From positions 40,711 to 104,710 of the IMG/VR virus record IMGVR_UViG_3300044712_000336: a stretch of DNA of 64,000 nt, one strand, 5' to 3'. The number at the start of each line of letters is the position of its first letter. Position 1 is the first letter of the stretch. The DNA is from a virus. The translations under genes were made by a program, and so were the position numbers. Below are positions 1-64,000 of this stretch, piece by piece. The notes under the pieces are model-generated. The model saw only the letters and a list, made by a program, of their open reading frames with translations, searched no databases and was not told the origin of the DNA.

Positions 1-1
1 T

Positions 2-688
2 GTTGGTTATATGGAGGAATATAATGAATGGTTTAAACAATTTGAAACTATAGTAGAATTTATAGATGATATAAGAAATCCTTTTGGTATATACAATCAT
101 GTCCGTAGTTATGCTGAATCTCATGGAAAATATGTAAAAAAGACTATAAAGATAGATAAAAAAGATGTAGAAGTAGAAGATTATTATATACCAGATGATC
201 CAGATGAACATGTTATAATAATAACAGACCATGTTGGATTATTAACACCTGAAGCTAAGGATAATAATGATGTAAGGACTGCTATAGGAAGATTTAGTAA
301 AGAATATTGTTTAAAGATGAGAGATAGATGGAAATATACAGTAGTTAATGTACAACAACAAACCTTAGCACAAGAAGGTGTTGATAATATAAAATTAAAT
401 AAATTACAACCATCTGCTGCTGGATTAGGTGTAAATAAAGAAACAAGTCAAGATGCTAATTTAATATTAGGATTATTTAGTCCAGCTAGACATGATATTT
501 CATCATATAAAGGTATAGATATTACTAGATTAGGTGATTCATATAGAGAATTATCTGTAATATATAATAGAGATGGTAGTATGGCTGAAGTAGGGTTGTT
601 TTTTAATGGTGCAGTTAATTACTTTGAAGAATTACCAAAAAATATAAAAGATACAGATTATCCAAGATATTTAAAAATGTTAAAATAA
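2..688 (+). CDS. Replicative DNA helicase, DnaB-like (SF4), 3' part only
   Basis: C-terminal part of a RecA-fold, DnaB-like helicase that would unwind the phage replication fork. The frame is open to the left edge of the window, so the ATG at 11 is probably internal and the Walker A part lies outside. What remains shows a Walker B strand ending in ITDHVGLL, then VNVQQQTLAQ (the Gln-bearing H3 segment of DnaB) and SQDANLILGLF (H4-like). These occur in the DnaB order. The AAA+ ATPase gene follows 6 bases downstream in the same operon. crAss-like phages usually carry a DnaB-type helicase, which fits the primase at 9.6 kb. Other SF4/RecA-fold NTPases are possible because the P-loop is not visible. 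Confidence 0.75.
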   Translation, partial: VGYMEEYNEWFKQFETIVEFIDDIRNPFGIYNHVRSYAESHGKYVKKTIKIDKKDVEVEDYYIPDDPDEHVIIITDHVGLLTPEAKDNNDVRTAIGRFSKEYCLKMRDRWKYTVVNVQQQTLAQEGVDNIKLNKLQPSAAGLGVNKETSQDANLILGLFSPARHDISSYKGIDITRLGDSYRELSVIYNRDGSMAEVGLFFNGAVNYFEELPKNIKDTDYPRYLKMLK

Positions 689-694
689 TAAAAA

Positions 695-1792
695 ATGAAA
701 GTATTACAACAAGGTAGTATATATGATTTTATTGACAATTCTATTAATGTTAATTTATTAAATGAATTACCAATAGGTATTTATGATGTAGTTTCTACAA
801 TAAGAGGATTAATGCTTCAAAAAAGAGAAATTTCTATATTTGAAGATATAACTAAAAGTTATGGAAAATTACCATTATTACGAGAAAAATTTAAAACTGA
901 AATTAGTTATTATGATAAATTGGGTATATTATTACTAGGTGAAAAAGGCTCTGGTAAAAGTTTATTAGCTAAACAAATATGTAATGATAGTAATTTACCT
1001 ATTGTAATAGTTAAAGAGTCTTTTGAAGGTTCTGAATTAAGTGATATATTAAATAATATACCTAATAAATTTATTTTATTTATAGATGAATTTGAGAAGC
1101 TATTTTCTACAAATAGTAAAGAAAAGAATAATCCACAAGATAAATTTTTATCTATTTTAGATGGAAATGATACTTCTAAATTTATTACGTTATTAACAGC
1201 TAATGATGAAAATAAAATTAATTCTTATTTCAAGAACAGAACTAAAAGAATTAAATATTTTATTGAATTTGAAGTACTGAATAAACAAGATGTAGAAGAA
1301 GTTCTTATAGATATGAATATTGATAAAGAAATACAAAGTAAGATTATTAATATTCATAGAATTGTTGGAGAATTAAATTATGATGTATTAATGGAAGTTA
1401 TTAACGAATTTAAACGTTACCCTAATTATTCATTAAATGATATTTTATATTTTCTAAATATAGAAATAAAGGAAAGTGAGTATAATTTAACAGTTTATTC
1501 AGATATTAACGGTAAAGAAGAACCAATTGCAATAGATAAAATTGTATGTAACCCTTATTTAGATATAAATATAGACATATACCCTAGATCAAAAGGGGAT
1601 TATATTGTAAATTCTAAGGATAATACTATTAATATTGATGAAACGTTTGATAATAGTAAATATTCAATTATAACAGATAATAATTGTGTTAGACTTACTT
1701 TAAAAGAAGAGTATAGTAAACAAGGAGTTGATTTTGGTAAATTAGAATTTATACTAACACCTTATTTCCCAAACATAAAATTAGCAATTTAA
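695..1792 (+). CDS. AAA+ ATPase
   Basis: Single AAA+ module of 365 residues. Walker A GEKGSGKS is at 82-89, Walker B FILFIDEFE at 126-134, a sensor-1-like TAND at 168-171, and a basic NRTKR at 181-185 fits an arginine-finger/sensor-2 zone. The C-terminal ~130 residues are rich in Ile, Asn and Asp, and I do not recognise them. The family (FtsH/spastin/ClpX-like AAA) remodels proteins or nucleoprotein complexes, and such ATPases are common next to phage replication genes. No membrane segment or protease motif is visible, so it is not FtsH itself. It lies between the helicase and a tiny double zinc-ribbon gene. Confidence 0.75.
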   Translation: MKVLQQGSIYDFIDNSINVNLLNELPIGIYDVVSTIRGLMLQKREISIFEDITKSYGKLPLLREKFKTEISYYDKLGILLLGEKGSGKSLLAKQICNDSNLPIVIVKESFEGSELSDILNNIPNKFILFIDEFEKLFSTNSKEKNNPQDKFLSILDGNDTSKFITLLTANDENKINSYFKNRTKRIKYFIEFEVLNKQDVEEVLIDMNIDKEIQSKIINIHRIVGELNYDVLMEVINEFKRYPNYSLNDILYFLNIEIKESEYNLTVYSDINGKEEPIAIDKIVCNPYLDINIDIYPRSKGDYIVNSKDNTINIDETFDNSKYSIITDNNCVRLTLKEEYSKQGVDFGKLEFILTPYFPNIKLAI

Positions 1793-1806
1793 TAATAAAT
1801 AATAAC

Positions 1807-2031
1807 ATGGAAGAAAAACAATATTGTGAAGAATGTGGTGAAGAACTAATTAATGGTATATGTTTTAATGATGAATGTGCATCATCACCGTATTATATAA
1901 GTGAAGATGAAGAAAATGATGAAGATTGGTGTGAATTATGTGGTGATGAGATGATTGATGGATATTGTAGTAATCCATCATGTGAAAATTCAGAAGAATA
2001 CAATGAAGATAACGAAAATACAGAAGAATAA
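1807..2031 (+). CDS. Small acidic protein with two zinc ribbons
   Basis: 74 residues with two copies of the same unit: CEECGEELINGIC followed by an NDEC, then CELCGDEMIDGYC followed by an NPSC. Each unit has four cysteines in a CxxC-x7-C-x4-C pattern, as expected for a compact zinc-binding knuckle. The tail is very acidic. The gene ends in TAATG, overlapping the next start. No enzyme domain is present. Such miniature zinc proteins often bind nucleic acid or host proteins, but nothing here fixes the role. Confidence 0.7.
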   Translation: MEEKQYCEECGEELINGICFNDECASSPYYISEDEENDEDWCELCGDEMIDGYCSNPSCENSEEYNEDNENTEE

Positions 2032-2198
2032 TGGCTAAAGAAGTAACAACAACAGTAAAGAATCCATCAGGAGCAGTAGTTAAACAATGTTCTTGTAAAC
2101 ATGAATTTCAAGATGAAATACATGGTAAAGGAATGAGAGTTCATAATGTAACAACTAAAGGTAATAAATGTACTGTATGTGGAAATATTAATCGTTAA
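2031..2198 (+). CDS. 55-residue Cys-rich small protein
   Basis: Short gene whose ATG overlaps the previous stop (TAATG). It encodes 55 residues with a CSC pair at 20-22, conserved-looking histidines (HEF, IHG, VHN) and a CTVCG pair at 47-51. The layout CxC-x24-CxxC with interspersed His suggests a single zinc site. It is accepted as a gene because it fills an otherwise empty slot between two genes in the right frame, has the local codon use and is translationally coupled. Function unknown. Confidence 0.65.
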   Translation: MAKEVTTTVKNPSGAVVKQCSCKHEFQDEIHGKGMRVHNVTTKGNKCTVCGNINR

Positions 2199-2208
2199 AA
2201 TAAGTAAA

Positions 2209-2643
2209 ATGATACAAGTAAGGCAAAATGTATTTGAAACTAATAGTTCAAGTACACATAGTGTTAGTATTTCTTATGAAGGTGATTTAACAGATATTCC
2301 AATACCAGATGATAATGGAATAGTTCATGTAGATACAGATGAATATGGGTGGGAAGAATGTGAATATAATGATTTATATAGTAGATTATCTTATGCAGCT
2401 ACTTATGCTTTAAATTATGGAAGTGAAGAAAATAAAGAGTTATTAACTGAAGTTATTAAACAATACAGTGGTGCAAAAGAAGTATTATATGATCATAATA
2501 ATAATCCAGTTTATTGGAAACATGGTTATATAGACCATCAAAGTACAGACACAGTGGCTGATATATTTGAATCAAGAGAAAGTTTAGTTAATTTTCTATT
2601 TAATCCAAATTCATATTTTATTACAGATAACGATAATCATTAA
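2209..2643 (+). CDS. ETNSSSTHS-motif protein, paralogue 1
   Basis: 144 residues starting MIQVRQNVFETNSSSTHS. An upstream GTG at 2179 is in frame but lies inside the preceding gene; the ATG at 2209 is preferred because the next two genes begin with the same motif right at their N-termini. The remainder is acidic and does not match its paralogues. The FETNSSSTHS signature is one I associate with phage and bacterial hypothetical proteins without a known role. Its Ser/Thr/His run could be a metal, nucleotide or modification site; that is speculation. First of three tandem copies ahead of a radical SAM gene. Confidence 0.7.
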   Translation: MIQVRQNVFETNSSSTHSVSISYEGDLTDIPIPDDNGIVHVDTDEYGWEECEYNDLYSRLSYAATYALNYGSEENKELLTEVIKQYSGAKEVLYDHNNNPVYWKHGYIDHQSTDTVADIFESRESLVNFLFNPNSYFITDNDNH

Positions 2644-2647
2644 AATT

Positions 2648-2890
2648 ATGATACAAATAAGAAATTCAATTTTCGAAACTAATTCCATTAGCACACATAG
2701 TATTACTATTTGTACACCAGAAGAATGGAGTAAATTAGAGTCTGGTGACTATGATGGATTAGATGAAAGATTAATAGAGAAGTTTGAAAATAATTATAGA
2801 GATTCATATATGGAAACATATAGTTATGAAACTACTACTCCGGGTGGTGAAAAAATAAGATTATTTGGAGATTATGGAAGGGATGGTTAA
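2648..2890 (+). CDS. ETNSSSTHS-motif protein, paralogue 2 (short)
   Basis: 80 residues beginning MIQIRNSIFETNSISTHS, so one Ser of the motif is replaced by Ile. After the shared N-terminus come a short charged linker and a Tyr/Glu-rich region ending GDYGRDG. The gene is half the length of its neighbours, so it may be a reduced copy or the minimal form of the family. It starts 4 bases after paralogue 1, and its stop overlaps the start of paralogue 3. Function unknown. Confidence 0.65.
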   Translation: MIQIRNSIFETNSISTHSITICTPEEWSKLESGDYDGLDERLIEKFENNYRDSYMETYSYETTTPGGEKIRLFGDYGRDG

Positions 2891-3353
2891 TATAAGAAAA
2901 AATGTGTTTGAAACAAATAGTAGTTCAACACACTCCATTACTATTGGCAATATAAATTCAAAACCATTAGAATTATTAAAAGATGGTATATTAAATCCAC
3001 AACTACTAATTGATAAATATGTTGCTTATAATTATGAATATAAAATAGTATGTTATAATTTAGAAGAGAAATTAGCGTTAGTAACATTATGGATTTTGTG
3101 TGATAGATGGAATGTTACTGATGAAATTAGAGAAGAATTATTAAATATAATTAAAGAAGAGTTTAATATAGTTAAAATATTAGATTTAAAAGAGTTAAGA
3201 TTTTCTTCACAAGATGATGACGATGATATATTATTTGATTATGGTTATGAAGAAGAAATTGATATTATTTCAACAAAAAAGAAGTTATATGAATTAATAA
3301 ATATTATAAAAGATGACAGTAGATTCATTAGTGATATCAAAGAAGAAAGATAA
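2883..3353 (+). CDS. ETNSSSTHS-motif protein, paralogue 3
   Basis: 156 residues from the ATG at 2883 (MVNIRKNVFETNSSSTHS). An in-frame ATG at 2865 would add six residues inside the previous gene and break the alignment with the paralogues, so 2883 is chosen. A helical, Leu/Glu-rich body follows, with an acidic QDDDDD stretch. The end overlaps the radical SAM gene by about 40 bases, which suggests co-translation. Function unknown. Confidence 0.7.
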   Translation: MVNIRKNVFETNSSSTHSITIGNINSKPLELLKDGILNPQLLIDKYVAYNYEYKIVCYNLEEKLALVTLWILCDRWNVTDEIREELLNIIKEEFNIVKILDLKELRFSSQDDDDDILFDYGYEEEIDIISTKKKLYELINIIKDDSRFISDIKEER

Positions 3354-4227
3354 ATTAGTAGAATATAAAAATGGTAATACTACAGTTACTATATATAAAG
3401 ATGGTACAAAAGTAAGAGAGTTTGAAGGTATTCCAGTAGTGGAACATCCTGAAAGTATGGATATTAAAATTACTAATTATTGTGATTTAGGATGTCCATA
3501 TTGCCATGAAAATTCTACTATTAAAGGAAAACATTCAGATTTATTCTTACTAAAGGAAAAATTGGATATACTTCCAGCAGGTATTGAATTAGCATTAGGT
3601 GGTGGTAATCCATTATCTCATCCAAATTTAGTACAATTTTTAGAATGGTGTAAAACTAAGGGATTTATAGCTAATATAACTATTAATGAAAAACATATAA
3701 ATAAGTATAATGAATTAATTATAGATTTAATAACAAGAGATTTAGTCAAAGGTATTGGTATATCTGTTACTGAAGGAAATATTAATCTTATTAAATCATT
3801 ATATAAATTATCATCAAATATAGTATTACATTTAATTGTGGGAATAAATACTATTGAACAAATTGAAGAATTATGTACTATAAAAGGTATAAAAGTATTA
3901 TTACTTGGGTACAAAACATTTGGTAGAGGAATATCATACTACTCTCAAGATATAACAGATAATATTAATAAATGGTATAAACATCTTCCTACATTAGTAG
4001 GAAAGTTAGTATTAAGTTTTGATAATCTGGCTATTGAACAATTAAATGTAAAGAGATTATTTACATCAAAAGGATGGGATAGATTTTATATGGGGGATGA
4101 TTTTACTTTTACTATGTATATTGATGCAGTAGAACAACAATATGCTCCTACAAGTAGATCTGATGATAGACAATCTTTTAAAGATTATAATGTAATACAA
4201 TATTTCAAAACATTTAAAAATAAATAA
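3313..4227 (+). CDS. Radical SAM enzyme
   Basis: 304 residues with the radical SAM signature CDLGCPYC, cysteines at 57, 61 and 64 (CxxxCxxC), which would hold the 4Fe-4S cluster that cleaves S-adenosylmethionine. LALGGGNPLSHP at about 94-105 fits the glycine-rich SAM-binding GGE-like motif. There is no Cys-rich SPASM tail; the C-terminal third has almost no Cys, so a single cluster is likely. It does not look like NrdG, which is shorter. The substrate is unknown. The start could instead be the GTG at 3331. Position between three motif-sharing small proteins and a P-loop NTPase suggests a joint function (inference). Confidence 0.8.
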   Translation: MTVDSLVISKKKDKLVEYKNGNTTVTIYKDGTKVREFEGIPVVEHPESMDIKITNYCDLGCPYCHENSTIKGKHSDLFLLKEKLDILPAGIELALGGGNPLSHPNLVQFLEWCKTKGFIANITINEKHINKYNELIIDLITRDLVKGIGISVTEGNINLIKSLYKLSSNIVLHLIVGINTIEQIEELCTIKGIKVLLLGYKTFGRGISYYSQDITDNINKWYKHLPTLVGKLVLSFDNLAIEQLNVKRLFTSKGWDRFYMGDDFTFTMYIDAVEQQYAPTSRSDDRQSFKDYNVIQYFKTFKNK

Positions 4228-5048
4228 TGGCACAAAGGATAGCAATATTAGGTGAACCAAATTCAGGGAAATCTTATAGTAGATCTTTTATAACAAATTC
4301 AGATAGTGTATTTGTACTAGCTCCTTCAGATAAGAAGTTATATTTAAAGAAATCTGATGGAAATAGATTAGATTATTTTAATATAAGTACACAAAAATTA
4401 AAAACTACTGAAGAAGTAGCAAAAGTATGTAATAAAAATACTGATGATATTTGTGGAATAATTGATGTACTTACTAAAAAAGGTATAGAGTTTTCCTGTA
4501 CTGGAAATTATATAGTTAATTATCGTATAGAAGATGCAGGAACAATACTTAATATAATTAGTAGTAAAATGATACATATAAATACAGTAATAATTCCAGA
4601 TTTTACACATTTTATTAGTGCAGAAATAAGTGAAATAGATTTTATTAAACGTAAGTCTGGTGGTGATGCTTTTGCTAAATATTTAGAACTAGCAGCAAAC
4701 TCATTAAATTCCTTTATTAAGAGTGTAGATTTATTACGTAAAGATTTAATTGTAGTTACAGAGTATCATATAGAGTATGATGAAATTGATGGAAATTATC
4801 ATATATTTGTTCCTGGAGGCAAGATGATGGTAGAGAAGTTTAAATTAGATAGTTATTATGATTATATATTATATACTAAATATATAGATGATAATAATGT
4901 AAAATTCAATGATAGGTTTAAATTTGTAGTTAGACGTGATGGAAAATATAATGCACGTTCTTCTGGTATATTCGGTGAACAAATACTAGTTCCAAACAAT
5001 TTACAAATTGTATTAGAGAAGGTTAGAGAAGATAATGGTATAAAATAA
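4227..5048 (+). CDS. P-loop NTPase, AAA_24/Sak4-like
   Basis: 273 residues with Walker A GEPNSGKS at 9-16 right at the N-terminus and a Walker B-like strand VIIPDFTHF at 121-129. Length, layout and an SGG plus helical mid-part resemble phage nucleotide-binding proteins of the AAA_24/Sak4 type, RecA-fold ATPases linked to single-strand annealing and recombination. The start overlaps the stop of the radical SAM gene (TAATGG). A long leader with its own promoter follows, so this is probably the last gene of its transcription unit. A role in recombination is likely by family but not proven here. Confidence 0.65.
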   Translation: MAQRIAILGEPNSGKSYSRSFITNSDSVFVLAPSDKKLYLKKSDGNRLDYFNISTQKLKTTEEVAKVCNKNTDDICGIIDVLTKKGIEFSCTGNYIVNYRIEDAGTILNIISSKMIHINTVIIPDFTHFISAEISEIDFIKRKSGGDAFAKYLELAANSLNSFIKSVDLLRKDLIVVTEYHIEYDEIDGNYHIFVPGGKMMVEKFKLDSYYDYILYTKYIDDNNVKFNDRFKFVVRRDGKYNARSSGIFGEQILVPNNLQIVLEKVREDNGIK

Positions 5049-5065
5049 AAGTTTTATACATATAA

Positions 5066-5097
5066 TTTGCGTATTTAAAATAATACATGTACTTTTG
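5066..5097 (+). promoter_or_regulatory. Bacteroides-type housekeeping promoter
   Basis: TTTG at 5066-5069, 20 bases, then TACTTTTG at 5090-5097. This matches the Bacteroides sigma-ABfr consensus (TTTG at -33, TAnnTTTG at -7) exactly. Transcription would begin at about 5101-5104 and drive the highly expressed 271-residue gene. The match implies that host RNA polymerase reads this unit and supports a Bacteroidota host. Confidence 0.75.
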
Positions 5098-5099
5098 TA

Positions 5100-5240
5100 T
5101 CATCAATCAGGGAATACTTAACCAATTAAGGGTTGATGACTTACAAAGGTCGAATTGGTCAAAAACATTGAAAGTTATTAAAAATAAGTATAAGGTAATT
5201 CATAAACAACATTAAAAATTAAATTAAAAAGTTAAAAATC
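5100..5240 (+). promoter_or_regulatory. Structured 5' leader
   Basis: Leader between the promoter and the ATG at 5241. A 9-pair stem (5100-5108 with 5131-5139, one G-U pair) encloses a smaller hairpin CTTAA/TTAAG with loop CCAA (5117-5130). ACCAATT at 5121-5127 can pair instead with AATTGGT at 5153-5159, which would break the inner hairpin. Near the RNA 5' end such a stem may protect the mRNA. The alternative pairing could also act as a switch. Bases 5163-5240 are A-rich, as usual ahead of Bacteroidota starts. Confidence 0.45.
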
Positions 5241-6056
5241 ATGGCTATTTCAAAAAACAATTTGTCAAAAGCATTAGAAGTTAAAGAACGTAAAGTACGT
5301 GAATCTAAAGGTACAGTTAAACCTGAATATAAACCAATTGATAATACAAATAGGTTTGTAATTTCAGCTCAAACAATGAGGGGTTCTGATAATATCAAAC
5401 TTAATGGTCGTATTTATGATCCAACTGTAGCAGAACTTGCTAAATCTAAAGGTAAATTGAAAGATAACTTTGCTTTCCTTCATGGTGAAGCTGGTAAACT
5501 ATTCTTAGTTGTAGTTGATGCTGATAAAATGGCACATATTCAAGGTTTGAATGGTAAGAATGCAGTATGTGGGCAAGAATTTGCTGAAACTAAAGTAATT
5601 AAAGGTGAACGTGCAGGTGAAGTAATGGTAGTTGATCGCAGACGTCAGTTAAACATGGCTAAATTTGGTATGCCTGTATCAGATTCAAGGAACTGTCAGA
5701 AATTTGAAATACCAACAACTGGTAAATTGATTGCTAATACTGTTGCTACAATTGGTAAAGATAATGTAGAACGTATTCTTGATGGTAAGAATCTACGTTA
5801 TGTAATTGGAACTAAAGTAGAACTTAGTATTCCAGTTGATACTAATAAGTTGATTGATCCTTCATTGGAAGGTAAAACTAATGCTCGTTATGCTAAAGAA
5901 GATGTAACATTTGTAGCATTTGAACTTACACCAAAGTTTAAAACTGAAGTTAAAGGTGAAGAAGTAGTATCGACTACTGAAATTGAAAGTGAAGAAGTTG
6001 AAGTTGAAGTTGAAGTTGAAGTTGAAATTGAAAGTGAAGAAGAAGTAGAAATCTAG
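5241..6056 (+). CDS. Abundant acidic-tailed protein, possibly DNA-binding
   Basis: 271 residues, not recognised. The N-terminal 45 residues are basic and the middle is a mixed alpha/beta domain with RRRQ and several Gly turns. The last ~25 residues are almost only Glu, Val and Ile, built from five GAAGTT repeats (5994-6023). Acidic tails are typical of phage single-strand DNA-binding proteins and other replication scaffolds. Codon choice (CGT, GGT, GCT, TTG) differs from the ATA/AGA-rich neighbours, which points to high expression. It also has a strong promoter, a structured leader and its own terminator, so it forms a one-gene transcription unit. An SSB-like or early abundant DNA-coating protein is possible. 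Confidence 0.6.
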   Translation: MAISKNNLSKALEVKERKVRESKGTVKPEYKPIDNTNRFVISAQTMRGSDNIKLNGRIYDPTVAELAKSKGKLKDNFAFLHGEAGKLFLVVVDADKMAHIQGLNGKNAVCGQEFAETKVIKGERAGEVMVVDRRRQLNMAKFGMPVSDSRNCQKFEIPTTGKLIANTVATIGKDNVERILDGKNLRYVIGTKVELSIPVDTNKLIDPSLEGKTNARYAKEDVTFVAFELTPKFKTEVKGEEVVSTTEIESEEVEVEVEVEVEIESEEEVEI

Positions 6057-6081
6057 GTTAAACCAACCTATATAACGATGA

Positions 6082-6114
6082 GGGTATTATCTTAATTGGT
6101 AATACCCTTTTTTA
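6082..6114 (+). terminator. Intrinsic terminator after the acidic-tailed gene
   Basis: GGGTATTA at 6082-6089 pairs perfectly with TAATACCC at 6100-6107, followed at once by six T. It closes the one-gene unit that starts at the 5066 promoter. Confidence 0.85.
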
Positions 6115-6167
6115 TTTGATACAAGTGAAGAATTGATAAATTAATTAAACAAAAATAAATAATAAAC

Positions 6168-6977
6168 ATGGCAAAGATTAAAGAAGGTACTGGTAATGGT
6201 AAATTTGTTGGTTATGTTCCTGCACAGATTCAAGTAGTAAACCCAACTGTTCAACAAAAGAAAGAAGTATTAGGATTTGAACAAGATCCTACTAAAGAAG
6301 TAAAAGGGTATACTGGTATTAATAGTAATAGTAATGCTAAATATCTAATGTTACAATTTTGGTTTAGTATTAAATCACCAGAGGTAAGTCCTAAATATAA
6401 GGATTCATTTACAATATTCTTATCCGATGAACAGGATTCAATGGGTAGTCCTGAGAATGGTTTATTAGGATGGATTGATGATGATGGAAATATTGATTAT
6501 GCCCAATCACCAGCAGAAGCAGAAGAAAAAACTAGTGAAAGAGGGTATAAATTCTCAGCAAAAACAGCAAGGAAATTATATAAAGGTGAATCTGTTATGA
6601 TGTCTTTATATAAAGCTATTCATGGTAAAGGAAGTTCTTTTGTATTAGATCAAGAATTAATTGATACTTTATTGAATGATGCAGAAGAAAGTAATGTATT
6701 ATTGAATACTTGGTTTATCAGTAAAGGGAAAGATGGTAAAATCAACAAGACTATAGGTATCCTTCTTGGAATGGATGAAAAAGGTAATACTAAATTATAT
6801 GATAAAGCATTTGGTACTTTAGATTGGATTAAAAAGAAATTGGAAAAGAATAATTATTTTAAAGCACAATTTCCGTCTGATTTTGCTCTTACATCATGGA
6901 CTAAAGATGATTTAGTTGGTGATGATGTAGATGAGTTCTTTGAAGAAGATGATGCTGTAAATGAAGATCAATTTTAA
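6168..6977 (+). CDS. Candidate single-stranded DNA-binding protein
   Basis: 269 residues. The body is a mixed-charge, beta-rich domain with many aromatic residues (LQFWFSIK, YFKAQF). The C-terminus is an acidic tail, DVDEFFEEDD through DQF, ending in Phe, as in T7 gp2.5-type SSBs whose acidic, aromatic-ended tail contacts polymerase and helicase. Position among replication genes and placement after a second acidic-tailed protein agree. No sequence signature of the OB fold can be read by eye, so the call rests on tail, size and context. A leader of 53 bases follows the upstream terminator. Confidence 0.5.
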   Translation: MAKIKEGTGNGKFVGYVPAQIQVVNPTVQQKKEVLGFEQDPTKEVKGYTGINSNSNAKYLMLQFWFSIKSPEVSPKYKDSFTIFLSDEQDSMGSPENGLLGWIDDDGNIDYAQSPAEAEEKTSERGYKFSAKTARKLYKGESVMMSLYKAIHGKGSSFVLDQELIDTLLNDAEESNVLLNTWFISKGKDGKINKTIGILLGMDEKGNTKLYDKAFGTLDWIKKKLEKNNYFKAQFPSDFALTSWTKDDLVGDDVDEFFEEDDAVNEDQF

Positions 6978-7001
6978 TAATAATTAAATAAATATAACAA
7001 T

Positions 7002-7259
7002 ATGAATTTTGGACAAGCAATTGAAGCCTTAAAAGAAGGTAAAAAATTACAAAGATCTGGATGGAATGGTAAAGGAATGTTTGTATATTATGTTCCTGAT
7101 AATACTTTTAAAACTTTAACAGAAGTAGCTAAAACACATTTTGGTGATGAATTAAAATTTAATGCTTATTTTGCTATAAGGAATGTAAATAATACAGTAA
7201 GTATGTGGGTTCCATCAATTAATGATTGTTTAGCAGAAGACTGGACAATTATAGAATAA
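7002..7259 (+). CDS. DUF2829 protein, Tad2-type anti-Thoeris candidate
   Basis: 85 residues with the DUF2829 pattern: MNFGQAIEALKEGKKLQRSG, then WNGKGMFVYY, and a C-terminal WVPSINDCLAEDW. Members of this family include Tad2, a phage protein that binds and sequesters the cyclic ADP-ribose-type signal made by Thoeris defence, so the effector is not switched on. The length and the N-terminal FG-x-A-x7-G-x8-GWNGKG signature fit. Binding residues cannot be verified by eye, and other DUF2829 members may bind other nucleotides. It is followed by a strong terminator, so it ends the transcript begun upstream. Confidence 0.75.
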   Translation: MNFGQAIEALKEGKKLQRSGWNGKGMFVYYVPDNTFKTLTEVAKTHFGDELKFNAYFAIRNVNNTVSMWVPSINDCLAEDWTIIE

Positions 7260-7272
7260 TTAAACATAACAA

Positions 7273-7306
7273 GGGTAATTAAGGTAATACTTAGTTACCC
7301 TTTTTT
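7273..7306 (+). terminator. Intrinsic terminator after the DUF2829 gene
   Basis: Stem of 11 pairs (7273-7283 with 7290-7300, one G-U pair), loop GTAATA, then six T at 7301-7306. Confidence 0.85.
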
Positions 7307-7405
7307 ATTGGTGCAAGTAGACAAATCTTGCTTAATACTAAGTCGAAGAGGATAGTGAAAACTATAATAAGACATACCAATATTAACAATTAAAATTAAA
7401 TAATT
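7306..7405 (+). promoter_or_regulatory. Structured noncoding leader
   Basis: Noncoding stretch between a terminator and the next gene. TATTGGT (7306-7312) pairs with ACCAATA (7376-7382). Inside lie GCAAG/CTTGC (7313-7317 with 7327-7331) and ATAGT/ACTAT closed by a GAAA tetraloop (7352-7365). This resembles a multi-branched RNA leader or a small RNA. No promoter of the host type is seen here, so expression may come from read-through or a phage-specific promoter. Confidence 0.35.
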
Positions 7406-7636
7406 ATGTTACCAACACAAGAAGAACAAGATAAGAAATGGACTGAATTAGAAAAAGTATATTGTGAAAAAGATAGTATTTTACATAATCATGGATTATT
7501 TGCAGAAGAATATGCTAAATGGTTATGCACTGAAGTAATTAAACATTGTGCTGAAGTTGCTAAAATTAAAATGATTGAAGATGGCTTTATTGTAGTAGAT
7601 AAACAAAGTATTTTAAATGTAATAAATGAATTATAA
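7406..7636 (+). CDS. Hypothetical protein (76 aa)
   Basis: Not recognised. Charged, helical protein with a central WLCTEVIKHCAEVAKI segment (two Cys seven residues apart) and a C-terminal VDKQSILNVINEL helix. First gene after the structured leader and A-rich start region. It begins a run of small unknown genes with 0-20 base spacing, so it is probably co-transcribed with them. Confidence 0.6.
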   Translation: MLPTQEEQDKKWTELEKVYCEKDSILHNHGLFAEEYAKWLCTEVIKHCAEVAKIKMIEDGFIVVDKQSILNVINEL

Positions 7637-7656
7637 TAACAAAATAAAACAAAATT

Positions 7657-8058
7657 ATGGAAGAATACATCTTAGTAAAATGGCCAGAAGTTCAAGAACT
7701 AATGGAAAAAGAATGGTTTCAAGAAGAAGCTATATTAGCTTTAGGTAATAAAGAAATAACAGGTGATTCTGCTTATTTTATACCTAAAGAAAGAATGGAT
7801 AAATTGCAAAAACAATATATGCAAGATTCATTAAAAGAATTTGATATTATACTTTCTAAAATAACAGATGAACAAATTGAAAAATTAAGGAAAGAATTTA
7901 ATATATTTGAAAAAACTGAGAGTGAAGAAGAAATAACTGATACTATGAGGTTAGATTGGTTAGAACAAACTTATTCAGATGATGAGTGGTTACATGAAGT
8001 ACCGTTAAATAATTTAACTATAAGAGAATTTATTGATAAACAATTAAAACAAAAATAA
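7657..8058 (+). CDS. Hypothetical protein (133 aa)
   Basis: Not recognised by function. The N-terminal half has the pattern LVKWPEVQELMEKEWF then SAYFIPKERM, which I associate with small proteins of Bacteroidota phages. The C-terminal half is acidic, with a separate TDTMRLDWLEQ element and an amphipathic last helix. The two parts may be distinct short domains. Its stop overlaps the next ATG (TAATGG). Confidence 0.6.
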   Translation: MEEYILVKWPEVQELMEKEWFQEEAILALGNKEITGDSAYFIPKERMDKLQKQYMQDSLKEFDIILSKITDEQIEKLRKEFNIFEKTESEEEITDTMRLDWLEQTYSDDEWLHEVPLNNLTIREFIDKQLKQK

Positions 8059-8303
8059 TGGAAGAACAATTAGAACCATACTTAGATTTCCAATATCATG
8101 GAAATAAAGAAGATATAACAGCAGTTAATAGTTCTTTACAAGTATTAGAGAAGATAATGGATCGTAAATATTTTGAGATAATAAGAAATACATTCTCATT
8201 ACAAAATGAGTACTGGCGTATAAGTAATAAATGTGGTGAATCATTAGAAGCTATGATAAGATTAACTGAGTATGTATCAAATTTAACATCAAAACAAGAA
8301 TAG
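8058..8303 (+). CDS. Hypothetical protein (81 aa)
   Basis: Not recognised. Mostly helical, with LEKIMDRKYFEIIR in the centre and a short Cys-containing SNKCGES turn. Ends with TAG. Coupled to both neighbours by a stop/start overlap upstream and a 1-base gap downstream. Confidence 0.55.
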   Translation: MEEQLEPYLDFQYHGNKEDITAVNSSLQVLEKIMDRKYFEIIRNTFSLQNEYWRISNKCGESLEAMIRLTEYVSNLTSKQE

Positions 8304-8304
8304 T

Positions 8305-8529
8305 ATGGATATAACAATGTGTACAGGAATAGAATGTCCAATAAAGGAAACCTGTTTAAGGTATAAAGGTGAAGTTAATAAACGTTATCAAAGTTTCTTT
8401 AAATATATTCCAGTAAAAGATGGTAAATGTGAATATTATTGGGAAATAAAAGAACATACACCATTAACAGAAAAAGAAGAAATGGATCAATATTTTGATA
8501 AATTAATACAATTAGGGTTATGGGAATAA
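8305..8529 (+). CDS. Small four-Cys metal-binding protein
   Basis: 74 residues with C-x4-CPIKETC near the start and a fourth Cys in DGKCEYYW, spaced to hold one metal ion or one small cluster. The phrase CPIKETCLRY followed by SFFKYIP looks like a compact family fold, not a random Cys set. The protein is otherwise charged and has no membrane helix. Function unknown. The last bases overlap the next start. Confidence 0.6.
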   Translation: MDITMCTGIECPIKETCLRYKGEVNKRYQSFFKYIPVKDGKCEYYWEIKEHTPLTEKEEMDQYFDKLIQLGLWE

Positions 8530-9071
8530 AATCAAAATTAGTAGATTTGTATTATGATACAAAGAATTTCTTTATAAATGTATGGTTGTACAGGAAAACA
8601 TTAGCTAAAGATAGACATTGGGATTATGTGTATATATTATATATGTTAAAACGTAAGTTAGAATTAACTAGAGATGTTATATTAAAAGACGAATATACAT
8701 GCTCAGAAAGAACTACACAAGATTTAAGATATATTAATATTTGTATAAAATTAATAGATTATTTAGAAAATAGTTATTACTTATCAGAAAGAGTACGTTA
8801 CTATAATTTTGATATAAACTGGGAAGACATAAAATACAAATATGGAAGAATACAATTATGTAAAAGTACTGAAATAATAGTAACTTTAGATAAATCAGAT
8901 GAATATATTAAAAAATATAAACATGTTTATAAAGAAGTACTTAAAAATTATCCAGAAGAAAAACATGATACACATTTTATAATGTTATATATGGATGATG
9001 CTTTAGAAGATAAAGCATATAAATTATTATTTAACATATTGTATAACAAAATGAGATTTTGGTGGAGGTAA
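8520..9071 (+). CDS. Hypothetical helical protein (183 aa)
   Basis: Not recognised. Very rich in Tyr, Lys and Leu, with NVWLYRKTLAKDRHWDYVYI near residue 20 and a Trp-rich end RFWWR. The basic, aromatic character and lack of a signal peptide suggest a soluble helical protein. Starts inside the 3' end of the previous gene (ATGGGAATAA overlap). Confidence 0.55.
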   Translation: MGIKSKLVDLYYDTKNFFINVWLYRKTLAKDRHWDYVYILYMLKRKLELTRDVILKDEYTCSERTTQDLRYINICIKLIDYLENSYYLSERVRYYNFDINWEDIKYKYGRIQLCKSTEIIVTLDKSDEYIKKYKHVYKEVLKNYPEEKHDTHFIMLYMDDALEDKAYKLLFNILYNKMRFWWR

Positions 9072-9075
9072 TAAT

Positions 9076-9627
9076 ATGGATAAACAGATAAATAAAGCGT
9101 TTGGTAAAAAAATATATTTATTAGGCATTGACCAAGAAGGTACAAAATATTGGTTAGAAGAACCAAAATGGGATTGTGGTTGGTATTGGGGATTTGGGTA
9201 TATTGAATCATATACAAATAATGATAATCCATCATTAAGTAGGGATATAAATTCCCATCAACATTGGGAAGGAACATTGCAAGAATTAAATATTCCCATG
9301 ATGTTGGTAGGATATAAAGGAGTAAGTTATATTAACTGGAATAAAGAAGTATTAGAAAGGAAAGAATATGTACATAATCCTTATGATAATCCATATTTAG
9401 TAGAAAAAACATTTAATGAGAAGGAAGGTTGGGAATTGGGTGAATTATTTGCACAATTTTATTTTCTAAAACAAGCTGCTGAAATGTTTAATAGAGGTAA
9501 AGCTTATATAAGTAATACAATTATTCCTTTATGGAAAGATGATAATAAAGTTAAAGAAATTAATGAAATTATTATACCAAATGTAACTAAAAGAATATTA
9601 GAAATATTAACCCCAAAGAGTGAGTGA
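9076..9627 (+). CDS. Hypothetical protein with Trp-rich core (183 aa)
   Basis: Function unknown. The middle of the N-terminal half reads YWLEEPKWDCGWYWGFGYIE, then SHQHW, a dense aromatic/His cluster that probably forms a conserved core. I have seen this pattern in Bacteroidota phage proteins with no assigned role. The C-terminal half is helical (GELFAQFYFLKQAAEMF). Its stop overlaps the GTG start of the primase gene, suggesting coupled translation. Confidence 0.6.
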   Translation: MDKQINKAFGKKIYLLGIDQEGTKYWLEEPKWDCGWYWGFGYIESYTNNDNPSLSRDINSHQHWEGTLQELNIPMMLVGYKGVSYINWNKEVLERKEYVHNPYDNPYLVEKTFNEKEGWELGELFAQFYFLKQAAEMFNRGKAYISNTIIPLWKDDNKVKEINEIIIPNVTKRILEILTPKSE

Positions 9628-10639
9628 ATACTTATCAACGGATAAAATATTATCATCTGTACAGGAAGAATCATTATATTTCCATTACTTTGGAATAGAT
9701 GTAAGTAAAAAGAAATGTAAATCTTTAATACGTGCAGATGATAGTAATGCTTCAATGAAATTTAGAAGGATCAATAATAGAATAAAATGGTCAGATTTTG
9801 GTTCAACATATAGAGATGCTGATATATTTGACTTATTATATATATCTAAAGGTTGGTCTTTCTATGAATCATTAATACATATAAATAATGATTTTAATTT
9901 AGGATTTAAGTATAGTGATAAATATAACATTGATATTGTTGCAAGTAATCCTGTAAATACAGATTTTCTTATTCCTTCATTAAAGGAAAATGAATCAATT
10001 GATATACAAGTAGTACTGAATAAATTTAATAACAAACATGTATTTACAAAAGATGACTTAAAATATTGGATTCAAGGTTATATTAATAAGACTATACTAA
10101 TGAAGGAACATGTATTTTCAGTTAATACTGTACTATTAAATAGTGTTCCTATAATGAGGTATCATAAGAAAGACCCTATTTTCCTGTATGTAGAAATGGT
10201 AGATAATATAAAATTCTACAAGATATATCGTCCATTACATATAGGAAAACAAGGTAAATGGTTATCTAATATACAAAATGCAAGTAAAGCAATTGGTGGA
10301 TTAAAACATTTACAAGATACTAATTATATAATTATAACTAAATCTAAGAAAGATTACATGGTATTACGATGGGTATTAGGATATAATGTAGTATATATTC
10401 AGTCAGAAAGTACACCAATTGATGTTGATATAATGAGTATGTTATGGAATAAATATGAAACTATATATAGTTTATTTGATAATGATGATGCAGGATATAC
10501 TTTAAATGAGAAATTTGCAGAAGTAAATGAAACAATACCTATATTTTATAACACCAATGATGGAAAAGATAGTTGGGATGTTATATTAAAATACGGTATG
10601 GAAAAAACAAGAACAATAATTAATAAGTTAATGATATGA
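9620..10639 (+). CDS. DnaG-type primase
   Basis: 339 residues. The C-terminal half shows a TOPRIM fold: an IIITKSKKDYMVL strand-helix and SLFDNDDAG with acidic residues 287-290, then GKDSWD near 315-320, as in phage DnaG primases. The N-terminal half has the KSLIRADDSNASMKF element typical of primase N-domains that have lost the CHC2 zinc cysteines. It would lay RNA primers for lagging-strand synthesis with the DnaB-like helicase. The start is GTG and overlaps the previous stop by 8 bases. This is a shorter primase than cellular DnaG (about 600 residues), as usual for phages. Confidence 0.75.
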   Translation: MSEYLSTDKILSSVQEESLYFHYFGIDVSKKKCKSLIRADDSNASMKFRRINNRIKWSDFGSTYRDADIFDLLYISKGWSFYESLIHINNDFNLGFKYSDKYNIDIVASNPVNTDFLIPSLKENESIDIQVVLNKFNNKHVFTKDDLKYWIQGYINKTILMKEHVFSVNTVLLNSVPIMRYHKKDPIFLYVEMVDNIKFYKIYRPLHIGKQGKWLSNIQNASKAIGGLKHLQDTNYIIITKSKKDYMVLRWVLGYNVVYIQSESTPIDVDIMSMLWNKYETIYSLFDNDDAGYTLNEKFAEVNETIPIFYNTNDGKDSWDVILKYGMEKTRTIINKLMI

Positions 10640-11130
10640 CACAAAAAGAACAAAATACAGTAGATAGTTTATTACAAGCTATAAAAGATTTAAGAACTGA
10701 TAATACACAATATAGAGAGTATATAAATAAACAAGTAGAAAATTTATCTAAATTAGTTGAACATAAGCATGTTCCTTTATCATTAGAAGAAAATATATTA
10801 CAAGTTAGTAAGAATGCTATACAAAAGAGTATTAATGATGCTTTATCAGCATATGATAGTCCTTTAAAAAGATATATAACTGTTTCAATTAGTAAGTATG
10901 AAACTGACATTATTAGAGTATTTCAAGATGTGTTTAAAGAGGAAATACATACAGAGCAGTTTAAAGAAGTAGCAAAAGAAGAAATATTGCGTAAAGTTGT
11001 CAAAAGTATTATTTCTGGAATTGATGGTTCTGTAGACAAAGTAGTAAATCAAATGAAACAAGATAGTATATTTAGAAGTAAATTAACTCTAACAGTTAAT
11101 ACATTAGTAGAGGAATTTTTAAATAAATAA
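10636..11130 (+). CDS. Hypothetical coiled-coil protein (164 aa)
   Basis: Not recognised. Almost entirely helical with heptad-like spacing: NTVDSLLQAIKDLRT, NKQVENLSKLVEHK and a C-terminal TLTVNTLVEEFLNK. Its ATG overlaps the primase stop (ATGA), so it is likely made together with the primase and might be an accessory factor. That is inferred from position only. Confidence 0.55.
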   Translation: MTQKEQNTVDSLLQAIKDLRTDNTQYREYINKQVENLSKLVEHKHVPLSLEENILQVSKNAIQKSINDALSAYDSPLKRYITVSISKYETDIIRVFQDVFKEEIHTEQFKEVAKEEILRKVVKSIISGIDGSVDKVVNQMKQDSIFRSKLTLTVNTLVEEFLNK

Positions 11131-11131
11131 T

Positions 11132-11311
11132 ATGATACCACTAAGATTAAACTCAGATAATGGTATAGTTATAGTTACTAAAGGTAAAGATAGACTATAT
11201 TATAATTTACCATCAGGAATGACTGGTACTGATTTTATAAAGTTTAAAAGAAAACATAAAAAAGAATTAAAAGAATATCAAGAAAATGATATTGAGATTA
11301 TTAATAATTAA
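11132..11311 (+). CDS. Small basic protein (59 aa)
   Basis: ATG one base after the preceding stop. 59 residues starting MIPLRLNSDNG, with a short beta-like first half (GIVIVTKGKDRLYYNL) and a very basic helix KFKRKHKKELKEY. A nucleic-acid contact is possible from the charge. Accepted because it fills the gap between coupled genes in a consistent way. Confidence 0.55.
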   Translation: MIPLRLNSDNGIVIVTKGKDRLYYNLPSGMTGTDFIKFKRKHKKELKEYQENDIEIINN

Positions 11312-11323
11312 TATATTAAAATT

Positions 11324-11446
11324 ATGCCAAAATGTTATGATTGTGGTGATCCACTAGATGATGATATAGTAACATGTACTAATTATGGGAATTGTGATGC
11401 AGCAGATTTACAAATAGATCAAAGTAATAATACAGATAATGAGTAA
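11324..11446 (+). CDS. Tiny zinc-ribbon-like protein (40 aa)
   Basis: 40 residues: MPKCYDCGDPLDDD then CTNYGNCD. Four cysteines in two pairs (CxxC and C-x5-C) and an acidic end. The gene overlaps the start of the arginine decarboxylase gene by 8 bases (ATGAGTAA), so the two are translationally coupled. Resembles the other miniature zinc proteins of this region. Confidence 0.55.
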   Translation: MPKCYDCGDPLDDDIVTCTNYGNCDAADLQIDQSNNTDNE

Positions 11447-11969
11447 TATTAAACATGGTATGAGAATACCTAAATCATTCTTTATTACATCTGGATATGG
11501 TGAAAGTGATAATACATTACATGCAGGATCATATCATATAATGTTAAATATGATGGGTATTGCAGGACAAAATATTATGAATTATAGTAGTGTATTACCA
11601 GCTAATTGTATAGAAATAGAAAAACCTAACTGGTTGTATAAATCAGAAGTAAGAGGTGCTGTAATGGAAGTTATAATGAGCTCCTGTAATGGAAGAGCAG
11701 AAGAATTACTATCAGCAGGAATTATATATGCTTATACTTATGAAGATGAAGAAATGACAAAATGTACAGGTGGATTAGTATGTGAAATTAATGGTAGTTA
11801 TAGTGATGAATCTCTTGAATATAAATTACAAGAAGCATTGAAGGAAATATATAATAATGGATTTTCACATGAATACTTAGGTAGTCCTACTATTATTAAG
11901 AAATCATTTACACCTGAATTACAATATGGTAGTGTAGGTGTAGCTTTATGTTTTATTGATTATGAATAA
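11439..11969 (+). CDS. Pyruvoyl-dependent arginine decarboxylase (PvlArgDC/AaxB-like)
   Basis: 176 residues, aligning along the whole length with the PvlArgDC family, which decarboxylates L-arginine to agmatine using a pyruvoyl group made by self-cleavage. Visible family marks: TSGYGESD at 17-24; Asn45 followed by YSSVLP at 49-54, where cleavage between Ser50 and Ser51 would give the pyruvoyl group (family VSSIMP or YTSVLP); RGAVMEVIM at 72-80, close to the HGAVLEVIM of Chlamydia AaxB; and GGLVCEING with Glu116 at the place of the catalytic proton donor. The Asp of the substrate pocket before the ALL helix seems replaced by His33. It could raise agmatine and polyamines for DNA packaging, or change pH or arginine pools. 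Flanking genes are tiny unknowns. Confidence 0.8.
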   Translation: MSNIKHGMRIPKSFFITSGYGESDNTLHAGSYHIMLNMMGIAGQNIMNYSSVLPANCIEIEKPNWLYKSEVRGAVMEVIMSSCNGRAEELLSAGIIYAYTYEDEEMTKCTGGLVCEINGSYSDESLEYKLQEALKEIYNNGFSHEYLGSPTIIKKSFTPELQYGSVGVALCFIDYE

Positions 11970-11984
11970 TAAATTATTATAATA

Positions 11985-12341
11985 ATGGAAAATCAAAGTT
12001 TAGATGAACGTAAGTTAGAAATACAAGAAGATATAAATGATTTAAAATCTAAATTATTAAAATTAGAACAAGAGTTAAAACAACTTCAAGATATAGTTGA
12101 AGTAACTACTAAAGATTTATATTCTAATATAGAACAATATTTTACTGTAGAAGTGTTTTATAAATCTTATGAACGTATATTAGGCGGTGATGGAAGATCT
12201 AGTCCTTGGAGTGAAACAGTAAAAGGAAATGTTGCTATAGTTAAATTAAATAATAAATATTATATAACAGAACAACAAAAAGAAATTATAAAAGAGTACA
12301 TTTATAATGTATATAAACCAAATAGGATTAGCTTTGAATAA
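11985..12341 (+). CDS. Hypothetical protein with N-terminal coiled coil (118 aa)
   Basis: Not recognised. Residues 5-40 form a clear coiled coil (EIQEDINDLKSKLLKLEQEL). After it comes a small beta-rich part with a GGDGRSSPW turn and GNVAIVKLNNKYYI. Likely an oligomer. It follows the decarboxylase gene after 15 bases. Confidence 0.55.
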   Translation: MENQSLDERKLEIQEDINDLKSKLLKLEQELKQLQDIVEVTTKDLYSNIEQYFTVEVFYKSYERILGGDGRSSPWSETVKGNVAIVKLNNKYYITEQQKEIIKEYIYNVYKPNRISFE

Positions 12342-12359
12342 TAATACAATAATACAATA

Positions 12360-12542
12360 ATGGAAGAAGAACTACAAAATGAACCAATTATTATTGATGG
12401 GTATGAATTAGAAGATTGGCCAGATGATGAACCGTCTTGTGAACCAGAGTGTCCAGAATCAACAGAAGATGATGGTATAGAATGTGAATTTGAAAATAGA
12501 GATGGTAGTTGGTGGTGTACTACACATAATTGTTATGCGTAA
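12360..12542 (+). CDS. Small acidic Cys/Trp protein (60 aa)
   Basis: Strongly acidic (many Glu/Asp). Cys pair CEPEC in the middle and a C-terminal WWCTTHNCYA with two Cys and one His, which could complete a zinc site. Function unknown. Its stop overlaps the ATG of the next gene (TAATGA). Confidence 0.55.
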   Translation: MEEELQNEPIIIDGYELEDWPDDEPSCEPECPESTEDDGIECEFENRDGSWWCTTHNCYA

Positions 12543-13102
12543 TGAATAATATTGAATTAATTAAACCATTGCTTTCCTTTAATAGCGAAGATGATTTCTA
12601 TCATTTACAAATATTAAAGAGAAAAAAAGAACATCCAGAATTAGGAAGTAATAGTTATGTAGTTAAAACATACTATATAAGATCTATTCAACATTTAGAA
12701 AATATAATGAATGAAGTTATATGTATATGTGATTTTCATAATGCTAGAGCTTGTATAAACTTGAATAAACGAAGTTTTGAGAAGTTAGCCTATCAAATGT
12801 TAAAGAAAGTTACAGATTGTATATTAAATAAAGATTTTAAATCTGTAAGAAAATCTTATGAAAGTGTATGTGGTAGTTTTAGTAATGAGAAAGATAATAA
12901 GAAATGGATTATTGATGTTGATGATAAAACTACACATAAAGTATTAGAAGAGCATTTTAAATGGATTAATGTTCCTATATTAGCTAATATTCCTACTAAG
13001 AATGGTTGTCATTTAATAGTAAATCCATTTGATATTAAATTATTTATTACTAAAAGTGATATACATAAGAATAATCCAACATTATTATACTTTAAAGATT
13101 AA
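12542..13102 (+). CDS. Conserved phage protein, possible primase-polymerase fold
   Basis: 186 residues from the ATG at 12542; an upstream TTG start would overlap the previous gene and is not needed. KWIIDVDD at 121-128 gives a DxD on a strand, and PTKNGCHLIV at 151-160 gives a Gly-x-His turn. This order (DxD, then GxH about 30 residues on) resembles motifs I and II of archaeo-eukaryotic primase-polymerases. The N-terminal SEDDFYHLQILKRKKE and NARACINLNKRSFEK look like conserved blocks of a Bacteroidota phage family. The enzymatic call is an inference from two short motifs and may be wrong; the gene itself is solid. Confidence 0.5.
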   Translation: MNNIELIKPLLSFNSEDDFYHLQILKRKKEHPELGSNSYVVKTYYIRSIQHLENIMNEVICICDFHNARACINLNKRSFEKLAYQMLKKVTDCILNKDFKSVRKSYESVCGSFSNEKDNKKWIIDVDDKTTHKVLEEHFKWINVPILANIPTKNGCHLIVNPFDIKLFITKSDIHKNNPTLLYFKD

Positions 13103-13108
13103 TTAGTA

Positions 13109-13372
13109 ATGCAACATATAACCAAAGAAGAATTTATCAAACGACTGAAAGAAAATAAAGAAGATTTTCAAAGTTTTGATGAAAAGATTGATTATAGATT
13201 ACCAGTAATACAATATTATATCACCAATTATAGTGATATAACTATAGTAAATAATGGAAAACAATTAAACACTAAGAATATAATAATAACTATATCAGAT
13301 AGAGATTTATCATATCCATTAGTAAATTTAGCATTTGAAGGATTAGTAAAACGATTAAATGAATTTGAATAA
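13109..13372 (+). CDS. Hypothetical protein (87 aa)
   Basis: Not recognised. Begins with a charged helix (KEEFIKRLKENKEDF), then a beta-like middle (IVNNGKQLNTKNIIITI) and a last helix FEGLVKRLNEF. Its stop overlaps the next ATG (TAATGC). Confidence 0.5.
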   Translation: MQHITKEEFIKRLKENKEDFQSFDEKIDYRLPVIQYYITNYSDITIVNNGKQLNTKNIIITISDRDLSYPLVNLAFEGLVKRLNEFE

Positions 13373-13797
13373 TGCAAGAACAATTAATATCAATAGAAAC
13401 AGCTAAATTAGCTAAAAAGGCTAACTTCTATTTAGAAAGAACTTTACTTTTTAGTAAAGAAGATGGTAATGGTACAATATATTTTGGTAATAATACTATT
13501 GATTCAGATGAAGAAGTAAAAAGAAAATATTTATCTGGTGAATTTACTGATTTTGAAGGTAATCCAGTATATTTAATAGTAACCCAATCATTATTACAAA
13601 AATGGTTAAGAGAAGTACATAATATTATTATAGCAGTTGATATAAATTGTTTAGAAAATAGTGGATTTACTTATAATATAGGTAATATTTTAACTAGAGA
13701 AACAATACAAGAAGGTGATGATTTTAATATTTATGAAGAAGCATTAGAAGATGGACTACAAGAAGTATTAAAATTAATTGATAATAATGGAAAATAA
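13372..13797 (+). CDS. Hypothetical protein (141 aa)
   Basis: Function unknown. N-terminal ISIETAKLAKKANF, a central TQSLLQKWLREVHNI block and a C-terminal YEEALEDGLQEVLKLI helix make a pattern I associate with small Bacteroidota phage proteins. Soluble and acidic. The end overlaps the following gene's start. Confidence 0.6.
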   Translation: MQEQLISIETAKLAKKANFYLERTLLFSKEDGNGTIYFGNNTIDSDEEVKRKYLSGEFTDFEGNPVYLIVTQSLLQKWLREVHNIIIAVDINCLENSGFTYNIGNILTRETIQEGDDFNIYEEALEDGLQEVLKLIDNNGK

Positions 13798-13978
13798 CTA
13801 TAACACACCAATGACACTTACTATTCAAGTTATTAAAGATAAACTCTTTATTAATGGAATAGAAATAGTAAGAATGGAACAAACTGATGGAGATATTATA
13901 TACGTATCTAATATTGTAAATGGTAATACTACTATTGTTAATTTAGGTAGTAGTGCAGGAAAGGGTTATACAACATGA
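13787..13978 (+). CDS. Hypothetical small protein (63 aa)
   Basis: 63 residues from the ATG at 13787; a TTG nine bases upstream is possible but unneeded. Beta-strand-like pattern (LTIQVIKDKLFINGIEIV) ending in a Gly/Ser tail SSAGKGYTT. Function unknown. Overlaps the genes on both sides. Confidence 0.5.
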   Translation: MENNYNTPMTLTIQVIKDKLFINGIEIVRMEQTDGDIIYVSNIVNGNTTIVNLGSSAGKGYTT

Positions 13979-14136
13979 TAATAGCTGCAATAATAATGTA
14001 TCTTATAGGAATACCAATTGGATATTGGGGGATTGTTGCAATTAATAATATGATTAATATTAATTTTCCAAAATGGTTATGTATATTTAGTTTATTTATT
14101 ATAATTTATATACTAATTAAATACACAAAATTATGA
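13975..14136 (+). CDS. Small membrane protein (53 aa)
   Basis: ATG overlaps the previous stop (ATGA). Two hydrophobic helices, about residues 1-22 (IIAAIIMYLIGIPIGYWGIV) and 33-50 (WLCIFSLFIIIYILI), with a short polar loop. Size and layout would suit a holin-like or superinfection-exclusion protein, but nothing decides this. Its TGA overlaps the next ATG. Confidence 0.6.
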   Translation: MIIAAIIMYLIGIPIGYWGIVAINNMININFPKWLCIFSLFIIIYILIKYTKL

Positions 14137-14957
14137 GTAAAGAACTTATGCAATTAAATACAGAAAATTTACTATGGCAAATCCAAACTACTACTGATAC
14201 AAGTAGTGATGATTATAGTAAACTGTATAAACTATATGACAGTGTTACACCTAAAGGAAAATTATCATATTTTCCTGTATCATATAAACATTTACATGAA
14301 CTTACAACTAATTTAATACATAAACATGGTTATATAATATTAGATGTTAAAGTTAAATTAGGTAAATGTAATAAAGATGGCATTATAAATACGTTTATTA
14401 CTACATTTTCCTTGAGTGGTAAAGGAAATCCATCAGAAGAATATACTAAGATGATAGCAATACAATCATCACATGATAAATCTACAAGTATTAGAATTGT
14501 TGGTGGGTCTTATGTTAATATATGTACTAATGGAAATATATTTGGTGAAATTATTGAAGTACGTAAACATACTAAAAATGTATTACAGGATATAAATGAT
14601 AAATTTGAATCATGTATTAAAGGATTAGAAAAGAATTATAGTGATTTTGTAATTCTTGCTGATGATTTACGTAAATGTAAAATTACAGCAAATAGTAGTT
14701 ACGGTTTAGTAGGTATTATATATTGTTCCTTGAGAGATAATGGGATTGAATTACCATTGAAGATATTAGATAATATTTATAAGAATATGACTAAAACTAA
14801 ACCTACAAATGCTTGGCTACTATATAATATTTATACAGATTGTTTTAAAGAAGTAAATGTAGAATATTATATTAAAGCACATTCAGTATTATTAAATGTA
14901 TTTAAAGACTATGTTGAATTAATTAAAAATAGAAGTAATGGAAGAAAAGAAGGTTAA
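14133..14957 (+). CDS. DUF932-like phage protein
   Basis: 274 residues. The middle has AIQSSHDKSTSIRIVGGSYV then CTNGNIFGE, matching the NSHDxS...CxNG core of DUF932 (phage/plasmid-like protein family TIGR03299). A C-terminal TNAWLLYNIYTDCFK helix also fits the family end. The biochemical role of DUF932 is not established; members often sit near recombination or DNA modification genes. The start overlaps the small membrane protein gene. Confidence 0.6.
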   Translation: MSKELMQLNTENLLWQIQTTTDTSSDDYSKLYKLYDSVTPKGKLSYFPVSYKHLHELTTNLIHKHGYIILDVKVKLGKCNKDGIINTFITTFSLSGKGNPSEEYTKMIAIQSSHDKSTSIRIVGGSYVNICTNGNIFGEIIEVRKHTKNVLQDINDKFESCIKGLEKNYSDFVILADDLRKCKITANSSYGLVGIIYCSLRDNGIELPLKILDNIYKNMTKTKPTNAWLLYNIYTDCFKEVNVEYYIKAHSVLLNVFKDYVELIKNRSNGRKEG

Positions 14958-15417
14958 AATAATACCACCAGAAGGTTGGGAAATTGATATTGAAAAATCA
15001 AATTTAAGTACTGGTGATATAGTATATCAAGAAATTGTTAAAAATAAACTACCTAAAAGTTGGGGGGAATTAAAAACAATACAAGGATGTTGGATCGCTA
15101 AGGGCTCTAAAATAGGATATGATTATAATATAACATGTACTAATGATAATAAAAACATATTCCCAACTAAAGAATATGCAGAAGCAGTATTAGCATTAGC
15201 CCAATTATTACAATTAAGAGAAAGATATATAGGTGATTGGAAACCTGATTGGACAAATCCTACTATAAAACATGGTATAAGTAATATTAGTAATAAATTA
15301 GATGAATGTTCATCTTATTATACTAATAAAGTATTATCATTTCCTACACAAGAATTAAGAGATGAATTTTATAATAATTTCCAAGAATTGTTAGAAACAG
15401 CTAAACCATTGTTATAA
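14938..15417 (+). CDS. Hypothetical protein (159 aa)
   Basis: Function unknown. Starts KVKIIPPEGWEIDIEKS, has EAVLALAQLLQLRERY followed by WKPDWTNP in the centre, and ends SFPTQELRDEFYNNF. These blocks look like a widespread Bacteroidota phage family. The A/L-rich helix plus the WxPDW turn may form the core. Coupled to the next gene by TAATGC. Confidence 0.6.
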   Translation: MEEKKVKIIPPEGWEIDIEKSNLSTGDIVYQEIVKNKLPKSWGELKTIQGCWIAKGSKIGYDYNITCTNDNKNIFPTKEYAEAVLALAQLLQLRERYIGDWKPDWTNPTIKHGISNISNKLDECSSYYTNKVLSFPTQELRDEFYNNFQELLETAKPLL

Positions 15418-16097
15418 TGCAGGAAAATAGAATTCCTACATTAACTAGAGATATAGCAGAAAATTGGTTTACTAAAACAGAATTAAAACCATTAAAAGAT
15501 TTAATATCATTTGGTAATAGTAAGTTATCTCGTGATGGTTGGGGTAAAGATATAGCAATATTTAACTTAGGTTCAGCTACTAATTGTTATAGTAATTTAA
15601 CTGGACAATGCACAATTGGTAAAAAATGTTATGCTTTAAAAGCAGAGAGACAATACCCAAGAGTATTAAATTATAGAGAGAATCAATCAGTATATTGGGA
15701 TAGTATAGATTACTTACAATTTTATAAAGACTTTATGAATATAGTTCAAAAGAGAATTATTAAAATAAAAGCATTAAGATTTAATGAAAGTGGTGATATA
15801 AGGAATTTGGATGATTTAATTAAAATGAGTAATATTGCTGAATTATTATCATTTGTAGATATTAGAGTATATACTTATACAGCTAATAAGAATGTAATAG
15901 ATGAAGCGTTTTCATCTAAATATAAATGGCATAATAATTTGGTTATAAATGGTAGTGGATTTATGGTAGATAATTCATTTACAGCAGTTAAAGAGTTTCC
16001 AAATATACCTAATACAAAACATTGTTTAGGTAATTGTGGAATATGTACATTATGTATGATTAAAGGAAATAGTGATATTTACATTAAATTACATTAA
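15417..16097 (+). CDS. GP88-like Cys-rich protein
   Basis: 226 residues similar to the phage gene-product-88 family: an N-terminal FGNSKLSRDGWG, a first Cys set (57, 65, 71; ending GKKCYALKAER), and a C-terminal set CLGNCGICTLC with Cys 203, 207, 210 and 213. Family members are thought to carry a metal or Fe-S centre, but no reaction is known. RFNESGDI in the middle resembles the strand-turn of TIM-barrel enzymes. The last Cys set (CxxxCxxCxxC) could hold a 4Fe-4S cluster; this is inference. Confidence 0.65.
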   Translation: MQENRIPTLTRDIAENWFTKTELKPLKDLISFGNSKLSRDGWGKDIAIFNLGSATNCYSNLTGQCTIGKKCYALKAERQYPRVLNYRENQSVYWDSIDYLQFYKDFMNIVQKRIIKIKALRFNESGDIRNLDDLIKMSNIAELLSFVDIRVYTYTANKNVIDEAFSSKYKWHNNLVINGSGFMVDNSFTAVKEFPNIPNTKHCLGNCGICTLCMIKGNSDIYIKLH

Positions 16098-16120
16098 TAA
16101 CAATTAAAAAATTAAACAAA

Positions 16121-16450
16121 ATGGGTAAAATAGTAATTATTCCTACAGAGGATAACAAAAAGAAAGTAGCATATAAATCTTCTAATAATGGAAGAGTTGA
16201 AGAGTTATCAGAAATGAATTATAAACATTTTCAAAACGCTTTTGATAAATGGAATAAAGATAATAATACAGATCATACTTATAATGCAATTAGACAATAT
16301 CCTGATGAAGCATTAATTTGTTTAGTATTAAGTGGAGAAGCTGCTAAACGAGTACTACTTGAACGTGATTGGTCTAAAAATAAAGAATTAGAAGAATTAC
16401 AAGCAAAAGTAGATGAATTACAAAAACAAATTAATGCTTTTAAAGCATAA
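16121..16450 (+). CDS. Hypothetical protein with C-terminal coiled coil (109 aa)
   Basis: Not recognised. Mixed N-terminal part, then a coiled coil over the last ~25 residues (LEELQAKVDELQKQI). Preceded by a 23-base A-rich leader (AACAATTAAAAAATTAAAC) typical of Bacteroidota start regions, so it may be well translated. Confidence 0.55.
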   Translation: MGKIVIIPTEDNKKKVAYKSSNNGRVEELSEMNYKHFQNAFDKWNKDNNTDHTYNAIRQYPDEALICLVLSGEAAKRVLLERDWSKNKELEELQAKVDELQKQINAFKA

Positions 16451-16471
16451 TAGTTAATTTAAGTAAGCTAT

Positions 16472-17332
16472 ATGTATAATCCAATAATTGATGGGGATGG
16501 TATAATATATGCCATCTCCTCTACTTTAGATAATCAATATTTAGGATGTATTGATTCCGAAGGTAACTTTCTACCAAAAGTATCAATTGTAGATAAGTTA
16601 GCAAAAGACTATTTACAAAAGAAAATGCGTAGTATATTAAATTTTGTACAAGCAAATAGATATATTATATTATATCATGGCTCAAATGACTATAGAACAA
16701 CTATTGATAAGTCTTATAAATCACATAGAAAAGAAAAACCAATAGGATTAAATAGGGTAAGACAATTATTAATAGATAGATATAAAGCTATTAAAGTTGA
16801 ACATATTGAAACAGATGATGCATGTTGTATTACGTATATTCATTATAATACACCAGAAATGATTAAATTATATGGTATTCCTATATTATGTCATAGTGAT
16901 AAAGACTTAAAACAAATTACAGGTAAACACTTAATATTACCAAAAAATCATAATCAAAGTCTTGAAATTCAAGATATTTCTGATAAAGAAAGTACACATA
17001 ATTTAATATTACAATTATTAATGGGGGATTCCACAGATACAATACATGGTATTGAAGGAATCGGTGTAGCTAAAGCGTTAGATATTATAAGGGGTGTAGT
17101 TACTAAAGGTATTGATGGAACAATCTATGAGAATGATTTATTTAAATATTTAAAAGATTCAGGAAGAAATGATAGTAAATTATTCCAAATAGCATTAGAT
17201 TGTTATATTAAAAGATATGGTAGTATTAAAGGTACTTATGAATTTGCTACTAACTTTTTACAAGTATTCATGTTAAGAGATACAAGTAAGAAAGACTTTG
17301 AAATCCCTAACTATATAAAGATAAAAAGATGA
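16472..17332 (+). CDS. 5'-3' exonuclease (flap endonuclease/RNase H family)
   Basis: 286 residues with the FEN-1/T4 RNase H pattern: DGDG at 7-10, YRTTIDKSYKSHRKEKP at 74-90 (basic arch/YKxxR element), ETDDA at 113-117, SDKD at 142-145, and the helix-hairpin-helix metal site GDSTDTIHGIEGIGVAKA at 185-202. The acidic residues would bind two Mg ions. The enzyme removes RNA primers and 5' flaps from Okazaki fragments. It belongs with the helicase, primase and SSB candidate. Full length for the phage family. Overlaps the next gene by 4 bases. Confidence 0.9.
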   Translation: MYNPIIDGDGIIYAISSTLDNQYLGCIDSEGNFLPKVSIVDKLAKDYLQKKMRSILNFVQANRYIILYHGSNDYRTTIDKSYKSHRKEKPIGLNRVRQLLIDRYKAIKVEHIETDDACCITYIHYNTPEMIKLYGIPILCHSDKDLKQITGKHLILPKNHNQSLEIQDISDKESTHNLILQLLMGDSTDTIHGIEGIGVAKALDIIRGVVTKGIDGTIYENDLFKYLKDSGRNDSKLFQIALDCYIKRYGSIKGTYEFATNFLQVFMLRDTSKKDFEIPNYIKIKR

Positions 17333-17985
17333 TATTCTGCCCTACTTATAATAAAACAACAATGTTAATATTACCATTAACAGGGTTGAGAATATCTGAT
17401 TATGAATTTTATTACTATGATGCTTATTTGGGTAATGATAAATTTGAAAGTCTTAATAATAAGAATGTAATATTTTTAAAGTTATCAATTAATTTACCAT
17501 TTGAAAGTAGTAATACTTTAAAAGAAATGATAAATTATGTAACAGATTATTCCTACATTGGTAATGATGGAAAAGAGTATCAAATTTATGTAATGAGAAT
17601 ATTAGATAAATATATAGATTCTTTTAGGATGATATTATTAGGTAATTATTCAGGATTATCAGATGAAGTAAAGATGTTAATACAATCATCATTCTCACCA
17701 AGTACTTCTAATAATATATATAGAATGTATTTAGCTAAAGTATTATACCCAACACAAAGTGAATTTGAGTATATATTTGAAACATTAATAAGTAATATAG
17801 ACCATGTTTCTACTAATTGGCGCAAATATAGAACATTATTAAAACAAGCATTATTAGAAGGAAGACAAGTTGAGTCAAAGATTAACCTTACTAAAGAATG
17901 GTTAAAATCATATAGTGATATAAATAAACAATTTATTAATAAAGATAATAATTTTAATGATGTATGTACAGCTACTCAAAATTAA
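17329..17985 (+). CDS. Hypothetical protein (218 aa)
   Basis: Not recognised. The N-terminal third is beta-like (TTMLILPLTGLRISDYEFYY), the rest helical, including MLIQSSFSPSTSNNIYRMY and WRKYRTLLKQALLEGRQVE. ATG overlaps the exonuclease stop (ATGA), so it may be an accessory factor made with it. Confidence 0.55.
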   Translation: MIFCPTYNKTTMLILPLTGLRISDYEFYYYDAYLGNDKFESLNNKNVIFLKLSINLPFESSNTLKEMINYVTDYSYIGNDGKEYQIYVMRILDKYIDSFRMILLGNYSGLSDEVKMLIQSSFSPSTSNNIYRMYLAKVLYPTQSEFEYIFETLISNIDHVSTNWRKYRTLLKQALLEGRQVESKINLTKEWLKSYSDINKQFINKDNNFNDVCTATQN

Positions 17986-17996
17986 ATGGGAAATAT

Positions 17997-18116
17997 ATGT
18001 ACTTTTTAGATCGCGCAATTGATTGGTTATTAAAAACTAATATAAATGCAACAACAGGTGATGCAATAAAACTAGCTAATAAAAACTATAATACATGGCA
18101 AAAGATAAAGGGTTAA
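17997..18116 (+). CDS. Tiny protein (39 aa)
   Basis: Short reading frame MYFLDRAIDWLLKTN to NTWQKIKG, filling a 109-base gap and overlapping the next start by 22 bases. Helical and amphipathic. Codon use is like the neighbours. Length gives weak support, so confidence is modest. Confidence 0.4.
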   Translation: MYFLDRAIDWLLKTNINATTGDAIKLANKNYNTWQKIKG

Positions 18117-18304
18117 TTGAGGTAATAGATATTATATCAAATTCAAAACATATTATATCAGCAACTATAACTACTGATAAAACTAAAACAATTATAAATA
18201 AAAGTAATGATAAAATTCCATCAAAACCAAAAGGTAATTATGAGTGGAATGGTAAGAATTGGGAAGAAACAGATGAAGATGGTATTTTCTTAGATCCACA
18301 TTAA
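18095..18304 (+). CDS. Hypothetical small protein (69 aa)
   Basis: Not recognised. Ile/Lys/Thr-rich first half and a C-terminal YEWNGKNWEETDEDG motif; the WNGKxW phrase is reminiscent of short sugar- or nucleotide-contact turns but is too short to use. Lies 2 bases before the ThyX-like gene. Confidence 0.5.
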   Translation: MAKDKGLIEVIDIISNSKHIISATITTDKTKTIINKSNDKIPSKPKGNYEWNGKNWEETDEDGIFLDPH

Positions 18305-18306
18305 CT

Positions 18307-19485
18307 ATGAATAGAATATCAGCACAAATTATAGCAGATTCTATATCACCACAAGGTGATAGGATTACTACTTATATATTAAAATTTCCAAGAATAATAC
18401 TTGCAGAAGCTAAAACACATAGAATAATATCAGGATTACATGGTGATATAGAAATATTGGAAGATATTAGTTTAAATGGTTTTAGAGAAGGTAGTAAAAA
18501 TTCAGCGAGTAGTAGAGCAATACCATTTGAAAAGATAGTTAAGATGGTAGAGGAAGAACCATTTATTCCTATAGCATGGCAAAAAGACCATAAAGGTATG
18601 CAAGGAAGTAAATATTTTACTGATATAGATAAAGCAAGTGTAGTAGATGGACATTATCCTGATAGTTTAAGAGAGTTACAAAGAAATTGGTTAAAAGCTA
18701 GAGATGAAGCTATTAAACAAGCTAAAAAATTAAATTCTTTAGGATTAACTAAACAATTATGTAATAGATTACTTGAACCATATATGTACCATACTGTACT
18801 TGTAACTGCTACAGAATGGAGTAATTTCTTTGATTTGAGATGTCCTAAATATATAGATCCATCTGGTAAATCGTTTAAAAGTAAGAAAGATTATAGAAAT
18901 AATTCTAAATGGTCTTGTTGTGAAGATAATGAAGATGATATTATAGGATGGTTAGAATGTAATAATTCACAAGCTGAAATACATATACAAGATTTAGCTG
19001 AAAAGATGTGGGATGCTTATAATGCAAGTAAACCTAAAGAATTAAAAGAAGATGAATGGCATATACCATTTGGTGATAAAATGGATTCTGATCAAATTTA
19101 CAAAGCTACTTATTATAGAGAAGGGATAAATAAACTTTCCATTAATAGAACTAAAATTAAGATAGCAACCGCGAGATGTGCCAGATTATCATATATGACA
19201 TTTGATGGTGATATTGATTATGAAAAAGATATTAGATTACATGATCAATTATTAGAGAATCATCATTATAGTTGCTTTGAACATTGTGCTCGTGTAATGA
19301 CTGAAAAGGAATATGAATCTTTTTATAAAGGTAAATTACATCCTCGTACAATTACAACTTCTGGAACAGGAAGATTGAGTGCTGATGAAGATTGGGAAGT
19401 CTTTGAAACAGGTGATGGTATAGGTTGGTGTAATAATTTCAAAGGATTTATTTCATATAGATATTTAATTGAAAATAAATTATGA
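18307..19485 (+). CDS. ThyX-like flavin-dependent thymidylate synthase, divergent motif
   Basis: 392 residues. ThyX makes dTMP from dUMP with FAD, NADPH and methylene-tetrahydrofolate. The family signature RHRxxSxNxxSxR appears in split, altered form: KTHRIISG at 36-43 and, after a ~20-residue insertion, KNSASSRAIPFEK at 64-76. The first Arg of RHR is Thr. The C-terminal half has ATARCARLSYMTFDG and EHCARVMTEKEY, as in long phage ThyX-like proteins. It is longer than cellular ThyX (about 220-250 residues). Partner of the dUTPase at 21.6 kb: together they supply dUMP and dTMP. Activity is not certain because of the Thr change. Confidence 0.7.
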   Translation: MNRISAQIIADSISPQGDRITTYILKFPRIILAEAKTHRIISGLHGDIEILEDISLNGFREGSKNSASSRAIPFEKIVKMVEEEPFIPIAWQKDHKGMQGSKYFTDIDKASVVDGHYPDSLRELQRNWLKARDEAIKQAKKLNSLGLTKQLCNRLLEPYMYHTVLVTATEWSNFFDLRCPKYIDPSGKSFKSKKDYRNNSKWSCCEDNEDDIIGWLECNNSQAEIHIQDLAEKMWDAYNASKPKELKEDEWHIPFGDKMDSDQIYKATYYREGINKLSINRTKIKIATARCARLSYMTFDGDIDYEKDIRLHDQLLENHHYSCFEHCARVMTEKEYESFYKGKLHPRTITTSGTGRLSADEDWEVFETGDGIGWCNNFKGFISYRYLIENKL

Positions 19486-19817
19486 TTAAAGAAGTAATAC
19501 AAGGTAAGATTGATTTATTAATAGAATTTTTAGATTTATCACAAGGTACATTTGATAGTAGAAATTTTATTGAAGATAAAATATTAATACTACAAGAACA
19601 ACTACAACAAGCTAAATCTATTGAAAATATTAAACAAGAAGAGTATCAACGTGGATTTACAGATACTATGAATCAATATAAACAAGTTATGTTAGATAAT
19701 ATGGAAAAAGCATTTGAAGCAGGCAGAGAAGAAGAATATACTACTAATTTAGGAAGTAGTGAACAATTAAAATATGAAACATTTGAAGATTATTTAAAAC
19801 GAAATGAAATTAAGTAA
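19482..19817 (+). CDS. Hypothetical helical protein (111 aa)
   Basis: Not recognised. Predicted helical and charged, with a Gln-rich segment LQEQLQQAKSIENIKQEEYQ and an end with EAGREEEYT then FEDYLKRNEIK. ATG overlaps the ThyX-like stop (ATGA), and its own stop overlaps the next gene. Confidence 0.5.
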   Translation: MIKEVIQGKIDLLIEFLDLSQGTFDSRNFIEDKILILQEQLQQAKSIENIKQEEYQRGFTDTMNQYKQVMLDNMEKAFEAGREEEYTTNLGSSEQLKYETFEDYLKRNEIK

Positions 19818-20115
19818 AACTGAACAATTAATATTAAATAGTTTAGTAGTTAGTGAGGGAAAATCATGTCGTTTTCCTTCATTGATTACAGAAACATTTT
19901 ATATTGATACAAAAGGTGCAGAATTATATAAATTAATTCAAAGAATTGAATTAGATATAAGACTATTAAGTAAAGAACAATATGGAGATAATATAATACC
20001 ACAAGTGTATAAACAATATAATATTAAATCATATAAAGGATTAATTAAATTCCTTAATACTTGTAGATATTTATTTATGAAATTATATCCAGAATTAGCA
20101 GAAGAAGTACATTAA
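19804..20115 (+). CDS. Hypothetical helical protein (103 aa)
   Basis: Not recognised. N-terminal KLSKTEQLILNSLVVSEGKS looks like a winged-helix first helix, and the rest is helical and basic (YKGLIKFLNTCRYLFMKLY). A DNA-binding role is possible but weakly supported. Starts inside the 3' end of the upstream gene. Confidence 0.5.
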   Translation: MKLSKTEQLILNSLVVSEGKSCRFPSLITETFYIDTKGAELYKLIQRIELDIRLLSKEQYGDNIIPQVYKQYNIKSYKGLIKFLNTCRYLFMKLYPELAEEVH

Positions 20116-20133
20116 TAATAAAAATAAATAACA

Positions 20134-21264
20134 ATGAAACTTAAAGAAAAACAAGAATTAGCAAAAAAGTTAAGTAATTTACATAACTATACATTAGAAG
20201 AAATAGTTAATTTAGTAAATACAGGAAAAGCCCCTAAATACTTACTTACTGATACAAGAAAAGTTAGTATTACTGGTATAAAGAAATTTGTAGATAAATA
20301 TAGTTTTAATAAGAATATAACAGCTAAAGTGGAACCAACTGTTGTAAATAATTATAATGAGTATGTACTATTAATTGATAATAGTGGTAGTACTAATAGT
20401 ATTGCTAAACAAATTGAAAATGGTGTAAACTCGTTTGTAACTAATTTAGCAAAACAAGATAAGGATGCTATGGTTAATTTAGTTAAGTTTAGTAGTGGTA
20501 ATTATACACAAACAAGATTAACTAATGTCAATAATATTTATTCTTATCACCATAACGCTTGTGGTAGCACACCATTAACTAAAACAATATATGATTTCCT
20601 ACAAAAAGGTAATATTAATACTACAATTGTAGTGTTTACTGACGGTGAATGTGATGAAGGAAGACATGGTTCAAATAGAATTAAAGATTTAGTATCTAAC
20701 TATAAAGGAACAATTGTATTTATTGGAACAGGAGAACATTACGCTAAAAAAGCTGGTATTAAAGATGGTAATATCTTAACATTTGAAGCATCTATATCAG
20801 GTACTATTAAAGCATATCAAGAATTAGTTGAAGCTAGTGTAGAACATACTAAAGGTATTAAAGAAGGTAAAGATATGAGTAAAGAAGACTTCTTCAAAAC
20901 TAAAACGGAATTAGCCACTATGTTAAAGAAGAGTGCTAATATTGATATGACTGTTTGTTATGAAAAGAAGATGAGTAAAGAACAGAAAGAAAGTAATATT
21001 AAAGAAGCAAAAGAATATTTTGATAATATATCAAGACAGAGGTTGTATAGAATTTCTGATATAGATTATAATAAATTATTTAATATTATGAATAAAGTAG
21101 AAGAACGTGTATTATTTGGTAAACATGATGGAACAATTAACGAATTTGGTAGATATAAATTTATTGAATACAATAGTAAGACACCAAAAAATCCACATCG
21201 AGAAGTTAATCCAGATACAATTCTTTGGATTGAAGTTAAAGGAAAACGTTACAATAAGAAATAA
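20134..21264 (+). CDS. VWA-domain protein
   Basis: 376 residues with a von Willebrand factor A domain, about 77-235. The full metal-ion-dependent adhesion site is present: DNSGS at 82-86, the Thr of GSTPL near 146, and FTDGE at 168-172. Residues 1-70 are helical. The last ~130 residues are basic and end in WIEVKGKRYNKK. Intracellular VWA proteins act as metal-dependent protein-binding hubs, often beside an AAA+ ATPase; the AAA+ gene at 0.7 kb is a possible but unproven partner. No signal peptide or membrane helix. Confidence 0.8.
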   Translation: MKLKEKQELAKKLSNLHNYTLEEIVNLVNTGKAPKYLLTDTRKVSITGIKKFVDKYSFNKNITAKVEPTVVNNYNEYVLLIDNSGSTNSIAKQIENGVNSFVTNLAKQDKDAMVNLVKFSSGNYTQTRLTNVNNIYSYHHNACGSTPLTKTIYDFLQKGNINTTIVVFTDGECDEGRHGSNRIKDLVSNYKGTIVFIGTGEHYAKKAGIKDGNILTFEASISGTIKAYQELVEASVEHTKGIKEGKDMSKEDFFKTKTELATMLKKSANIDMTVCYEKKMSKEQKESNIKEAKEYFDNISRQRLYRISDIDYNKLFNIMNKVEERVLFGKHDGTINEFGRYKFIEYNSKTPKNPHREVNPDTILWIEVKGKRYNKK

Positions 21265-21276
21265 TAAAGTATAAAA

Positions 21277-21588
21277 ATGGGTTGGGGAACTTCTTTTACA
21301 ATAGAAATATATCTAAGTAAAAAGATATATAATTCAAAAAGTGAATTAATTGACGAAATAGACCAATTAAAAGATTATATAAATACCAGTAAGGAAAGAA
21401 TATTACAATATGCTTCAAGTAATATTAAAGATATATTACCAGAAGAATATAAAAATAATCCTTTAGAATGGGTACATTTAGAAGTTACTGATATAATGTC
21501 TGATTTAATAGAAAATACAAAAGAGTTACAATTATTAACTTTATACTTAGAGGAATTTGATAATCTAAATAACATAAAGAATGAGTAA
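21277..21588 (+). CDS. Hypothetical protein (103 aa)
   Basis: Function unknown. Starts MGWGTSFTIEIYLSKK, followed by long helices (ELIDEIDQLKDYINTSKERI, then ASSNIKDILPEEYK). The MGWGTSF start followed by a helical hairpin looks like a recurrent Bacteroidota phage family. Overlaps the dUTPase start by 8 bases. Confidence 0.6.
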   Translation: MGWGTSFTIEIYLSKKIYNSKSELIDEIDQLKDYINTSKERILQYASSNIKDILPEEYKNNPLEWVHLEVTDIMSDLIENTKELQLLTLYLEEFDNLNNIKNE

Positions 21589-22138
21589 AACAAAAGAAAT
21601 GTTAGATGAGATACAGGAAAATGTAATGATTCCTATTGAAGATATTCCTATAGTAAAATATACAGAATTATTTGAAGATACATTATCATATCGTAAACAT
21701 CCAGGTGATGCTTGTGATGATATTAAATGTAATTGTGATATTAAATTAGAAGGTGATAATATCATATACATATTACACTTCGGTACTGAAATACCTAAAG
21801 GATATTCCATTAGGTTACATCCAAGAAGTAGTGTTAGAGATTATGATTTAATACTAACTAATTGTGAAGGGGTAATTGATGCTGAATATAGGGATAGTTA
21901 TCAAGTATCATTTAAGATATATACAAATGATATATTCAAATTAATTAAACTTAAATTGTTAAAATTAACTAATAGATGGACTATTAATAATATATCGAAG
22001 GTTATTAAGATATATGATATTGGTGAACGTATAATTCAAGCAGAGTTAGTTAAGAATTTACAGTTTAAATGGGTATTAGTTGATGAACTTGATATGACTA
22101 ATGATAGAGGTGGTGGTCATGGAAGTACAGGAAAATAA
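21581..22138 (+). CDS. dut: dUTPase (deoxyuridine triphosphatase)
   Basis: 185 residues with all five trimeric dUTPase motifs: PGDACDD at 41-47, PRSSVR at 81-86, NCEGVIDAEYRD at 94-105 (with the catalytic Asp of GVID), GERIIQAEL near 146-154, and a C-terminal RGGGHGSTG at 176-184 that closes over the substrate. The Phe of the usual RGxxGFGSTG is His here. It splits dUTP to dUMP and pyrophosphate, keeping uracil out of DNA and feeding dUMP to the ThyX-like enzyme. Confidence 0.9.
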   Translation: MSKTKEMLDEIQENVMIPIEDIPIVKYTELFEDTLSYRKHPGDACDDIKCNCDIKLEGDNIIYILHFGTEIPKGYSIRLHPRSSVRDYDLILTNCEGVIDAEYRDSYQVSFKIYTNDIFKLIKLKLLKLTNRWTINNISKVIKIYDIGERIIQAELVKNLQFKWVLVDELDMTNDRGGGHGSTGK

Positions 22139-22147
22139 ATTAATTAT

Positions 22148-22846
22148 ATGAGTAAACATTGCCCAATAATGCAAAGAATGAAATCTAACTATGAAGATAG
22201 ATATAGATTTCATTTAACAAGAAGAACACCAATAATTATAAGATTAGATGGTAAAGCATTTCATACTTATACTAAAAATCTAAATAAACCATTTGATATA
22301 GGTTTAATTGAGGATATGCAGAATACTACTAAATTTTTATGTGAAAATATACAAGGTACAAAAATAGGTTATACTCAATCTGATGAAATAAGTATATTAA
22401 TAACTGATTATGATACTATAGATACAGCAGCGTGGTTTGATTATAACGTACAAAAAATATGTAGTATTAGTAGTAGTTTAGCTACTGCTTACTTTAATCA
22501 ATTAAGGAGAGAAAGAGAAATATATAAATTAGCTTATTTTGATAGTAGAGTATTTAATATTCCAAGAGAAGAAGTATCAAATTATTTTTTAGCCAGACAA
22601 AAAGATGCTGTAAGAAATAGTATATCAATGTTGGCTCAATCATTATATTCACATAAACAATTAGAATATAAGAATATTAATGATATGCAGGAAATGTGTT
22701 TTCAAAAAGGATATAATTGGAATGATTTGGAATATTATAAAAAAAGAGGTAGTACTATTATTAAAAATAATGAATGGATTAATATAGAAACACCATTGAT
22801 ATTTACACATGAGTATTTTGAACAATTTGTAAATATTTATATATAA
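22148..22846 (+). CDS. Thg1-like 3'-5' nucleotidyltransferase
   Basis: 232 residues of the tRNA-His guanylyltransferase family, which adds nucleotides to RNA 5' ends in the reverse (3'-5') direction. The palm-type metal ligands are visible: IIRLDGKAFHTYTK with Asp34, and GYTQSDEISIL with Asp79 and Glu80. FDSRVFNIPREEV and ARQKDAVRNSI follow. The HINNLYNT element of eukaryotic Thg1 is absent, which matches the bacterial and viral Thg1-like proteins that repair 5'-truncated tRNAs. In a phage it could repair host tRNAs cut during defence, or mature phage tRNAs. No tRNA gene is seen in this window. Confidence 0.8.
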   Translation: MSKHCPIMQRMKSNYEDRYRFHLTRRTPIIIRLDGKAFHTYTKNLNKPFDIGLIEDMQNTTKFLCENIQGTKIGYTQSDEISILITDYDTIDTAAWFDYNVQKICSISSSLATAYFNQLRREREIYKLAYFDSRVFNIPREEVSNYFLARQKDAVRNSISMLAQSLYSHKQLEYKNINDMQEMCFQKGYNWNDLEYYKKRGSTIIKNNEWINIETPLIFTHEYFEQFVNIYI

Positions 22847-23037
22847 TGCCAAAAAAACAACCAAAGTGGATAGAAGATGAAGTAAATACTTCTAAATCTA
22901 ATAATATATTATATATGTTATGTAGATGTGGTGAAATGGTACGTATGTATATTAGTGATAAATTTGGATCATGTCATAATTGTGGAAATGATGTACCAAA
23001 TGATGAGTATAAAGAAAGAATTAGTTACGAAGAATAA
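22846..23037 (+). CDS. Small zinc-ribbon protein (63 aa)
   Basis: Cys pairs CRCGE (about 26-29) and CHNCGND (about 43-47) make a classic two-knuckle zinc ribbon around a 13-residue loop. N-terminus is basic (MPKKQPKW). Starts on the stop of the Thg1-like gene (TAATGC), so the two may act together on RNA; this is inference from position. Confidence 0.65.
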   Translation: MPKKQPKWIEDEVNTSKSNNILYMLCRCGEMVRMYISDKFGSCHNCGNDVPNDEYKERISYEE

Positions 23038-23059
23038 ATAATAATTAAATTAAATTAAA

Positions 23060-23275
23060 ATGGATAAAATATTTGAAGGTATTAGTACAATATTAGCTTT
23101 TATATTGGTCATAATAATATTAGGATTACTATTAGGTTTTCCTATAATGTGGATGTGGAATTATATAATGCCTGCTTTATTTGGGCTTAAATGTATAAAC
23201 TTTTATCAAGCATTAGTACTATATGGTTTAACCAGTATTCTATTTAAAGACGGTATGTCTTCAAAAAAAGAATAA
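23060..23275 (+). CDS. Small membrane protein (71 aa)
   Basis: One long or two short hydrophobic helices, about residues 8-32 (ILAFILVIIILGLLLGFPIM) and 47-61, with a basic C-terminus KDGMSSKKE. Last rightward gene before the terminator. The layout allows a holin or inner-membrane exclusion role. Function unknown. Confidence 0.65.
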   Translation: MDKIFEGISTILAFILVIIILGLLLGFPIMWMWNYIMPALFGLKCINFYQALVLYGLTSILFKDGMSSKKE

Positions 23276-23281
23276 ACAATA

Positions 23282-23336
23282 AATCCTCACTCAGTCAGCC
23301 ATTACGGTTGATTTGAGTGAGGATTTTTCTTTTTTC
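23282..23336 (+). terminator. Main terminator of the rightward gene block
   Basis: Perfect 12-pair stem AATCCTCACTCA (23282-23293) with TGAGTGAGGATT (23314-23325), then a T-rich run TTTTCTTTTTT. The A-rich left flank means it could also slow transcription arriving from the right, as expected where two blocks converge. Confidence 0.9.
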
Positions 23337-23460
23337 AATACTATATTCCATTATCAAAATAATTGCTTAATATCAAAGATAAATGATAATAAACAATATA
23401 TCAGATAAGATGTTCAGTGTCAATGAACAGTAATAATTACTGAACTTAACATAATAAACC
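23337..23460 (-). terminator. Convergence zone with palindrome, likely leftward terminator
   Basis: Intergenic stretch after the last leftward gene. Contains CAGTAATAATTACTG (23428-23442), a perfect odd-length palindrome, inside a larger stem GTTCAGT (23412-23418) with ACTGAAC (23439-23445). A second option pairs TGTTCA (23411-23416) with TGAACA (23424-23429). The T-run is poor, so termination on this strand is inferred from position and symmetry. A protein-binding site is equally possible. Confidence 0.45.
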
Positions 23461-26400
23461 TTATTTCAAAGTTTTGAATGGATTATCACTAAATAAAGTT
23501 TTATCTGATTGAGCATCTTTATACCATTGATTAACCATTGCAGGATATACAAATATATCTAATACTTTTGATTGATATGGTATATTACCTTTTTCATTAC
23601 GTAATTCATTCATACCTAGTCCTGCACCCATAACATGAGTTACATATCCAGCAGTATTAGTAATTGCTTTAGATAATTTAGTTACTACAACAGGACTCAT
23701 TGCTGTTTCTAATGTTCTTGCCATATCACTAACATTCCATATTTGAGATGGATTATCTATAGCATATTGTCGCCACCACTTCTTCATAGTATCATCATCT
23801 GGTTCATCATCATATTTCCATTTCCATAATAATATAAAAGATAAATACATTGCAAAGTTAATACCTAATTCTAATATATTCTTCTTTTGATCATTTGTTA
23901 ATTTTTTCCATTCATGTGATTGTGTATATCTTCCAAGTGAAGCATAAAATACAAATAATTTCCTTAATGTAGTTATTCTACCTTCAGCAGTTCTAGCTTT
24001 CCACTCTAACACTGGTTCTTTTATACCACTAACAGTTCTTACTTTTAATTGATTAAGTTCAGTTTGTATATCTTCATAAGTATAACCATAATACCCTAAT
24101 TCTTCTTTATACCTTAATCCACCAAATTGTCTTCTCAACATTACAGGAAGCCATTTCTTTAAACTCATCATTAGTTCCCCAATAACAGTAGAACCAAATA
24201 CACTTACTTCATCCATTCTGTAAGCACCTTGCATACCTTTATATACTTCTTTTAACCTTCTTATTTCTCTTGATGATAGTTCATTAATAGGTTCATAAGT
24301 ATTTGGTGCAATTTCTATCACACCTCTAGTACTACCTGACCAATTTACATTACCTTTACCATCAGTAGTATAACTATCATATATAGATTTAGATTCACCT
24401 ACTTTTGGTTTAAATAATGATTTACCATATTTTTGTATATCTTCTTCAGTATATTTATCTTTAGTATGTTTCATACCATGTAATTGTGCTGCTAATACTA
24501 TATATGACATAGCATCATCTGGTAATGATTGAAATATATATGCCCAATTATTAACATCCCATAATTTATTACGAACAGATACTTGCATATCATAAGGAAC
24601 AGTAAAATTATAATCTTCTGGTAAGTACCTCATATCTCTAGCAAGTAACCATAACTTATTATTAGTATGTGTACCTTTCATATAATCACCTACAAGTTTT
24701 CTATATTCATTAATACCAAATTGTAAATCTGTTGTAGTAAAATCAATTTCATTACCAGTTATTCCTGCAAATGCACGTTTAGCAATACTATCTTTAATAG
24801 CATTTTGATATGTTATTAATGAACTGTGCATTGCATTACCTATACCTTGTTTAAATCTACCTGCCATCATAGACCTAGTTGACCATGATTGTAAACCTTT
24901 CAATACTTTTAACCAATCTATCTTATATACTCTACTACTACCAAATGATACTTTATTTTCCTTTAATAACTTCTCATTTGTTAATTCTTCTATCTTTAAT
25001 CCAGTTAATTCATAAGGTACAGTTCTACGTAAATATTCTAATTCATTCTTTAATATAGGATTATTACTTTGATGTTGTGCCATTTCAACTACAGATTTTA
25101 ATCCTTTACTAAGAATATATATATTATCCATTTGTTTTTTCCACTCAATATTCTTAACAAATGCGTTAAAAGCTAATCCTAAGTTATCACTATAAAGAAA
25201 TTGTTCGTCCATTCTTGAATTACCTAAATACTTCAATGGTAAACCACTTCCAAGATTATCATAATCTTCATAATTATAATCTAAATATCTTGTAAATCTT
25301 CTATTAAACCATTCTTTAAAGTTTATAAATGGATATGCTGCCCAACCTATAATATTATTTAATACACCTGTTCCTTCACCGCCTAATATTTTATGTCCTG
25401 TTTTATACTCTAATTCCTCTGGTTGTTCCCATATCTTTGGAAACCATCCTTCATAGTATTCAAAATGTCGTCCAGAATCTTTGTCATTATATTTTTGTAG
25501 TAATGTTTTATCTTTAGATTCATCACCATCTATATTAGATTGATATGGTTGATTTAAGTATGCTATATTATCACCTCTATCTTTAAAATAATATGATGAT
25601 AAATAATTTGCTTCAATAATCCAATCTTTCTTAGTCTGTGTCATTTTAGAACTATTCCATACAGGAACATCTTCATTCTTTACATAATAATTACCTATTA
25701 AAGTATAATTATCTTTATTCTTAGATTCCATAATTTTATCATCACTCTTATATGCAACTATTAACCTCTTTCTGTTATCAACAGCACTTCCACCTACTTT
25801 TTCCTTTACAGTAGCAAAATCATATAATCCTTTTCCATTATGAGTACTGTAAACTAAATTTTTTAGTATTCTACCTACAGGAACATTATTCTCTTTACCC
25901 CATTCTTTTTGAAGTTTATTCCCAAGTTCTTGAAATTTAGACATCCTAAGTCTATATAATTTATCTGCTCGATTACCATTCTCATCTTTATATACTTGAA
26001 ATGCTTTTAATTCTGGTAACTCAAATTCCTGCAATGATGCAAAATATCCTTCCCAACTTCCTAACATCTTAGATTCATCTAATCTTGACATTAAGAACTC
26101 TTGTTCATCTACTATACGTTTTTGTATATCTAACTTCTGTCCAGTTAGTAACAATAGTTTTGTTGTAATATCACGTGATTGTCTATTTAATGCAGGAACA
26201 AGTTTACCATCTTTATGATATGGATCATTTTTAATATCATTTAACTTATCTTGTATTCCTGCAAGTTGTTTTATATATTTATCTTTTAAATAATCAGTAG
26301 TATGTTCTGTATCCATTGAATTAGTCATAGTATCTTGTATATCTTTCTCTAATGAATCAGCAGTTAATCCTCTAGTATAATCTAATGGATTAAATATATT

Positions 26401-27714
26401 TGGTGATTTCTTTTTTAATTCCTGTACAACATTACTAGGTATTTGTACTTCTGTACCTTTTTGTAATTCTGCTATAAAATTCTTATCATTAAATGCAGAT
26501 TCAATCAATTCAAGAAATGCTGCTACATTATGATTACGTGCATCTTTATTATTACGTAACATTGCATGGTAACTATTAATTAATCCTACATAACTATCTC
26601 TTATCAACAATGTAGGATCATTATATTTAGCCATTACCATATATAGTGTTAATTGTAATTTTGCTTTATTTAGTTGTGTAGCTTCAATTACACCATTCTT
26701 AGTTTTACCATATTTAAGTATAGCATTTGATAAACTTTCATCACTTTCATTAGCAATAATACGACCAGATTTTAATTCTACAAATGTAGATGTTCCATCA
26801 TTATGTCTTGCTATTAAGTCAGTATGTCCGCCTATACCTAATATATCTATTGCTAAAGGAACTTCAAATTGTAAATCATCAGATATACCTTCTTCATATT
26901 TACCAGTTGTAGCACTAATGCCCATATTTGATAACATCACAGTTGTAGTATATCTACCTGTTCCATCATTAGATTTAAACTCTAAATGTTGCATACGTTT
27001 GGTAGTTTTAGTATCTATACCTTCTAGTATAATTTTATTTGTTTCAATAGATTCTTCTTTTATTCCTTCATTAACCATATCTACATTACCTATCCATTTA
27101 CCATATATTTGTTTTAATATTGGTGTAACTACTCTACCATCTATTTGTGATAATCTCTTTCTATTTTGATTTACTTTAATATACTCTTCCTTATTTTTAT
27201 AACTATCATATTGCTTTAATAATGTATTATATACATCTTTAGGATCTTCTGGTTTTAATCCCTCCCACTCTTTATCCGCTTTCTTCTGTAAATCAAATTT
27301 CTCATAGTCAGGTGTTAATGATTCAACTACTGAAGATATACGATTAATTTTCTTTCCATTTAAGTTATGATAAGGTAATTCATTTCCTTTATCATCTAAC
27401 TCATAAGTTAATTCTTGTTTATATATATTCTCACTACCTGTAAATGATTGTGTAGTTTCAGTAATTGTAGGTGAAGTAAATATATTATTATAAGCTTGAA
27501 GTAATTTAATTGTTACTTCATTATTCTCATCTCTAGCTTTTTCACCTTGATATATCTCTTTACCTTGTACCCATTCTTTAAAAGATAATCTTTCAGTTTT
27601 AATATAATCTTTGAAAGCATTATCTTCATTTCCATTATGGAACTCTGTTAAATCTTTGTATAGAATACTAGGTTTACCATTAGGTGCTTTAACATCTTTA
27701 ATTTGACAAATCAT
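23461..27714 (-). CDS. Large virion-type protein with RecB-like PD-(D/E)XK nuclease domain
   Basis: 1417 residues, last gene of the leftward block, next to the giant polymerase gene, the place of large ejected (cargo) proteins in crAss-like phages. Residues about 290-360 carry a PD-(D/E)XK nuclease signature: GGHTDLIA with the metal-binding Asp near 297, FVELKSG near 308-314 (ExK), and LQLTLYMVM near 353-361, the Q-x3-Y motif of the RecB/Cas4/AddB-type subgroup. The N-terminal ~270 residues and the middle (500-1250) are charged and mostly helical without recognised domains. A hydrophobic segment (NFAMYLSFILLWKW) lies about 100-120 residues before the C-terminus. It might nick or resect DNA during entry or attack host DNA. 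The domain call is firm, the packaging is inference. Confidence 0.65.
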   Translation of the reverse strand: MICQIKDVKAPNGKPSILYKDLTEFHNGNEDNAFKDYIKTERLSFKEWVQGKEIYQGEKARDENNEVTIKLLQAYNNIFTSPTITETTQSFTGSENIYKQELTYELDDKGNELPYHNLNGKKINRISSVVESLTPDYEKFDLQKKADKEWEGLKPEDPKDVYNTLLKQYDSYKNKEEYIKVNQNRKRLSQIDGRVVTPILKQIYGKWIGNVDMVNEGIKEESIETNKIILEGIDTKTTKRMQHLEFKSNDGTGRYTTTVMLSNMGISATTGKYEEGISDDLQFEVPLAIDILGIGGHTDLIARHNDGTSTFVELKSGRIIANESDESLSNAILKYGKTKNGVIEATQLNKAKLQLTLYMVMAKYNDPTLLIRDSYVGLINSYHAMLRNNKDARNHNVAAFLELIESAFNDKNFIAELQKGTEVQIPSNVVQELKKKSPNIFNPLDYTRGLTADSLEKDIQDTMTNSMDTEHTTDYLKDKYIKQLAGIQDKLNDIKNDPYHKDGKLVPALNRQSRDITTKLLLLTGQKLDIQKRIVDEQEFLMSRLDESKMLGSWEGYFASLQEFELPELKAFQVYKDENGNRADKLYRLRMSKFQELGNKLQKEWGKENNVPVGRILKNLVYSTHNGKGLYDFATVKEKVGGSAVDNRKRLIVAYKSDDKIMESKNKDNYTLIGNYYVKNEDVPVWNSSKMTQTKKDWIIEANYLSSYYFKDRGDNIAYLNQPYQSNIDGDESKDKTLLQKYNDKDSGRHFEYYEGWFPKIWEQPEELEYKTGHKILGGEGTGVLNNIIGWAAYPFINFKEWFNRRFTRYLDYNYEDYDNLGSGLPLKYLGNSRMDEQFLYSDNLGLAFNAFVKNIEWKKQMDNIYILSKGLKSVVEMAQHQSNNPILKNELEYLRRTVPYELTGLKIEELTNEKLLKENKVSFGSSRVYKIDWLKVLKGLQSWSTRSMMAGRFKQGIGNAMHSSLITYQNAIKDSIAKRAFAGITGNEIDFTTTDLQFGINEYRKLVGDYMKGTHTNNKLWLLARDMRYLPEDYNFTVPYDMQVSVRNKLWDVNNWAYIFQSLPDDAMSYIVLAAQLHGMKHTKDKYTEEDIQKYGKSLFKPKVGESKSIYDSYTTDGKGNVNWSGSTRGVIEIAPNTYEPINELSSREIRRLKEVYKGMQGAYRMDEVSVFGSTVIGELMMSLKKWLPVMLRRQFGGLRYKEELGYYGYTYEDIQTELNQLKVRTVSGIKEPVLEWKARTAEGRITTLRKLFVFYASLGRYTQSHEWKKLTNDQKKNILELGINFAMYLSFILLWKWKYDDEPDDDTMKKWWRQYAIDNPSQIWNVSDMARTLETAMSPVVVTKLSKAITNTAGYVTHVMGAGLGMNELRNEKGNIPYQSKVLDIFVYPAMVNQWYKDAQSDKTLFSDNPFKTLK

Positions 27715-27729
27715 GTATGTTTTAATTTA

Positions 27730-27769
27730 AACCCTACTATCTTTCCTTTATTGGATTGATAGTAGGGTT
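27730..27769 (-). terminator. Intercistronic hairpin between the two giant genes
   Basis: Perfect 12-pair stem: AACCCTACTATC (27730-27741) with GATAGTAGGGTT (27758-27769), 16-base loop. On the leftward strand only GTTTAAATTAAAA follows, so termination would be partial. It may instead set an mRNA 3' end and adjust how much of the last gene is made. Confidence 0.55.
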
Positions 27770-27782
27770 ATTGTTTTTAATA

Positions 27783-30700
27783 CTAATCACATTTAGGTTT
27801 TTTAATCCTACCTTCTTCTTGAAGTTTTTGTGTATTTTGTACATCTTCTACAGTTTGTTCTAATCCATTATATTTAACTAAGGTTTCATTCATATTATCC
27901 AATGAAGGAACACTTTGTTCTACTTGTTGCTCTGATTTCATGATCAAATTACCTATATTTAAACTATATGTATTATATGTACTACCTTTACCTATTTTTC
28001 TAAAGTAGTTATCTATTTGATTAGAAGGATTCAATCTCTCATATATACTACTAACCATCTTACCATTAACATCTCTTTCACTAATTTTAATGTATTTGTT
28101 AATAGTATCAATAGGTTTACCTTCTTTATCTAACCCTTTTATACTAATTCTTAAATCAAAGTTACCATAAGTAGGACTTTCATAATTTCCTGTATTTGGA
28201 ATAATATTATATTTACCTTTAATTAACTCATTTATATTCCTATAGTTAATAAGTGCAGTTTGTTTTACAAAATCATTTACCGTTAAATCTAATCTTATAT
28301 TCTCTCTTAATATATCATTACTTAATTTTTCTATCCTTTTTGAATAGCTTACACCTTTCTTTCCATCATTTAACCACTTATTATCTCTATTATTATAGTT
28401 ATATAATGCTGATGGAATACCAAGACTATACCCACCACTACCTAATCTATTACCGTTCTTTAAATTCATGTATGCTATAAACTCAGTTTGAAATTCACTG
28501 TATTTAGGTAATGTTTTAATACTATCACTATTTAATACACTAGTATCTAATTCATATCTACCAGTACTTTGATTATAATTAAAGTTAAACATATTCAAAC
28601 TATTAAAAGCTGTATGTAAATTAGCAGTAATATCAACTGTTTTTTCAGTAGGTTCATTAAATCTAACTTCATGCTCTTTTGTATATGTATTAGGTCTTAC
28701 ACTTACTTTATTCATAAATGTAGGAATATAACCTAACATTTCTAATTTATCTTTATTACTACTATAATATGATTTAACTTGTCTAATCTTATCTAGGAAA
28801 TGTTGTATAAATGCTTGCTCACCAGTTAATATTATTCCATCATTAGTGATATAATCATGCTCTTGACTATAGTTAAATAATGATGTATATAAATATCTCA
28901 TTACTTCCTCACGTTGACGGAATCGTTTTTGATACTTACTTCCTTCAAATGCTGGTAATACCGATTCTTCTCTTGCTTCTATATTAGCTGCAACTGTTCC
29001 ATCACCAAATATATCATTTTGAAACTTACGAATTACTTCACTATTAATAACAAAATTATCTCTTATAAGTTTATCTTGAAACATCATAGTTTCAAGTGCT
29101 TGTTTAAAATGAGGTAATGTATTTAGTATATTAGATATATCAAACATAAAGGAATCTTTTGATTGTAACTCATTCTTATCGTTTAATTCAAATACCTCAT
29201 TAAGTAAATCAATCATTTTATCTAAATCAGCAGATGTTGTTTTTAAATCACGCAATACACCAAGTAATCTCGCTACTTTAGATATTTCTGTTCCTATATT
29301 ATCTAATTTGTCTAACTGTTTTAATACTGCTAATTGTATCTTTAAAAATTCAATATCAGTACTTGTATATATAGGATTACCATTTTTAAACGAGTATACT
29401 TCTTGATTAACTGATTTTAATAACATATCAGTAGTCAATGTTTCTATTTCATTAACTTTTTCACCTTTAGATAGTTCTGCAATCCTTTTATTTATTATAT
29501 TTTTACTAAGTTTCATTTTCTCATTTTTCCACTTAGCATTTACACCAGTATATAATTCAATAGCAGGTTGAGTTATAAATGTATTTCTTACTTGACTTTC
29601 AACACCTAGTCCTAACATAGCGATATAAGAAAGTAATGTGCTATTAGTTAAATAGAAATTAGGTAATATTTGTAATTTAACATTATCCAATGCAGCATTT
29701 GCAAGTGCATCAATTATAGTCCATACATCTTCTTTTCCACCATATTCATATTGACTTAACTTATCATATATAACATCATTAAATTGTATATTATACTTAT
29801 TATCAGTAATAGTTGGTAATCCTTTATCTTTAGATGCTCTAACCATGTGAGCTAATGCTTTAATACCATAAGCAACTACAATACCAACACCAGCTTTACC
29901 TGAGAATACTGATTGGTGGCCATCTAAATTATCTAATACGTCTGATAGATTAAGTGGTTTACTTAACATATTATCTTTAATCCACTTACTTTCTTTTTCT
30001 TTAGACATCTCTAATAATGTAGTTTTCTGTAATTCTTTATATTGTTCTGGATGATTATCTTTCCATAATCTAATCTGTTCATCAGTCATTGGATCAGTAG
30101 ATATAGGTTTAGTCATACGAACCCAATTCTTTTCATCCGTAACTACGTCTAATAGATTCTCTGTAATTTTATTCTTTAAATATATTTCTTTATCTTTGCT
30201 TGATAATCCAGTAGTATTAAACTCATTATCAAATTTACCATCTTTATATCCTAATAATTCATATTTAGCTTTATTATTAGCAATCGCATCTTTCTTTATA
30301 TTAGAAATATCCTTCATTATAATTTGTTTTTGATCAATTACATCTTCAAGTATTCCTTTACGTTCTTGTTGGTTACTATATATTTCATCATATAATTCAT
30401 TTATACGTTCTTGAAGTACTAATTTATTTTCAGATGAAGCATATTTTAATTGACCTTTTAGTGCTTTTATTTCATCCTTTCTTTCATCAGTATCTTTTAA
30501 TATAATCTCTATATCTTTATACTTTTCATATACTTTAGTTAATTCTTCTTCTTTATTTAATATATCTTTCTGTACATCTTCATCATAATTCCATATTCCT
30601 TCACGTGTTATAATAAATAAACTATCAACATCATAATCACAACCATGTTGGAATACAATAAAAGGTGATACAACTACCACATTAGTATCAACAGATTGAT

Positions 30701-33700
30701 AGAATCCCTTTATTTTTAATGCAACAGCACTGTGTAATTCTGATGATGGAATACGAAATCCAAAAGCATCAGCATAAGGTAATACATCTATATCTTTACC
30801 ACTTTCTAAAGCTTTACTAATACTATCTTCAAGTACTTCTGGCAATAATCCTTTTGGAAATAAACATTCAAGATTCATTACTGTTTTACCAGTTATTTCA
30901 TCTTTACGTATACTAAATTGTAATCCATCAGCAAGGTTACGTTTATTTTCATCCATACTATACCTTGATATACCAGCACCACTTTGTAAAATTAACTTAC
31001 TTCCTTTAAGACGTTGTTGTATAACATTCTTTTCCAACATAGAGGAAAATGATGATATAAACTTATTACTCAATGTAGGAAAATTATGTACATTATCCAT
31101 ATCCAAATCTTTAGTAAGTAAGGCAAATGACATGTTAATATCATCTTTCTCTAATCTTGATAATATAGCTTGTTTAAATTTCTTATTATCAAGTTTACCA
31201 TTCTTATCTAATATTTGTTTCTGTACTTTTTCTAATCCTAATTTCATTAAATCTGCAACTGCACCATATATAATATCAGCACTTGCATCATTTGTACCTA
31301 ATACATTTAAGAATGATAATATCTGATTAGGTTGTGCTGTAGTACTATCTATCTCATGTACAGGATTAAATGGTACTCTTAATCCTTTATTATCATAAAT
31401 TATAAGATTGTCTGTATTTACTGTCATATCACCATCCATTATAGATTGCGTATCATATAATGATTTTCTAACAGGTGTTGCAATTTTAACAGTAGATTGC
31501 ATTGTATATAATAACGCACCATGATTACGCATTGACTGTCTTAAATTATTTAACTGTGGATTTGATTTACATAATTCATCAGTAAGTATAACAATAGATG
31601 ATTTAATATCTAATGGAACACCATCTTCACCAATGAAGGAATATACTGTTTTATTAATATTTCCTACACCATAGGATAACCCCATACCTTTATTTAACTC
31701 TTCTTTATATTCAGGTAATCCATAAGTCTGTCCATCTGTTACAGTTACATCATCATTTATATTATTTAATACTTCTTGTATTAACTTTTCATTAGTATTA
31801 TTTTTTCTTAACTGTTCTTCTACTTGTTTCTTTATATCATCCTTTTTCCATTTTATATCACTACCTACCATTACTTTCATATATTCCTTCATACCATATT
31901 CATCATTAATTAAAGGTTGTCTTCCTGATGATGATTCTAATTGTAACCTCTTTAACATGTTTTCACCAGTATTAAAGAAATTAGCATCACCAGCAGTTAA
32001 ATTTTCAATTAAATATGAATTAATATAATTGTTAATATAGAAAGAATTTACTAATGCTTTAAATATAGGTAAATTTAATACTGTAGGATCATATTCATAT
32101 TTCTTTGTATCATTATTATATTTAGTATAAGTTGTTCCTTTACCATCTTTCTTATTATTTAACTTTTGTATATCTTCTCTAGTAAACTTAAATCTGCTTC
32201 CATCCAAATATCTAAATTTATCTTTTCCATCAATAGTATCAATTTTAAATAATCCTTCAAGTTTCTTTGGATTTATCCTACTTACTAAATCTTTAGGTAT
32301 AGGCATTTCTTTTTGAATCATTACATTCACTAATCTTTCAGTTCTATTAGCAAATTGATTTAATATATTATCAATAAATTGTTTTCTTATCTTATCATTA
32401 CTTGCTAATTCTTTATATGCCTTTTGTGTTGATTCAGTATTATTTAGTATATCTTGTTTACTAATTTCAAATATCTTACTAAACGCTTCATTAAATACTC
32501 TAAAGTTAGTATCATTATTTTTATTATAGTTTTTGAAATTTCTTATATCTTGTAAATTATCATTATGTCTTTGTATAAACATATCAATAATACCATCAAG
32601 GTATTTATTGATTTTATCTCTATCAAGTATATCCATTTCTGCACCCATTCTATTTACACGATGTGCTTGTGTATAGAAATACTGTATATAAGTGGGAACT
32701 TCTTGTCTATGTTTTAATCTACTATGATGTAGGAAAGATGCTGAGAATACTGTTTCAAGATAATTACTAGGTGATTCTTGTGTATAATCATACCCATAAG
32801 TAGAGTTTTTAGTTTTAGTTCTATTTCCATCATGGTCAACTGCTTGATATACATGTTGTGTTCCATCAATTACAGATTTAAGTAATGGATTTTTACTATA
32901 AGTATGTGTATTCCAATACTTAGGTATATTCTTTTGTATATACGAACTATCTTCATTAACTTCCGATAATGATACTACTTTATATAATACCTCTCTTGCC
33001 CATGTACTAGGTGTTGATGGAAATACTCTCTCATTTTTAGAATTGACTATTGATGAATATTCATCTTTTACTCTACTATTTATAGGTTTAAGTAATGCAA
33101 AGAAAGCATTAATAACATCGTTATCTTTATATAGTACATCATACATATCAACAGTATATTCACTAACATTACCATCTTCATCTGTTTCCTCTACTTTCTT
33201 ACCATAATTCTTTAAACTATCATTACTAGTATTATTAACTAATAAATCTCTAAACTTAGATTGTATATCAGCTTGTACTCTTGAATCTATAATCATAATC
33301 TTACCATTATCATTAGTGATAAGATGTTCCATTCCTACAAACTTAAAGAAATTACCTACAAAGTTAGTATTAGTACTATTATTAATTACTTTTATTAAAT
33401 TATCTACATCAGTTTGATCTTTAATTCTTTCAATTAAATTTAATCTTATATCGTCTACAAGTGTTCTTTGTACACCACTTGCATTTTGCATCTTGTTGTT
33501 ATAAGTAGTAGTACCACCTTGATATAACATTTCAATAATACTAGAACTTAAATTATTATAACTTCCAATTGCTGATGTAATTTCTAATAAACTTTGTAAA
33601 CTTTGTTTTAATTTAAACTCATTAAATAACTCAGTATAATCGACATTTATATTTTTCTTTAATAATTCAACTCGTATTTCTTTATGTAAATCATCTATAT

Positions 33701-36700
33701 TTTGATTCTTTTTTAATTCTATAATCTTTACATTATCTTTACTTCTTAATACAGATAAATCATTACGTAAATCTATAGTTGTTCCATCAGTAGTATATAC
33801 AAATGTATTAGTATCATACCATCCGTGTTTAGTTATAGGATTTATCTTTTGTACATCATTAAACAATTTATCCATAAATCTCTTAATAGCAACTACATCA
33901 TTATTATCTTTAGCAGATAAAGATAATCTATCAGATAGTTGATTTTGCATATTAACTATATTAGTTGTATCCAAATGTGGTAATACTTCTAACATTTGTT
34001 TAAATACAAACTTTCTATTAACAAATCCATTTGGTATTTCTTCCCATTGTCCTTCTGATGTTTTCTTTACTTTAGGAACAAAACTAAACAAATGTTTAAC
34101 TAATGCAGTTACATTTTCAACATTAGTAAATTTAGGATTAGTAATCTCATCTTTTAAGCCTTCTCGTGTTGATTCATAATCTTCGTATACATTTTCAATA
34201 TCGTCAACTTGTACATCACTATCTTCATCATTATTAGTTTCTATATTTTCTGTAAACTCTTTTACTTCTGTTTTTAACTCTTGTTTAATTACTGGGAATA
34301 TTTGTTTCATCATATAATCAAATCCAGTCATCTTTTCCTTTATGCCAAGTAAATTACGTACTTCATATTCCTTTACTAACATATTATATAATTTATCTTT
34401 CTCTAGGAAATCTGCACGTTTTACTGGATCTTCTTGTTTATCTGCTAATAGTTTATATTGTTTTGCGCCCTCTTTAAATAGTCTATGTAAAACATTACCT
34501 AAATTATTCTCCACTACAGGAACAATTACTTTCCTACTATGTTGTACACCATCTTTTGTATAAGTCTCTGTAATGGTATATCCTTGTTCTTTTAACTTTT
34601 TAGCTTGTCTAAATATTTCTTGTTTTAGTTTATTAAAGTTATCCACACCATCATTTACAATATCACCTTTAGCATCCCTATCACCTAATATTTCCTGTAT
34701 AGTAATTAAATCATAACTATTTTTTACATTAGCATTCTCAATAATTCTATGACTATATTTACCTTGTTCAATATCTCTATATATAGTATCTAAGGATGAC
34801 ATGTTTTTGTATGTAAACTTAAACAATTTAGATAACCAATTAAAGAATCGTTTTAACCAGTTTTCTTTTATACTATTATGATCTTTATTCCAATTCATAA
34901 AATCATTAGCAAGAACCTCAGTCAACTCATTGAAGGAATATGGTAGGTATCCATGTTCTTTTTCAAATGCTTTTGCTAATTGTTCTTGTTCCTTCACAGT
35001 CATATATTGTGTATGAATCTTATGGAATGCTTCATGTCGTATAATCTCTTTAAATGTTCCTTTACCTTCTTCACCTTCAACTTGTAAACTATACATAATA
35101 CCTTGTTTTAATGTACCATATACATTTGCACCACGTACATCATTTAACATCATTTGAGTTAGTATTTGTAACTCTTCTTCCTTTACATCAGGTATTAATT
35201 GTTTAACTAATTTAGTAGCTTCATTAACAGTAATATATGTTCCTTTATTAATGTCAAATTCTGACATATCAAACATACCAATATTGAAGGAATCATCTGT
35301 ATTACTAATGTCTGTAATATCTGAAGATGTAGGAACATCTTGTTCTCCTTCTAATGGAACACCTTGTTCTTCTGATTTCTTTGGTTCTTTCTGTACATTT
35401 GATATATTATCATTAATTCTAACTTGTATTTTAGCTTGATCTATTCTCTTTACATGTGTTACAAGATTATTCTCAATAGTAGATAATTGTTGTTTAACAG
35501 TACTATTATCTTCAGCAATATTATAAGTCCCAGTTATACTATTTTTCTTTAGTTTAATTGGTTCTTTAAATACTGTATCAACTCTATCTTTAGATATAGG
35601 TAATCTTAATTTCTTATTATTAATTATTTTATTTAATAAATCAGTAGTTACAGGCTCTTGTACAAGTTCTTCTTTCTTTTTATATATAAGTTTCATTATA
35701 TCACCTTTATTATTTGTATAATTAGATACTTGATCTTCTAACCATTTTGCTATATCTTGTTGTGATTTCTTTTCAACAACTTGACCTCTATATGTTCCTG
35801 TATTGAATGATCCAAGTATTCTCTTTAATTCAGCAATACTTATATCTTCAGATAATAATTGTCCAGTTACAGGATTTTGTACAGGTATTTTATTTTCATA
35901 TATAATATCACGTATAAAGTTTTCATAATTAGAATAAGAAGTATTACTACTTAATATTGATTTAAAACTTATGAATTTATTTTTACCTTTTTCCTGTACA
36001 GTACGAAGATTAGTTTTACTACCATCTTCATTAAACATTACAGCATTTGTAACTGCAATAGAACTCAGTTGATTTGCCATATCACCAGAGTTTAAATCTA
36101 ACTCTGTTTTAAGTAACGTTTCCTCACCATTACCCATATCAACTTTAACAATTCCATTATCTAATCTATAAGATATTCCTGTACCTTCATGTTTATACAT
36201 AGGTGATGTATATATATTTTCACGTATTGTACGTAACACACCTAATCTAAATATATCTGAGTTTGATAAAAATTTATTATCTAATTTATCTTGTAAATAC
36301 TTTAGTAAATCCTCATCATTTTTAGTACGTAATCCATTTACAAATTCACCAACTTTAGCTGGATAATTTCTTATATGTTTATATAACTGTTGCTCTAATG
36401 TTCCAGATTTAGTAGCTCTACTATCTGTACCTTCTCTATCATTTTTACGTTTTAATCCAGCACCATATTTAATAACCTTATCAATTGCTTCTGCTAATGA
36501 TATTGTAGTATATTCATCTGAAGTTAAATCATCTCTATATTCTACTTGTATTTGATCTAATGATTTATCAGACTTAATTGTTCCTACATTGGGATCAGCA
36601 AGTATCTTATTAACTCTTTGATTTGGTGTTGAACCTTCTATAAATTGTACTTTATTCCATTGTTTAACTTTATTTAAAGTACCTTTATCTTTTGAAAATC

Positions 36701-39700
36701 CTAAATCTTCTGATACAAAATCTCTACTTACATCAATTTGACCATTACTTCTTAAATCAGCTACAACTATATTTATAAAATCATCTACACTTTCTGCATG
36801 TGAATCTTTAATAGTTGCTGTTGCTACTAATGGAATAAATTCAATAGCTGCATTTCTGAATAAATTATATAAATCCTTCTTATTATCATCACTTATATCA
36901 GTAGGTGTTATATTGGAATATTTAGCAAGTAACCCATCTAATTTAACATTAAACCTTTCATAATCAAAATCAGTAGATTCTTTACCTGATGGATATTGTA
37001 CTGGTAATACATCACCTTTCTTAATTTGACCAATTGGTTCAAATTCATCTTTAAATGATGATAGTAAACTATCAAATACAGGATTACCTAACTTAAACTC
37101 AAGTTGATTATATCCTTTATCACTAAGTAATTGTTCAAGATTATTTAATATAGATGTTCCTAGACCAGTTTGATAATATTTACCAGTATTATTGAAATCT
37201 TCAGTAGTCATTCTTCTCGGATCTAATGGAAAAGATAACTTAGCTTTTTTATCAGTAATAAACTCTACTTGTGGGATACCATATTGATTTTCTTTAAATC
37301 CTTCACTTGAAGCTTTAGTCGGTATTACTACTCTAAAGGAAACAACATTCATACCTGTTCCAACAGTATATTGATCTATAAGTTTAATAATAGTATTAAC
37401 TAAATCGTTTGATTGATTTGGTTCACTACTATAGGAATATGATAATGAATTTGCATATTGTATATTACCAGTTTTAATAATATCTTTACTTAAAGTATTA
37501 ATATTACTATTAGTTAATATATTATCATCAAATGTAATTTCATTTAATTTCTTATTCCATTTTACTTTATTATATCCTTTATCAGTTAATATATCTTCCT
37601 CTACAGGATTAGGTATAATACCAATTACTCTTAATGTATTTTCAGTTTGACCGGTAGTTTTATCATTTCCTTCAGCAACTATAAATGTGTGATTACCTGT
37701 AAAATCATTACTTGTATTGTTAAGATTTACATACCATACTTTATTATTCTCACTCACTAATGGAAATTCTTCACCTTCAAATGTTACAACATTAGCTTCA
37801 ACATGATCTACATTCTCAACTAAAGGATCATTTGATTCCTTACCGATAAATTCTTTCTTACGTTCTTCTTTCTTAATCCTATTAGTCAAACTGTTTAAAT
37901 CTTCAAATGTTCCATCAGGATTAATTCTAATCCTACTATCCACTACGGATAATAATTTAACACTACCTTTTGTATCAGCTAATGAATTATCAGTAATAAC
38001 TTCACCAGATTTAGTAACTTGTATTACTGTTCCTAATGTACTACCAATAGTAGTTAAACTATCTTTATATCTAGTTTCATTCTGCTGAAGGAATTTGTTA
38101 AATTTTTCTAATTTATTAACTGATTCTTTTATACCATTTATATCAGTACGTTCTTCTATATTAGAAAATCCATTACCTAATTTAACTAAAGCATAAGTAG
38201 TTGGACGAGTAAGCATAGTGTACATTATCTCATTATATGGTGAGTAATCAACTTTCTTAGTTAATTGATTATATATGACAGTTTTTCCTTCAATAGGTTG
38301 AACATCTATAAATATTGCTTGTACAGTTTTACCTACTAATTCTTGTGGTAAAAATACTACTTGCTTAGATTCATCTGGTAATCTTAACTGTTGTAAATAT
38401 GCTTGTCTTTCTTTCTCTGTCCCTACAACAATAGCACATGACATTAAGTCTTTTCTTTTATTATAAGTATCAATAATATTCATTATATTATTTGTAACTT
38501 GTATTCCTGTAGTGGAAGATGTTATATCATTTCCAGTAGAGGATTTAGCTACACCACTATCTACTTGTTTATCATTCATTTGATACATACTTGCGAAATC
38601 AGATATATAATTAATAGCTGTTCTCATAGTAGTATTTAATGGTTGTATTTCCGTAGCTTCTCTTAATGTATGTGTAGGTTCTTCTAATGTCTTATTTATA
38701 TTAGTTTCACCAATCTGTGTGCTATCGCCAATTAGTATTAAATGTGAATTTTTAATAAGTGATAAATCATCTAAATCATAATCACTAAATTGGCCTATCT
38801 CATCAATTATTATATGTGAATATTTATTCTTTTCTTCTTCGCTTAATTTACTAAAATCACTTACTAACATTCCATTCTTTATATTTGCTTCACTTTGTAA
38901 GTTATCTAACTGTTCTTTATTCTTACATAATGCTAATACTTTATCAGATTGACCGTCTATATTATTAAGTAATAATGTTTGTTTTGCTACAATAGTAGTT
39001 TTACCTGTTCCTGCATTAGCTTTAAGTAATGATACTGTTTTAGTAGGTTTACTTAGTTTAATACTTAACTGTTCTAAAGCTAACTCTTGTTCTATTGTAG
39101 GAAATTTGTCAATACTTAATTTTGCTTTATTTTCAATATATTGTTTATATGTAAAATCACTATGTAATAATTCATTAATCCAGAATAATTCGTGTACTTC
39201 TGATTGTGTTTCTACATATTTAAGTAGTCTATTTTTATTAGCATTGAAGGAATTTTCTGTAAATCCTAATCCTTCTAATTCTATTTGATATTTATTCCAA
39301 CCACCATTTACATATTCTCTAATAGTACTTAACAATTCATTTATATTACCTGTTTGTGCATACTTTAGAAATGGATTGTTTATTCCTTTATTGGGGAAGA
39401 ATACATGTTTAGATACACCTGGAATTAATGGTTGCATGCCACTAGGATTATACTTAGCATTAATTGATGGTGTAGATAATATAGTATTAACAAAGAATAA
39501 TCCTCTATTTGGTGATAACAAATACCCTATCTCTGGGTCATTGTGTATATAATCTTTTCCTTCAACTTGTGATTTTACTTTACTCTTTAGAAGCTCATTT
39601 ACTTTATCAGTAAGATTATATTGTTTTAACTCGTCAAGGAATTTGTATAGTAATCCTTGTCTTACTACAGTATTAGTTTCTGATACAATATCATTAAAAC

Positions 39701-42700
39701 TATCCTTTAACTCTGTAGGAATTATTCCTTTATTAGATAATTCAATTAACCCATTTACTTGATTAGTAATATGTCTTTCTAATGATGCTTTCTGTTGAGC
39801 AATCTTATTATCAAGATGTTTGGATAATTCTTTTATAATTTCAGTAAGTTTACTTATTTGATTTTCCAATGTAGGAATATAATCATTATCTTTAAATAGT
39901 TCATTATCCTTTAAATCATTATCTATCCTATATTCATATAGTACTTTATCTTGTCTTAACTTCTGTAATTGATTTACCAAGTTTTGTAAATCATCTTCAT
40001 CTACTGATAAAGCATCAGGATTAGAAAGTTTTCCTGTATTGGAATTACCCCATTCCTTTAATGACATATTAACATTATTATAATTAATCATTGCTCTATC
40101 ATATTGAAATGCTTTATATCTATTTTCTGGAAGTTTATATTTATTGTATTCTTCTTCTTGTTTATATTTTACTGAAGTTGTACCATCAAGTAATTTAACC
40201 CTTTTTTTCTCACTAATGGAATATTCATCTTCTAACTCTTTAAGTTTACTTAATTCAACTTTAGTAGATTGTATATCTGTTCCTTCAGGATTAGAAAAGA
40301 AATCACTAGATGAAGCATTATCTAAATCATCACTTAATGTATCTTCATTAAATTCAAACATCTCATTATTATTCCTATACTTCTCTATTAAATCCGATAT
40401 AATTAATTTCTGCCCATCTATCTCTTTGCGTAAAGAATCAAATCCTTGTTCAATATTATTTACATCAGTATTAGTAATAAGAGTTTTATCATTATACATA
40501 TCAAGTATATTTGATAACTTTGTTCCATTATTATAAGATGATTTTATATTATTATATAGTACGTAATCTTTACCGACTTTATAGAAGTATTTATTAGCTT
40601 CATCAATTTGAGGTTGAAGTTTATTTTTTAATGGGGAATTAACCATTTTAAAATAATTATTCATATTATTGAATAATATTTCTTCATCCAATTTACTATT
40701 CTTAGCTAGATACTCTATTGCAGTTTGTTTAGTTGATTCTTCTTTATATAATCTATTAAATACATCATTACGTAAATTCTTATATTGTAAATCTAATAAT
40801 TGATGTTTAGTTAAATCTTTATCTTCTAATTTAGTACGTTCTTCTTCTAATAATGATAATTTGTTCTTTTCATCTTCATTATAATATTGTTCCAAATCAA
40901 AGTAATGTTCTTTAAAGTTATTATATAAAGCTTCATCAGCTGCTTTATATTCATTCATTACTTTATTTCTACCTTTTACATCTTCTAATTGTGCAAGTGC
41001 ATCTTTCTTATCATCAATAAGTTTTTGTATATCTTCTTTTTCCTGTACATCATTAGTGTTATTTTTAATATGTTCTAACGATTGACGTTGTATATCAAGT
41101 TTATAGTAAGCTTTAATTAGTTCATCATTATATAAAGCTTTATCATCTTCAGTTTTACTAGTTAATCCAGCTTGTTTACGTAAGTTGTATAATAACATAT
41201 CTTCTGTAAAGGAACTAGTTTGTAATGCTTTTTCATAAGACCTTGCATAATCCTTTACTCTATCAATATTATCTTTATAGTATTTCTGTAATTCTGGATC
41301 TTCTATACTTTCTATATTTTTACTTAATTGCGTAATTGCTTTATTAACGGCATCATCTTTAGATTTAGATAATGGATTAGTAAGTTCTGCAAATAATGTA
41401 TTAGCGATATTATCTGACATTATGTAATCAATAGTATTAACATTACCAACTATTGTACTCATTATTCCATCACTTACACCTTGTTTATTCTTTAATGTAG
41501 AAAATTCAAGATTAAATATCCCATTATCTCTATCTTTCATTTTTATAACTGGTTTACCTTCATCATCAAGTTTTAACGATTTAGTAACTTTTCCATCAGC
41601 ATCAGTAGAAGTTTCATATTCATATAAATCATTAACATTTCCAATGAAGGAAAAAGCATTACCTTCTCTTACTTTAAGTAAATTATCATATATCTTTTTA
41701 GTAGTTTCAATATCTTGTCTTTCTTCTTTAGCTTCACTTTTTGCACCTATTCCAGCACCGCCAATTCCAACTAAAGATCCAATTAATACACTACGTTGTT
41801 TATCAATATCAGACCAATTTGTTACTGCATAATTTAATTCTTTACCAATAGTAGTGATTAAATTGTCATTTATTTTATTAGATGCTTTCTTAGTTTCTAT
41901 ATTTTGTATAGCATCTTGTATATTTTCTTCATATAAACCTTCACTTATTACACCTGTAGGAATACTATGTTTTGTTTTATTTAACCAACTTGCTGTTTTT
42001 AACAGTTCTTCTTTAGCAATATCACTTTCTAGTTTACTACCTAATTCTTTTATAGTATTAGATTTTACCTTTAATGGATTACCAAAGAATAGTGAACTTT
42101 CAATAAGATTACTTACTGACAATGCAGCAATGTTTTGACCATATACCTCATATACATTCTTACCTATGTTCTTATTTAATTCTTGTGTTGTTTTAGCTGA
42201 AAGCTCGTTTAACTTTCTATTATACCAATCATTAAGTTCTTGTATAGCTTTTTTATTATCTACAGATAATCCTTCCCCTTCTATACCTTGTGATTGTTTA
42301 GTAAGTTTATCTAAAGTATTCTTATATTGTTCATCTAACTTTAACTTATCAGATTTATACTGACGTGTATAATAATTATCTTTAGATAAATCCCATGTTC
42401 CATCATCAGATAATCCAGCACTATTTTTTGCTGATTTATAGAAATCTTTAGCTTCCTGTCCAGCTTCACTTATAGTTTGTGGTATAGCTGCACCTAATAC
42501 TTGTAATGCTTTTGCACCTATTCCTGTAGCACCAAATGCTTTACCTATCATACCTACTCCACCACCATATAACATTGATGATGCACTATATGCTACACCA
42601 TCTAATAAGTTTTCATAGAATTTAGCACTACTTAATTGGTCTAATATATTACCTTTATTATAATCAGCATCAGCGTATACTTTTAAATTCTCACTTAAAT

Positions 42701-43133
42701 ACTTATCACTTTTATCCATTAAATCAATAAGTTCATTATTCCATATATCTTCAGCATTTCCAGTAGCTAATGTTTTTCCTGCACCATATATATAACCTAA
42801 TGTTGATAATGCTTTTAATGGAACAGATGCAGTTCTACTTATAACCATTTTCCATCCTGCATCAATTACACCTTGATTTTCTGCACGTAATTCTTCTTGA
42901 TTATATTCAGCACCAGTAGGATCTTGATATGACATATATGTAGGATCATACTTATTAAAATCATCTAATCCAAAACTACCAACATTACTACCATATTTAA
43001 TACTTTGACGAGTACTTAAATCTGGACTAATAGTAGTCTTAACAGCATTTGGATCATTACGTATCTCTTGTAAATAAGAACTATAAGGGTCTTTTTCAAC
43101 CCTTATAGCATTATCATTTAATTCTTCATTCAT
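27783..43133 (-). CDS. Giant virion protein: SF1 helicase, metallopeptidase-like and DNA-dependent RNA polymerase domains
   Basis: 5116 residues in one uninterrupted frame. Order, with approximate positions: N-terminal unknown region with glycine-rich hydrophobic stretches (about 190-230 and 450-465), as in membrane-crossing ejection proteins; a long coiled-coil region (about 480-1250); an SF1 helicase with Walker A AGTGKTT near 1375, IIIDEIGQ near 1443, LILIGDSTQIG near 1465 and MYTMLTRPTTYALV near 1645; a zincin site RHEAFHKIH near 2699 (HExxH); and an RNA polymerase core with QQRLKGSKLILQSG near 4040 and the Mg-binding GCDYDVDSLF (DxDxD) near 4165. crAss-like phages carry a single-chain virion RNA polymerase that enters the cell and transcribes early genes; this DxDxD matches. 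The fusion with helicase and HExxH parts suggests one machine for entry, strand opening and transcription. Confidence 0.8.
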   Translation of the reverse strand: MNEELNDNAIRVEKDPYSSYLQEIRNDPNAVKTTISPDLSTRQSIKYGSNVGSFGLDDFNKYDPTYMSYQDPTGAEYNQEELRAENQGVIDAGWKMVISRTASVPLKALSTLGYIYGAGKTLATGNAEDIWNNELIDLMDKSDKYLSENLKVYADADYNKGNILDQLSSAKFYENLLDGVAYSASSMLYGGGVGMIGKAFGATGIGAKALQVLGAAIPQTISEAGQEAKDFYKSAKNSAGLSDDGTWDLSKDNYYTRQYKSDKLKLDEQYKNTLDKLTKQSQGIEGEGLSVDNKKAIQELNDWYNRKLNELSAKTTQELNKNIGKNVYEVYGQNIAALSVSNLIESSLFFGNPLKVKSNTIKELGSKLESDIAKEELLKTASWLNKTKHSIPTGVISEGLYEENIQDAIQNIETKKASNKINDNLITTIGKELNYAVTNWSDIDKQRSVLIGSLVGIGGAGIGAKSEAKEERQDIETTKKIYDNLLKVREGNAFSFIGNVNDLYEYETSTDADGKVTKSLKLDDEGKPVIKMKDRDNGIFNLEFSTLKNKQGVSDGIMSTIVGNVNTIDYIMSDNIANTLFAELTNPLSKSKDDAVNKAITQLSKNIESIEDPELQKYYKDNIDRVKDYARSYEKALQTSSFTEDMLLYNLRKQAGLTSKTEDDKALYNDELIKAYYKLDIQRQSLEHIKNNTNDVQEKEDIQKLIDDKKDALAQLEDVKGRNKVMNEYKAADEALYNNFKEHYFDLEQYYNEDEKNKLSLLEEERTKLEDKDLTKHQLLDLQYKNLRNDVFNRLYKEESTKQTAIEYLAKNSKLDEEILFNNMNNYFKMVNSPLKNKLQPQIDEANKYFYKVGKDYVLYNNIKSSYNNGTKLSNILDMYNDKTLITNTDVNNIEQGFDSLRKEIDGQKLIISDLIEKYRNNNEMFEFNEDTLSDDLDNASSSDFFSNPEGTDIQSTKVELSKLKELEDEYSISEKKRVKLLDGTTSVKYKQEEEYNKYKLPENRYKAFQYDRAMINYNNVNMSLKEWGNSNTGKLSNPDALSVDEDDLQNLVNQLQKLRQDKVLYEYRIDNDLKDNELFKDNDYIPTLENQISKLTEIIKELSKHLDNKIAQQKASLERHITNQVNGLIELSNKGIIPTELKDSFNDIVSETNTVVRQGLLYKFLDELKQYNLTDKVNELLKSKVKSQVEGKDYIHNDPEIGYLLSPNRGLFFVNTILSTPSINAKYNPSGMQPLIPGVSKHVFFPNKGINNPFLKYAQTGNINELLSTIREYVNGGWNKYQIELEGLGFTENSFNANKNRLLKYVETQSEVHELFWINELLHSDFTYKQYIENKAKLSIDKFPTIEQELALEQLSIKLSKPTKTVSLLKANAGTGKTTIVAKQTLLLNNIDGQSDKVLALCKNKEQLDNLQSEANIKNGMLVSDFSKLSEEEKNKYSHIIIDEIGQFSDYDLDDLSLIKNSHLILIGDSTQIGETNINKTLEEPTHTLREATEIQPLNTTMRTAINYISDFASMYQMNDKQVDSGVAKSSTGNDITSSTTGIQVTNNIMNIIDTYNKRKDLMSCAIVVGTEKERQAYLQQLRLPDESKQVVFLPQELVGKTVQAIFIDVQPIEGKTVIYNQLTKKVDYSPYNEIMYTMLTRPTTYALVKLGNGFSNIEERTDINGIKESVNKLEKFNKFLQQNETRYKDSLTTIGSTLGTVIQVTKSGEVITDNSLADTKGSVKLLSVVDSRIRINPDGTFEDLNSLTNRIKKEERKKEFIGKESNDPLVENVDHVEANVVTFEGEEFPLVSENNKVWYVNLNNTSNDFTGNHTFIVAEGNDKTTGQTENTLRVIGIIPNPVEEDILTDKGYNKVKWNKKLNEITFDDNILTNSNINTLSKDIIKTGNIQYANSLSYSYSSEPNQSNDLVNTIIKLIDQYTVGTGMNVVSFRVVIPTKASSEGFKENQYGIPQVEFITDKKAKLSFPLDPRRMTTEDFNNTGKYYQTGLGTSILNNLEQLLSDKGYNQLEFKLGNPVFDSLLSSFKDEFEPIGQIKKGDVLPVQYPSGKESTDFDYERFNVKLDGLLAKYSNITPTDISDDNKKDLYNLFRNAAIEFIPLVATATIKDSHAESVDDFINIVVADLRSNGQIDVSRDFVSEDLGFSKDKGTLNKVKQWNKVQFIEGSTPNQRVNKILADPNVGTIKSDKSLDQIQVEYRDDLTSDEYTTISLAEAIDKVIKYGAGLKRKNDREGTDSRATKSGTLEQQLYKHIRNYPAKVGEFVNGLRTKNDEDLLKYLQDKLDNKFLSNSDIFRLGVLRTIRENIYTSPMYKHEGTGISYRLDNGIVKVDMGNGEETLLKTELDLNSGDMANQLSSIAVTNAVMFNEDGSKTNLRTVQEKGKNKFISFKSILSSNTSYSNYENFIRDIIYENKIPVQNPVTGQLLSEDISIAELKRILGSFNTGTYRGQVVEKKSQQDIAKWLEDQVSNYTNNKGDIMKLIYKKKEELVQEPVTTDLLNKIINNKKLRLPISKDRVDTVFKEPIKLKKNSITGTYNIAEDNSTVKQQLSTIENNLVTHVKRIDQAKIQVRINDNISNVQKEPKKSEEQGVPLEGEQDVPTSSDITDISNTDDSFNIGMFDMSEFDINKGTYITVNEATKLVKQLIPDVKEEELQILTQMMLNDVRGANVYGTLKQGIMYSLQVEGEEGKGTFKEIIRHEAFHKIHTQYMTVKEQEQLAKAFEKEHGYLPYSFNELTEVLANDFMNWNKDHNSIKENWLKRFFNWLSKLFKFTYKNMSSLDTIYRDIEQGKYSHRIIENANVKNSYDLITIQEILGDRDAKGDIVNDGVDNFNKLKQEIFRQAKKLKEQGYTITETYTKDGVQHSRKVIVPVVENNLGNVLHRLFKEGAKQYKLLADKQEDPVKRADFLEKDKLYNMLVKEYEVRNLLGIKEKMTGFDYMMKQIFPVIKQELKTEVKEFTENIETNNDEDSDVQVDDIENVYEDYESTREGLKDEITNPKFTNVENVTALVKHLFSFVPKVKKTSEGQWEEIPNGFVNRKFVFKQMLEVLPHLDTTNIVNMQNQLSDRLSLSAKDNNDVVAIKRFMDKLFNDVQKINPITKHGWYDTNTFVYTTDGTTIDLRNDLSVLRSKDNVKIIELKKNQNIDDLHKEIRVELLKKNINVDYTELFNEFKLKQSLQSLLEITSAIGSYNNLSSSIIEMLYQGGTTTYNNKMQNASGVQRTLVDDIRLNLIERIKDQTDVDNLIKVINNSTNTNFVGNFFKFVGMEHLITNDNGKIMIIDSRVQADIQSKFRDLLVNNTSNDSLKNYGKKVEETDEDGNVSEYTVDMYDVLYKDNDVINAFFALLKPINSRVKDEYSSIVNSKNERVFPSTPSTWAREVLYKVVSLSEVNEDSSYIQKNIPKYWNTHTYSKNPLLKSVIDGTQHVYQAVDHDGNRTKTKNSTYGYDYTQESPSNYLETVFSASFLHHSRLKHRQEVPTYIQYFYTQAHRVNRMGAEMDILDRDKINKYLDGIIDMFIQRHNDNLQDIRNFKNYNKNNDTNFRVFNEAFSKIFEISKQDILNNTESTQKAYKELASNDKIRKQFIDNILNQFANRTERLVNVMIQKEMPIPKDLVSRINPKKLEGLFKIDTIDGKDKFRYLDGSRFKFTREDIQKLNNKKDGKGTTYTKYNNDTKKYEYDPTVLNLPIFKALVNSFYINNYINSYLIENLTAGDANFFNTGENMLKRLQLESSSGRQPLINDEYGMKEYMKVMVGSDIKWKKDDIKKQVEEQLRKNNTNEKLIQEVLNNINDDVTVTDGQTYGLPEYKEELNKGMGLSYGVGNINKTVYSFIGEDGVPLDIKSSIVILTDELCKSNPQLNNLRQSMRNHGALLYTMQSTVKIATPVRKSLYDTQSIMDGDMTVNTDNLIIYDNKGLRVPFNPVHEIDSTTAQPNQILSFLNVLGTNDASADIIYGAVADLMKLGLEKVQKQILDKNGKLDNKKFKQAILSRLEKDDINMSFALLTKDLDMDNVHNFPTLSNKFISSFSSMLEKNVIQQRLKGSKLILQSGAGISRYSMDENKRNLADGLQFSIRKDEITGKTVMNLECLFPKGLLPEVLEDSISKALESGKDIDVLPYADAFGFRIPSSELHSAVALKIKGFYQSVDTNVVVVSPFIVFQHGCDYDVDSLFIITREGIWNYDEDVQKDILNKEEELTKVYEKYKDIEIILKDTDERKDEIKALKGQLKYASSENKLVLQERINELYDEIYSNQQERKGILEDVIDQKQIIMKDISNIKKDAIANNKAKYELLGYKDGKFDNEFNTTGLSSKDKEIYLKNKITENLLDVVTDEKNWVRMTKPISTDPMTDEQIRLWKDNHPEQYKELQKTTLLEMSKEKESKWIKDNMLSKPLNLSDVLDNLDGHQSVFSGKAGVGIVVAYGIKALAHMVRASKDKGLPTITDNKYNIQFNDVIYDKLSQYEYGGKEDVWTIIDALANAALDNVKLQILPNFYLTNSTLLSYIAMLGLGVESQVRNTFITQPAIELYTGVNAKWKNEKMKLSKNIINKRIAELSKGEKVNEIETLTTDMLLKSVNQEVYSFKNGNPIYTSTDIEFLKIQLAVLKQLDKLDNIGTEISKVARLLGVLRDLKTTSADLDKMIDLLNEVFELNDKNELQSKDSFMFDISNILNTLPHFKQALETMMFQDKLIRDNFVINSEVIRKFQNDIFGDGTVAANIEAREESVLPAFEGSKYQKRFRQREEVMRYLYTSLFNYSQEHDYITNDGIILTGEQAFIQHFLDKIRQVKSYYSSNKDKLEMLGYIPTFMNKVSVRPNTYTKEHEVRFNEPTEKTVDITANLHTAFNSLNMFNFNYNQSTGRYELDTSVLNSDSIKTLPKYSEFQTEFIAYMNLKNGNRLGSGGYSLGIPSALYNYNNRDNKWLNDGKKGVSYSKRIEKLSNDILRENIRLDLTVNDFVKQTALINYRNINELIKGKYNIIPNTGNYESPTYGNFDLRISIKGLDKEGKPIDTINKYIKISERDVNGKMVSSIYERLNPSNQIDNYFRKIGKGSTYNTYSLNIGNLIMKSEQQVEQSVPSLDNMNETLVKYNGLEQTVEDVQNTQKLQEEGRIKKPKCD

Positions 43134-43144
43134 TTGTATTTATT

Positions 43145-45214
43145 TTATTTAGTAGGAATATTCCATTGACTTTCCCCTTTAACTGGTATACCTGCATTTT
43201 TATAACCATCTTTAAGATACTGTGTATTTCTAAATGGATCTGCACTATTAACAGAATAATCTACAAAGTCTTTTGATAAAGTTTCTGGTTCACCTTTTGC
43301 ATTCTTAACTATATTTTTACCTGCTTTATCTACTTTTACATACTCTATCTCAAATGGGTTATTTTCATCTAACCTAGCCCCTACATCACTTTCTGAAACT
43401 TTATCACCACTAGGATTCTTCCAATTATATTTCTTTACAGCCATTACATTATATGTAGCAAATTCATTATTACCAATAGGTACTGTTACTTGTTCTATAC
43501 CACTAGCATTTTTAGTAGGATCATAAGCTATCTGATTAATTTTCCATAAACCTTTAGCATATTCATTTTGTTCTTGTGTACTATTTTGTACTATAACCTT
43601 TTGATTCTTTCCATCAGCATCTTTATATGATATATAATAAGCACCAGGTGCTACACTATTATTAACTGCTAATTTACCAACAACTGCTGTTTTTCTAAAA
43701 GCATTTAAAGCCTCTTCTGCATCACTTCCTGTACCACCAAAAGTATATCCCATTTGTTTTACTATATAATCATTTAATGGAATTTTTTTATCACCTTCTC
43801 TAACTACACCATTATTCATTAATAATCCATCTCTCCATACTTTTTGTTCTGGGTCATAATTAGATACTAATCTTGCTCTCATATCTTCTTCTTTTCCTTT
43901 AGTTGGAAAGAACACAACATCATCTTTTTTACTATGAGCCTTTTGAATTTGATTATAATTATTAACACTAAACTTTATAATATCTTCAGCAGTTAAATTA
44001 GGATTCTTATTACTCATATTTAATGCAATCTCTTTTAATTTAGGATTTTTATCAAATTGCATAAATATTTTATTACCAGTTGGATCAGTCTTAAAATAGT
44101 TGCCTGATAACATTTGATTTAATTGACTACCCTTAATTCCTTTATAATTAATTGGTACAGTTTCTTTTTGTATTTGCGTGCCTGTTACTTCACCATATCT
44201 AGGTGTTCCAGGAATAGTCTTATCTCCAATAACAATATCACCTTTTAGTAGATCGTTTGGATCTAATTCTTTATAAGTTTGTCCTTCTAATGGAACTCTA
44301 TACGTTTGTTCTTCTTCTATAATTTTATTAGCTGCATTTACACCAGATTGATAACCTTTACCTGTTTCCTTCATATCTTCATTATGAGTAATATCGTATT
44401 TACCATATATTTTTGCGGCTTCTAATGCTTTATTTTTTATAATATTATTTACATCATATCCAACATTTTGTCCAAATCTCATATATGCTTGAACTTCTGG
44501 ATCTGATTTCATTGCATGTTCTACTATACTTCTTATTTTTTCTTCTGGTCTAATTTCTGTCCCATCACGTAATGTCCATATTTGTTCACCATTAACTATT
44601 TTAACTCTTTGTATATCTCGTTTTTGATCCTCAATATCTCTACCTACTTTTTGCATAAATTCTGTCATCTTTATATTTTGTGGTAAAGTATATTGATTCA
44701 TTAAATTATATGAACCTGTTTGTGGATTATATGATGTACCACCACTAGTCTTAAAATCATTATATAACTTCTGTTTAGCTAACTCCTTCATATCAGAAGG
44801 TAATTCTGATTTATCTAATTGTTCCAATTGTTTTTGATATGTTTCGTAATTCTGTTTAATTATACCAAACTCACCTGTTGGTTTTAACATATCTTGTTTC
44901 CACCTATTTACATTAATTATATCCCTACTTAATCCAGATATATCACCTTCTGTTTTAGCTTCTAAAAACTTATTAAGTAATTCATCTCTTTTCTGTTTAT
45001 ATTGCTGTTGTCCTTGTAATACACGTTGTTCATCAGCAGTCTTACGTATATAAGGGGTACTTATATCATCATCCCTCATGGAATATATTTGAGATTCTGT
45101 TAAATCTTTTTTCTGTTGTTTTTCTTCTAATCTCTTTTGCATAAAATCCAATGGTAATGGAACAAATTTTTCCACTGGATTATGTTCAATACTTTGCCAA
45201 TATCTACTTGCCAT
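43145..45214 (-). CDS. crAss-type virion/cargo protein (689 aa)
   Basis: Not recognised by domain. Starts MASRYWQSIEHNPVEKFVPL; residues 20-220 are helical, Gln/Lys-rich and coiled-coil-like (KRLEEKQQKKDLTES, LQGQQQYKQKRDELL), the rest is mixed with Asn/Gly loops. Between the muzzle/677-residue genes and the giant polymerase gene, crAss-like phages carry uncharacterised proteins that are packed inside head or tail as cargo; size and helical N-terminus agree. A hairpin lies just upstream, so its expression may be set separately. Confidence 0.55.
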   Translation of the reverse strand: MASRYWQSIEHNPVEKFVPLPLDFMQKRLEEKQQKKDLTESQIYSMRDDDISTPYIRKTADEQRVLQGQQQYKQKRDELLNKFLEAKTEGDISGLSRDIINVNRWKQDMLKPTGEFGIIKQNYETYQKQLEQLDKSELPSDMKELAKQKLYNDFKTSGGTSYNPQTGSYNLMNQYTLPQNIKMTEFMQKVGRDIEDQKRDIQRVKIVNGEQIWTLRDGTEIRPEEKIRSIVEHAMKSDPEVQAYMRFGQNVGYDVNNIIKNKALEAAKIYGKYDITHNEDMKETGKGYQSGVNAANKIIEEEQTYRVPLEGQTYKELDPNDLLKGDIVIGDKTIPGTPRYGEVTGTQIQKETVPINYKGIKGSQLNQMLSGNYFKTDPTGNKIFMQFDKNPKLKEIALNMSNKNPNLTAEDIIKFSVNNYNQIQKAHSKKDDVVFFPTKGKEEDMRARLVSNYDPEQKVWRDGLLMNNGVVREGDKKIPLNDYIVKQMGYTFGGTGSDAEEALNAFRKTAVVGKLAVNNSVAPGAYYISYKDADGKNQKVIVQNSTQEQNEYAKGLWKINQIAYDPTKNASGIEQVTVPIGNNEFATYNVMAVKKYNWKNPSGDKVSESDVGARLDENNPFEIEYVKVDKAGKNIVKNAKGEPETLSKDFVDYSVNSADPFRNTQYLKDGYKNAGIPVKGESQWNIPTK

Positions 45215-45242
45215 ATTAATTATGTTATTTATTTATACTAAT

Positions 45243-45278
45243 AAAGGGTAGTATAATTATTACATCATACTACCCTTT
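45243..45278 (-). terminator. Intercistronic hairpin upstream of the 689-residue gene
   Basis: Perfect 12-pair stem AAAGGGTAGTAT (45243-45254) with ATACTACCCTTT (45267-45278). On the leftward strand the stem ends in CCCTTTATTAG, a weak T-run, so partial termination or RNA processing is likely. Same build as the hairpins at 27730 and 60751. Confidence 0.55.
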
Positions 45279-45282
45279 ACAT

Positions 45283-47316
45283 TTATTCTAAGGTTTCTTT
45301 ACCGTTTCTTACTACTAATACTTTTCCATTCGATAATGGAACACTTCTTAATATACCATCACTACCTCTAAACATTGGTATTGTTTTACCTAATGTTGTA
45401 CTAGTATATGGTGTATAATCTTTAGTACCAAACCAACCGGATTTAATTAAATCATCTTGCATCTTGTATTTCATATTTGTTAAATCATTAACTGCAATAC
45501 TTTGAGATGTTTTATCTAATCCTTGTTGTAATATATTCATTGCTTGTGCTTTATTTCTATCATTCAAATCTTGTTCAGTTGCATATATTCCTTGATTGAT
45601 TTGATTTGTTCTAGCACGTTCTGTTGCATTTAAACTTGCTTGTTGATTTGATATTCCTACATTCTGTTGATTTGCTTGTCCATATATATTACTTTCAGCT
45701 TCTGCTTGTGCATTTGCTATACCTAATCGATTATTAAGGTATTGTGCTAATGTTACACCACTATTTTTTAAGTCTTCACTTGCACCTCTATAAGTAGTAC
45801 CAACTTGTTTAATTGCTTGTGTTGGGTCTATTTTATCAAGATTAACTTGTTGTGCTTGTATTCGTCCTAAATTCTCTTTTTCAGGAAATATACTTCCAAT
45901 TAATCCTCTTCCAACATCAAATAAATTACCCATATTTTCAGCAAGGAATTGACCAGTAGGATTACTATTACTTACCTCTTGTATCCCATTATTCCTAACT
46001 GATGAAATATTTCCTTTATTACCTAATACTTGATTAACCCTATTTTGTAGTAATGAGTTACTATTTCCTGTAGATGGAATATTACCAGATATACTTTGTA
46101 ATGGATTAACATTTCCTACTGCATTCTCACGTACACCTGCATTTGTTATATATAATGGATTAGTACTTTGAGTAGCATCTACCATTCCTGGAATACTTTG
46201 TATAGGATTAACCGTATTATTTCTATTAGAAATATTAGTAAATATATCTCTCATATTTTGAGATGATTCTGGTATGTAATCATATCCATTAGGAATAACT
46301 TCATTAAGATCAATCTCACCTTGTTGAGGGGGTCTGAACTTAATTTCGTTTGGATCGTACTCAATACCAAATGCTGCTTTAACTTGTCCCATAAAGTTTT
46401 CCATCATTGTAGGATCTTTAGTAAAGTTTTCCATATTCTTACTATATATAATATCTTTATTTGCATTTATAAGTTTATTCTTTATTTGTTCCTGATATTC
46501 CATTGTAAATGGATCTGCTTTACGTAAATCTGTTTTATGTAATTCTCTCTTATATATATCTGCAATAGTTTTACCAATATACTTATCCTCTATTTGATGT
46601 TTTTGTGCAAGTTCTGGTGTAAGTGTTGCGTTATCACTAAGTACAAACTTTTTTCCATCATTAGTATTAACACTAACCTCATCTTTTTCAACCTCTATTC
46701 CTGTATTACCTAAAGGTATTCCACCATCTTCGTGTTTATATCCTTTAAATACTGTTGTTCCTTCAGGTGTATTATTTATATCATTATGTAAATTCTTATC
46801 AAAGAATCCTCTTGGATATGTCCCACCAGTATCATATTTATTTTTACCATATACTCGTGATGATAACATTTCCATTATATTTACATCTCCACCAGCAGGA
46901 TAACCACCATCTCTTAATAATCTTGCATCTTGTGGTTGTGGGTTTAACTTTGATCTTAACTGTTCCATCATCATTTGATGGTTCGCTTTATCTTGATCAT
47001 TAGCTTTAACCTGTGTTTCCACTTGTGATTGCATTTGTGATAGTGGTAATCCAGTTGCAGTTCCAGCAACCGATACAGTTGCTTTACCCATTACATCCTG
47101 TGTTTTATCCATTATATTATTATATCCTGAAAAGAATTTAGTGTTAAAATCTTCTTTCCCGTATATTGGATCTTTACCAACTATTCCTAATACTGGGTTA
47201 GTTGTAGCATTAACAAATGTTTTACCAATATCCTTTATAAATCCACCAAAGGATAACTCTATATTATCCTCATCAACTTGTCTTATATTTTTACTTACCT
47301 TTTTCTTATCTTTCAT
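45283..47316 (-). CDS. crAss-type virion/cargo protein (677 aa)
   Basis: Located directly after the muzzle gene, as a conserved crAss-family structural/cargo gene. The N-terminus is basic (MKDKKKVSKNIRQ), then SFGGFIKDIGKTF and a Gly/Asn/Gln-rich linker. Around 195-235 it has GYKHEDGGIPLGNTGIEVEK and KKFVLSDNATLTP, a phrase I associate with large Bacteroidota phage structural proteins. The C-terminal third is Asn/Gln-rich with low complexity. No enzyme motif seen. It has a good host-type promoter just upstream, which suggests independent late expression. Confidence 0.6.
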   Translation of the reverse strand: MKDKKKVSKNIRQVDEDNIELSFGGFIKDIGKTFVNATTNPVLGIVGKDPIYGKEDFNTKFFSGYNNIMDKTQDVMGKATVSVAGTATGLPLSQMQSQVETQVKANDQDKANHQMMMEQLRSKLNPQPQDARLLRDGGYPAGGDVNIMEMLSSRVYGKNKYDTGGTYPRGFFDKNLHNDINNTPEGTTVFKGYKHEDGGIPLGNTGIEVEKDEVSVNTNDGKKFVLSDNATLTPELAQKHQIEDKYIGKTIADIYKRELHKTDLRKADPFTMEYQEQIKNKLINANKDIIYSKNMENFTKDPTMMENFMGQVKAAFGIEYDPNEIKFRPPQQGEIDLNEVIPNGYDYIPESSQNMRDIFTNISNRNNTVNPIQSIPGMVDATQSTNPLYITNAGVRENAVGNVNPLQSISGNIPSTGNSNSLLQNRVNQVLGNKGNISSVRNNGIQEVSNSNPTGQFLAENMGNLFDVGRGLIGSIFPEKENLGRIQAQQVNLDKIDPTQAIKQVGTTYRGASEDLKNSGVTLAQYLNNRLGIANAQAEAESNIYGQANQQNVGISNQQASLNATERARTNQINQGIYATEQDLNDRNKAQAMNILQQGLDKTSQSIAVNDLTNMKYKMQDDLIKSGWFGTKDYTPYTSTTLGKTIPMFRGSDGILRSVPLSNGKVLVVRNGKETLE

Positions 47317-47339
47317 TGTAATGAATTTGATTAATTTTA

Positions 47340-47370
47340 CAAATTTAATTATTAATTATGTAATATCAAA
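47340..47370 (-). promoter_or_regulatory. Bacteroides-type promoter for the cargo genes
   Basis: On the leftward strand: TTTG (47370-47367), 19 bases, TAAATTTG (47347-47340). Exact match to the TTTG/TAnnTTTG consensus with preferred spacing. Start of RNA at about 47333-47336, giving a very short leader to the ATG at 47316. It implies that host polymerase can transcribe the virion cargo and polymerase genes. Confidence 0.7.
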
Positions 47371-47378
47371 ATTCTATG

Positions 47379-50300
47379 TTATACTCTTTCATAATTAGTG
47401 CGTATATCATGTAACATTAGTTTCTTTGTTCCATCATTGACAAATACAAATCTAATCTTTACATAAAAATCACGAAGTCTATTATGTTTAGTTATAATAG
47501 TATCAACATTATTAATTAAATCTCTCTCAGTATAACTATATGTACGAGGCATCATTGTAGACCAATTTCGCACAGTTCTTCTACAATTATATAAATTATA
47601 AGTTTCCCAATTTATATGATCATTTGATGGAATAGTTGTGTTACTATTTTTTAGTGATATATAGTTATTTCCATTATATGTAACAACTTCATATTTATTA
47701 TATGTTCCTGCACTATATGATAGAAATGTAGGAATATTAAATCCTTCATCATACTCAATATCATTATCATTTTGTATAGGATATAATTTTATTAATTCTG
47801 ACTGTTGGTAAGTATTCTCACCTTGTATATAATGTAAACTTTCATTTATAATATCTTGACTATTACTAGTTACTTCACATAACCATTCAACATTATTAAA
47901 CTCTAGTATATCATTTCCACCTACATTAACTATAATTTCTAATATTAAATTATCATAAGAAGTACTATTATAAAATTTACCAAAATATCCTATATTGTGT
48001 AACCATAATCTATTATTGTATGAATTATTCTTAGTATTAACATTAAGGTATGTAAATAATGATTGATTATTCTTAATGTATATATCTGGATATATCGTTT
48101 GAAATCCTTCAAATTCTTGTAATAATTCACTATATAGTAATGTAAATTCATTAGGATATTTTACATAATCTCTTATATCAATTAAATCCCCATCGTTTAT
48201 TGTAGATGTTCCTGTAACATCATATATTTTAATATAATATCTTCCTATATCTGTAACCAAATAATCTTTTCCATTAATGGAATATGTATTACCTACAAAA
48301 AATGTAGTATTCTCATAAGTATCTTTATTTGTAAATGTATCTTTTACAATAGAACCATTATCAAATAGTAATTTATAATATCTTGGCTCAGCATCTAATT
48401 TATCTACTAATGCTACGTAATTTGGATATGTATTTTTTACAGATAAAAATACTGTATTATTATAATATATTCCATGTAACCATGAGTAATTATCTATGGA
48501 TTCCTTAAATATAGATGATACAAGTTTATTATCCCCATAACTTTCAAATCCAGTCGGTGATATTCTATATAGTTTTTTCCTATATACATCTATCCAAAAT
48601 AAAGATGATGGTGTCTTTACTATTTGACTTTTTAATATACATCCTATTTCTGTAGATAAATAATCAAATCTATCTAATACACCACCTTTACCTAATACAA
48701 TAGTTGTACCACTAGAACCAGTTGTTAATTCTTGTCTATTTATGGAACATAATGATATAGCATTGGTTTGGAAACAATATACTTGATTATTTAATTCTTG
48801 TAAATGTGATATTTCACCATAATTACCTATTACGGAATTATTATTATTAGTTCTAAAACTTAACCAACTATCTTTAATTTCATTGTCATATTTAAAATCA
48901 CTATATTTAATTTCAGATGGTTTAACTATTACATTTAGTACGGTAGATGGTTTAGGAATAGATATATTAGTATTATTTACTCTTGAGTATGCTGAATTAT
49001 ATTTATACAAATTGTCTTCAGATACCCAATAGTAATCTGTACTACTATACCTATCTAATATATCTGCGCTAGGTGATGGAACACTTTGATTTAATGCTCT
49101 ACTGTTAGTATTTATATCTTGTCTATATATTAAATTAAATGATGTTTCTAATGGTATATATACCCAATCTTGTGTAGGCTCACCATGACCTAACCCATCT
49201 GACCATAAAGTTCTTAAACATTCATAATAACATATATATGTATCACCATAGTAACAAGTGGTTGTTATAGGATTTGTATTATTTATAAACTGAATCTCAC
49301 TTGCAGGAATATATGTATTTGTTTGTCTAGCAATATAAGTATATCCACCATAAGGATATATTTTTTTTCTTATATTAAACATACCCCAATCAGTAGATCC
49401 TGCATCCCAATTACTATTTACATTTACTATAATAGATGTTCCTCTAATACCGGCCCATCCACCACTTCTATTATCATCTGATTCATTTACATAAGCTATT
49501 TGACTTAATCCATTTATTACAGTATATTGTAATGGTTTTAATTTTTGCATATCTGATATAGTTTTTCTTTCTATACCACTATTTAAAGCGGTTATGTTTC
49601 TATATTTAACTGTTCTTGCTCTTTCAGCATAAGGTGCTTGTACAGAAGTATAATCTGACCTTAAATATTTACCTATTAAATCTATCCTATCAGCTACATT
49701 AAAACTATTACTAAATGTTACATAAGGAGTTAATATATCAACAGTAGGTTGTGTTTTTAATACATCTAAATGCCCATCATCAGGATAGTCAATATTAGCA
49801 ATAGCGTTATATCTTCCAACACTTGAATTATAATATAAAGCTAATCCTAATCCTTGTGCTACTACAGTTTTATCCCATTCTTCTCTTTTTACATATACTA
49901 TTTGAAATGCTATTGCTGATGTAGGAAAATTACTTACTGTAAATATTGGACACATTGTATTTGCATAAGTTGTATTTATAGACCTATTTATAATATTTCT
50001 ATCATATAAATTAGGCATACGTATATCACCTATCCATTTAACAAATGATTGTTGCATTTTCTTATTAAAGAACACTATACCAAATCTATATATCTCATCT
50101 CGTTGGAAATTACGTTTAATACCTAATACCCAATCTTTATCACTAGATGATTTTGATTGAGATAATGATCTTTTAAATAAATCACTTCCATCATCATTAT
50201 CTAAATTATAAGATTCATAAGTATTAAAATTATAAGATATATTAACACCAGTACCACCAATGGTTGACCCATTTATTTGGTATTTATATACATAGTTAGA

Positions 50301-51437
50301 ATCCCCATCATTGTCAAGTATGTTATATGGATTAAGTGAATCTTCTGTTTCTAATGGATTACCTACATAAGTATTACCATTAGAATTATATCTATATGAT
50401 TGAGCATCCCAATTTTCTAATTCGTCATCCCAATATATAGTTTCTTTTATATTCCCTATAAATAATCTGTTATCTCTAACAGTCATAGTTTTAGCATATA
50501 TTGGATTTTTTACCATTGTATATTCATCCAATGTTAATGTTCCTATATATGAATTTCCTGTATCGACAATATTAATTGTATTTGCAATTGGATATTTACC
50601 AACTATATTAATAACTGGTGTACTTTCCTTTTCATTATAGTGTAATGCTATTACTTCTATATTATCATATTTACTAGTATCTTGTACTAATGTAATTGTT
50701 AAATTAATACCTTTTCCTGTATCTGTATTAGCACTACTTCCTTGAAAAACTGCACTATATATACTAGATTGAAATAATGGAATTACTTGAGATAATGGAC
50801 TAAATACTGTTTCAATACCATAATTATTATATAAACGATAAGCATATTGTATAGTACCTGATAATAAATTGCCACTAGTATATGAACTAAATACAGGTTC
50901 ATTTAATTTAATATCTTGTACAATATCTAATCTCTCTGGTTCTATTCCAGATCCCCCAACAATATTAAAAAATCGTAAATTATTGCGATGTGTTCCATCA
51001 TCATTAAGATCTATAAAATATACTTTCTGTATATCCTCAGATTCATATCTACCAATAGCAATTACTTTTTCACCTAAATCTAAGTTACCTTGATATACGT
51101 AATTATTAACATCAAAATCAAATACTAATTCATTTATTTGAATTAATCTATATATACGTGCTGATGTAGTACTAATATGTTTATAAAACAATATAATATC
51201 ATTATTAATAGTACACCATCCTACCAGTTTGTAATTAGTTACTGCTGTATTTATATTTGTTCCTTCATCATCTAATAATTCTATATTCCCTCTTATATTA
51301 AATATTGATGAAGATGATATTTCATCGTTCCAATTCAATCTACCATTAACTAAATTGTAATACTTATGTGGGGCAAACTTATTCTTTGATGTATCTCTAT
51401 CTAATCCACCTATAAATGTATTTATAGTTTGTTCCAT
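47379..51437 (-). CDS. Tail stabilisation (muzzle) protein, P22 gp10-like
   Basis: 1352 residues. The start MEQTINTFIGGLDRDTSKNK followed by PHKYYNLVNGRLNWND is the FxGGLxxDxS...N opening of the phage stabilisation protein family (P22 gp10-like), which in crAss-like phages forms the tail muzzle below the ring proteins and closes the channel. The body is beta-rich with many Asn, Tyr and Ser and recurring short strands, as expected for beta-propeller blades. P22 gp10 itself is about 470 residues, so this version carries large insertions or an added C-terminal half, possibly for receptor contact. Follows the connector genes and precedes the cargo genes, the usual order. Confidence 0.75.
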   Translation of the reverse strand: MEQTINTFIGGLDRDTSKNKFAPHKYYNLVNGRLNWNDEISSSSIFNIRGNIELLDDEGTNINTAVTNYKLVGWCTINNDIILFYKHISTTSARIYRLIQINELVFDFDVNNYVYQGNLDLGEKVIAIGRYESEDIQKVYFIDLNDDGTHRNNLRFFNIVGGSGIEPERLDIVQDIKLNEPVFSSYTSGNLLSGTIQYAYRLYNNYGIETVFSPLSQVIPLFQSSIYSAVFQGSSANTDTGKGINLTITLVQDTSKYDNIEVIALHYNEKESTPVINIVGKYPIANTINIVDTGNSYIGTLTLDEYTMVKNPIYAKTMTVRDNRLFIGNIKETIYWDDELENWDAQSYRYNSNGNTYVGNPLETEDSLNPYNILDNDGDSNYVYKYQINGSTIGGTGVNISYNFNTYESYNLDNDDGSDLFKRSLSQSKSSSDKDWVLGIKRNFQRDEIYRFGIVFFNKKMQQSFVKWIGDIRMPNLYDRNIINRSINTTYANTMCPIFTVSNFPTSAIAFQIVYVKREEWDKTVVAQGLGLALYYNSSVGRYNAIANIDYPDDGHLDVLKTQPTVDILTPYVTFSNSFNVADRIDLIGKYLRSDYTSVQAPYAERARTVKYRNITALNSGIERKTISDMQKLKPLQYTVINGLSQIAYVNESDDNRSGGWAGIRGTSIIVNVNSNWDAGSTDWGMFNIRKKIYPYGGYTYIARQTNTYIPASEIQFINNTNPITTTCYYGDTYICYYECLRTLWSDGLGHGEPTQDWVYIPLETSFNLIYRQDINTNSRALNQSVPSPSADILDRYSSTDYYWVSEDNLYKYNSAYSRVNNTNISIPKPSTVLNVIVKPSEIKYSDFKYDNEIKDSWLSFRTNNNNSVIGNYGEISHLQELNNQVYCFQTNAISLCSINRQELTTGSSGTTIVLGKGGVLDRFDYLSTEIGCILKSQIVKTPSSLFWIDVYRKKLYRISPTGFESYGDNKLVSSIFKESIDNYSWLHGIYYNNTVFLSVKNTYPNYVALVDKLDAEPRYYKLLFDNGSIVKDTFTNKDTYENTTFFVGNTYSINGKDYLVTDIGRYYIKIYDVTGTSTINDGDLIDIRDYVKYPNEFTLLYSELLQEFEGFQTIYPDIYIKNNQSLFTYLNVNTKNNSYNNRLWLHNIGYFGKFYNSTSYDNLILEIIVNVGGNDILEFNNVEWLCEVTSNSQDIINESLHYIQGENTYQQSELIKLYPIQNDNDIEYDEGFNIPTFLSYSAGTYNKYEVVTYNGNNYISLKNSNTTIPSNDHINWETYNLYNCRRTVRNWSTMMPRTYSYTERDLINNVDTIITKHNRLRDFYVKIRFVFVNDGTKKLMLHDIRTNYERV

Positions 51438-51443
51438 TAGTGA

Positions 51444-52151
51444 TTAAGTATTATATTGTTTTGTAACTAAATCATTAAGATCTTGTATAGGAACTTGTTG
51501 TATACTTCTATCATCTTTACTTAAAGTCATTCTACCTCTAGTTAATTTAGGTAATACTCTTAGCATTGAGTTTGATAGTTTATATTCTTCTTCTACTGAA
51601 GGAAGAAGTGATGATACTCTTGCTTGTCCAGAATAGAATAACCATTCTTGTTTAGCTCGTTCATATTTATGTTCATTTATAAGATCTTGCCAATATAATT
51701 TATTACATAATTTTTCTTTTAAATATGCTTTAATAGCATTGATTGCATATATTTTATTTATTATTAATGGATCACCATTCTCATCTAATGGTAATGATGA
51801 TATTTTCATATACACATCCTTATCTGTTTTATCTGAGATGATATATCCATCTTCTATAGTATAGGAATACATATCTCTATTCATATCCAATATATCTACA
51901 CGATTCATAATTATATCATCACATGATAAATATATTATATTTTCTACAAATTCTGGAATCTTTGCTTTATTCTCTTCTAATCTTAACTTTATAATTTCAG
52001 TTTCATTACCTTTTATCATACCTATAATTCGCATACAATCATATACATGTGTTGATATTTCAGCAGGATTCATATACTTCTGTATCATAAAAGTAGGTAA
52101 TTCAGAAGTTAATCTCTCTAATATTTCATTTATTGTAACGTATATATACAT
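51444..52151 (-). CDS. Tail connector/ring protein candidate (235 aa)
   Basis: Helical N-terminal half (INEILERLTSELPTF), a central beta part and a long C-terminal helix ending EHKYERAKQEWLFYSGQAR. No named domain, but the position directly before the muzzle gene and after two other connector genes is that of a ring protein in crAss-like phages. The last ~40 residues are extended and could be an arm to a neighbouring subunit. Start overlaps the upstream gene by 22 bases. Confidence 0.5.
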   Translation of the reverse strand: MYIYVTINEILERLTSELPTFMIQKYMNPAEISTHVYDCMRIIGMIKGNETEIIKLRLEENKAKIPEFVENIIYLSCDDIIMNRVDILDMNRDMYSYTIEDGYIISDKTDKDVYMKISSLPLDENGDPLIINKIYAINAIKAYLKEKLCNKLYWQDLINEHKYERAKQEWLFYSGQARVSSLLPSVEEEYKLSNSMLRVLPKLTRGRMTLSKDDRSIQQVPIQDLNDLVTKQYNT

Positions 52152-52630
52152 TTGCGTTGTAGTATTGGGAAATCGTTAAATGGAAGTTTATTATCTTTAA
52201 TTAATTTAGATAAGTATTGTTTATTATCTCTACTCATCTTTAGAGAAAACCATTTAATATGTCGTATTTTACCATTATTATTTAGTTTATTCCAACGAAA
52301 TATATACTGTAATCCATCAGAATGATAGTTCTCAAAGAATACGTGTTTACCTGCCTTTAAAGTTTCTGGCCAATTTATGTAACTATAATGTTTAACTATT
52401 TGAGTTTTATCTTTGTTCATACGATAATAATCTTTTTTATATATTGATAATGTTCCTAGACCGTATGGGAATCTATACTCAAATCCTGTATCTATTAACA
52501 TTTTTATAATAGCACTGTTTATTTCAGTACATATATTGATATAATTTGTACTTCCTATATCTGTTTTAGTTATATGATTGTACATTTTATAAGCATCTAC
52601 TATTTTAAGATATTGTCTCTTTTTTGACAT
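52130..52630 (-). CDS. IHF/HU-fold-like structural protein (166 aa)
   Basis: NICTEINSAIIKMLIDTGFEYRFP then YGLGTLSIYKKDY matches the helix-turn and beta-arm start of IHF/HU-type proteins (helix, G-x-x-v-x-lp, fGtl-x-v-x). crAss-like genomes carry such a gene in the ring-protein cluster, where it is thought to be structural. The C-terminal half is basic (KIRHIKWFSLKMSRDNKQY), so DNA or neck contact is possible. The fold reading is from one short stretch, hence moderate confidence. Confidence 0.5.
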   Translation of the reverse strand: MSKKRQYLKIVDAYKMYNHITKTDIGSTNYINICTEINSAIIKMLIDTGFEYRFPYGLGTLSIYKKDYYRMNKDKTQIVKHYSYINWPETLKAGKHVFFENYHSDGLQYIFRWNKLNNNGKIRHIKWFSLKMSRDNKQYLSKLIKDNKLPFNDFPILQRKCIYTLQ

Positions 52631-53321
52631 CTAGTTCTAATTCTTTAAGTTTACTATTTATTACAACTTGTATATCTGTTTGTAATATTGCATTTTTAAT
52701 ATATGTCCACATTGCTTGTGATACTGGATATTTTTCTGCGAATACATCATTTATACCAATTGTTCCAGTATTATAAATATATGAATTATTCTTATAGGAA
52801 TATACAAGCTCAGGTTGTTCAAATATTCCTTCAATGGACAGATAATCTATCATATTATATTTAAAACTAAACTTGTTAGTAATTAACCAAATATATCCAT
52901 CATATATAGTTACAAACGGTTTATTCTTACTAAATCGTGTATGACCTACATAAGGTATTCTATCTCGATGAACATAACTTAGTTTAGTTTCTTTTATTCC
53001 ACTAGTACGTATAAATAGTACATTATAATCGTGAGATAATTCAACCAATGTAGGAATACGTAATTCTGTCCTAAAGATATTATAACTAGAGGGATCATCT
53101 ATAAATGTAGAACCATTAACTGCCTTTAGTTTTAATCCATCAATAGGTTGTCTTATATTATCTTCTATACTTCTACCTTTATTTAATTCATTTTTTAACC
53201 ATAATGATCTTTGATTATTCATAAATTGAAGGATTAACCTCCGACTTAATTTATTGTCAGAGGTTAATCCATGTATTCTTATAAGTTCTTCTATTTCATT
53301 AACGCATTGTAATATTGTCAT
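52605..53321 (-). CDS. Head-tail connector, P22 gp4-like tail accessory protein
   Basis: 238 residues. N-terminal INEI/CVNEIEELIRIHGLTSDN followed by RRLILQFMNNQRSLWLKNEL is the helical start typical of gp4-like head-to-tail adaptor proteins, which sit below the portal. The central part has beta strands (NVLFIRTSGIK, YIWLITNKFSF), and the C-terminus returns to a helix (AMWTYIKNAILQTDIQVVINSKL). Neighbours (IHF-like, ring candidate, muzzle) are in the expected order. Overlaps both adjacent genes. Confidence 0.6.
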   Translation of the reverse strand: MTILQCVNEIEELIRIHGLTSDNKLSRRLILQFMNNQRSLWLKNELNKGRSIEDNIRQPIDGLKLKAVNGSTFIDDPSSYNIFRTELRIPTLVELSHDYNVLFIRTSGIKETKLSYVHRDRIPYVGHTRFSKNKPFVTIYDGYIWLITNKFSFKYNMIDYLSIEGIFEQPELVYSYKNNSYIYNTGTIGINDVFAEKYPVSQAMWTYIKNAILQTDIQVVINSKLKELELDVKKETIS

Positions 53322-54102
53322 CTTCTTTAAGTTTTATATATATTTTTAAACCATTATTATACATATTTGTTACAAATGTTGTTATTGTTGATAAAAATAT
53401 TTCATTAGTTTTACCATTCCAATAATTATCAGATATTTTCTTTAATTCTGCTTTAAATGCTTCTATATGTGCATATGCTCTTGAATTACTTTTTAATTCA
53501 TTTATAAATCTATTATCCATATATCTTTCTGCAACTATTCGTAATGAATCAAATATAGATGATATTCCTATATCTAAATCTTTTATATCTAAACCTTTTA
53601 ATCCTGAATTTATACAGTCATTTGCAAATATTATACTAGCATCTCTACCATGATATATTAATGATACAAACTGTTCATCTTTAACTGTATTTAAGTTATT
53701 ATCTCGTATAAATTCAGATGTTACTTTTTTTATTTCTCTACGTACTTTATTTTCATAAACTGTTCGTTCTGCATGAACTTTTAAATCTAACATTGATATA
53801 TTTATATGTTTTATTTGTTCCTTTATATCAGAAACTTCACTAGATATAACATTACTCTTTTTACTAATAGTTTCAATATTTGTTTCTAATTGTTTTACTT
53901 TAGTACTAAGTATATCTAACTTTTCATTAGTTTGTTTAAATTGTTCTAATACTTTATTTGTATTATCATTATCTCTATTTACATACTTCTTTTTCTGACG
54001 TTTTAATCCATAAAGTACACTAACTATAGCACCTGTTACTGTTGTAATTATAGTTGTTATGTACTTTAAAGATTCTGGTGTAGTTAAATCTTTTAAATCC
54101 AT
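53299..54102 (-). CDS. Membrane-anchored coiled-coil protein (267 aa)
   Basis: One hydrophobic helix near the N-terminus (about 13-33, YITTIITTVTGAIVSVLYGL) followed by a basic stretch (KRQKKK), then a coiled coil (about 45-110: LEQFKQTNEKLDILSTKVKQ, then LETNIETISKK) and a helical C-terminal domain. The layout recalls small phage holins or spanin-like proteins, or a coiled-coil virion protein with a membrane-active end. Position among connector genes favours a virion role; no decisive motif. Confidence 0.5.
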   Translation of the reverse strand: MDLKDLTTPESLKYITTIITTVTGAIVSVLYGLKRQKKKYVNRDNDNTNKVLEQFKQTNEKLDILSTKVKQLETNIETISKKSNVISSEVSDIKEQIKHINISMLDLKVHAERTVYENKVRREIKKVTSEFIRDNNLNTVKDEQFVSLIYHGRDASIIFANDCINSGLKGLDIKDLDIGISSIFDSLRIVAERYMDNRFINELKSNSRAYAHIEAFKAELKKISDNYWNGKTNEIFLSTITTFVTNMYNNGLKIYIKLKEDDNITMR

Positions 54103-54182
54103 TATTGTAATACTAATTTAGTTAATAAGTATATAGTCATAACATTACTCAATATTATATTAATTATAGACTTTATAATAGT

Positions 54183-54638
54183 TTATGGTCTATCTTGTAT
54201 AATTACCCCTAAATTCTCAAGTATAGGAATAGCTTCTGGATCTGGATTATTCATATATACTTCAAACCCACCATCTATTTTTACAAATGGGTTTTCATTA
54301 TTATACACTTGGTCTATAAATGTTTTAGCATTAGCAGTAAACCAAGCTATCTGATCATTAGTTAAAAATATTCTTTTTAGTTTATCTGGATATAACCAAT
54401 CGTTAAAATTACTAATTATTGTATAATCAGGATTACTATCTAAAAAGTTATTAACTACAACACTTAATATTTTAGCTTTATCATTTTCTGATAACGTATT
54501 TATTAGTATCTCTTCTTTTGGGGAATTATATCTACTCTGTTGTACATTTATACAAACAGTATTTCTAATAGAATCTACACCAGTGAAATCAATTATTTTT
54601 TGATAATTATCACCTTGTACAGTATTTATTACTTTCAT
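54183..54638 (-). CDS. Hypothetical virion-region protein (151 aa)
   Basis: Not recognised. Mixed alpha/beta, with WLYPDKLKRIFLTNDQIAWF in the middle and an acidic end. The 80 bases upstream (54103-54182, on the leftward strand downstream of this gene) hold no clear promoter or hairpin. Position between a beta-rich decoration protein and the coiled-coil protein suggests a structural or chaperone role. Confidence 0.5.
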   Translation of the reverse strand: MKVINTVQGDNYQKIIDFTGVDSIRNTVCINVQQSRYNSPKEEILINTLSENDKAKILSVVVNNFLDSNPDYTIISNFNDWLYPDKLKRIFLTNDQIAWFTANAKTFIDQVYNNENPFVKIDGGFEVYMNNPDPEAIPILENLGVIIQDRP

Positions 54639-54639
54639 G

Positions 54640-55179
54640 TTAATATCTTATTGTGAAATTAAATATTTTTAGTATGTTACTTGCATTTATCGCTTCAAAC
54701 CTGTAAGTAAGTTGTATTGTATTATCAATTGTAGTATTTATAAGTTGTGGAGTGGATTGTGTTAATTGTCTATATTTAGTAGAAGCAGGATCATATATTT
54801 TTGAACCACCACATACAACACATGTACCAGTAGAACCTATTGTTAATATTTTAACTACTAAATTTAATTCTACATTAATCGTAGTTAGTCCATTTGGTAA
54901 TGCGAATCCAGAAGAAACTATAATATCATTTCCACCTATCTTTAATTTTTGAGTAGCAGTTTGAGCGTTAAAAGTAGATAGTACACCGTTTGTTTGTAAG
55001 AATATACTACTACCAACTTTAAGGTAATTAGATTTTATTATATTACTTCCAAAATAAGTAGTACTCATTTGATCAGTTTCAACATCTGTGTTTTCAATAG
55101 TTCTTATCTCATTATTTTGCTGTAAAATTGTTAAAAGATTAGGAGCAAATGAGTAAGAATTAGTATCATTTTTATTCAT
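54640..55179 (-). CDS. Beta-rich virion decoration or fibre-tip protein candidate (179 aa)
   Basis: Not recognised by name. Ser/Thr/Asn/Ile-rich strands throughout (LKVGSSIFLQTNG, TTINVELNLVVKIL, ASNILKIFNFTIRY) suggest a jelly-roll or fibre knob. CVVCGG gives two close Cys. It follows the 945-residue fibre gene after 4 bases, so it may be a fibre partner or trimer tip. Confidence 0.5.
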   Translation of the reverse strand: MNKNDTNSYSFAPNLLTILQQNNEIRTIENTDVETDQMSTTYFGSNIIKSNYLKVGSSIFLQTNGVLSTFNAQTATQKLKIGGNDIIVSSGFALPNGLTTINVELNLVVKILTIGSTGTCVVCGGSKIYDPASTKYRQLTQSTPQLINTTIDNTIQLTYRFEAINASNILKIFNFTIRY

Positions 55180-55183
55180 TATG

Positions 55184-58021
55184 TTAATATGTTACATTAT
55201 TAGCAAATTCATTACCAGCTACATTGATTATATCAGTATCACATAGATTATCAGTAACTATATTTCCTGTAACTGATCCAAGTACAATTGATGTAGATTT
55301 TCTAATTCCAGTAATTATATTATTATTACCATTCACTGCAATTGTAGTATGTTCACCACCTTCAATTTTTATAAATGTTGAATTTAATACTATTCCTGAT
55401 TCTTTTGAATCAATAAAGCAACCATTAGAACCAGAATCAAATGTAATAGTCTTGCTACCAGTAGTCTGTCCAATTTGGCAATTATAAAATTGACAATCAG
55501 CACCAGAAGGAATTATTAAACTTGAAGCAAAACTACAATTAACAAATTTTGCTTTTAATCCTGTTAAAGTCTGGGTAGTAGTTGATGCAAAATGTACATT
55601 AGTAAATTTAAAATATACAGATGTAGTATTATCATTATTATACTTAGATAAACTATTAAATGTAGAATTTGTAATAGATATATTATTTGTATCAGCTTCT
55701 GTAGGAACTGCATATTTTAAAATAGTAGAAGTTCCATTTACAGATTCAACTAATTTAAAAGAACTACCAACTACTATATATGTTAATCCACTAGCTTCAA
55801 TTTTGTGTGATTTACTAAAATCACAAGCATTATTTATAGATGGAAATGTACCAGAAAATATAGTATATCCTTCAAAAATCACTGGCGCACCACTAAGTTG
55901 ACTACCTATTATACAAGAAGCTCCACCACCAGCTAATTCACAATCTTTAAATGAAGATAATCTAAAATTAATATCAGCATTTGCACATGTCAATTTTGTA
56001 TCCTCAAATCTACATTGAAAGAAATTATGTATACTTACCCCAGTATCAGTAATTATACAATTTTTAAAAGTAGTATCACTTCCTGTACTAAATGATGTTG
56101 CTGTAAATGACTTTCCATTTTGTAAAGCTGTTGTAAATGTTATACCAAATACATAACTATTTAGTAATGAAGTACCTAATGAATAGTTTCCACATGTAAT
56201 AGTAATACCCTTATATGCTGCAATAATATTTAGATTTTGCCCTAATACTTGATCTTGTGTTAATGTTAGATTCGAAATTACAAGTAAATTTCTTTTACCA
56301 GCATCATAAGCAGCTTGTAAACTTGCATATTGTCCATTAGTACCAACAGTAACCCATCCAGATAAACTATTTTCAATTGGTGTAAAATCTTTTACTTTAT
56401 ATGCTCCAGATATAGAATCATAATATGGAAAATAATTATTTGTTAATCCAGTTTCATCAACACTTTTTGTTCCAATTCCACTTTTACTAATATTTACAAT
56501 GGTCTTATCATTTACAGAATCATCTGTAATTGTAAACTCATTACCATTTGAATTAACAAAATCTAATTTACTTCTATCTGTATATAGTGTACCATTTCCA
56601 AGTATTTTATGTCCAAATAATTGAATAGTTTTAATCTTTTCCCAAAAATACCTTAATTTCCTCGGTGTAATTATGTAAGTATCATTTATATTAGTAATTG
56701 TTGCATTAGTTGCAGCATCCTCAGCATTAGTTTGATCAGATAACTTAGCTATACCTTTTACCAATTCAGTAGCGTCTACTACAATTGATGGGTAATATAT
56801 ATCATTAATTCTACCTTTTACTGTTAAATTGTTTAAATCAGAATAACTAAAAGTACCTCTTATATGTGAACAATATATAGAAGTATTATCATTTGCTGTT
56901 AAATTAGTAATCTCACTATATCCACATTTTAACTTAGCACTTAAATTTAATGTTAAATTGTTTAATATCGTAGAATTGTTTAATACTATTGTTCCTTCAT
57001 TGGTAATATTTATAGTACCATAATGTCTTCTTATATTTACCGACATTGTTGAATCACCTGTACATGTCCAAGTACCATTAAATTCAGCATTAGGTGCAAA
57101 TATTTCTAAAGAATATGAATCTAAATCTATGGAAACATTTTCATTAAAATAAGATGAGTCTAAGCAAACTATTGAATACTCAGGATGTAATGTTTTTAAT
57201 TGTAAACTTTTAGTAAAAGTAGCCACTCTAGTGTTTAAACTATTTCCATTATCAGTATCATATCCACCTTTACCAACATATATTACATTTTCTGTATATA
57301 ATATATTTGTAGTATTATTATCTGTAACTAATGTATAGCCTAATATAAAATCATTTATTGGAATTGTAGGTTGTTCTGGACTTGCACTTTCATCCCCTTG
57401 ATATATACCTAATGTATTAGTTGAAGGAATTATTGTATAATAAACCAATCTACTTAAACCAGTAGATGAGTATAATCCTATATCATAACTACCACCAATT
57501 GTTATAGTCTTTAGTATATTATTATATAAATAATCAATACTAATTGGATTAAAAGTTGTATATAAATGATTGTTACTATTATTAAAAGTAGTAGTAATAT
57601 CAACAGAAGTAAGGATTTTATTAGAACTTGATACACTAGATAATATATCCTGTTTTATAGTAGAATATAATATTGCACTATTATTACCATTATTAATATA
57701 TAGTTTATCTGTACTGTTAATTGTATTAACTAATGGAAAACTATCAAAGTCAAATCCTAAATTTAACTCTTTAATAGCTAATTTTATATCATCTTCATTT
57801 ACACTAATAGGAATTGGTGCTGTCCAAAATCCATTTATACCTACCTTTTCTCTACGATATATATGTTTAGATACTAGTGTATTATTTACATAATGTGGTA
57901 ATGGAATATACTGATTTTCCCATAACCATTCTGATTCATATCCAGATGGATATTTACCATTTTGAAAATAAGATTTAGGTATATTACCATGAGACCATTG
58001 AACATATAATTTATTATCCAT
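55184..58021 (-). CDS. Tail or head fibre protein with beta-helix repeats (945 aa)
   Basis: Residues about 1-70 form the attachment end (KLYVQWSHGNIPKSYF, YIPLPHYVNNTLV). Two long regions (about 270-400 and 565-900) are series of short Asn/Ser/Thr-rich strands with repeated small residues, as in right-handed beta-helix fibres (SIVCLDSSYFNENVSIDL; TFKNCIITDTGVSIHNFFQC). Between them GIAKLSDQTNAEDAATNAT then YIITPRKLRYFWEKI matches the tail-fibre repeat (GxAxLxx..A.....VTPxxL). No catalytic pair for a depolymerase can be named. Probable receptor-binding fibre. Confidence 0.7.
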   Translation of the reverse strand: MDNKLYVQWSHGNIPKSYFQNGKYPSGYESEWLWENQYIPLPHYVNNTLVSKHIYRREKVGINGFWTAPIPISVNEDDIKLAIKELNLGFDFDSFPLVNTINSTDKLYINNGNNSAILYSTIKQDILSSVSSSNKILTSVDITTTFNNSNNHLYTTFNPISIDYLYNNILKTITIGGSYDIGLYSSTGLSRLVYYTIIPSTNTLGIYQGDESASPEQPTIPINDFILGYTLVTDNNTTNILYTENVIYVGKGGYDTDNGNSLNTRVATFTKSLQLKTLHPEYSIVCLDSSYFNENVSIDLDSYSLEIFAPNAEFNGTWTCTGDSTMSVNIRRHYGTINITNEGTIVLNNSTILNNLTLNLSAKLKCGYSEITNLTANDNTSIYCSHIRGTFSYSDLNNLTVKGRINDIYYPSIVVDATELVKGIAKLSDQTNAEDAATNATITNINDTYIITPRKLRYFWEKIKTIQLFGHKILGNGTLYTDRSKLDFVNSNGNEFTITDDSVNDKTIVNISKSGIGTKSVDETGLTNNYFPYYDSISGAYKVKDFTPIENSLSGWVTVGTNGQYASLQAAYDAGKRNLLVISNLTLTQDQVLGQNLNIIAAYKGITITCGNYSLGTSLLNSYVFGITFTTALQNGKSFTATSFSTGSDTTFKNCIITDTGVSIHNFFQCRFEDTKLTCANADINFRLSSFKDCELAGGGASCIIGSQLSGAPVIFEGYTIFSGTFPSINNACDFSKSHKIEASGLTYIVVGSSFKLVESVNGTSTILKYAVPTEADTNNISITNSTFNSLSKYNNDNTTSVYFKFTNVHFASTTTQTLTGLKAKFVNCSFASSLIIPSGADCQFYNCQIGQTTGSKTITFDSGSNGCFIDSKESGIVLNSTFIKIEGGEHTTIAVNGNNNIITGIRKSTSIVLGSVTGNIVTDNLCDTDIINVAGNEFANNVTY

Positions 58022-58375
58022 TTATTCTAGTTTTACTGATTGCCAACCATGTGAAGTTTTTAGTCTTAACTTTTCCATTATTGGATTATAATATATAACA
58101 CCATTTTTAGTAATATCATTCTCATTCAATACTGATGTTATATTTATAGGATGTTTTAATTCATAAACTTCATCTATTGTCATTATATTTTCTATTATGG
58201 TTTTATTTATATCAGGAATCATCTCAACTACATGTTGTAAATCATCTTTAGTTATATTATCAACATTTGTTGATTTATTAATATTAGATAGTAAAAAGGC
58301 TAGTAATTCACTAGCCCTTATTTCTGTACTATCTAATGGATTATTTTTCTTTTTTATTAAAATAATATCATCCAT
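58022..58375 (-). CDS. Hypothetical fibre-associated protein (117 aa)
   Basis: Not recognised. N-terminal helical part (ELLAFLLSNINKSTN) and a short C-terminal beta part GVIYYNPIMEKLRLKTSHGW that resembles the strand-turn found at fibre ends. It lies between two fibre genes with 0-2 base spacing. A fibre adaptor or chaperone is likely. Confidence 0.5.
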   Translation of the reverse strand: MDDIILIKKKNNPLDSTEIRASELLAFLLSNINKSTNVDNITKDDLQHVVEMIPDINKTIIENIMTIDEVYELKHPINITSVLNENDITKNGVIYYNPIMEKLRLKTSHGWQSVKLE

Positions 58376-58377
58376 AA

Positions 58378-60180
58378 TTATATTGCTATTGTAAACAAGT
58401 TACCATTTTGATCTATATTCAGTTTAAACCAAGATGTTCCATTATTAGGTGTAATTTGTATTCCTGCATTTCCACCAGTAGATACAATTTTTATATTACC
58501 ATAAATAGTATCTTTAGATAATTTTGAATTATCTGCTGTATCTATATATGATTTAATTCCACTAGAAGTATTCAATGGACTTCCAGTATCAGCAGTAACA
58601 AATGTTCCAGATAAATCATCAGGGACAGCTAAATCAAGTTTTAATTGATTATAATCAATATTAAGATTATATGTTATTGTTCCAATACTATCTACTGTAG
58701 ATAACCAAATAGAATGACTAGGGTTAGCGGTAGTACTGTTACTAGCATTTAATATTAAATTACCATTCTTTGAATTAACTGTTTTAACAAATGATGAAGG
58801 AATTACAGCATATAATGCTCCATTAACATCTTGTTTAATTGTATTCTGATCACATACTGTTGAATGTAAATGTTTTGGTTTAATACCAGCTAACGCTAAT
58901 TTAACCCCATTCACATCTTTATCTATTCCTTCACTAGTATTAACTTTAACTTCAAGTTTTTGGCTCTCAATAATAGTACTATTTCCAGTATTGATTTTTA
59001 AGTGTTTACTAATAGTACTTCCACCATCATCAGTATCTTCTGTAACTAATCCACCGTTCAATGAAGATGATATTAAGTTTTCTGTTTTAACATACAACTT
59101 ATTAGCATTAACACCTATTCCATCATCATTGATATCGGAGCATTTAACTTGTAAATTATTACTACCATCATCTTGTATTCCTGTTCCTACAATATCAGAT
59201 ACATGTACTTCTATCTCTGTCCCTGTATGAGTTAATCCATCACCAATAGAGGAAACATTTATCTTTTCAGCAGTAACACTGTCGTCAATAATTTCAAGTT
59301 TACCAGATTTAAGACCTATTGTTGAAGTACCAGTAATTGTCCCTGTATTGGTAAAACTATCCATATATCCAATATGATTACTACCAGATGCTTCCTGCAA
59401 CATGTGGTCATTAACTGTAATATTAATGAACTTAACCCACATTCCATCAGCATATGTAAATATATAACCTTTAGTATCATCACCATTTGAGGATGCTTGT
59501 ACTATATTTACACCTTTAACTGTAAAAGCACCTGTTCCACTATTAGATGTTGCACCAAAATACATACAATATGTTCCAGCATGTGTAGCACTTACATAAG
59601 CTGTCCAAGTATTACCATCTAAACTAAAATATGTTCCTATATCTTCAATATCATTTAATCTATGATTACCTAATGATAAGTATGTAGATATTCCTGTAGT
59701 AGTTGTAGTTGTTAAACCATTGCAACATCCACCAGTAACAACGGTAGTTGGTGTAATTGGTTTAGTATCAAATGCACCTAATGCAGATATACATAATCCT
59801 TTTCCTTCAACACCTTGTAAACCTTGTAAACCTCTTAATTCATCTTTAAGGATTAAATTATTCCAAGTAGTTTCACCAATATATCGCCATGTAATATACT
59901 CATCATTTTGTGAAAATTCTATATTCTTACCATCTTGTGCTACAATATATTCAGCCATTCCCCAAGTTGTACTACCTGCTAACATAGTACGTCTATATTT
60001 ATGTCCTGGAAGTGTCCCTAAACCAGTTATACTATTAGCATGTTCTATTGGAATGAATGGTGGATCTTCCCAATCACTTATTCCATTATGTGAGTATTGT
60101 ACCCTTTCTATTAGAAAAGTAGTACCATCAACAAGTATTACAAACCCATTATTAGTGTAAATTTGATTTTCCGTAGTCAT
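58378..60180 (-). CDS. Fibre protein with short collagen-like segment (600 aa)
   Basis: Three parts: an N-terminal attachment part (1-115) with GLGTLPGHKYRRTML and WGMAEYIVA; a short Gly-X-Y run GLQGLQGVEGKG at about 117-128; and a long beta part with repeating units containing Asp/Gly/Asn turns (SVTAEKINVSSIGDGLTHTG, INDDGIGVNANKLYVKTE). Typical for trimeric phage head or tail fibres. A CC pair in TGGCCNG and Thr-rich TTTTTTG follow. Next to the 945-residue fibre and just after the terminator of the capsid candidate unit. Confidence 0.65.
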   Translation of the reverse strand: MTTENQIYTNNGFVILVDGTTFLIERVQYSHNGISDWEDPPFIPIEHANSITGLGTLPGHKYRRTMLAGSTTWGMAEYIVAQDGKNIEFSQNDEYITWRYIGETTWNNLILKDELRGLQGLQGVEGKGLCISALGAFDTKPITPTTVVTGGCCNGLTTTTTTGISTYLSLGNHRLNDIEDIGTYFSLDGNTWTAYVSATHAGTYCMYFGATSNSGTGAFTVKGVNIVQASSNGDDTKGYIFTYADGMWVKFINITVNDHMLQEASGSNHIGYMDSFTNTGTITGTSTIGLKSGKLEIIDDSVTAEKINVSSIGDGLTHTGTEIEVHVSDIVGTGIQDDGSNNLQVKCSDINDDGIGVNANKLYVKTENLISSSLNGGLVTEDTDDGGSTISKHLKINTGNSTIIESQKLEVKVNTSEGIDKDVNGVKLALAGIKPKHLHSTVCDQNTIKQDVNGALYAVIPSSFVKTVNSKNGNLILNASNSTTANPSHSIWLSTVDSIGTITYNLNIDYNQLKLDLAVPDDLSGTFVTADTGSPLNTSSGIKSYIDTADNSKLSKDTIYGNIKIVSTGGNAGIQITPNNGTSWFKLNIDQNGNLFTIAI

Positions 60181-60730
60181 TTTGTATAATTATTAATATT
60201 TGATTTAATTTAGTAATAGTGTTATTTATCTCAATATCATTAGGTTCTTGTGCTAACGAGTATATATTATTAAGTAATACTATACAATTAAGAATTAATT
60301 CTTGATTAGTTTTAGTAGTTTCAGATTTATAAGTTACTGTATATTTTTGAACATCAAATTCAGTACATGTGTCTTTAAGTAATTGTTCAACTTGGTTCTT
60401 AATGTTGGAAAACTTTACTACTTTTTTTTCCTTTATATAGTTATTATTTATATTAACTTGTATAGTATATACCCCATCTTCGAATGTACTTCCTGAAGGC
60501 ATACCTAGTATTTCTGGTGTAAATTCATAAAGAGTTCTATCTTTCTTATATAATAAGATATATGAATTAACATCAAAGTTGTATGTTCCACCATTAGGTA
60601 TTTTATCCGATGTGATGGAAATAGTCATTGAATGTATAATATCAGGTGTTTCTTTTGGATTTGGTATTGTAGTATCAACTACTTTAAGTGTATACTCATT
60701 CCAAAACCAAGGCATAAAATTTAATATCAT
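60152..60730 (-). CDS. Hypothetical virion protein (192 aa)
   Basis: Not recognised. Beta-rich first half (MTISITSDKIPNGGTYNFDV, FEDGVYTIQVNI) like an immunoglobulin-type domain, then a helical second half. The first gene after the strong leftward terminator; 29-base overlap with the next fibre gene. May be a head decoration or fibre-anchor protein. Confidence 0.5.
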   Translation of the reverse strand: MILNFMPWFWNEYTLKVVDTTIPNPKETPDIIHSMTISITSDKIPNGGTYNFDVNSYILLYKKDRTLYEFTPEILGMPSGSTFEDGVYTIQVNINNNYIKEKKVVKFSNIKNQVEQLLKDTCTEFDVQKYTVTYKSETTKTNQELILNCIVLLNNIYSLAQEPNDIEINNTITKLNQILIIIQNDYGKSNLH

Positions 60731-60743
60731 TTTAGTATGTATT

Positions 60744-60794
60744 AATAAAAAAACGGATAGTATATGTACTATTAATACATAATACTATCCGTTT
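60744..60794 (-). terminator. Strong terminator after the capsid-candidate gene
   Basis: 13-pair stem AAACGGATAGTAT (60751-60763) with ATACTATCCGTTT (60782-60794); on the leftward strand the stem ends in CCG plus seven T (60753-60747). Placed 14 bases after the stop of the 476-residue gene, so most transcripts of that abundant protein end here. Confidence 0.85.
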
Positions 60795-60808
60795 AACAAC
60801 ATTAAAAA

Positions 60809-62239
60809 TTAATAAGTCGTAATTGCACTAGTTTGTGCTGCTTTATATGAAGTTAGCAGTTTATCCAATGTAGGAATAAATCCATAAGTTGCAGCAGTTG
60901 CTACTGTTTCAGTAATTGCAGCAGAGGATGTATTATATGATACTGGAATAGCAATCATAATACTACCACTATCATTTACATTTGCAGTAGGATTGTCTGT
61001 AAACGGATTCTTCCAACCTAAAGTCAATAGTGAATAAGTACAAGTTTTACCATTAAGGTCAGATACAAATGAACGATAACGTTCACGATCTACTGATAGT
61101 AAGTAACCTTTCTCATTTGACCATGCCCCCATATAATCCCATTCTAACCATCTTACTTCACCAGCAGTACCAACGCCACGATAAGCTTTAATATCACTAA
61201 TAGCAGTATTAGCAGCAACTACATTAGTAGTAGTAGTTGTTACACCTTTAGTTTCAAATGCTACTGAAGGAATACCATAATCACGAATATCACCATTAAT
61301 ATACTCATTGTAAGATACTTTGAACAATACCTTACGATAAGGCCACAATGATGGTTCTGGTGTTAATACCTTACCTGTAATTTTAATACCATATTTAAAA
61401 CTATCTGCAAAAGTAAAAGTTTTAATAGCAGCAGCGGCAGCATCATCCCCTTGATATGGAATATGTAATTTAATTGTAGTACCAGAAATACCAACAATTT
61501 TATATAGTCCATTACCTACTTTAATAACTTTATTAAGAGTTAATCCAGTAGCATCAGTAACTGTAATATATTCTGATTCATTATATACAGCAGCAGTTGC
61601 ACTACCTGTTCCAGCATTATCTGTAATTAATTCAAATTTAAGTGCTGGTTGGAATACACGATAACCAGTTACACCTTTAGTAAAGATCTTATATAACTGA
61701 TCTAACAATTCAATACCAAGATCACGTTGATCTGTTGCAGCAGTACCAGTTGAACCAAAAGTTGATGGTGCTTTCCACAATGCAGATTCAGGACGATCTA
61801 CTGCTTGATATGCGTCATTATCTTCACGCCATAATGTGAGTTTATAAGTTACATCTGGTTCTAATACAGTAGTAAGAGTTCCATCTGTTCCATTATATCC
61901 AATATAAGTTAATTGTTCTAATGCAGGACGATATGCTAAACCAAGATAAGTTTCTACTTTATCTACTGGAATATCTGCTGAGTGATATACTGTATCACCT
62001 TGCCTACATCTAATATTAAACTTTTTAGGTGGATTTGGATGACTATCTAATCCATAAGGGTTAGTACTAGAATTATAACTACCTGCATTATATACATGCC
62101 CATTAGTATCTGTTACTACTATCTGACCATCCTGAATGTAATCAGCACCTCTAGGATTAAAGATTTGAGATCCAGTTGCAGAAGCTGGTGCAGTAATACC
62201 AGACTTTTGAACATACACAAAATTGTTAAGTGTGTTCAT
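60809..62239 (-). CDS. Major virion structural protein, capsid candidate (476 aa)
   Basis: Beta-rich protein. Starts MNTLNNFVYVQKSGITAPAS; KKFNIRCRQGDTVYHSADIP and YRPALEQLTYIGYNGTDGTL follow. An inserted small beta domain lies at about 215-280 (TATAAVYNESEYITV through TIKLHIPYQG). A later EVRWLEWDYMGAWSNEKGYL and an Ala/Thr-rich end follow. Codons are unlike the neighbours (CGT for Arg, GCA, GTT), and a strong terminator sits right behind, both signs of very high expression. This fits a major capsid protein, which has an inserted Ig-like domain in crAss-like phages. The EW-rich phrase also resembles abundant tube or sheath-like structural proteins, so capsid is not proven. Confidence 0.55.
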   Translation of the reverse strand: MNTLNNFVYVQKSGITAPASATGSQIFNPRGADYIQDGQIVVTDTNGHVYNAGSYNSSTNPYGLDSHPNPPKKFNIRCRQGDTVYHSADIPVDKVETYLGLAYRPALEQLTYIGYNGTDGTLTTVLEPDVTYKLTLWREDNDAYQAVDRPESALWKAPSTFGSTGTAATDQRDLGIELLDQLYKIFTKGVTGYRVFQPALKFELITDNAGTGSATAAVYNESEYITVTDATGLTLNKVIKVGNGLYKIVGISGTTIKLHIPYQGDDAAAAAIKTFTFADSFKYGIKITGKVLTPEPSLWPYRKVLFKVSYNEYINGDIRDYGIPSVAFETKGVTTTTTNVVAANTAISDIKAYRGVGTAGEVRWLEWDYMGAWSNEKGYLLSVDRERYRSFVSDLNGKTCTYSLLTLGWKNPFTDNPTANVNDSGSIMIAIPVSYNTSSAAITETVATAATYGFIPTLDKLLTSYKAAQTSAITTY

Positions 62240-62257
62240 AATTTATTGAAAATTTTA

Positions 62258-62533
62258 TTAGTTTACTTTTTTCTTAGAGTTTACTTTAGATTTACCCAAA
62301 GGGTTACTCTCTTGTAGTATATTATCAGTATTAAGTTCTATGTTATCTTCCAATAAAGGAATATTAATACTATCTATCTGTTTTTTATAATCTTCAAGTT
62401 TTTTCTTTAAGTCAAGGATTAACCTTCTATTTTCCTTTACATACTGTTCAATAAATACTAAATCTTCATTAGTAATAATATAAGCATGTTTAGATTTAGG
62501 CTTACTTACTGAAGGAATAAGTTGTTCTTCCAT
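62258..62533 (-). CDS. Small coiled-coil protein, scaffold-like (91 aa)
   Basis: Not recognised. Charged helix in the middle (QYVKENRRLILDLKKKLEDY) and basic end KSKVNSKKKVN. It lies directly before the capsid candidate, a usual place for a scaffolding or capsid-assembly factor. Role inferred from position only. Confidence 0.5.
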   Translation of the reverse strand: MEEQLIPSVSKPKSKHAYIITNEDLVFIEQYVKENRRLILDLKKKLEDYKKQIDSINIPLLEDNIELNTDNILQESNPLGKSKVNSKKKVN

Positions 62534-63498
62534 TACTCATTAGTTTTAGCTTCAACTTGTGCTATCTGGTACTTTTGTTGTGTTGGTATCAAACTAGCTA
62601 TTGCAATTCTAGCTGCAATTTGTACAATCTCACTATGTACTGATGGATGTAAATCACAATCTACTTGATTAGATGGTAATGTATAATCTATTAATACTTC
62701 TGCTGGTTTCTTAACATAATATACATTATATTTTTCTATATCAAATCCTTTCGGTGGAATCAATTGTAATATCCTTGATTGAGTACCATCAAACTTATAT
62801 TCTGGTGTAAGTAATGTTTGTGAAGGATTAGTTCTACTATTTGCTGAACTTCTAAACTCTACAGTATTACGACCTGAAGTTACTACTGGTAATGGTAAAG
62901 AGCTTCCAAATTCAGTACACCATACTAAATCAGTATAAGGTGTACGATAAGAGTTCCATATCATCTCATTATATTCTTCATGTTTTATATGTTTAACAGT
63001 AACGTTATTACGCCAAACTTTATTAATATCAGAACCAATACTAATATCACAATTCTGTGATACTATAAATAGTACTTCATCAGGTAATTCTAATAATACA
63101 CCATACTTAGCATCTTCTGCATCAGTTAATATAGCTGTATCATAATCACCACCTGGAACTGAATTACTAAGTTCTGTATCTAAATCATTAGTACGTAATG
63201 CACCATTTACATAAGTTCCTCTAACAAAATCACCATAAGTAGTATTACTTACTACTCTTTTCTTCATATATACACCAGTTCTATTTGCGAATAATGGTGC
63301 AATATCAAGTATTCTTTTGTTAGAATCTTCTATTCCTTCACCTCGAATATTACGATTATTAAATACTCTTGTATTAACAAACTCGGTAATTGCCATGTTA
63401 ATAAATAATGATAATTCCCGAGAGTTTAATACCTTATTAGTTATACCACCAGATTCAAGTAAGACTTTAACAGCATCGCCCATTTGGTTAGCTCGCAT
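62533..63498 (-). CDS. Conserved virion protein, connector-like (321 aa)
   Basis: Starts MRANQMGDAVKVLLESGGITNKVL, a helical opening, then LNSRELSLFINMAITEF. Middle is beta-rich with LPDEVLFIVSQNCDI and RNTVEFRSSANSRTNP. End is LHPSVHSEIVQIAARIAIAS then QKYQIAQVEAKTNE, a helix pair common at the end of phage connector/ring proteins. No name can be given safely; a neck or head-completion role is the best guess. Overlaps the next gene by one base. Confidence 0.5.
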   Translation of the reverse strand: MRANQMGDAVKVLLESGGITNKVLNSRELSLFINMAITEFVNTRVFNNRNIRGEGIEDSNKRILDIAPLFANRTGVYMKKRVVSNTTYGDFVRGTYVNGALRTNDLDTELSNSVPGGDYDTAILTDAEDAKYGVLLELPDEVLFIVSQNCDISIGSDINKVWRNNVTVKHIKHEEYNEMIWNSYRTPYTDLVWCTEFGSSLPLPVVTSGRNTVEFRSSANSRTNPSQTLLTPEYKFDGTQSRILQLIPPKGFDIEKYNVYYVKKPAEVLIDYTLPSNQVDCDLHPSVHSEIVQIAARIAIASLIPTQQKYQIAQVEAKTNE

Positions 63499-63505
63499 AA
63501 TCTAC

Positions 63506-64000
63506 TTATTTTAATTGTGCGTTAATTTGTTCTTTTATTCTTTCTCGTAATGCTTTACTATCTGGATTAAGTAAATATGTAACTACTTCTTGATATGATT
63601 TACCTATAGTTTCATTAGTTGCTAGTTTAAACTCACCTAAATTACTATAATATTTAATCTCACCAATTTCCATTGCTTCTTGAATGAATACCATAGTTTC
63701 ATACCAAGCTTTATCTTCTTTACGTTTAATAACTAAGTCATGGAATTTATGAATAGTAGTCCTATCTTTAATTAACTCTTTCAAGAAGTTATATAATACT
63801 TCACGTTTAGTATCACGAGGAATATGTCTTCCTTTATTATAAAGGATATTGAATACTTTATATAAGTTATATAAAGGTGCTTTCTTTTCTTTCAATTCGA
63901 ATAATACTTCTAAACATTCATCTTCAACTTTATTTTTATCAGTTTCAGCTTGTGTAGTGTATTCTTCATCATCAATATAGAATATTTGATCTGCTGTGTA
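63506..64000 (-). CDS. Hypothetical protein, 5' end outside the window
   Basis: The frame stays open to the right edge with an acidic lead-in (YIDDEEYTTQAETDKNKVED), so the TTG at 63895 is not the true start and at least 164 residues are visible. Helical and basic/acidic mixed: LYKVFNILYNKGRHIPRDTK, then DKAWYETMVFIQEAMEIGEI, and an end LRERIKEQINAQLK. Not recognised. First visible gene of the leftward virion block; portal and terminase probably lie beyond it. Confidence 0.6.
   Translation of the reverse strand, partial: YTADQIFYIDDEEYTTQAETDKNKVEDECLEVLFELKEKKAPLYNLYKVFNILYNKGRHIPRDTKREVLYNFLKELIKDRTTIHKFHDLVIKRKEDKAWYETMVFIQEAMEIGEIKYYSNLGEFKLATNETIGKSYQEVVTYLLNPDSKALRERIKEQINAQLK

Follow-up and report, generated by a model that had tools for sequence, protein, structure and literature searches.

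Crassviruses are the most abundant gut phages. Their polymerase, which works without a sigma factor, must open promoters, and about 100 kb of DNA must enter past the first kilobases. Giant crAss polymerases of up to about 6,000 aa have been described (PMC10136315), and a further study presents the crAss transcription block as several large multidomain proteins with PDDEXK (PMC7886860). In crAss001, gp47, gp49 and gp50 are virion cargo and are thought to leave the particle partly unfolded (PMC10172136, PMC6235969), and phi14:2 g065-g067 are virion proteins according to their record annotation. A fusion of HExxH and RNA polymerase has been reported for N4-like phages, and zincin self-processing has been put forward as a general proposal (PMC5512222). 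Giant crAss polymerases, the zincin of p-crAss gp45 and a PDDEXK in the gene block were already known; our limited literature search found no description of an SF1 helicase fused to a crAss polymerase.

The window studied here comprises the last 64,000 bases of a 104,710-base IMG/VR virus contig. A single frame on its minus strand (27783..43133), which opens with an ATG at 43133 and closes with a stop codon whose last base is 27783, has 5,116 codons and encodes a giant chain of 5,116 aa with an N-terminal region, an SF1 helicase, an HExxH domain and a crAss-type RNA polymerase. A preliminary description of this DNA had proposed one 15.3-kb frame of 5,116 residues; its coordinates were exact, and the minus strand had gone unmentioned. 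The G+C content is 26.6% in both the frame and the window. By direct reading, GTGKT lies at residue 1375, DEIG at 1444, GDSTQ at 1469, HEAFH at 2700 and DYDVD at 4166, and these motifs, on which the preliminary description had relied, proved to be real: when independent homologues of the polymerase, helicase or HExxH domain are aligned, each motif forms the invariant core. Neither PHROGs nor NCBIfam recognised the giant chain, and no transmembrane helix was found in it. Its Gly/Ala-rich N-terminal region (residues 76-237; 42423..42908, minus strand) contains 11.5% G and 13.3% A, compared with chain-wide values of 5.1% and 3.6%, and is homologous to the N terminus of the separate subunit cr111_1 gp32 (E ~1e-10), to the relative L008 (E 4e-26; both by phmmer/blastp) and, weakly, to the N terminus of crAss001 gp47.

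By the sequences of its capsid, ring and muzzle proteins, all of which were matched, the window phage is a crassvirus. The gene for the major capsid protein lies beyond the window, on the contig's left arm (Crass_capsid, 2.3e-58). Upstream of the giant chain, Pfam identified the tail ring proteins Ring_1 (6e-21), Ring_2 (4e-25) and Ring_3_4 (4e-15) and a muzzle protein (47379..51437, minus strand; crAss_MUZ, 3.2e-147), which supply a virion context. Gene order assigns the cargo-protein positions between the muzzle and polymerase genes to a 677-aa protein (45283..47316, minus strand), placed as in phi14:2 and cr111_1, and to a 689-aa protein (43145..45214, minus strand), for which no family match was found. 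A 1,417-aa third subunit of the transcription block (23461..27714, minus strand) occupies the position of phi14:2 g065 and crAss001 gp49. The whole series of muzzle, two cargo-position proteins, giant chain and third subunit is arranged much as in phi14:2 and cr111_1. By motif reading only, the third subunit carries a RecB-like PDDEXK signature (GGHTDLIARHNDGTSTFVELKSG). In L006 and L008 its homologue is fused to the giant chain, and motif reading places between the two a second HExxH that is absent from the window subunit. A hydrophobic, transmembrane-like stretch lies near the C terminus, in the third-subunit part, of the longest single chains: L008 (~5907), L095 (~5977) and L116 (~5840). 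Elsewhere in the window we observed a Thg1-like protein (22148-22846; tRNA-His guanylyltransferase family, Pfam E 4e-29), although ARAGORN found no tRNA in the window, and a VWA-domain protein (20134-21264) and an AAA ATPase of PHROG 2376 (695-1792) that could conceivably form a MoxR/VWA-like pair.

Residues 3694-4538 (29520..32054, minus strand) are securely assigned, by profile and alignment, to the crAss type of two-barrel RNA polymerase. A profile that drew solely on the window sequence and its metagenomic relatives had one match in the PDB, 6VR4, the phi14:2 polymerase (E 9.6e-47, 742 profile positions); a comparison with phi14:2 gp66 of the kind recommended earlier as a check thus recovered the polymerase. 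Because this homology is to a solved structure, the expectation of a two-barrel polymerase near residues 3700-4200 held as well, the barrels of the window chain being predicted by homology. When residues 3690-4560 were aligned with crAss001 gp50, p-crAss gp44, cr111_1 gp33 and phi14:2 gp66, identity was 21-22%. The three Asp of the catalytic DxDxD (DYDVD, residues 4166-4170; 30624..30638, minus strand) are invariant in this alignment, as are Lys 3844 and Lys 3883 in the first half of the core, which by analogy are probably the barrel lysines. Two-barrel core homology and a catalytic DxDxD place the core in the family of phi14:2 gp66, and its matches among annotated phages (tblastn) were all crAss-like. 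Single slices of the giant chain gave no matches to the PDB with phmmer; profiles succeeded.

The helicase core spans residues 1331-1693 (38055..39143, minus strand) and presents the SF1 motifs in order: Q, I (GTGKT), II (DE), III (GDSTQ), IV (R1504), V and VI (R1643), motif V being weaker in the window copy and lacking the QG glutamine that most relatives have. The region passed the Pfam cut-offs of AAA_30 (7e-9), AAA_19 and Viral_helicase1. An alignment with nine relatives, whose identity to the window copy is 19-24%, has the SF1 motifs as its invariant columns. A profile search of the PDB returned a Dda-like helicase and Pif1 and, more weakly, RecD. A structural model of moderate confidence (pLDDT 66.7) gave its top Foldseek matches to SLFN11, Dda, RecD/RecD2 and Upf1 (TM about 0.5, E from 1e-8 down to 1e-10; about 1e-8 to 1e-9 for Dda, RecD2 and Upf1), and Dna2 was also among the matches. 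Fold and profile both point, at the moderate confidence of the model, to a compact SF1 core nearest Dda, Pif1, RecD and Upf1, that is, to SF1B and Upf1-like enzymes. The preliminary description had expected a UvrD/Pif1-like fold near residues 1340-1660; a motif-complete SF1 helicase with Pif1 among its nearest relatives was indeed found, and the UvrD part did not stand. A UvrD/Rep-type (SF1A) helicase, which would have large 1B/2B insertions, was rejected, the core being compact (~360 aa), UvrD ranking 49th in Foldseek and the profile matches being Dda-like, Pif1 and RecD.

Relatives were gathered by alignment-driven scans, since no viral contig was matched when a single sequence, either the polymerase third or the helicase alone, served as the query. 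The alignments yielded about 100 loci (L numbers) with crAss-type polymerases plus three from genome bins whose titles name Spirochaetaceae, Prolixibacteraceae and Bacteroidia, bin membership being weak evidence of host. Domain models placed a window-type helicase upstream of the polymerase in 31 loci, a count that leaves out L011, whose sequence is cut before the helicase. Helicase and polymerase share one frame in 24 of the 31 and lie on separate frames in seven (L007, L009, L015, L017, L018, L107 and L117). The union in one chain that had been proposed was borne out by more than 20 other contigs with the same modules, in the same order and in one frame, and relatives with the parts split over genes, which had been anticipated too, were seen, for example in those seven loci. 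The longest fused chains reach 6,045 aa (L008), 6,105 aa (L095) and at least 6,597 aa (L102); several relatives are longer than the window chain and, by motif reading only, also include a PDDEXK nuclease and another HExxH. When the polymerases of the first set were placed in a tree, the helicase-bearing rows fell into one fully supported clade (14 rows), the three rows without a helicase being cut at their 5' end. Judged from these sequences, the helicase-polymerase fusion is a clade trait, wider than the window phage. In three loci the polymerase is broken into several short frames with gaps (L016:7844-12835, L107:9698-15067, L074:8648-11362), possibly by introns, frameshifts or a changed code of the kind described for Zeta crassviruses.

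A second arrangement, with an SF1 helicase C-terminal of the polymerase, was found in other crassviruses, for example in cr50_1 (L086, NC_055868.1, 3019-17343), where a gene annotated 'DNA helicase' encodes an HExxH domain, a virion-type polymerase and a Dda-like helicase in one chain; such a label on a crassvirus giant gene can therefore mask a virion polymerase. In a helicase tree with several long branches, the C-terminal Dda-like helicases lie on one side together with free-standing Dda-like enzymes from p-crAss, crAss002, cr110 and Aeh1, and all 31 copies of the window type fall on the opposite side (support 100). The simplest reading of these sequences is that a helicase was recruited to the crassvirus polymerase at least two separate times. 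A DNA-level search for a relative's helicase in annotated phages gave no matches. Cultured crassviruses such as crAss001 and phi14:2 are without a fused helicase, which is therefore dispensable for crAss-type virion transcription in general.

We consider it probable that the window chain is a crassvirus virion-type polymerase which shares its polypeptide with a metallopeptidase-type HExxH domain and with an SF1 (SF1B-like) helicase that is functional. Gene order and the proteomics of homologues suggest that the chain is packaged in the virion, ejected and used to transcribe early genes: it would be made late and packed as capsid cargo, would leave through the tail partly unfolded and refold in the cytoplasm, and would there transcribe the early genes. 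The clade-wide fusion of helicase and polymerase suggests an injected motor-plus-transcription machine. As to the exact job of the helicase, its tether to the polymerase suggests a motor that may move on the entering DNA, where it might open promoters for the sigma-less polymerase, clear bound proteins or draw the DNA in. The N4 vRNAP transcribes only denatured DNA in vitro, and is believed to rely on host gyrase (PMC12633501), and its need for opened DNA illustrates a need that a tethered helicase could meet. The HExxH domain would be an accessory module at the junction of an ancestral gp47-like upstream subunit and the polymerase. A bolder scenario holds that crassviruses have on more than one occasion joined an ATP-driven SF1 motor to the ejected polymerase, upstream of it in the window's clade and, as a Dda-like helicase, at the C-terminal end elsewhere. 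A single injected chain would then open the incoming genome or draw it in as well as transcribe it, and HExxH domains at the subunit junctions would trim that chain after entry. We find this scenario as a whole doubtful.

Alternatively, the helicase could act in DNA processing instead of transcription. It and the neighbour's PDDEXK nuclease would then make up an injected machine for end processing, anti-defence or attack on host DNA, for which the polymerase is no more than a travelling companion. The RecB-like PDDEXK signature of that neighbour (23461..27714), the presence of helicase, polymerase and nuclease in one chain in L008, and RecD, Dna2 and Dda among the Foldseek matches would all fit such a role, and a PDDEXK in the transcription block is already on record (PMC7886860). 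However, that same source treats PDDEXK as general in crAss-like transcription proteins, and there is therefore no association with the helicase. Moreover, helicases of two lineages are joined to the polymerase chain, one at either end, which indicates that they are connected with transcription or with the entry of DNA. We regard the DNA-processing role as rather unlikely.

The HExxH...ExxA metallopeptidase-type domain of the window chain (residues 2609-2850; 34584..35309, minus strand) carries H2700, E2701, H2704 and E2739. In 19 aligned sequences the H, E and H and a downstream Ala are invariant and the E2739 column is conserved at 90% or more, and a wider alignment of 38 sequences reads HE..H and then EE..A. 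The HExxH followed by a downstream Glu ligand is a gluzincin-type signature. Homologous domains form the C-terminal ends of crAss001 gp47 and of p-crAss gp45, the latter annotated in its record as 'RNAP associated protein fused to zincin protease'. In the AF2 model the core has a pLDDT >90, with the HExxH and the Glu on confident helices (96-111 and 135-153). No solved fold matched this model, the best PDB hit being collagenase ColH (E 0.67), and profile searches returned no relevant PDB sequence and no Pfam peptidase above its cut-off. Because no solved structure matches, it is the signature that suggests a zincin fold and peptidase activity; of the zincin-like HEAFH claimed earlier, the peptidase-type HExxH(+E) signature was retained and the match to a solved zincin fold was not.

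A peptidase at this site could make the chain a self-processing polyprotein: once the chain is ejected, or while the virion is being assembled, the HExxH domain would cut it and so separate helicase-bearing from polymerase pieces. One study proposes self-processing by zincins for polyvalent proteins (PMC5512222). The domain does sit at the ancestral-subunit junction. The gene is split just before it in L009, L017, L018, L042, L060 and L078, where the polymerase ORF begins 36-49 aa upstream, and after it in other relatives. L006, L008 and others carry a further HExxH close to the next junction. Nevertheless, the domain is retained where the chain is already split (crAss001, p-crAss, L007, L009 and L017) and is therefore independent of a chain to cut, and no first HExxH domain was seen in the giant chains L027, L028, L031, L034, L036 and L038. 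The crAss001 virion bands of ~150, ~270 and >300 kDa (PMC6235969) are near full-length gp49, gp47 and gp50 (154.5, 262.5 and 276.9 kDa; PMC10172136), and the N4 vRNAP, with an HExxH beside its polymerase, has been studied at full length, residues 1-3500 (PMC12633501). Self-processing thus seems unlikely to us, and the earlier suggestion that the HExxH part cuts the chain is so far unsupported, given that the domain persists where the split exists and that the homologues look full length.

The integrity of the helicase argues for the functional enzyme of our preferred reading. Invariant in all 31 helicase copies are the G, G and K of Walker A, the DE of Walker B, the D and Q of motif III and the Arg of motifs IV and VI, L006 being included after removal of its intein. 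The helicase dN/dS in related-phage pairs was 0.05-0.56 by a simple Nei-Gojobori calculation in which several pairs are near saturation, and the polymerase gave similar values for these pairs. In L006, whose chain has 6,243 aa or more, Walker A is interrupted by an intein that contains a sequence resembling an HNH endonuclease (GLAG/C...HN/TGKT; L006:3320-4170, ORF residues ~1107-1390). Walker A is the kind of site taken by inteins in working ATPases. Apparent losses of Walker A were rejected in L006, where the intein interrupts the motif, and in L100-L102, where the search pattern had been too strict. The clade-wide constraint on the helicase indicates that its ATPase work matters. That the helicase is instead catalytically dead, a mere structural or DNA-binding spacer, might be read from its very divergent sequence, but the ATPase and coupling residues kept in every copy, the purifying selection and the Walker A intein make this very improbable, and we rejected it. 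A chimeric assembly joining unrelated genes, conceivable for a single metagenomic contig, has a negligible chance of being true and was refuted by 24 loci with the same one-frame order, which come from many samples and include one in a separate genome-bin assembly (L116).

A helicase is tied to the polymerase in a whole clade, and at the other end of the chain in other crassviruses, which makes the coupling testable with small recombinant domains. Among known systems, the vRNAP of coliphage N4 is a T7-like single-subunit polymerase. Like the window protein, it is a giant ejected single chain with an HExxH motif in a domain that adjoins the polymerase; unlike it, it uses hairpin promoters on single-stranded DNA, and no helicase is mentioned (PMC12633501). 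Thermus phage P23-45 also fuses a two-barrel RNA polymerase to a giant virion protein (5,002 aa), but the partner is the tape measure protein, and again no helicase is mentioned (PMC10770324). The polyvalent proteins of phages and conjugative elements are likewise injected multidomain chains that combine zincin-like peptidases with helicases or polymerases, whereas their RNA polymerase members are N4-like, and the available part of that account does not describe a crAss-type polymerase with an SF1 helicase (PMC5512222). Closer to the window, phi14:2 shares the polymerase core over about 740 positions (gp66, 6VR4) and the order of muzzle, cargo, upstream subunit (g067), polymerase (gp66) and third subunit (g065), but it spreads these subunits over three separate genes (1,797, 2,180 and 1,421 aa), has no SF1 helicase and lacks the HExxH in g067. 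The homologous HExxH domain is present in crAss001 gp47 and p-crAss gp45, with the polymerase in gp50 and gp44; in contrast to the window, the HExxH subunit and the polymerase are encoded by separate genes (gp47/gp50/gp49 and gp45/gp44), without a Walker A. Finally, KNV26_gp059 of cr50_1 (Cohcovirus hiberniae, Suoliviridae) unites HExxH, polymerase and SF1 helicase in one chain of 4,774 aa, as the window does, but its helicase is Dda-like, belongs to a different lineage and lies C-terminal of the polymerase.
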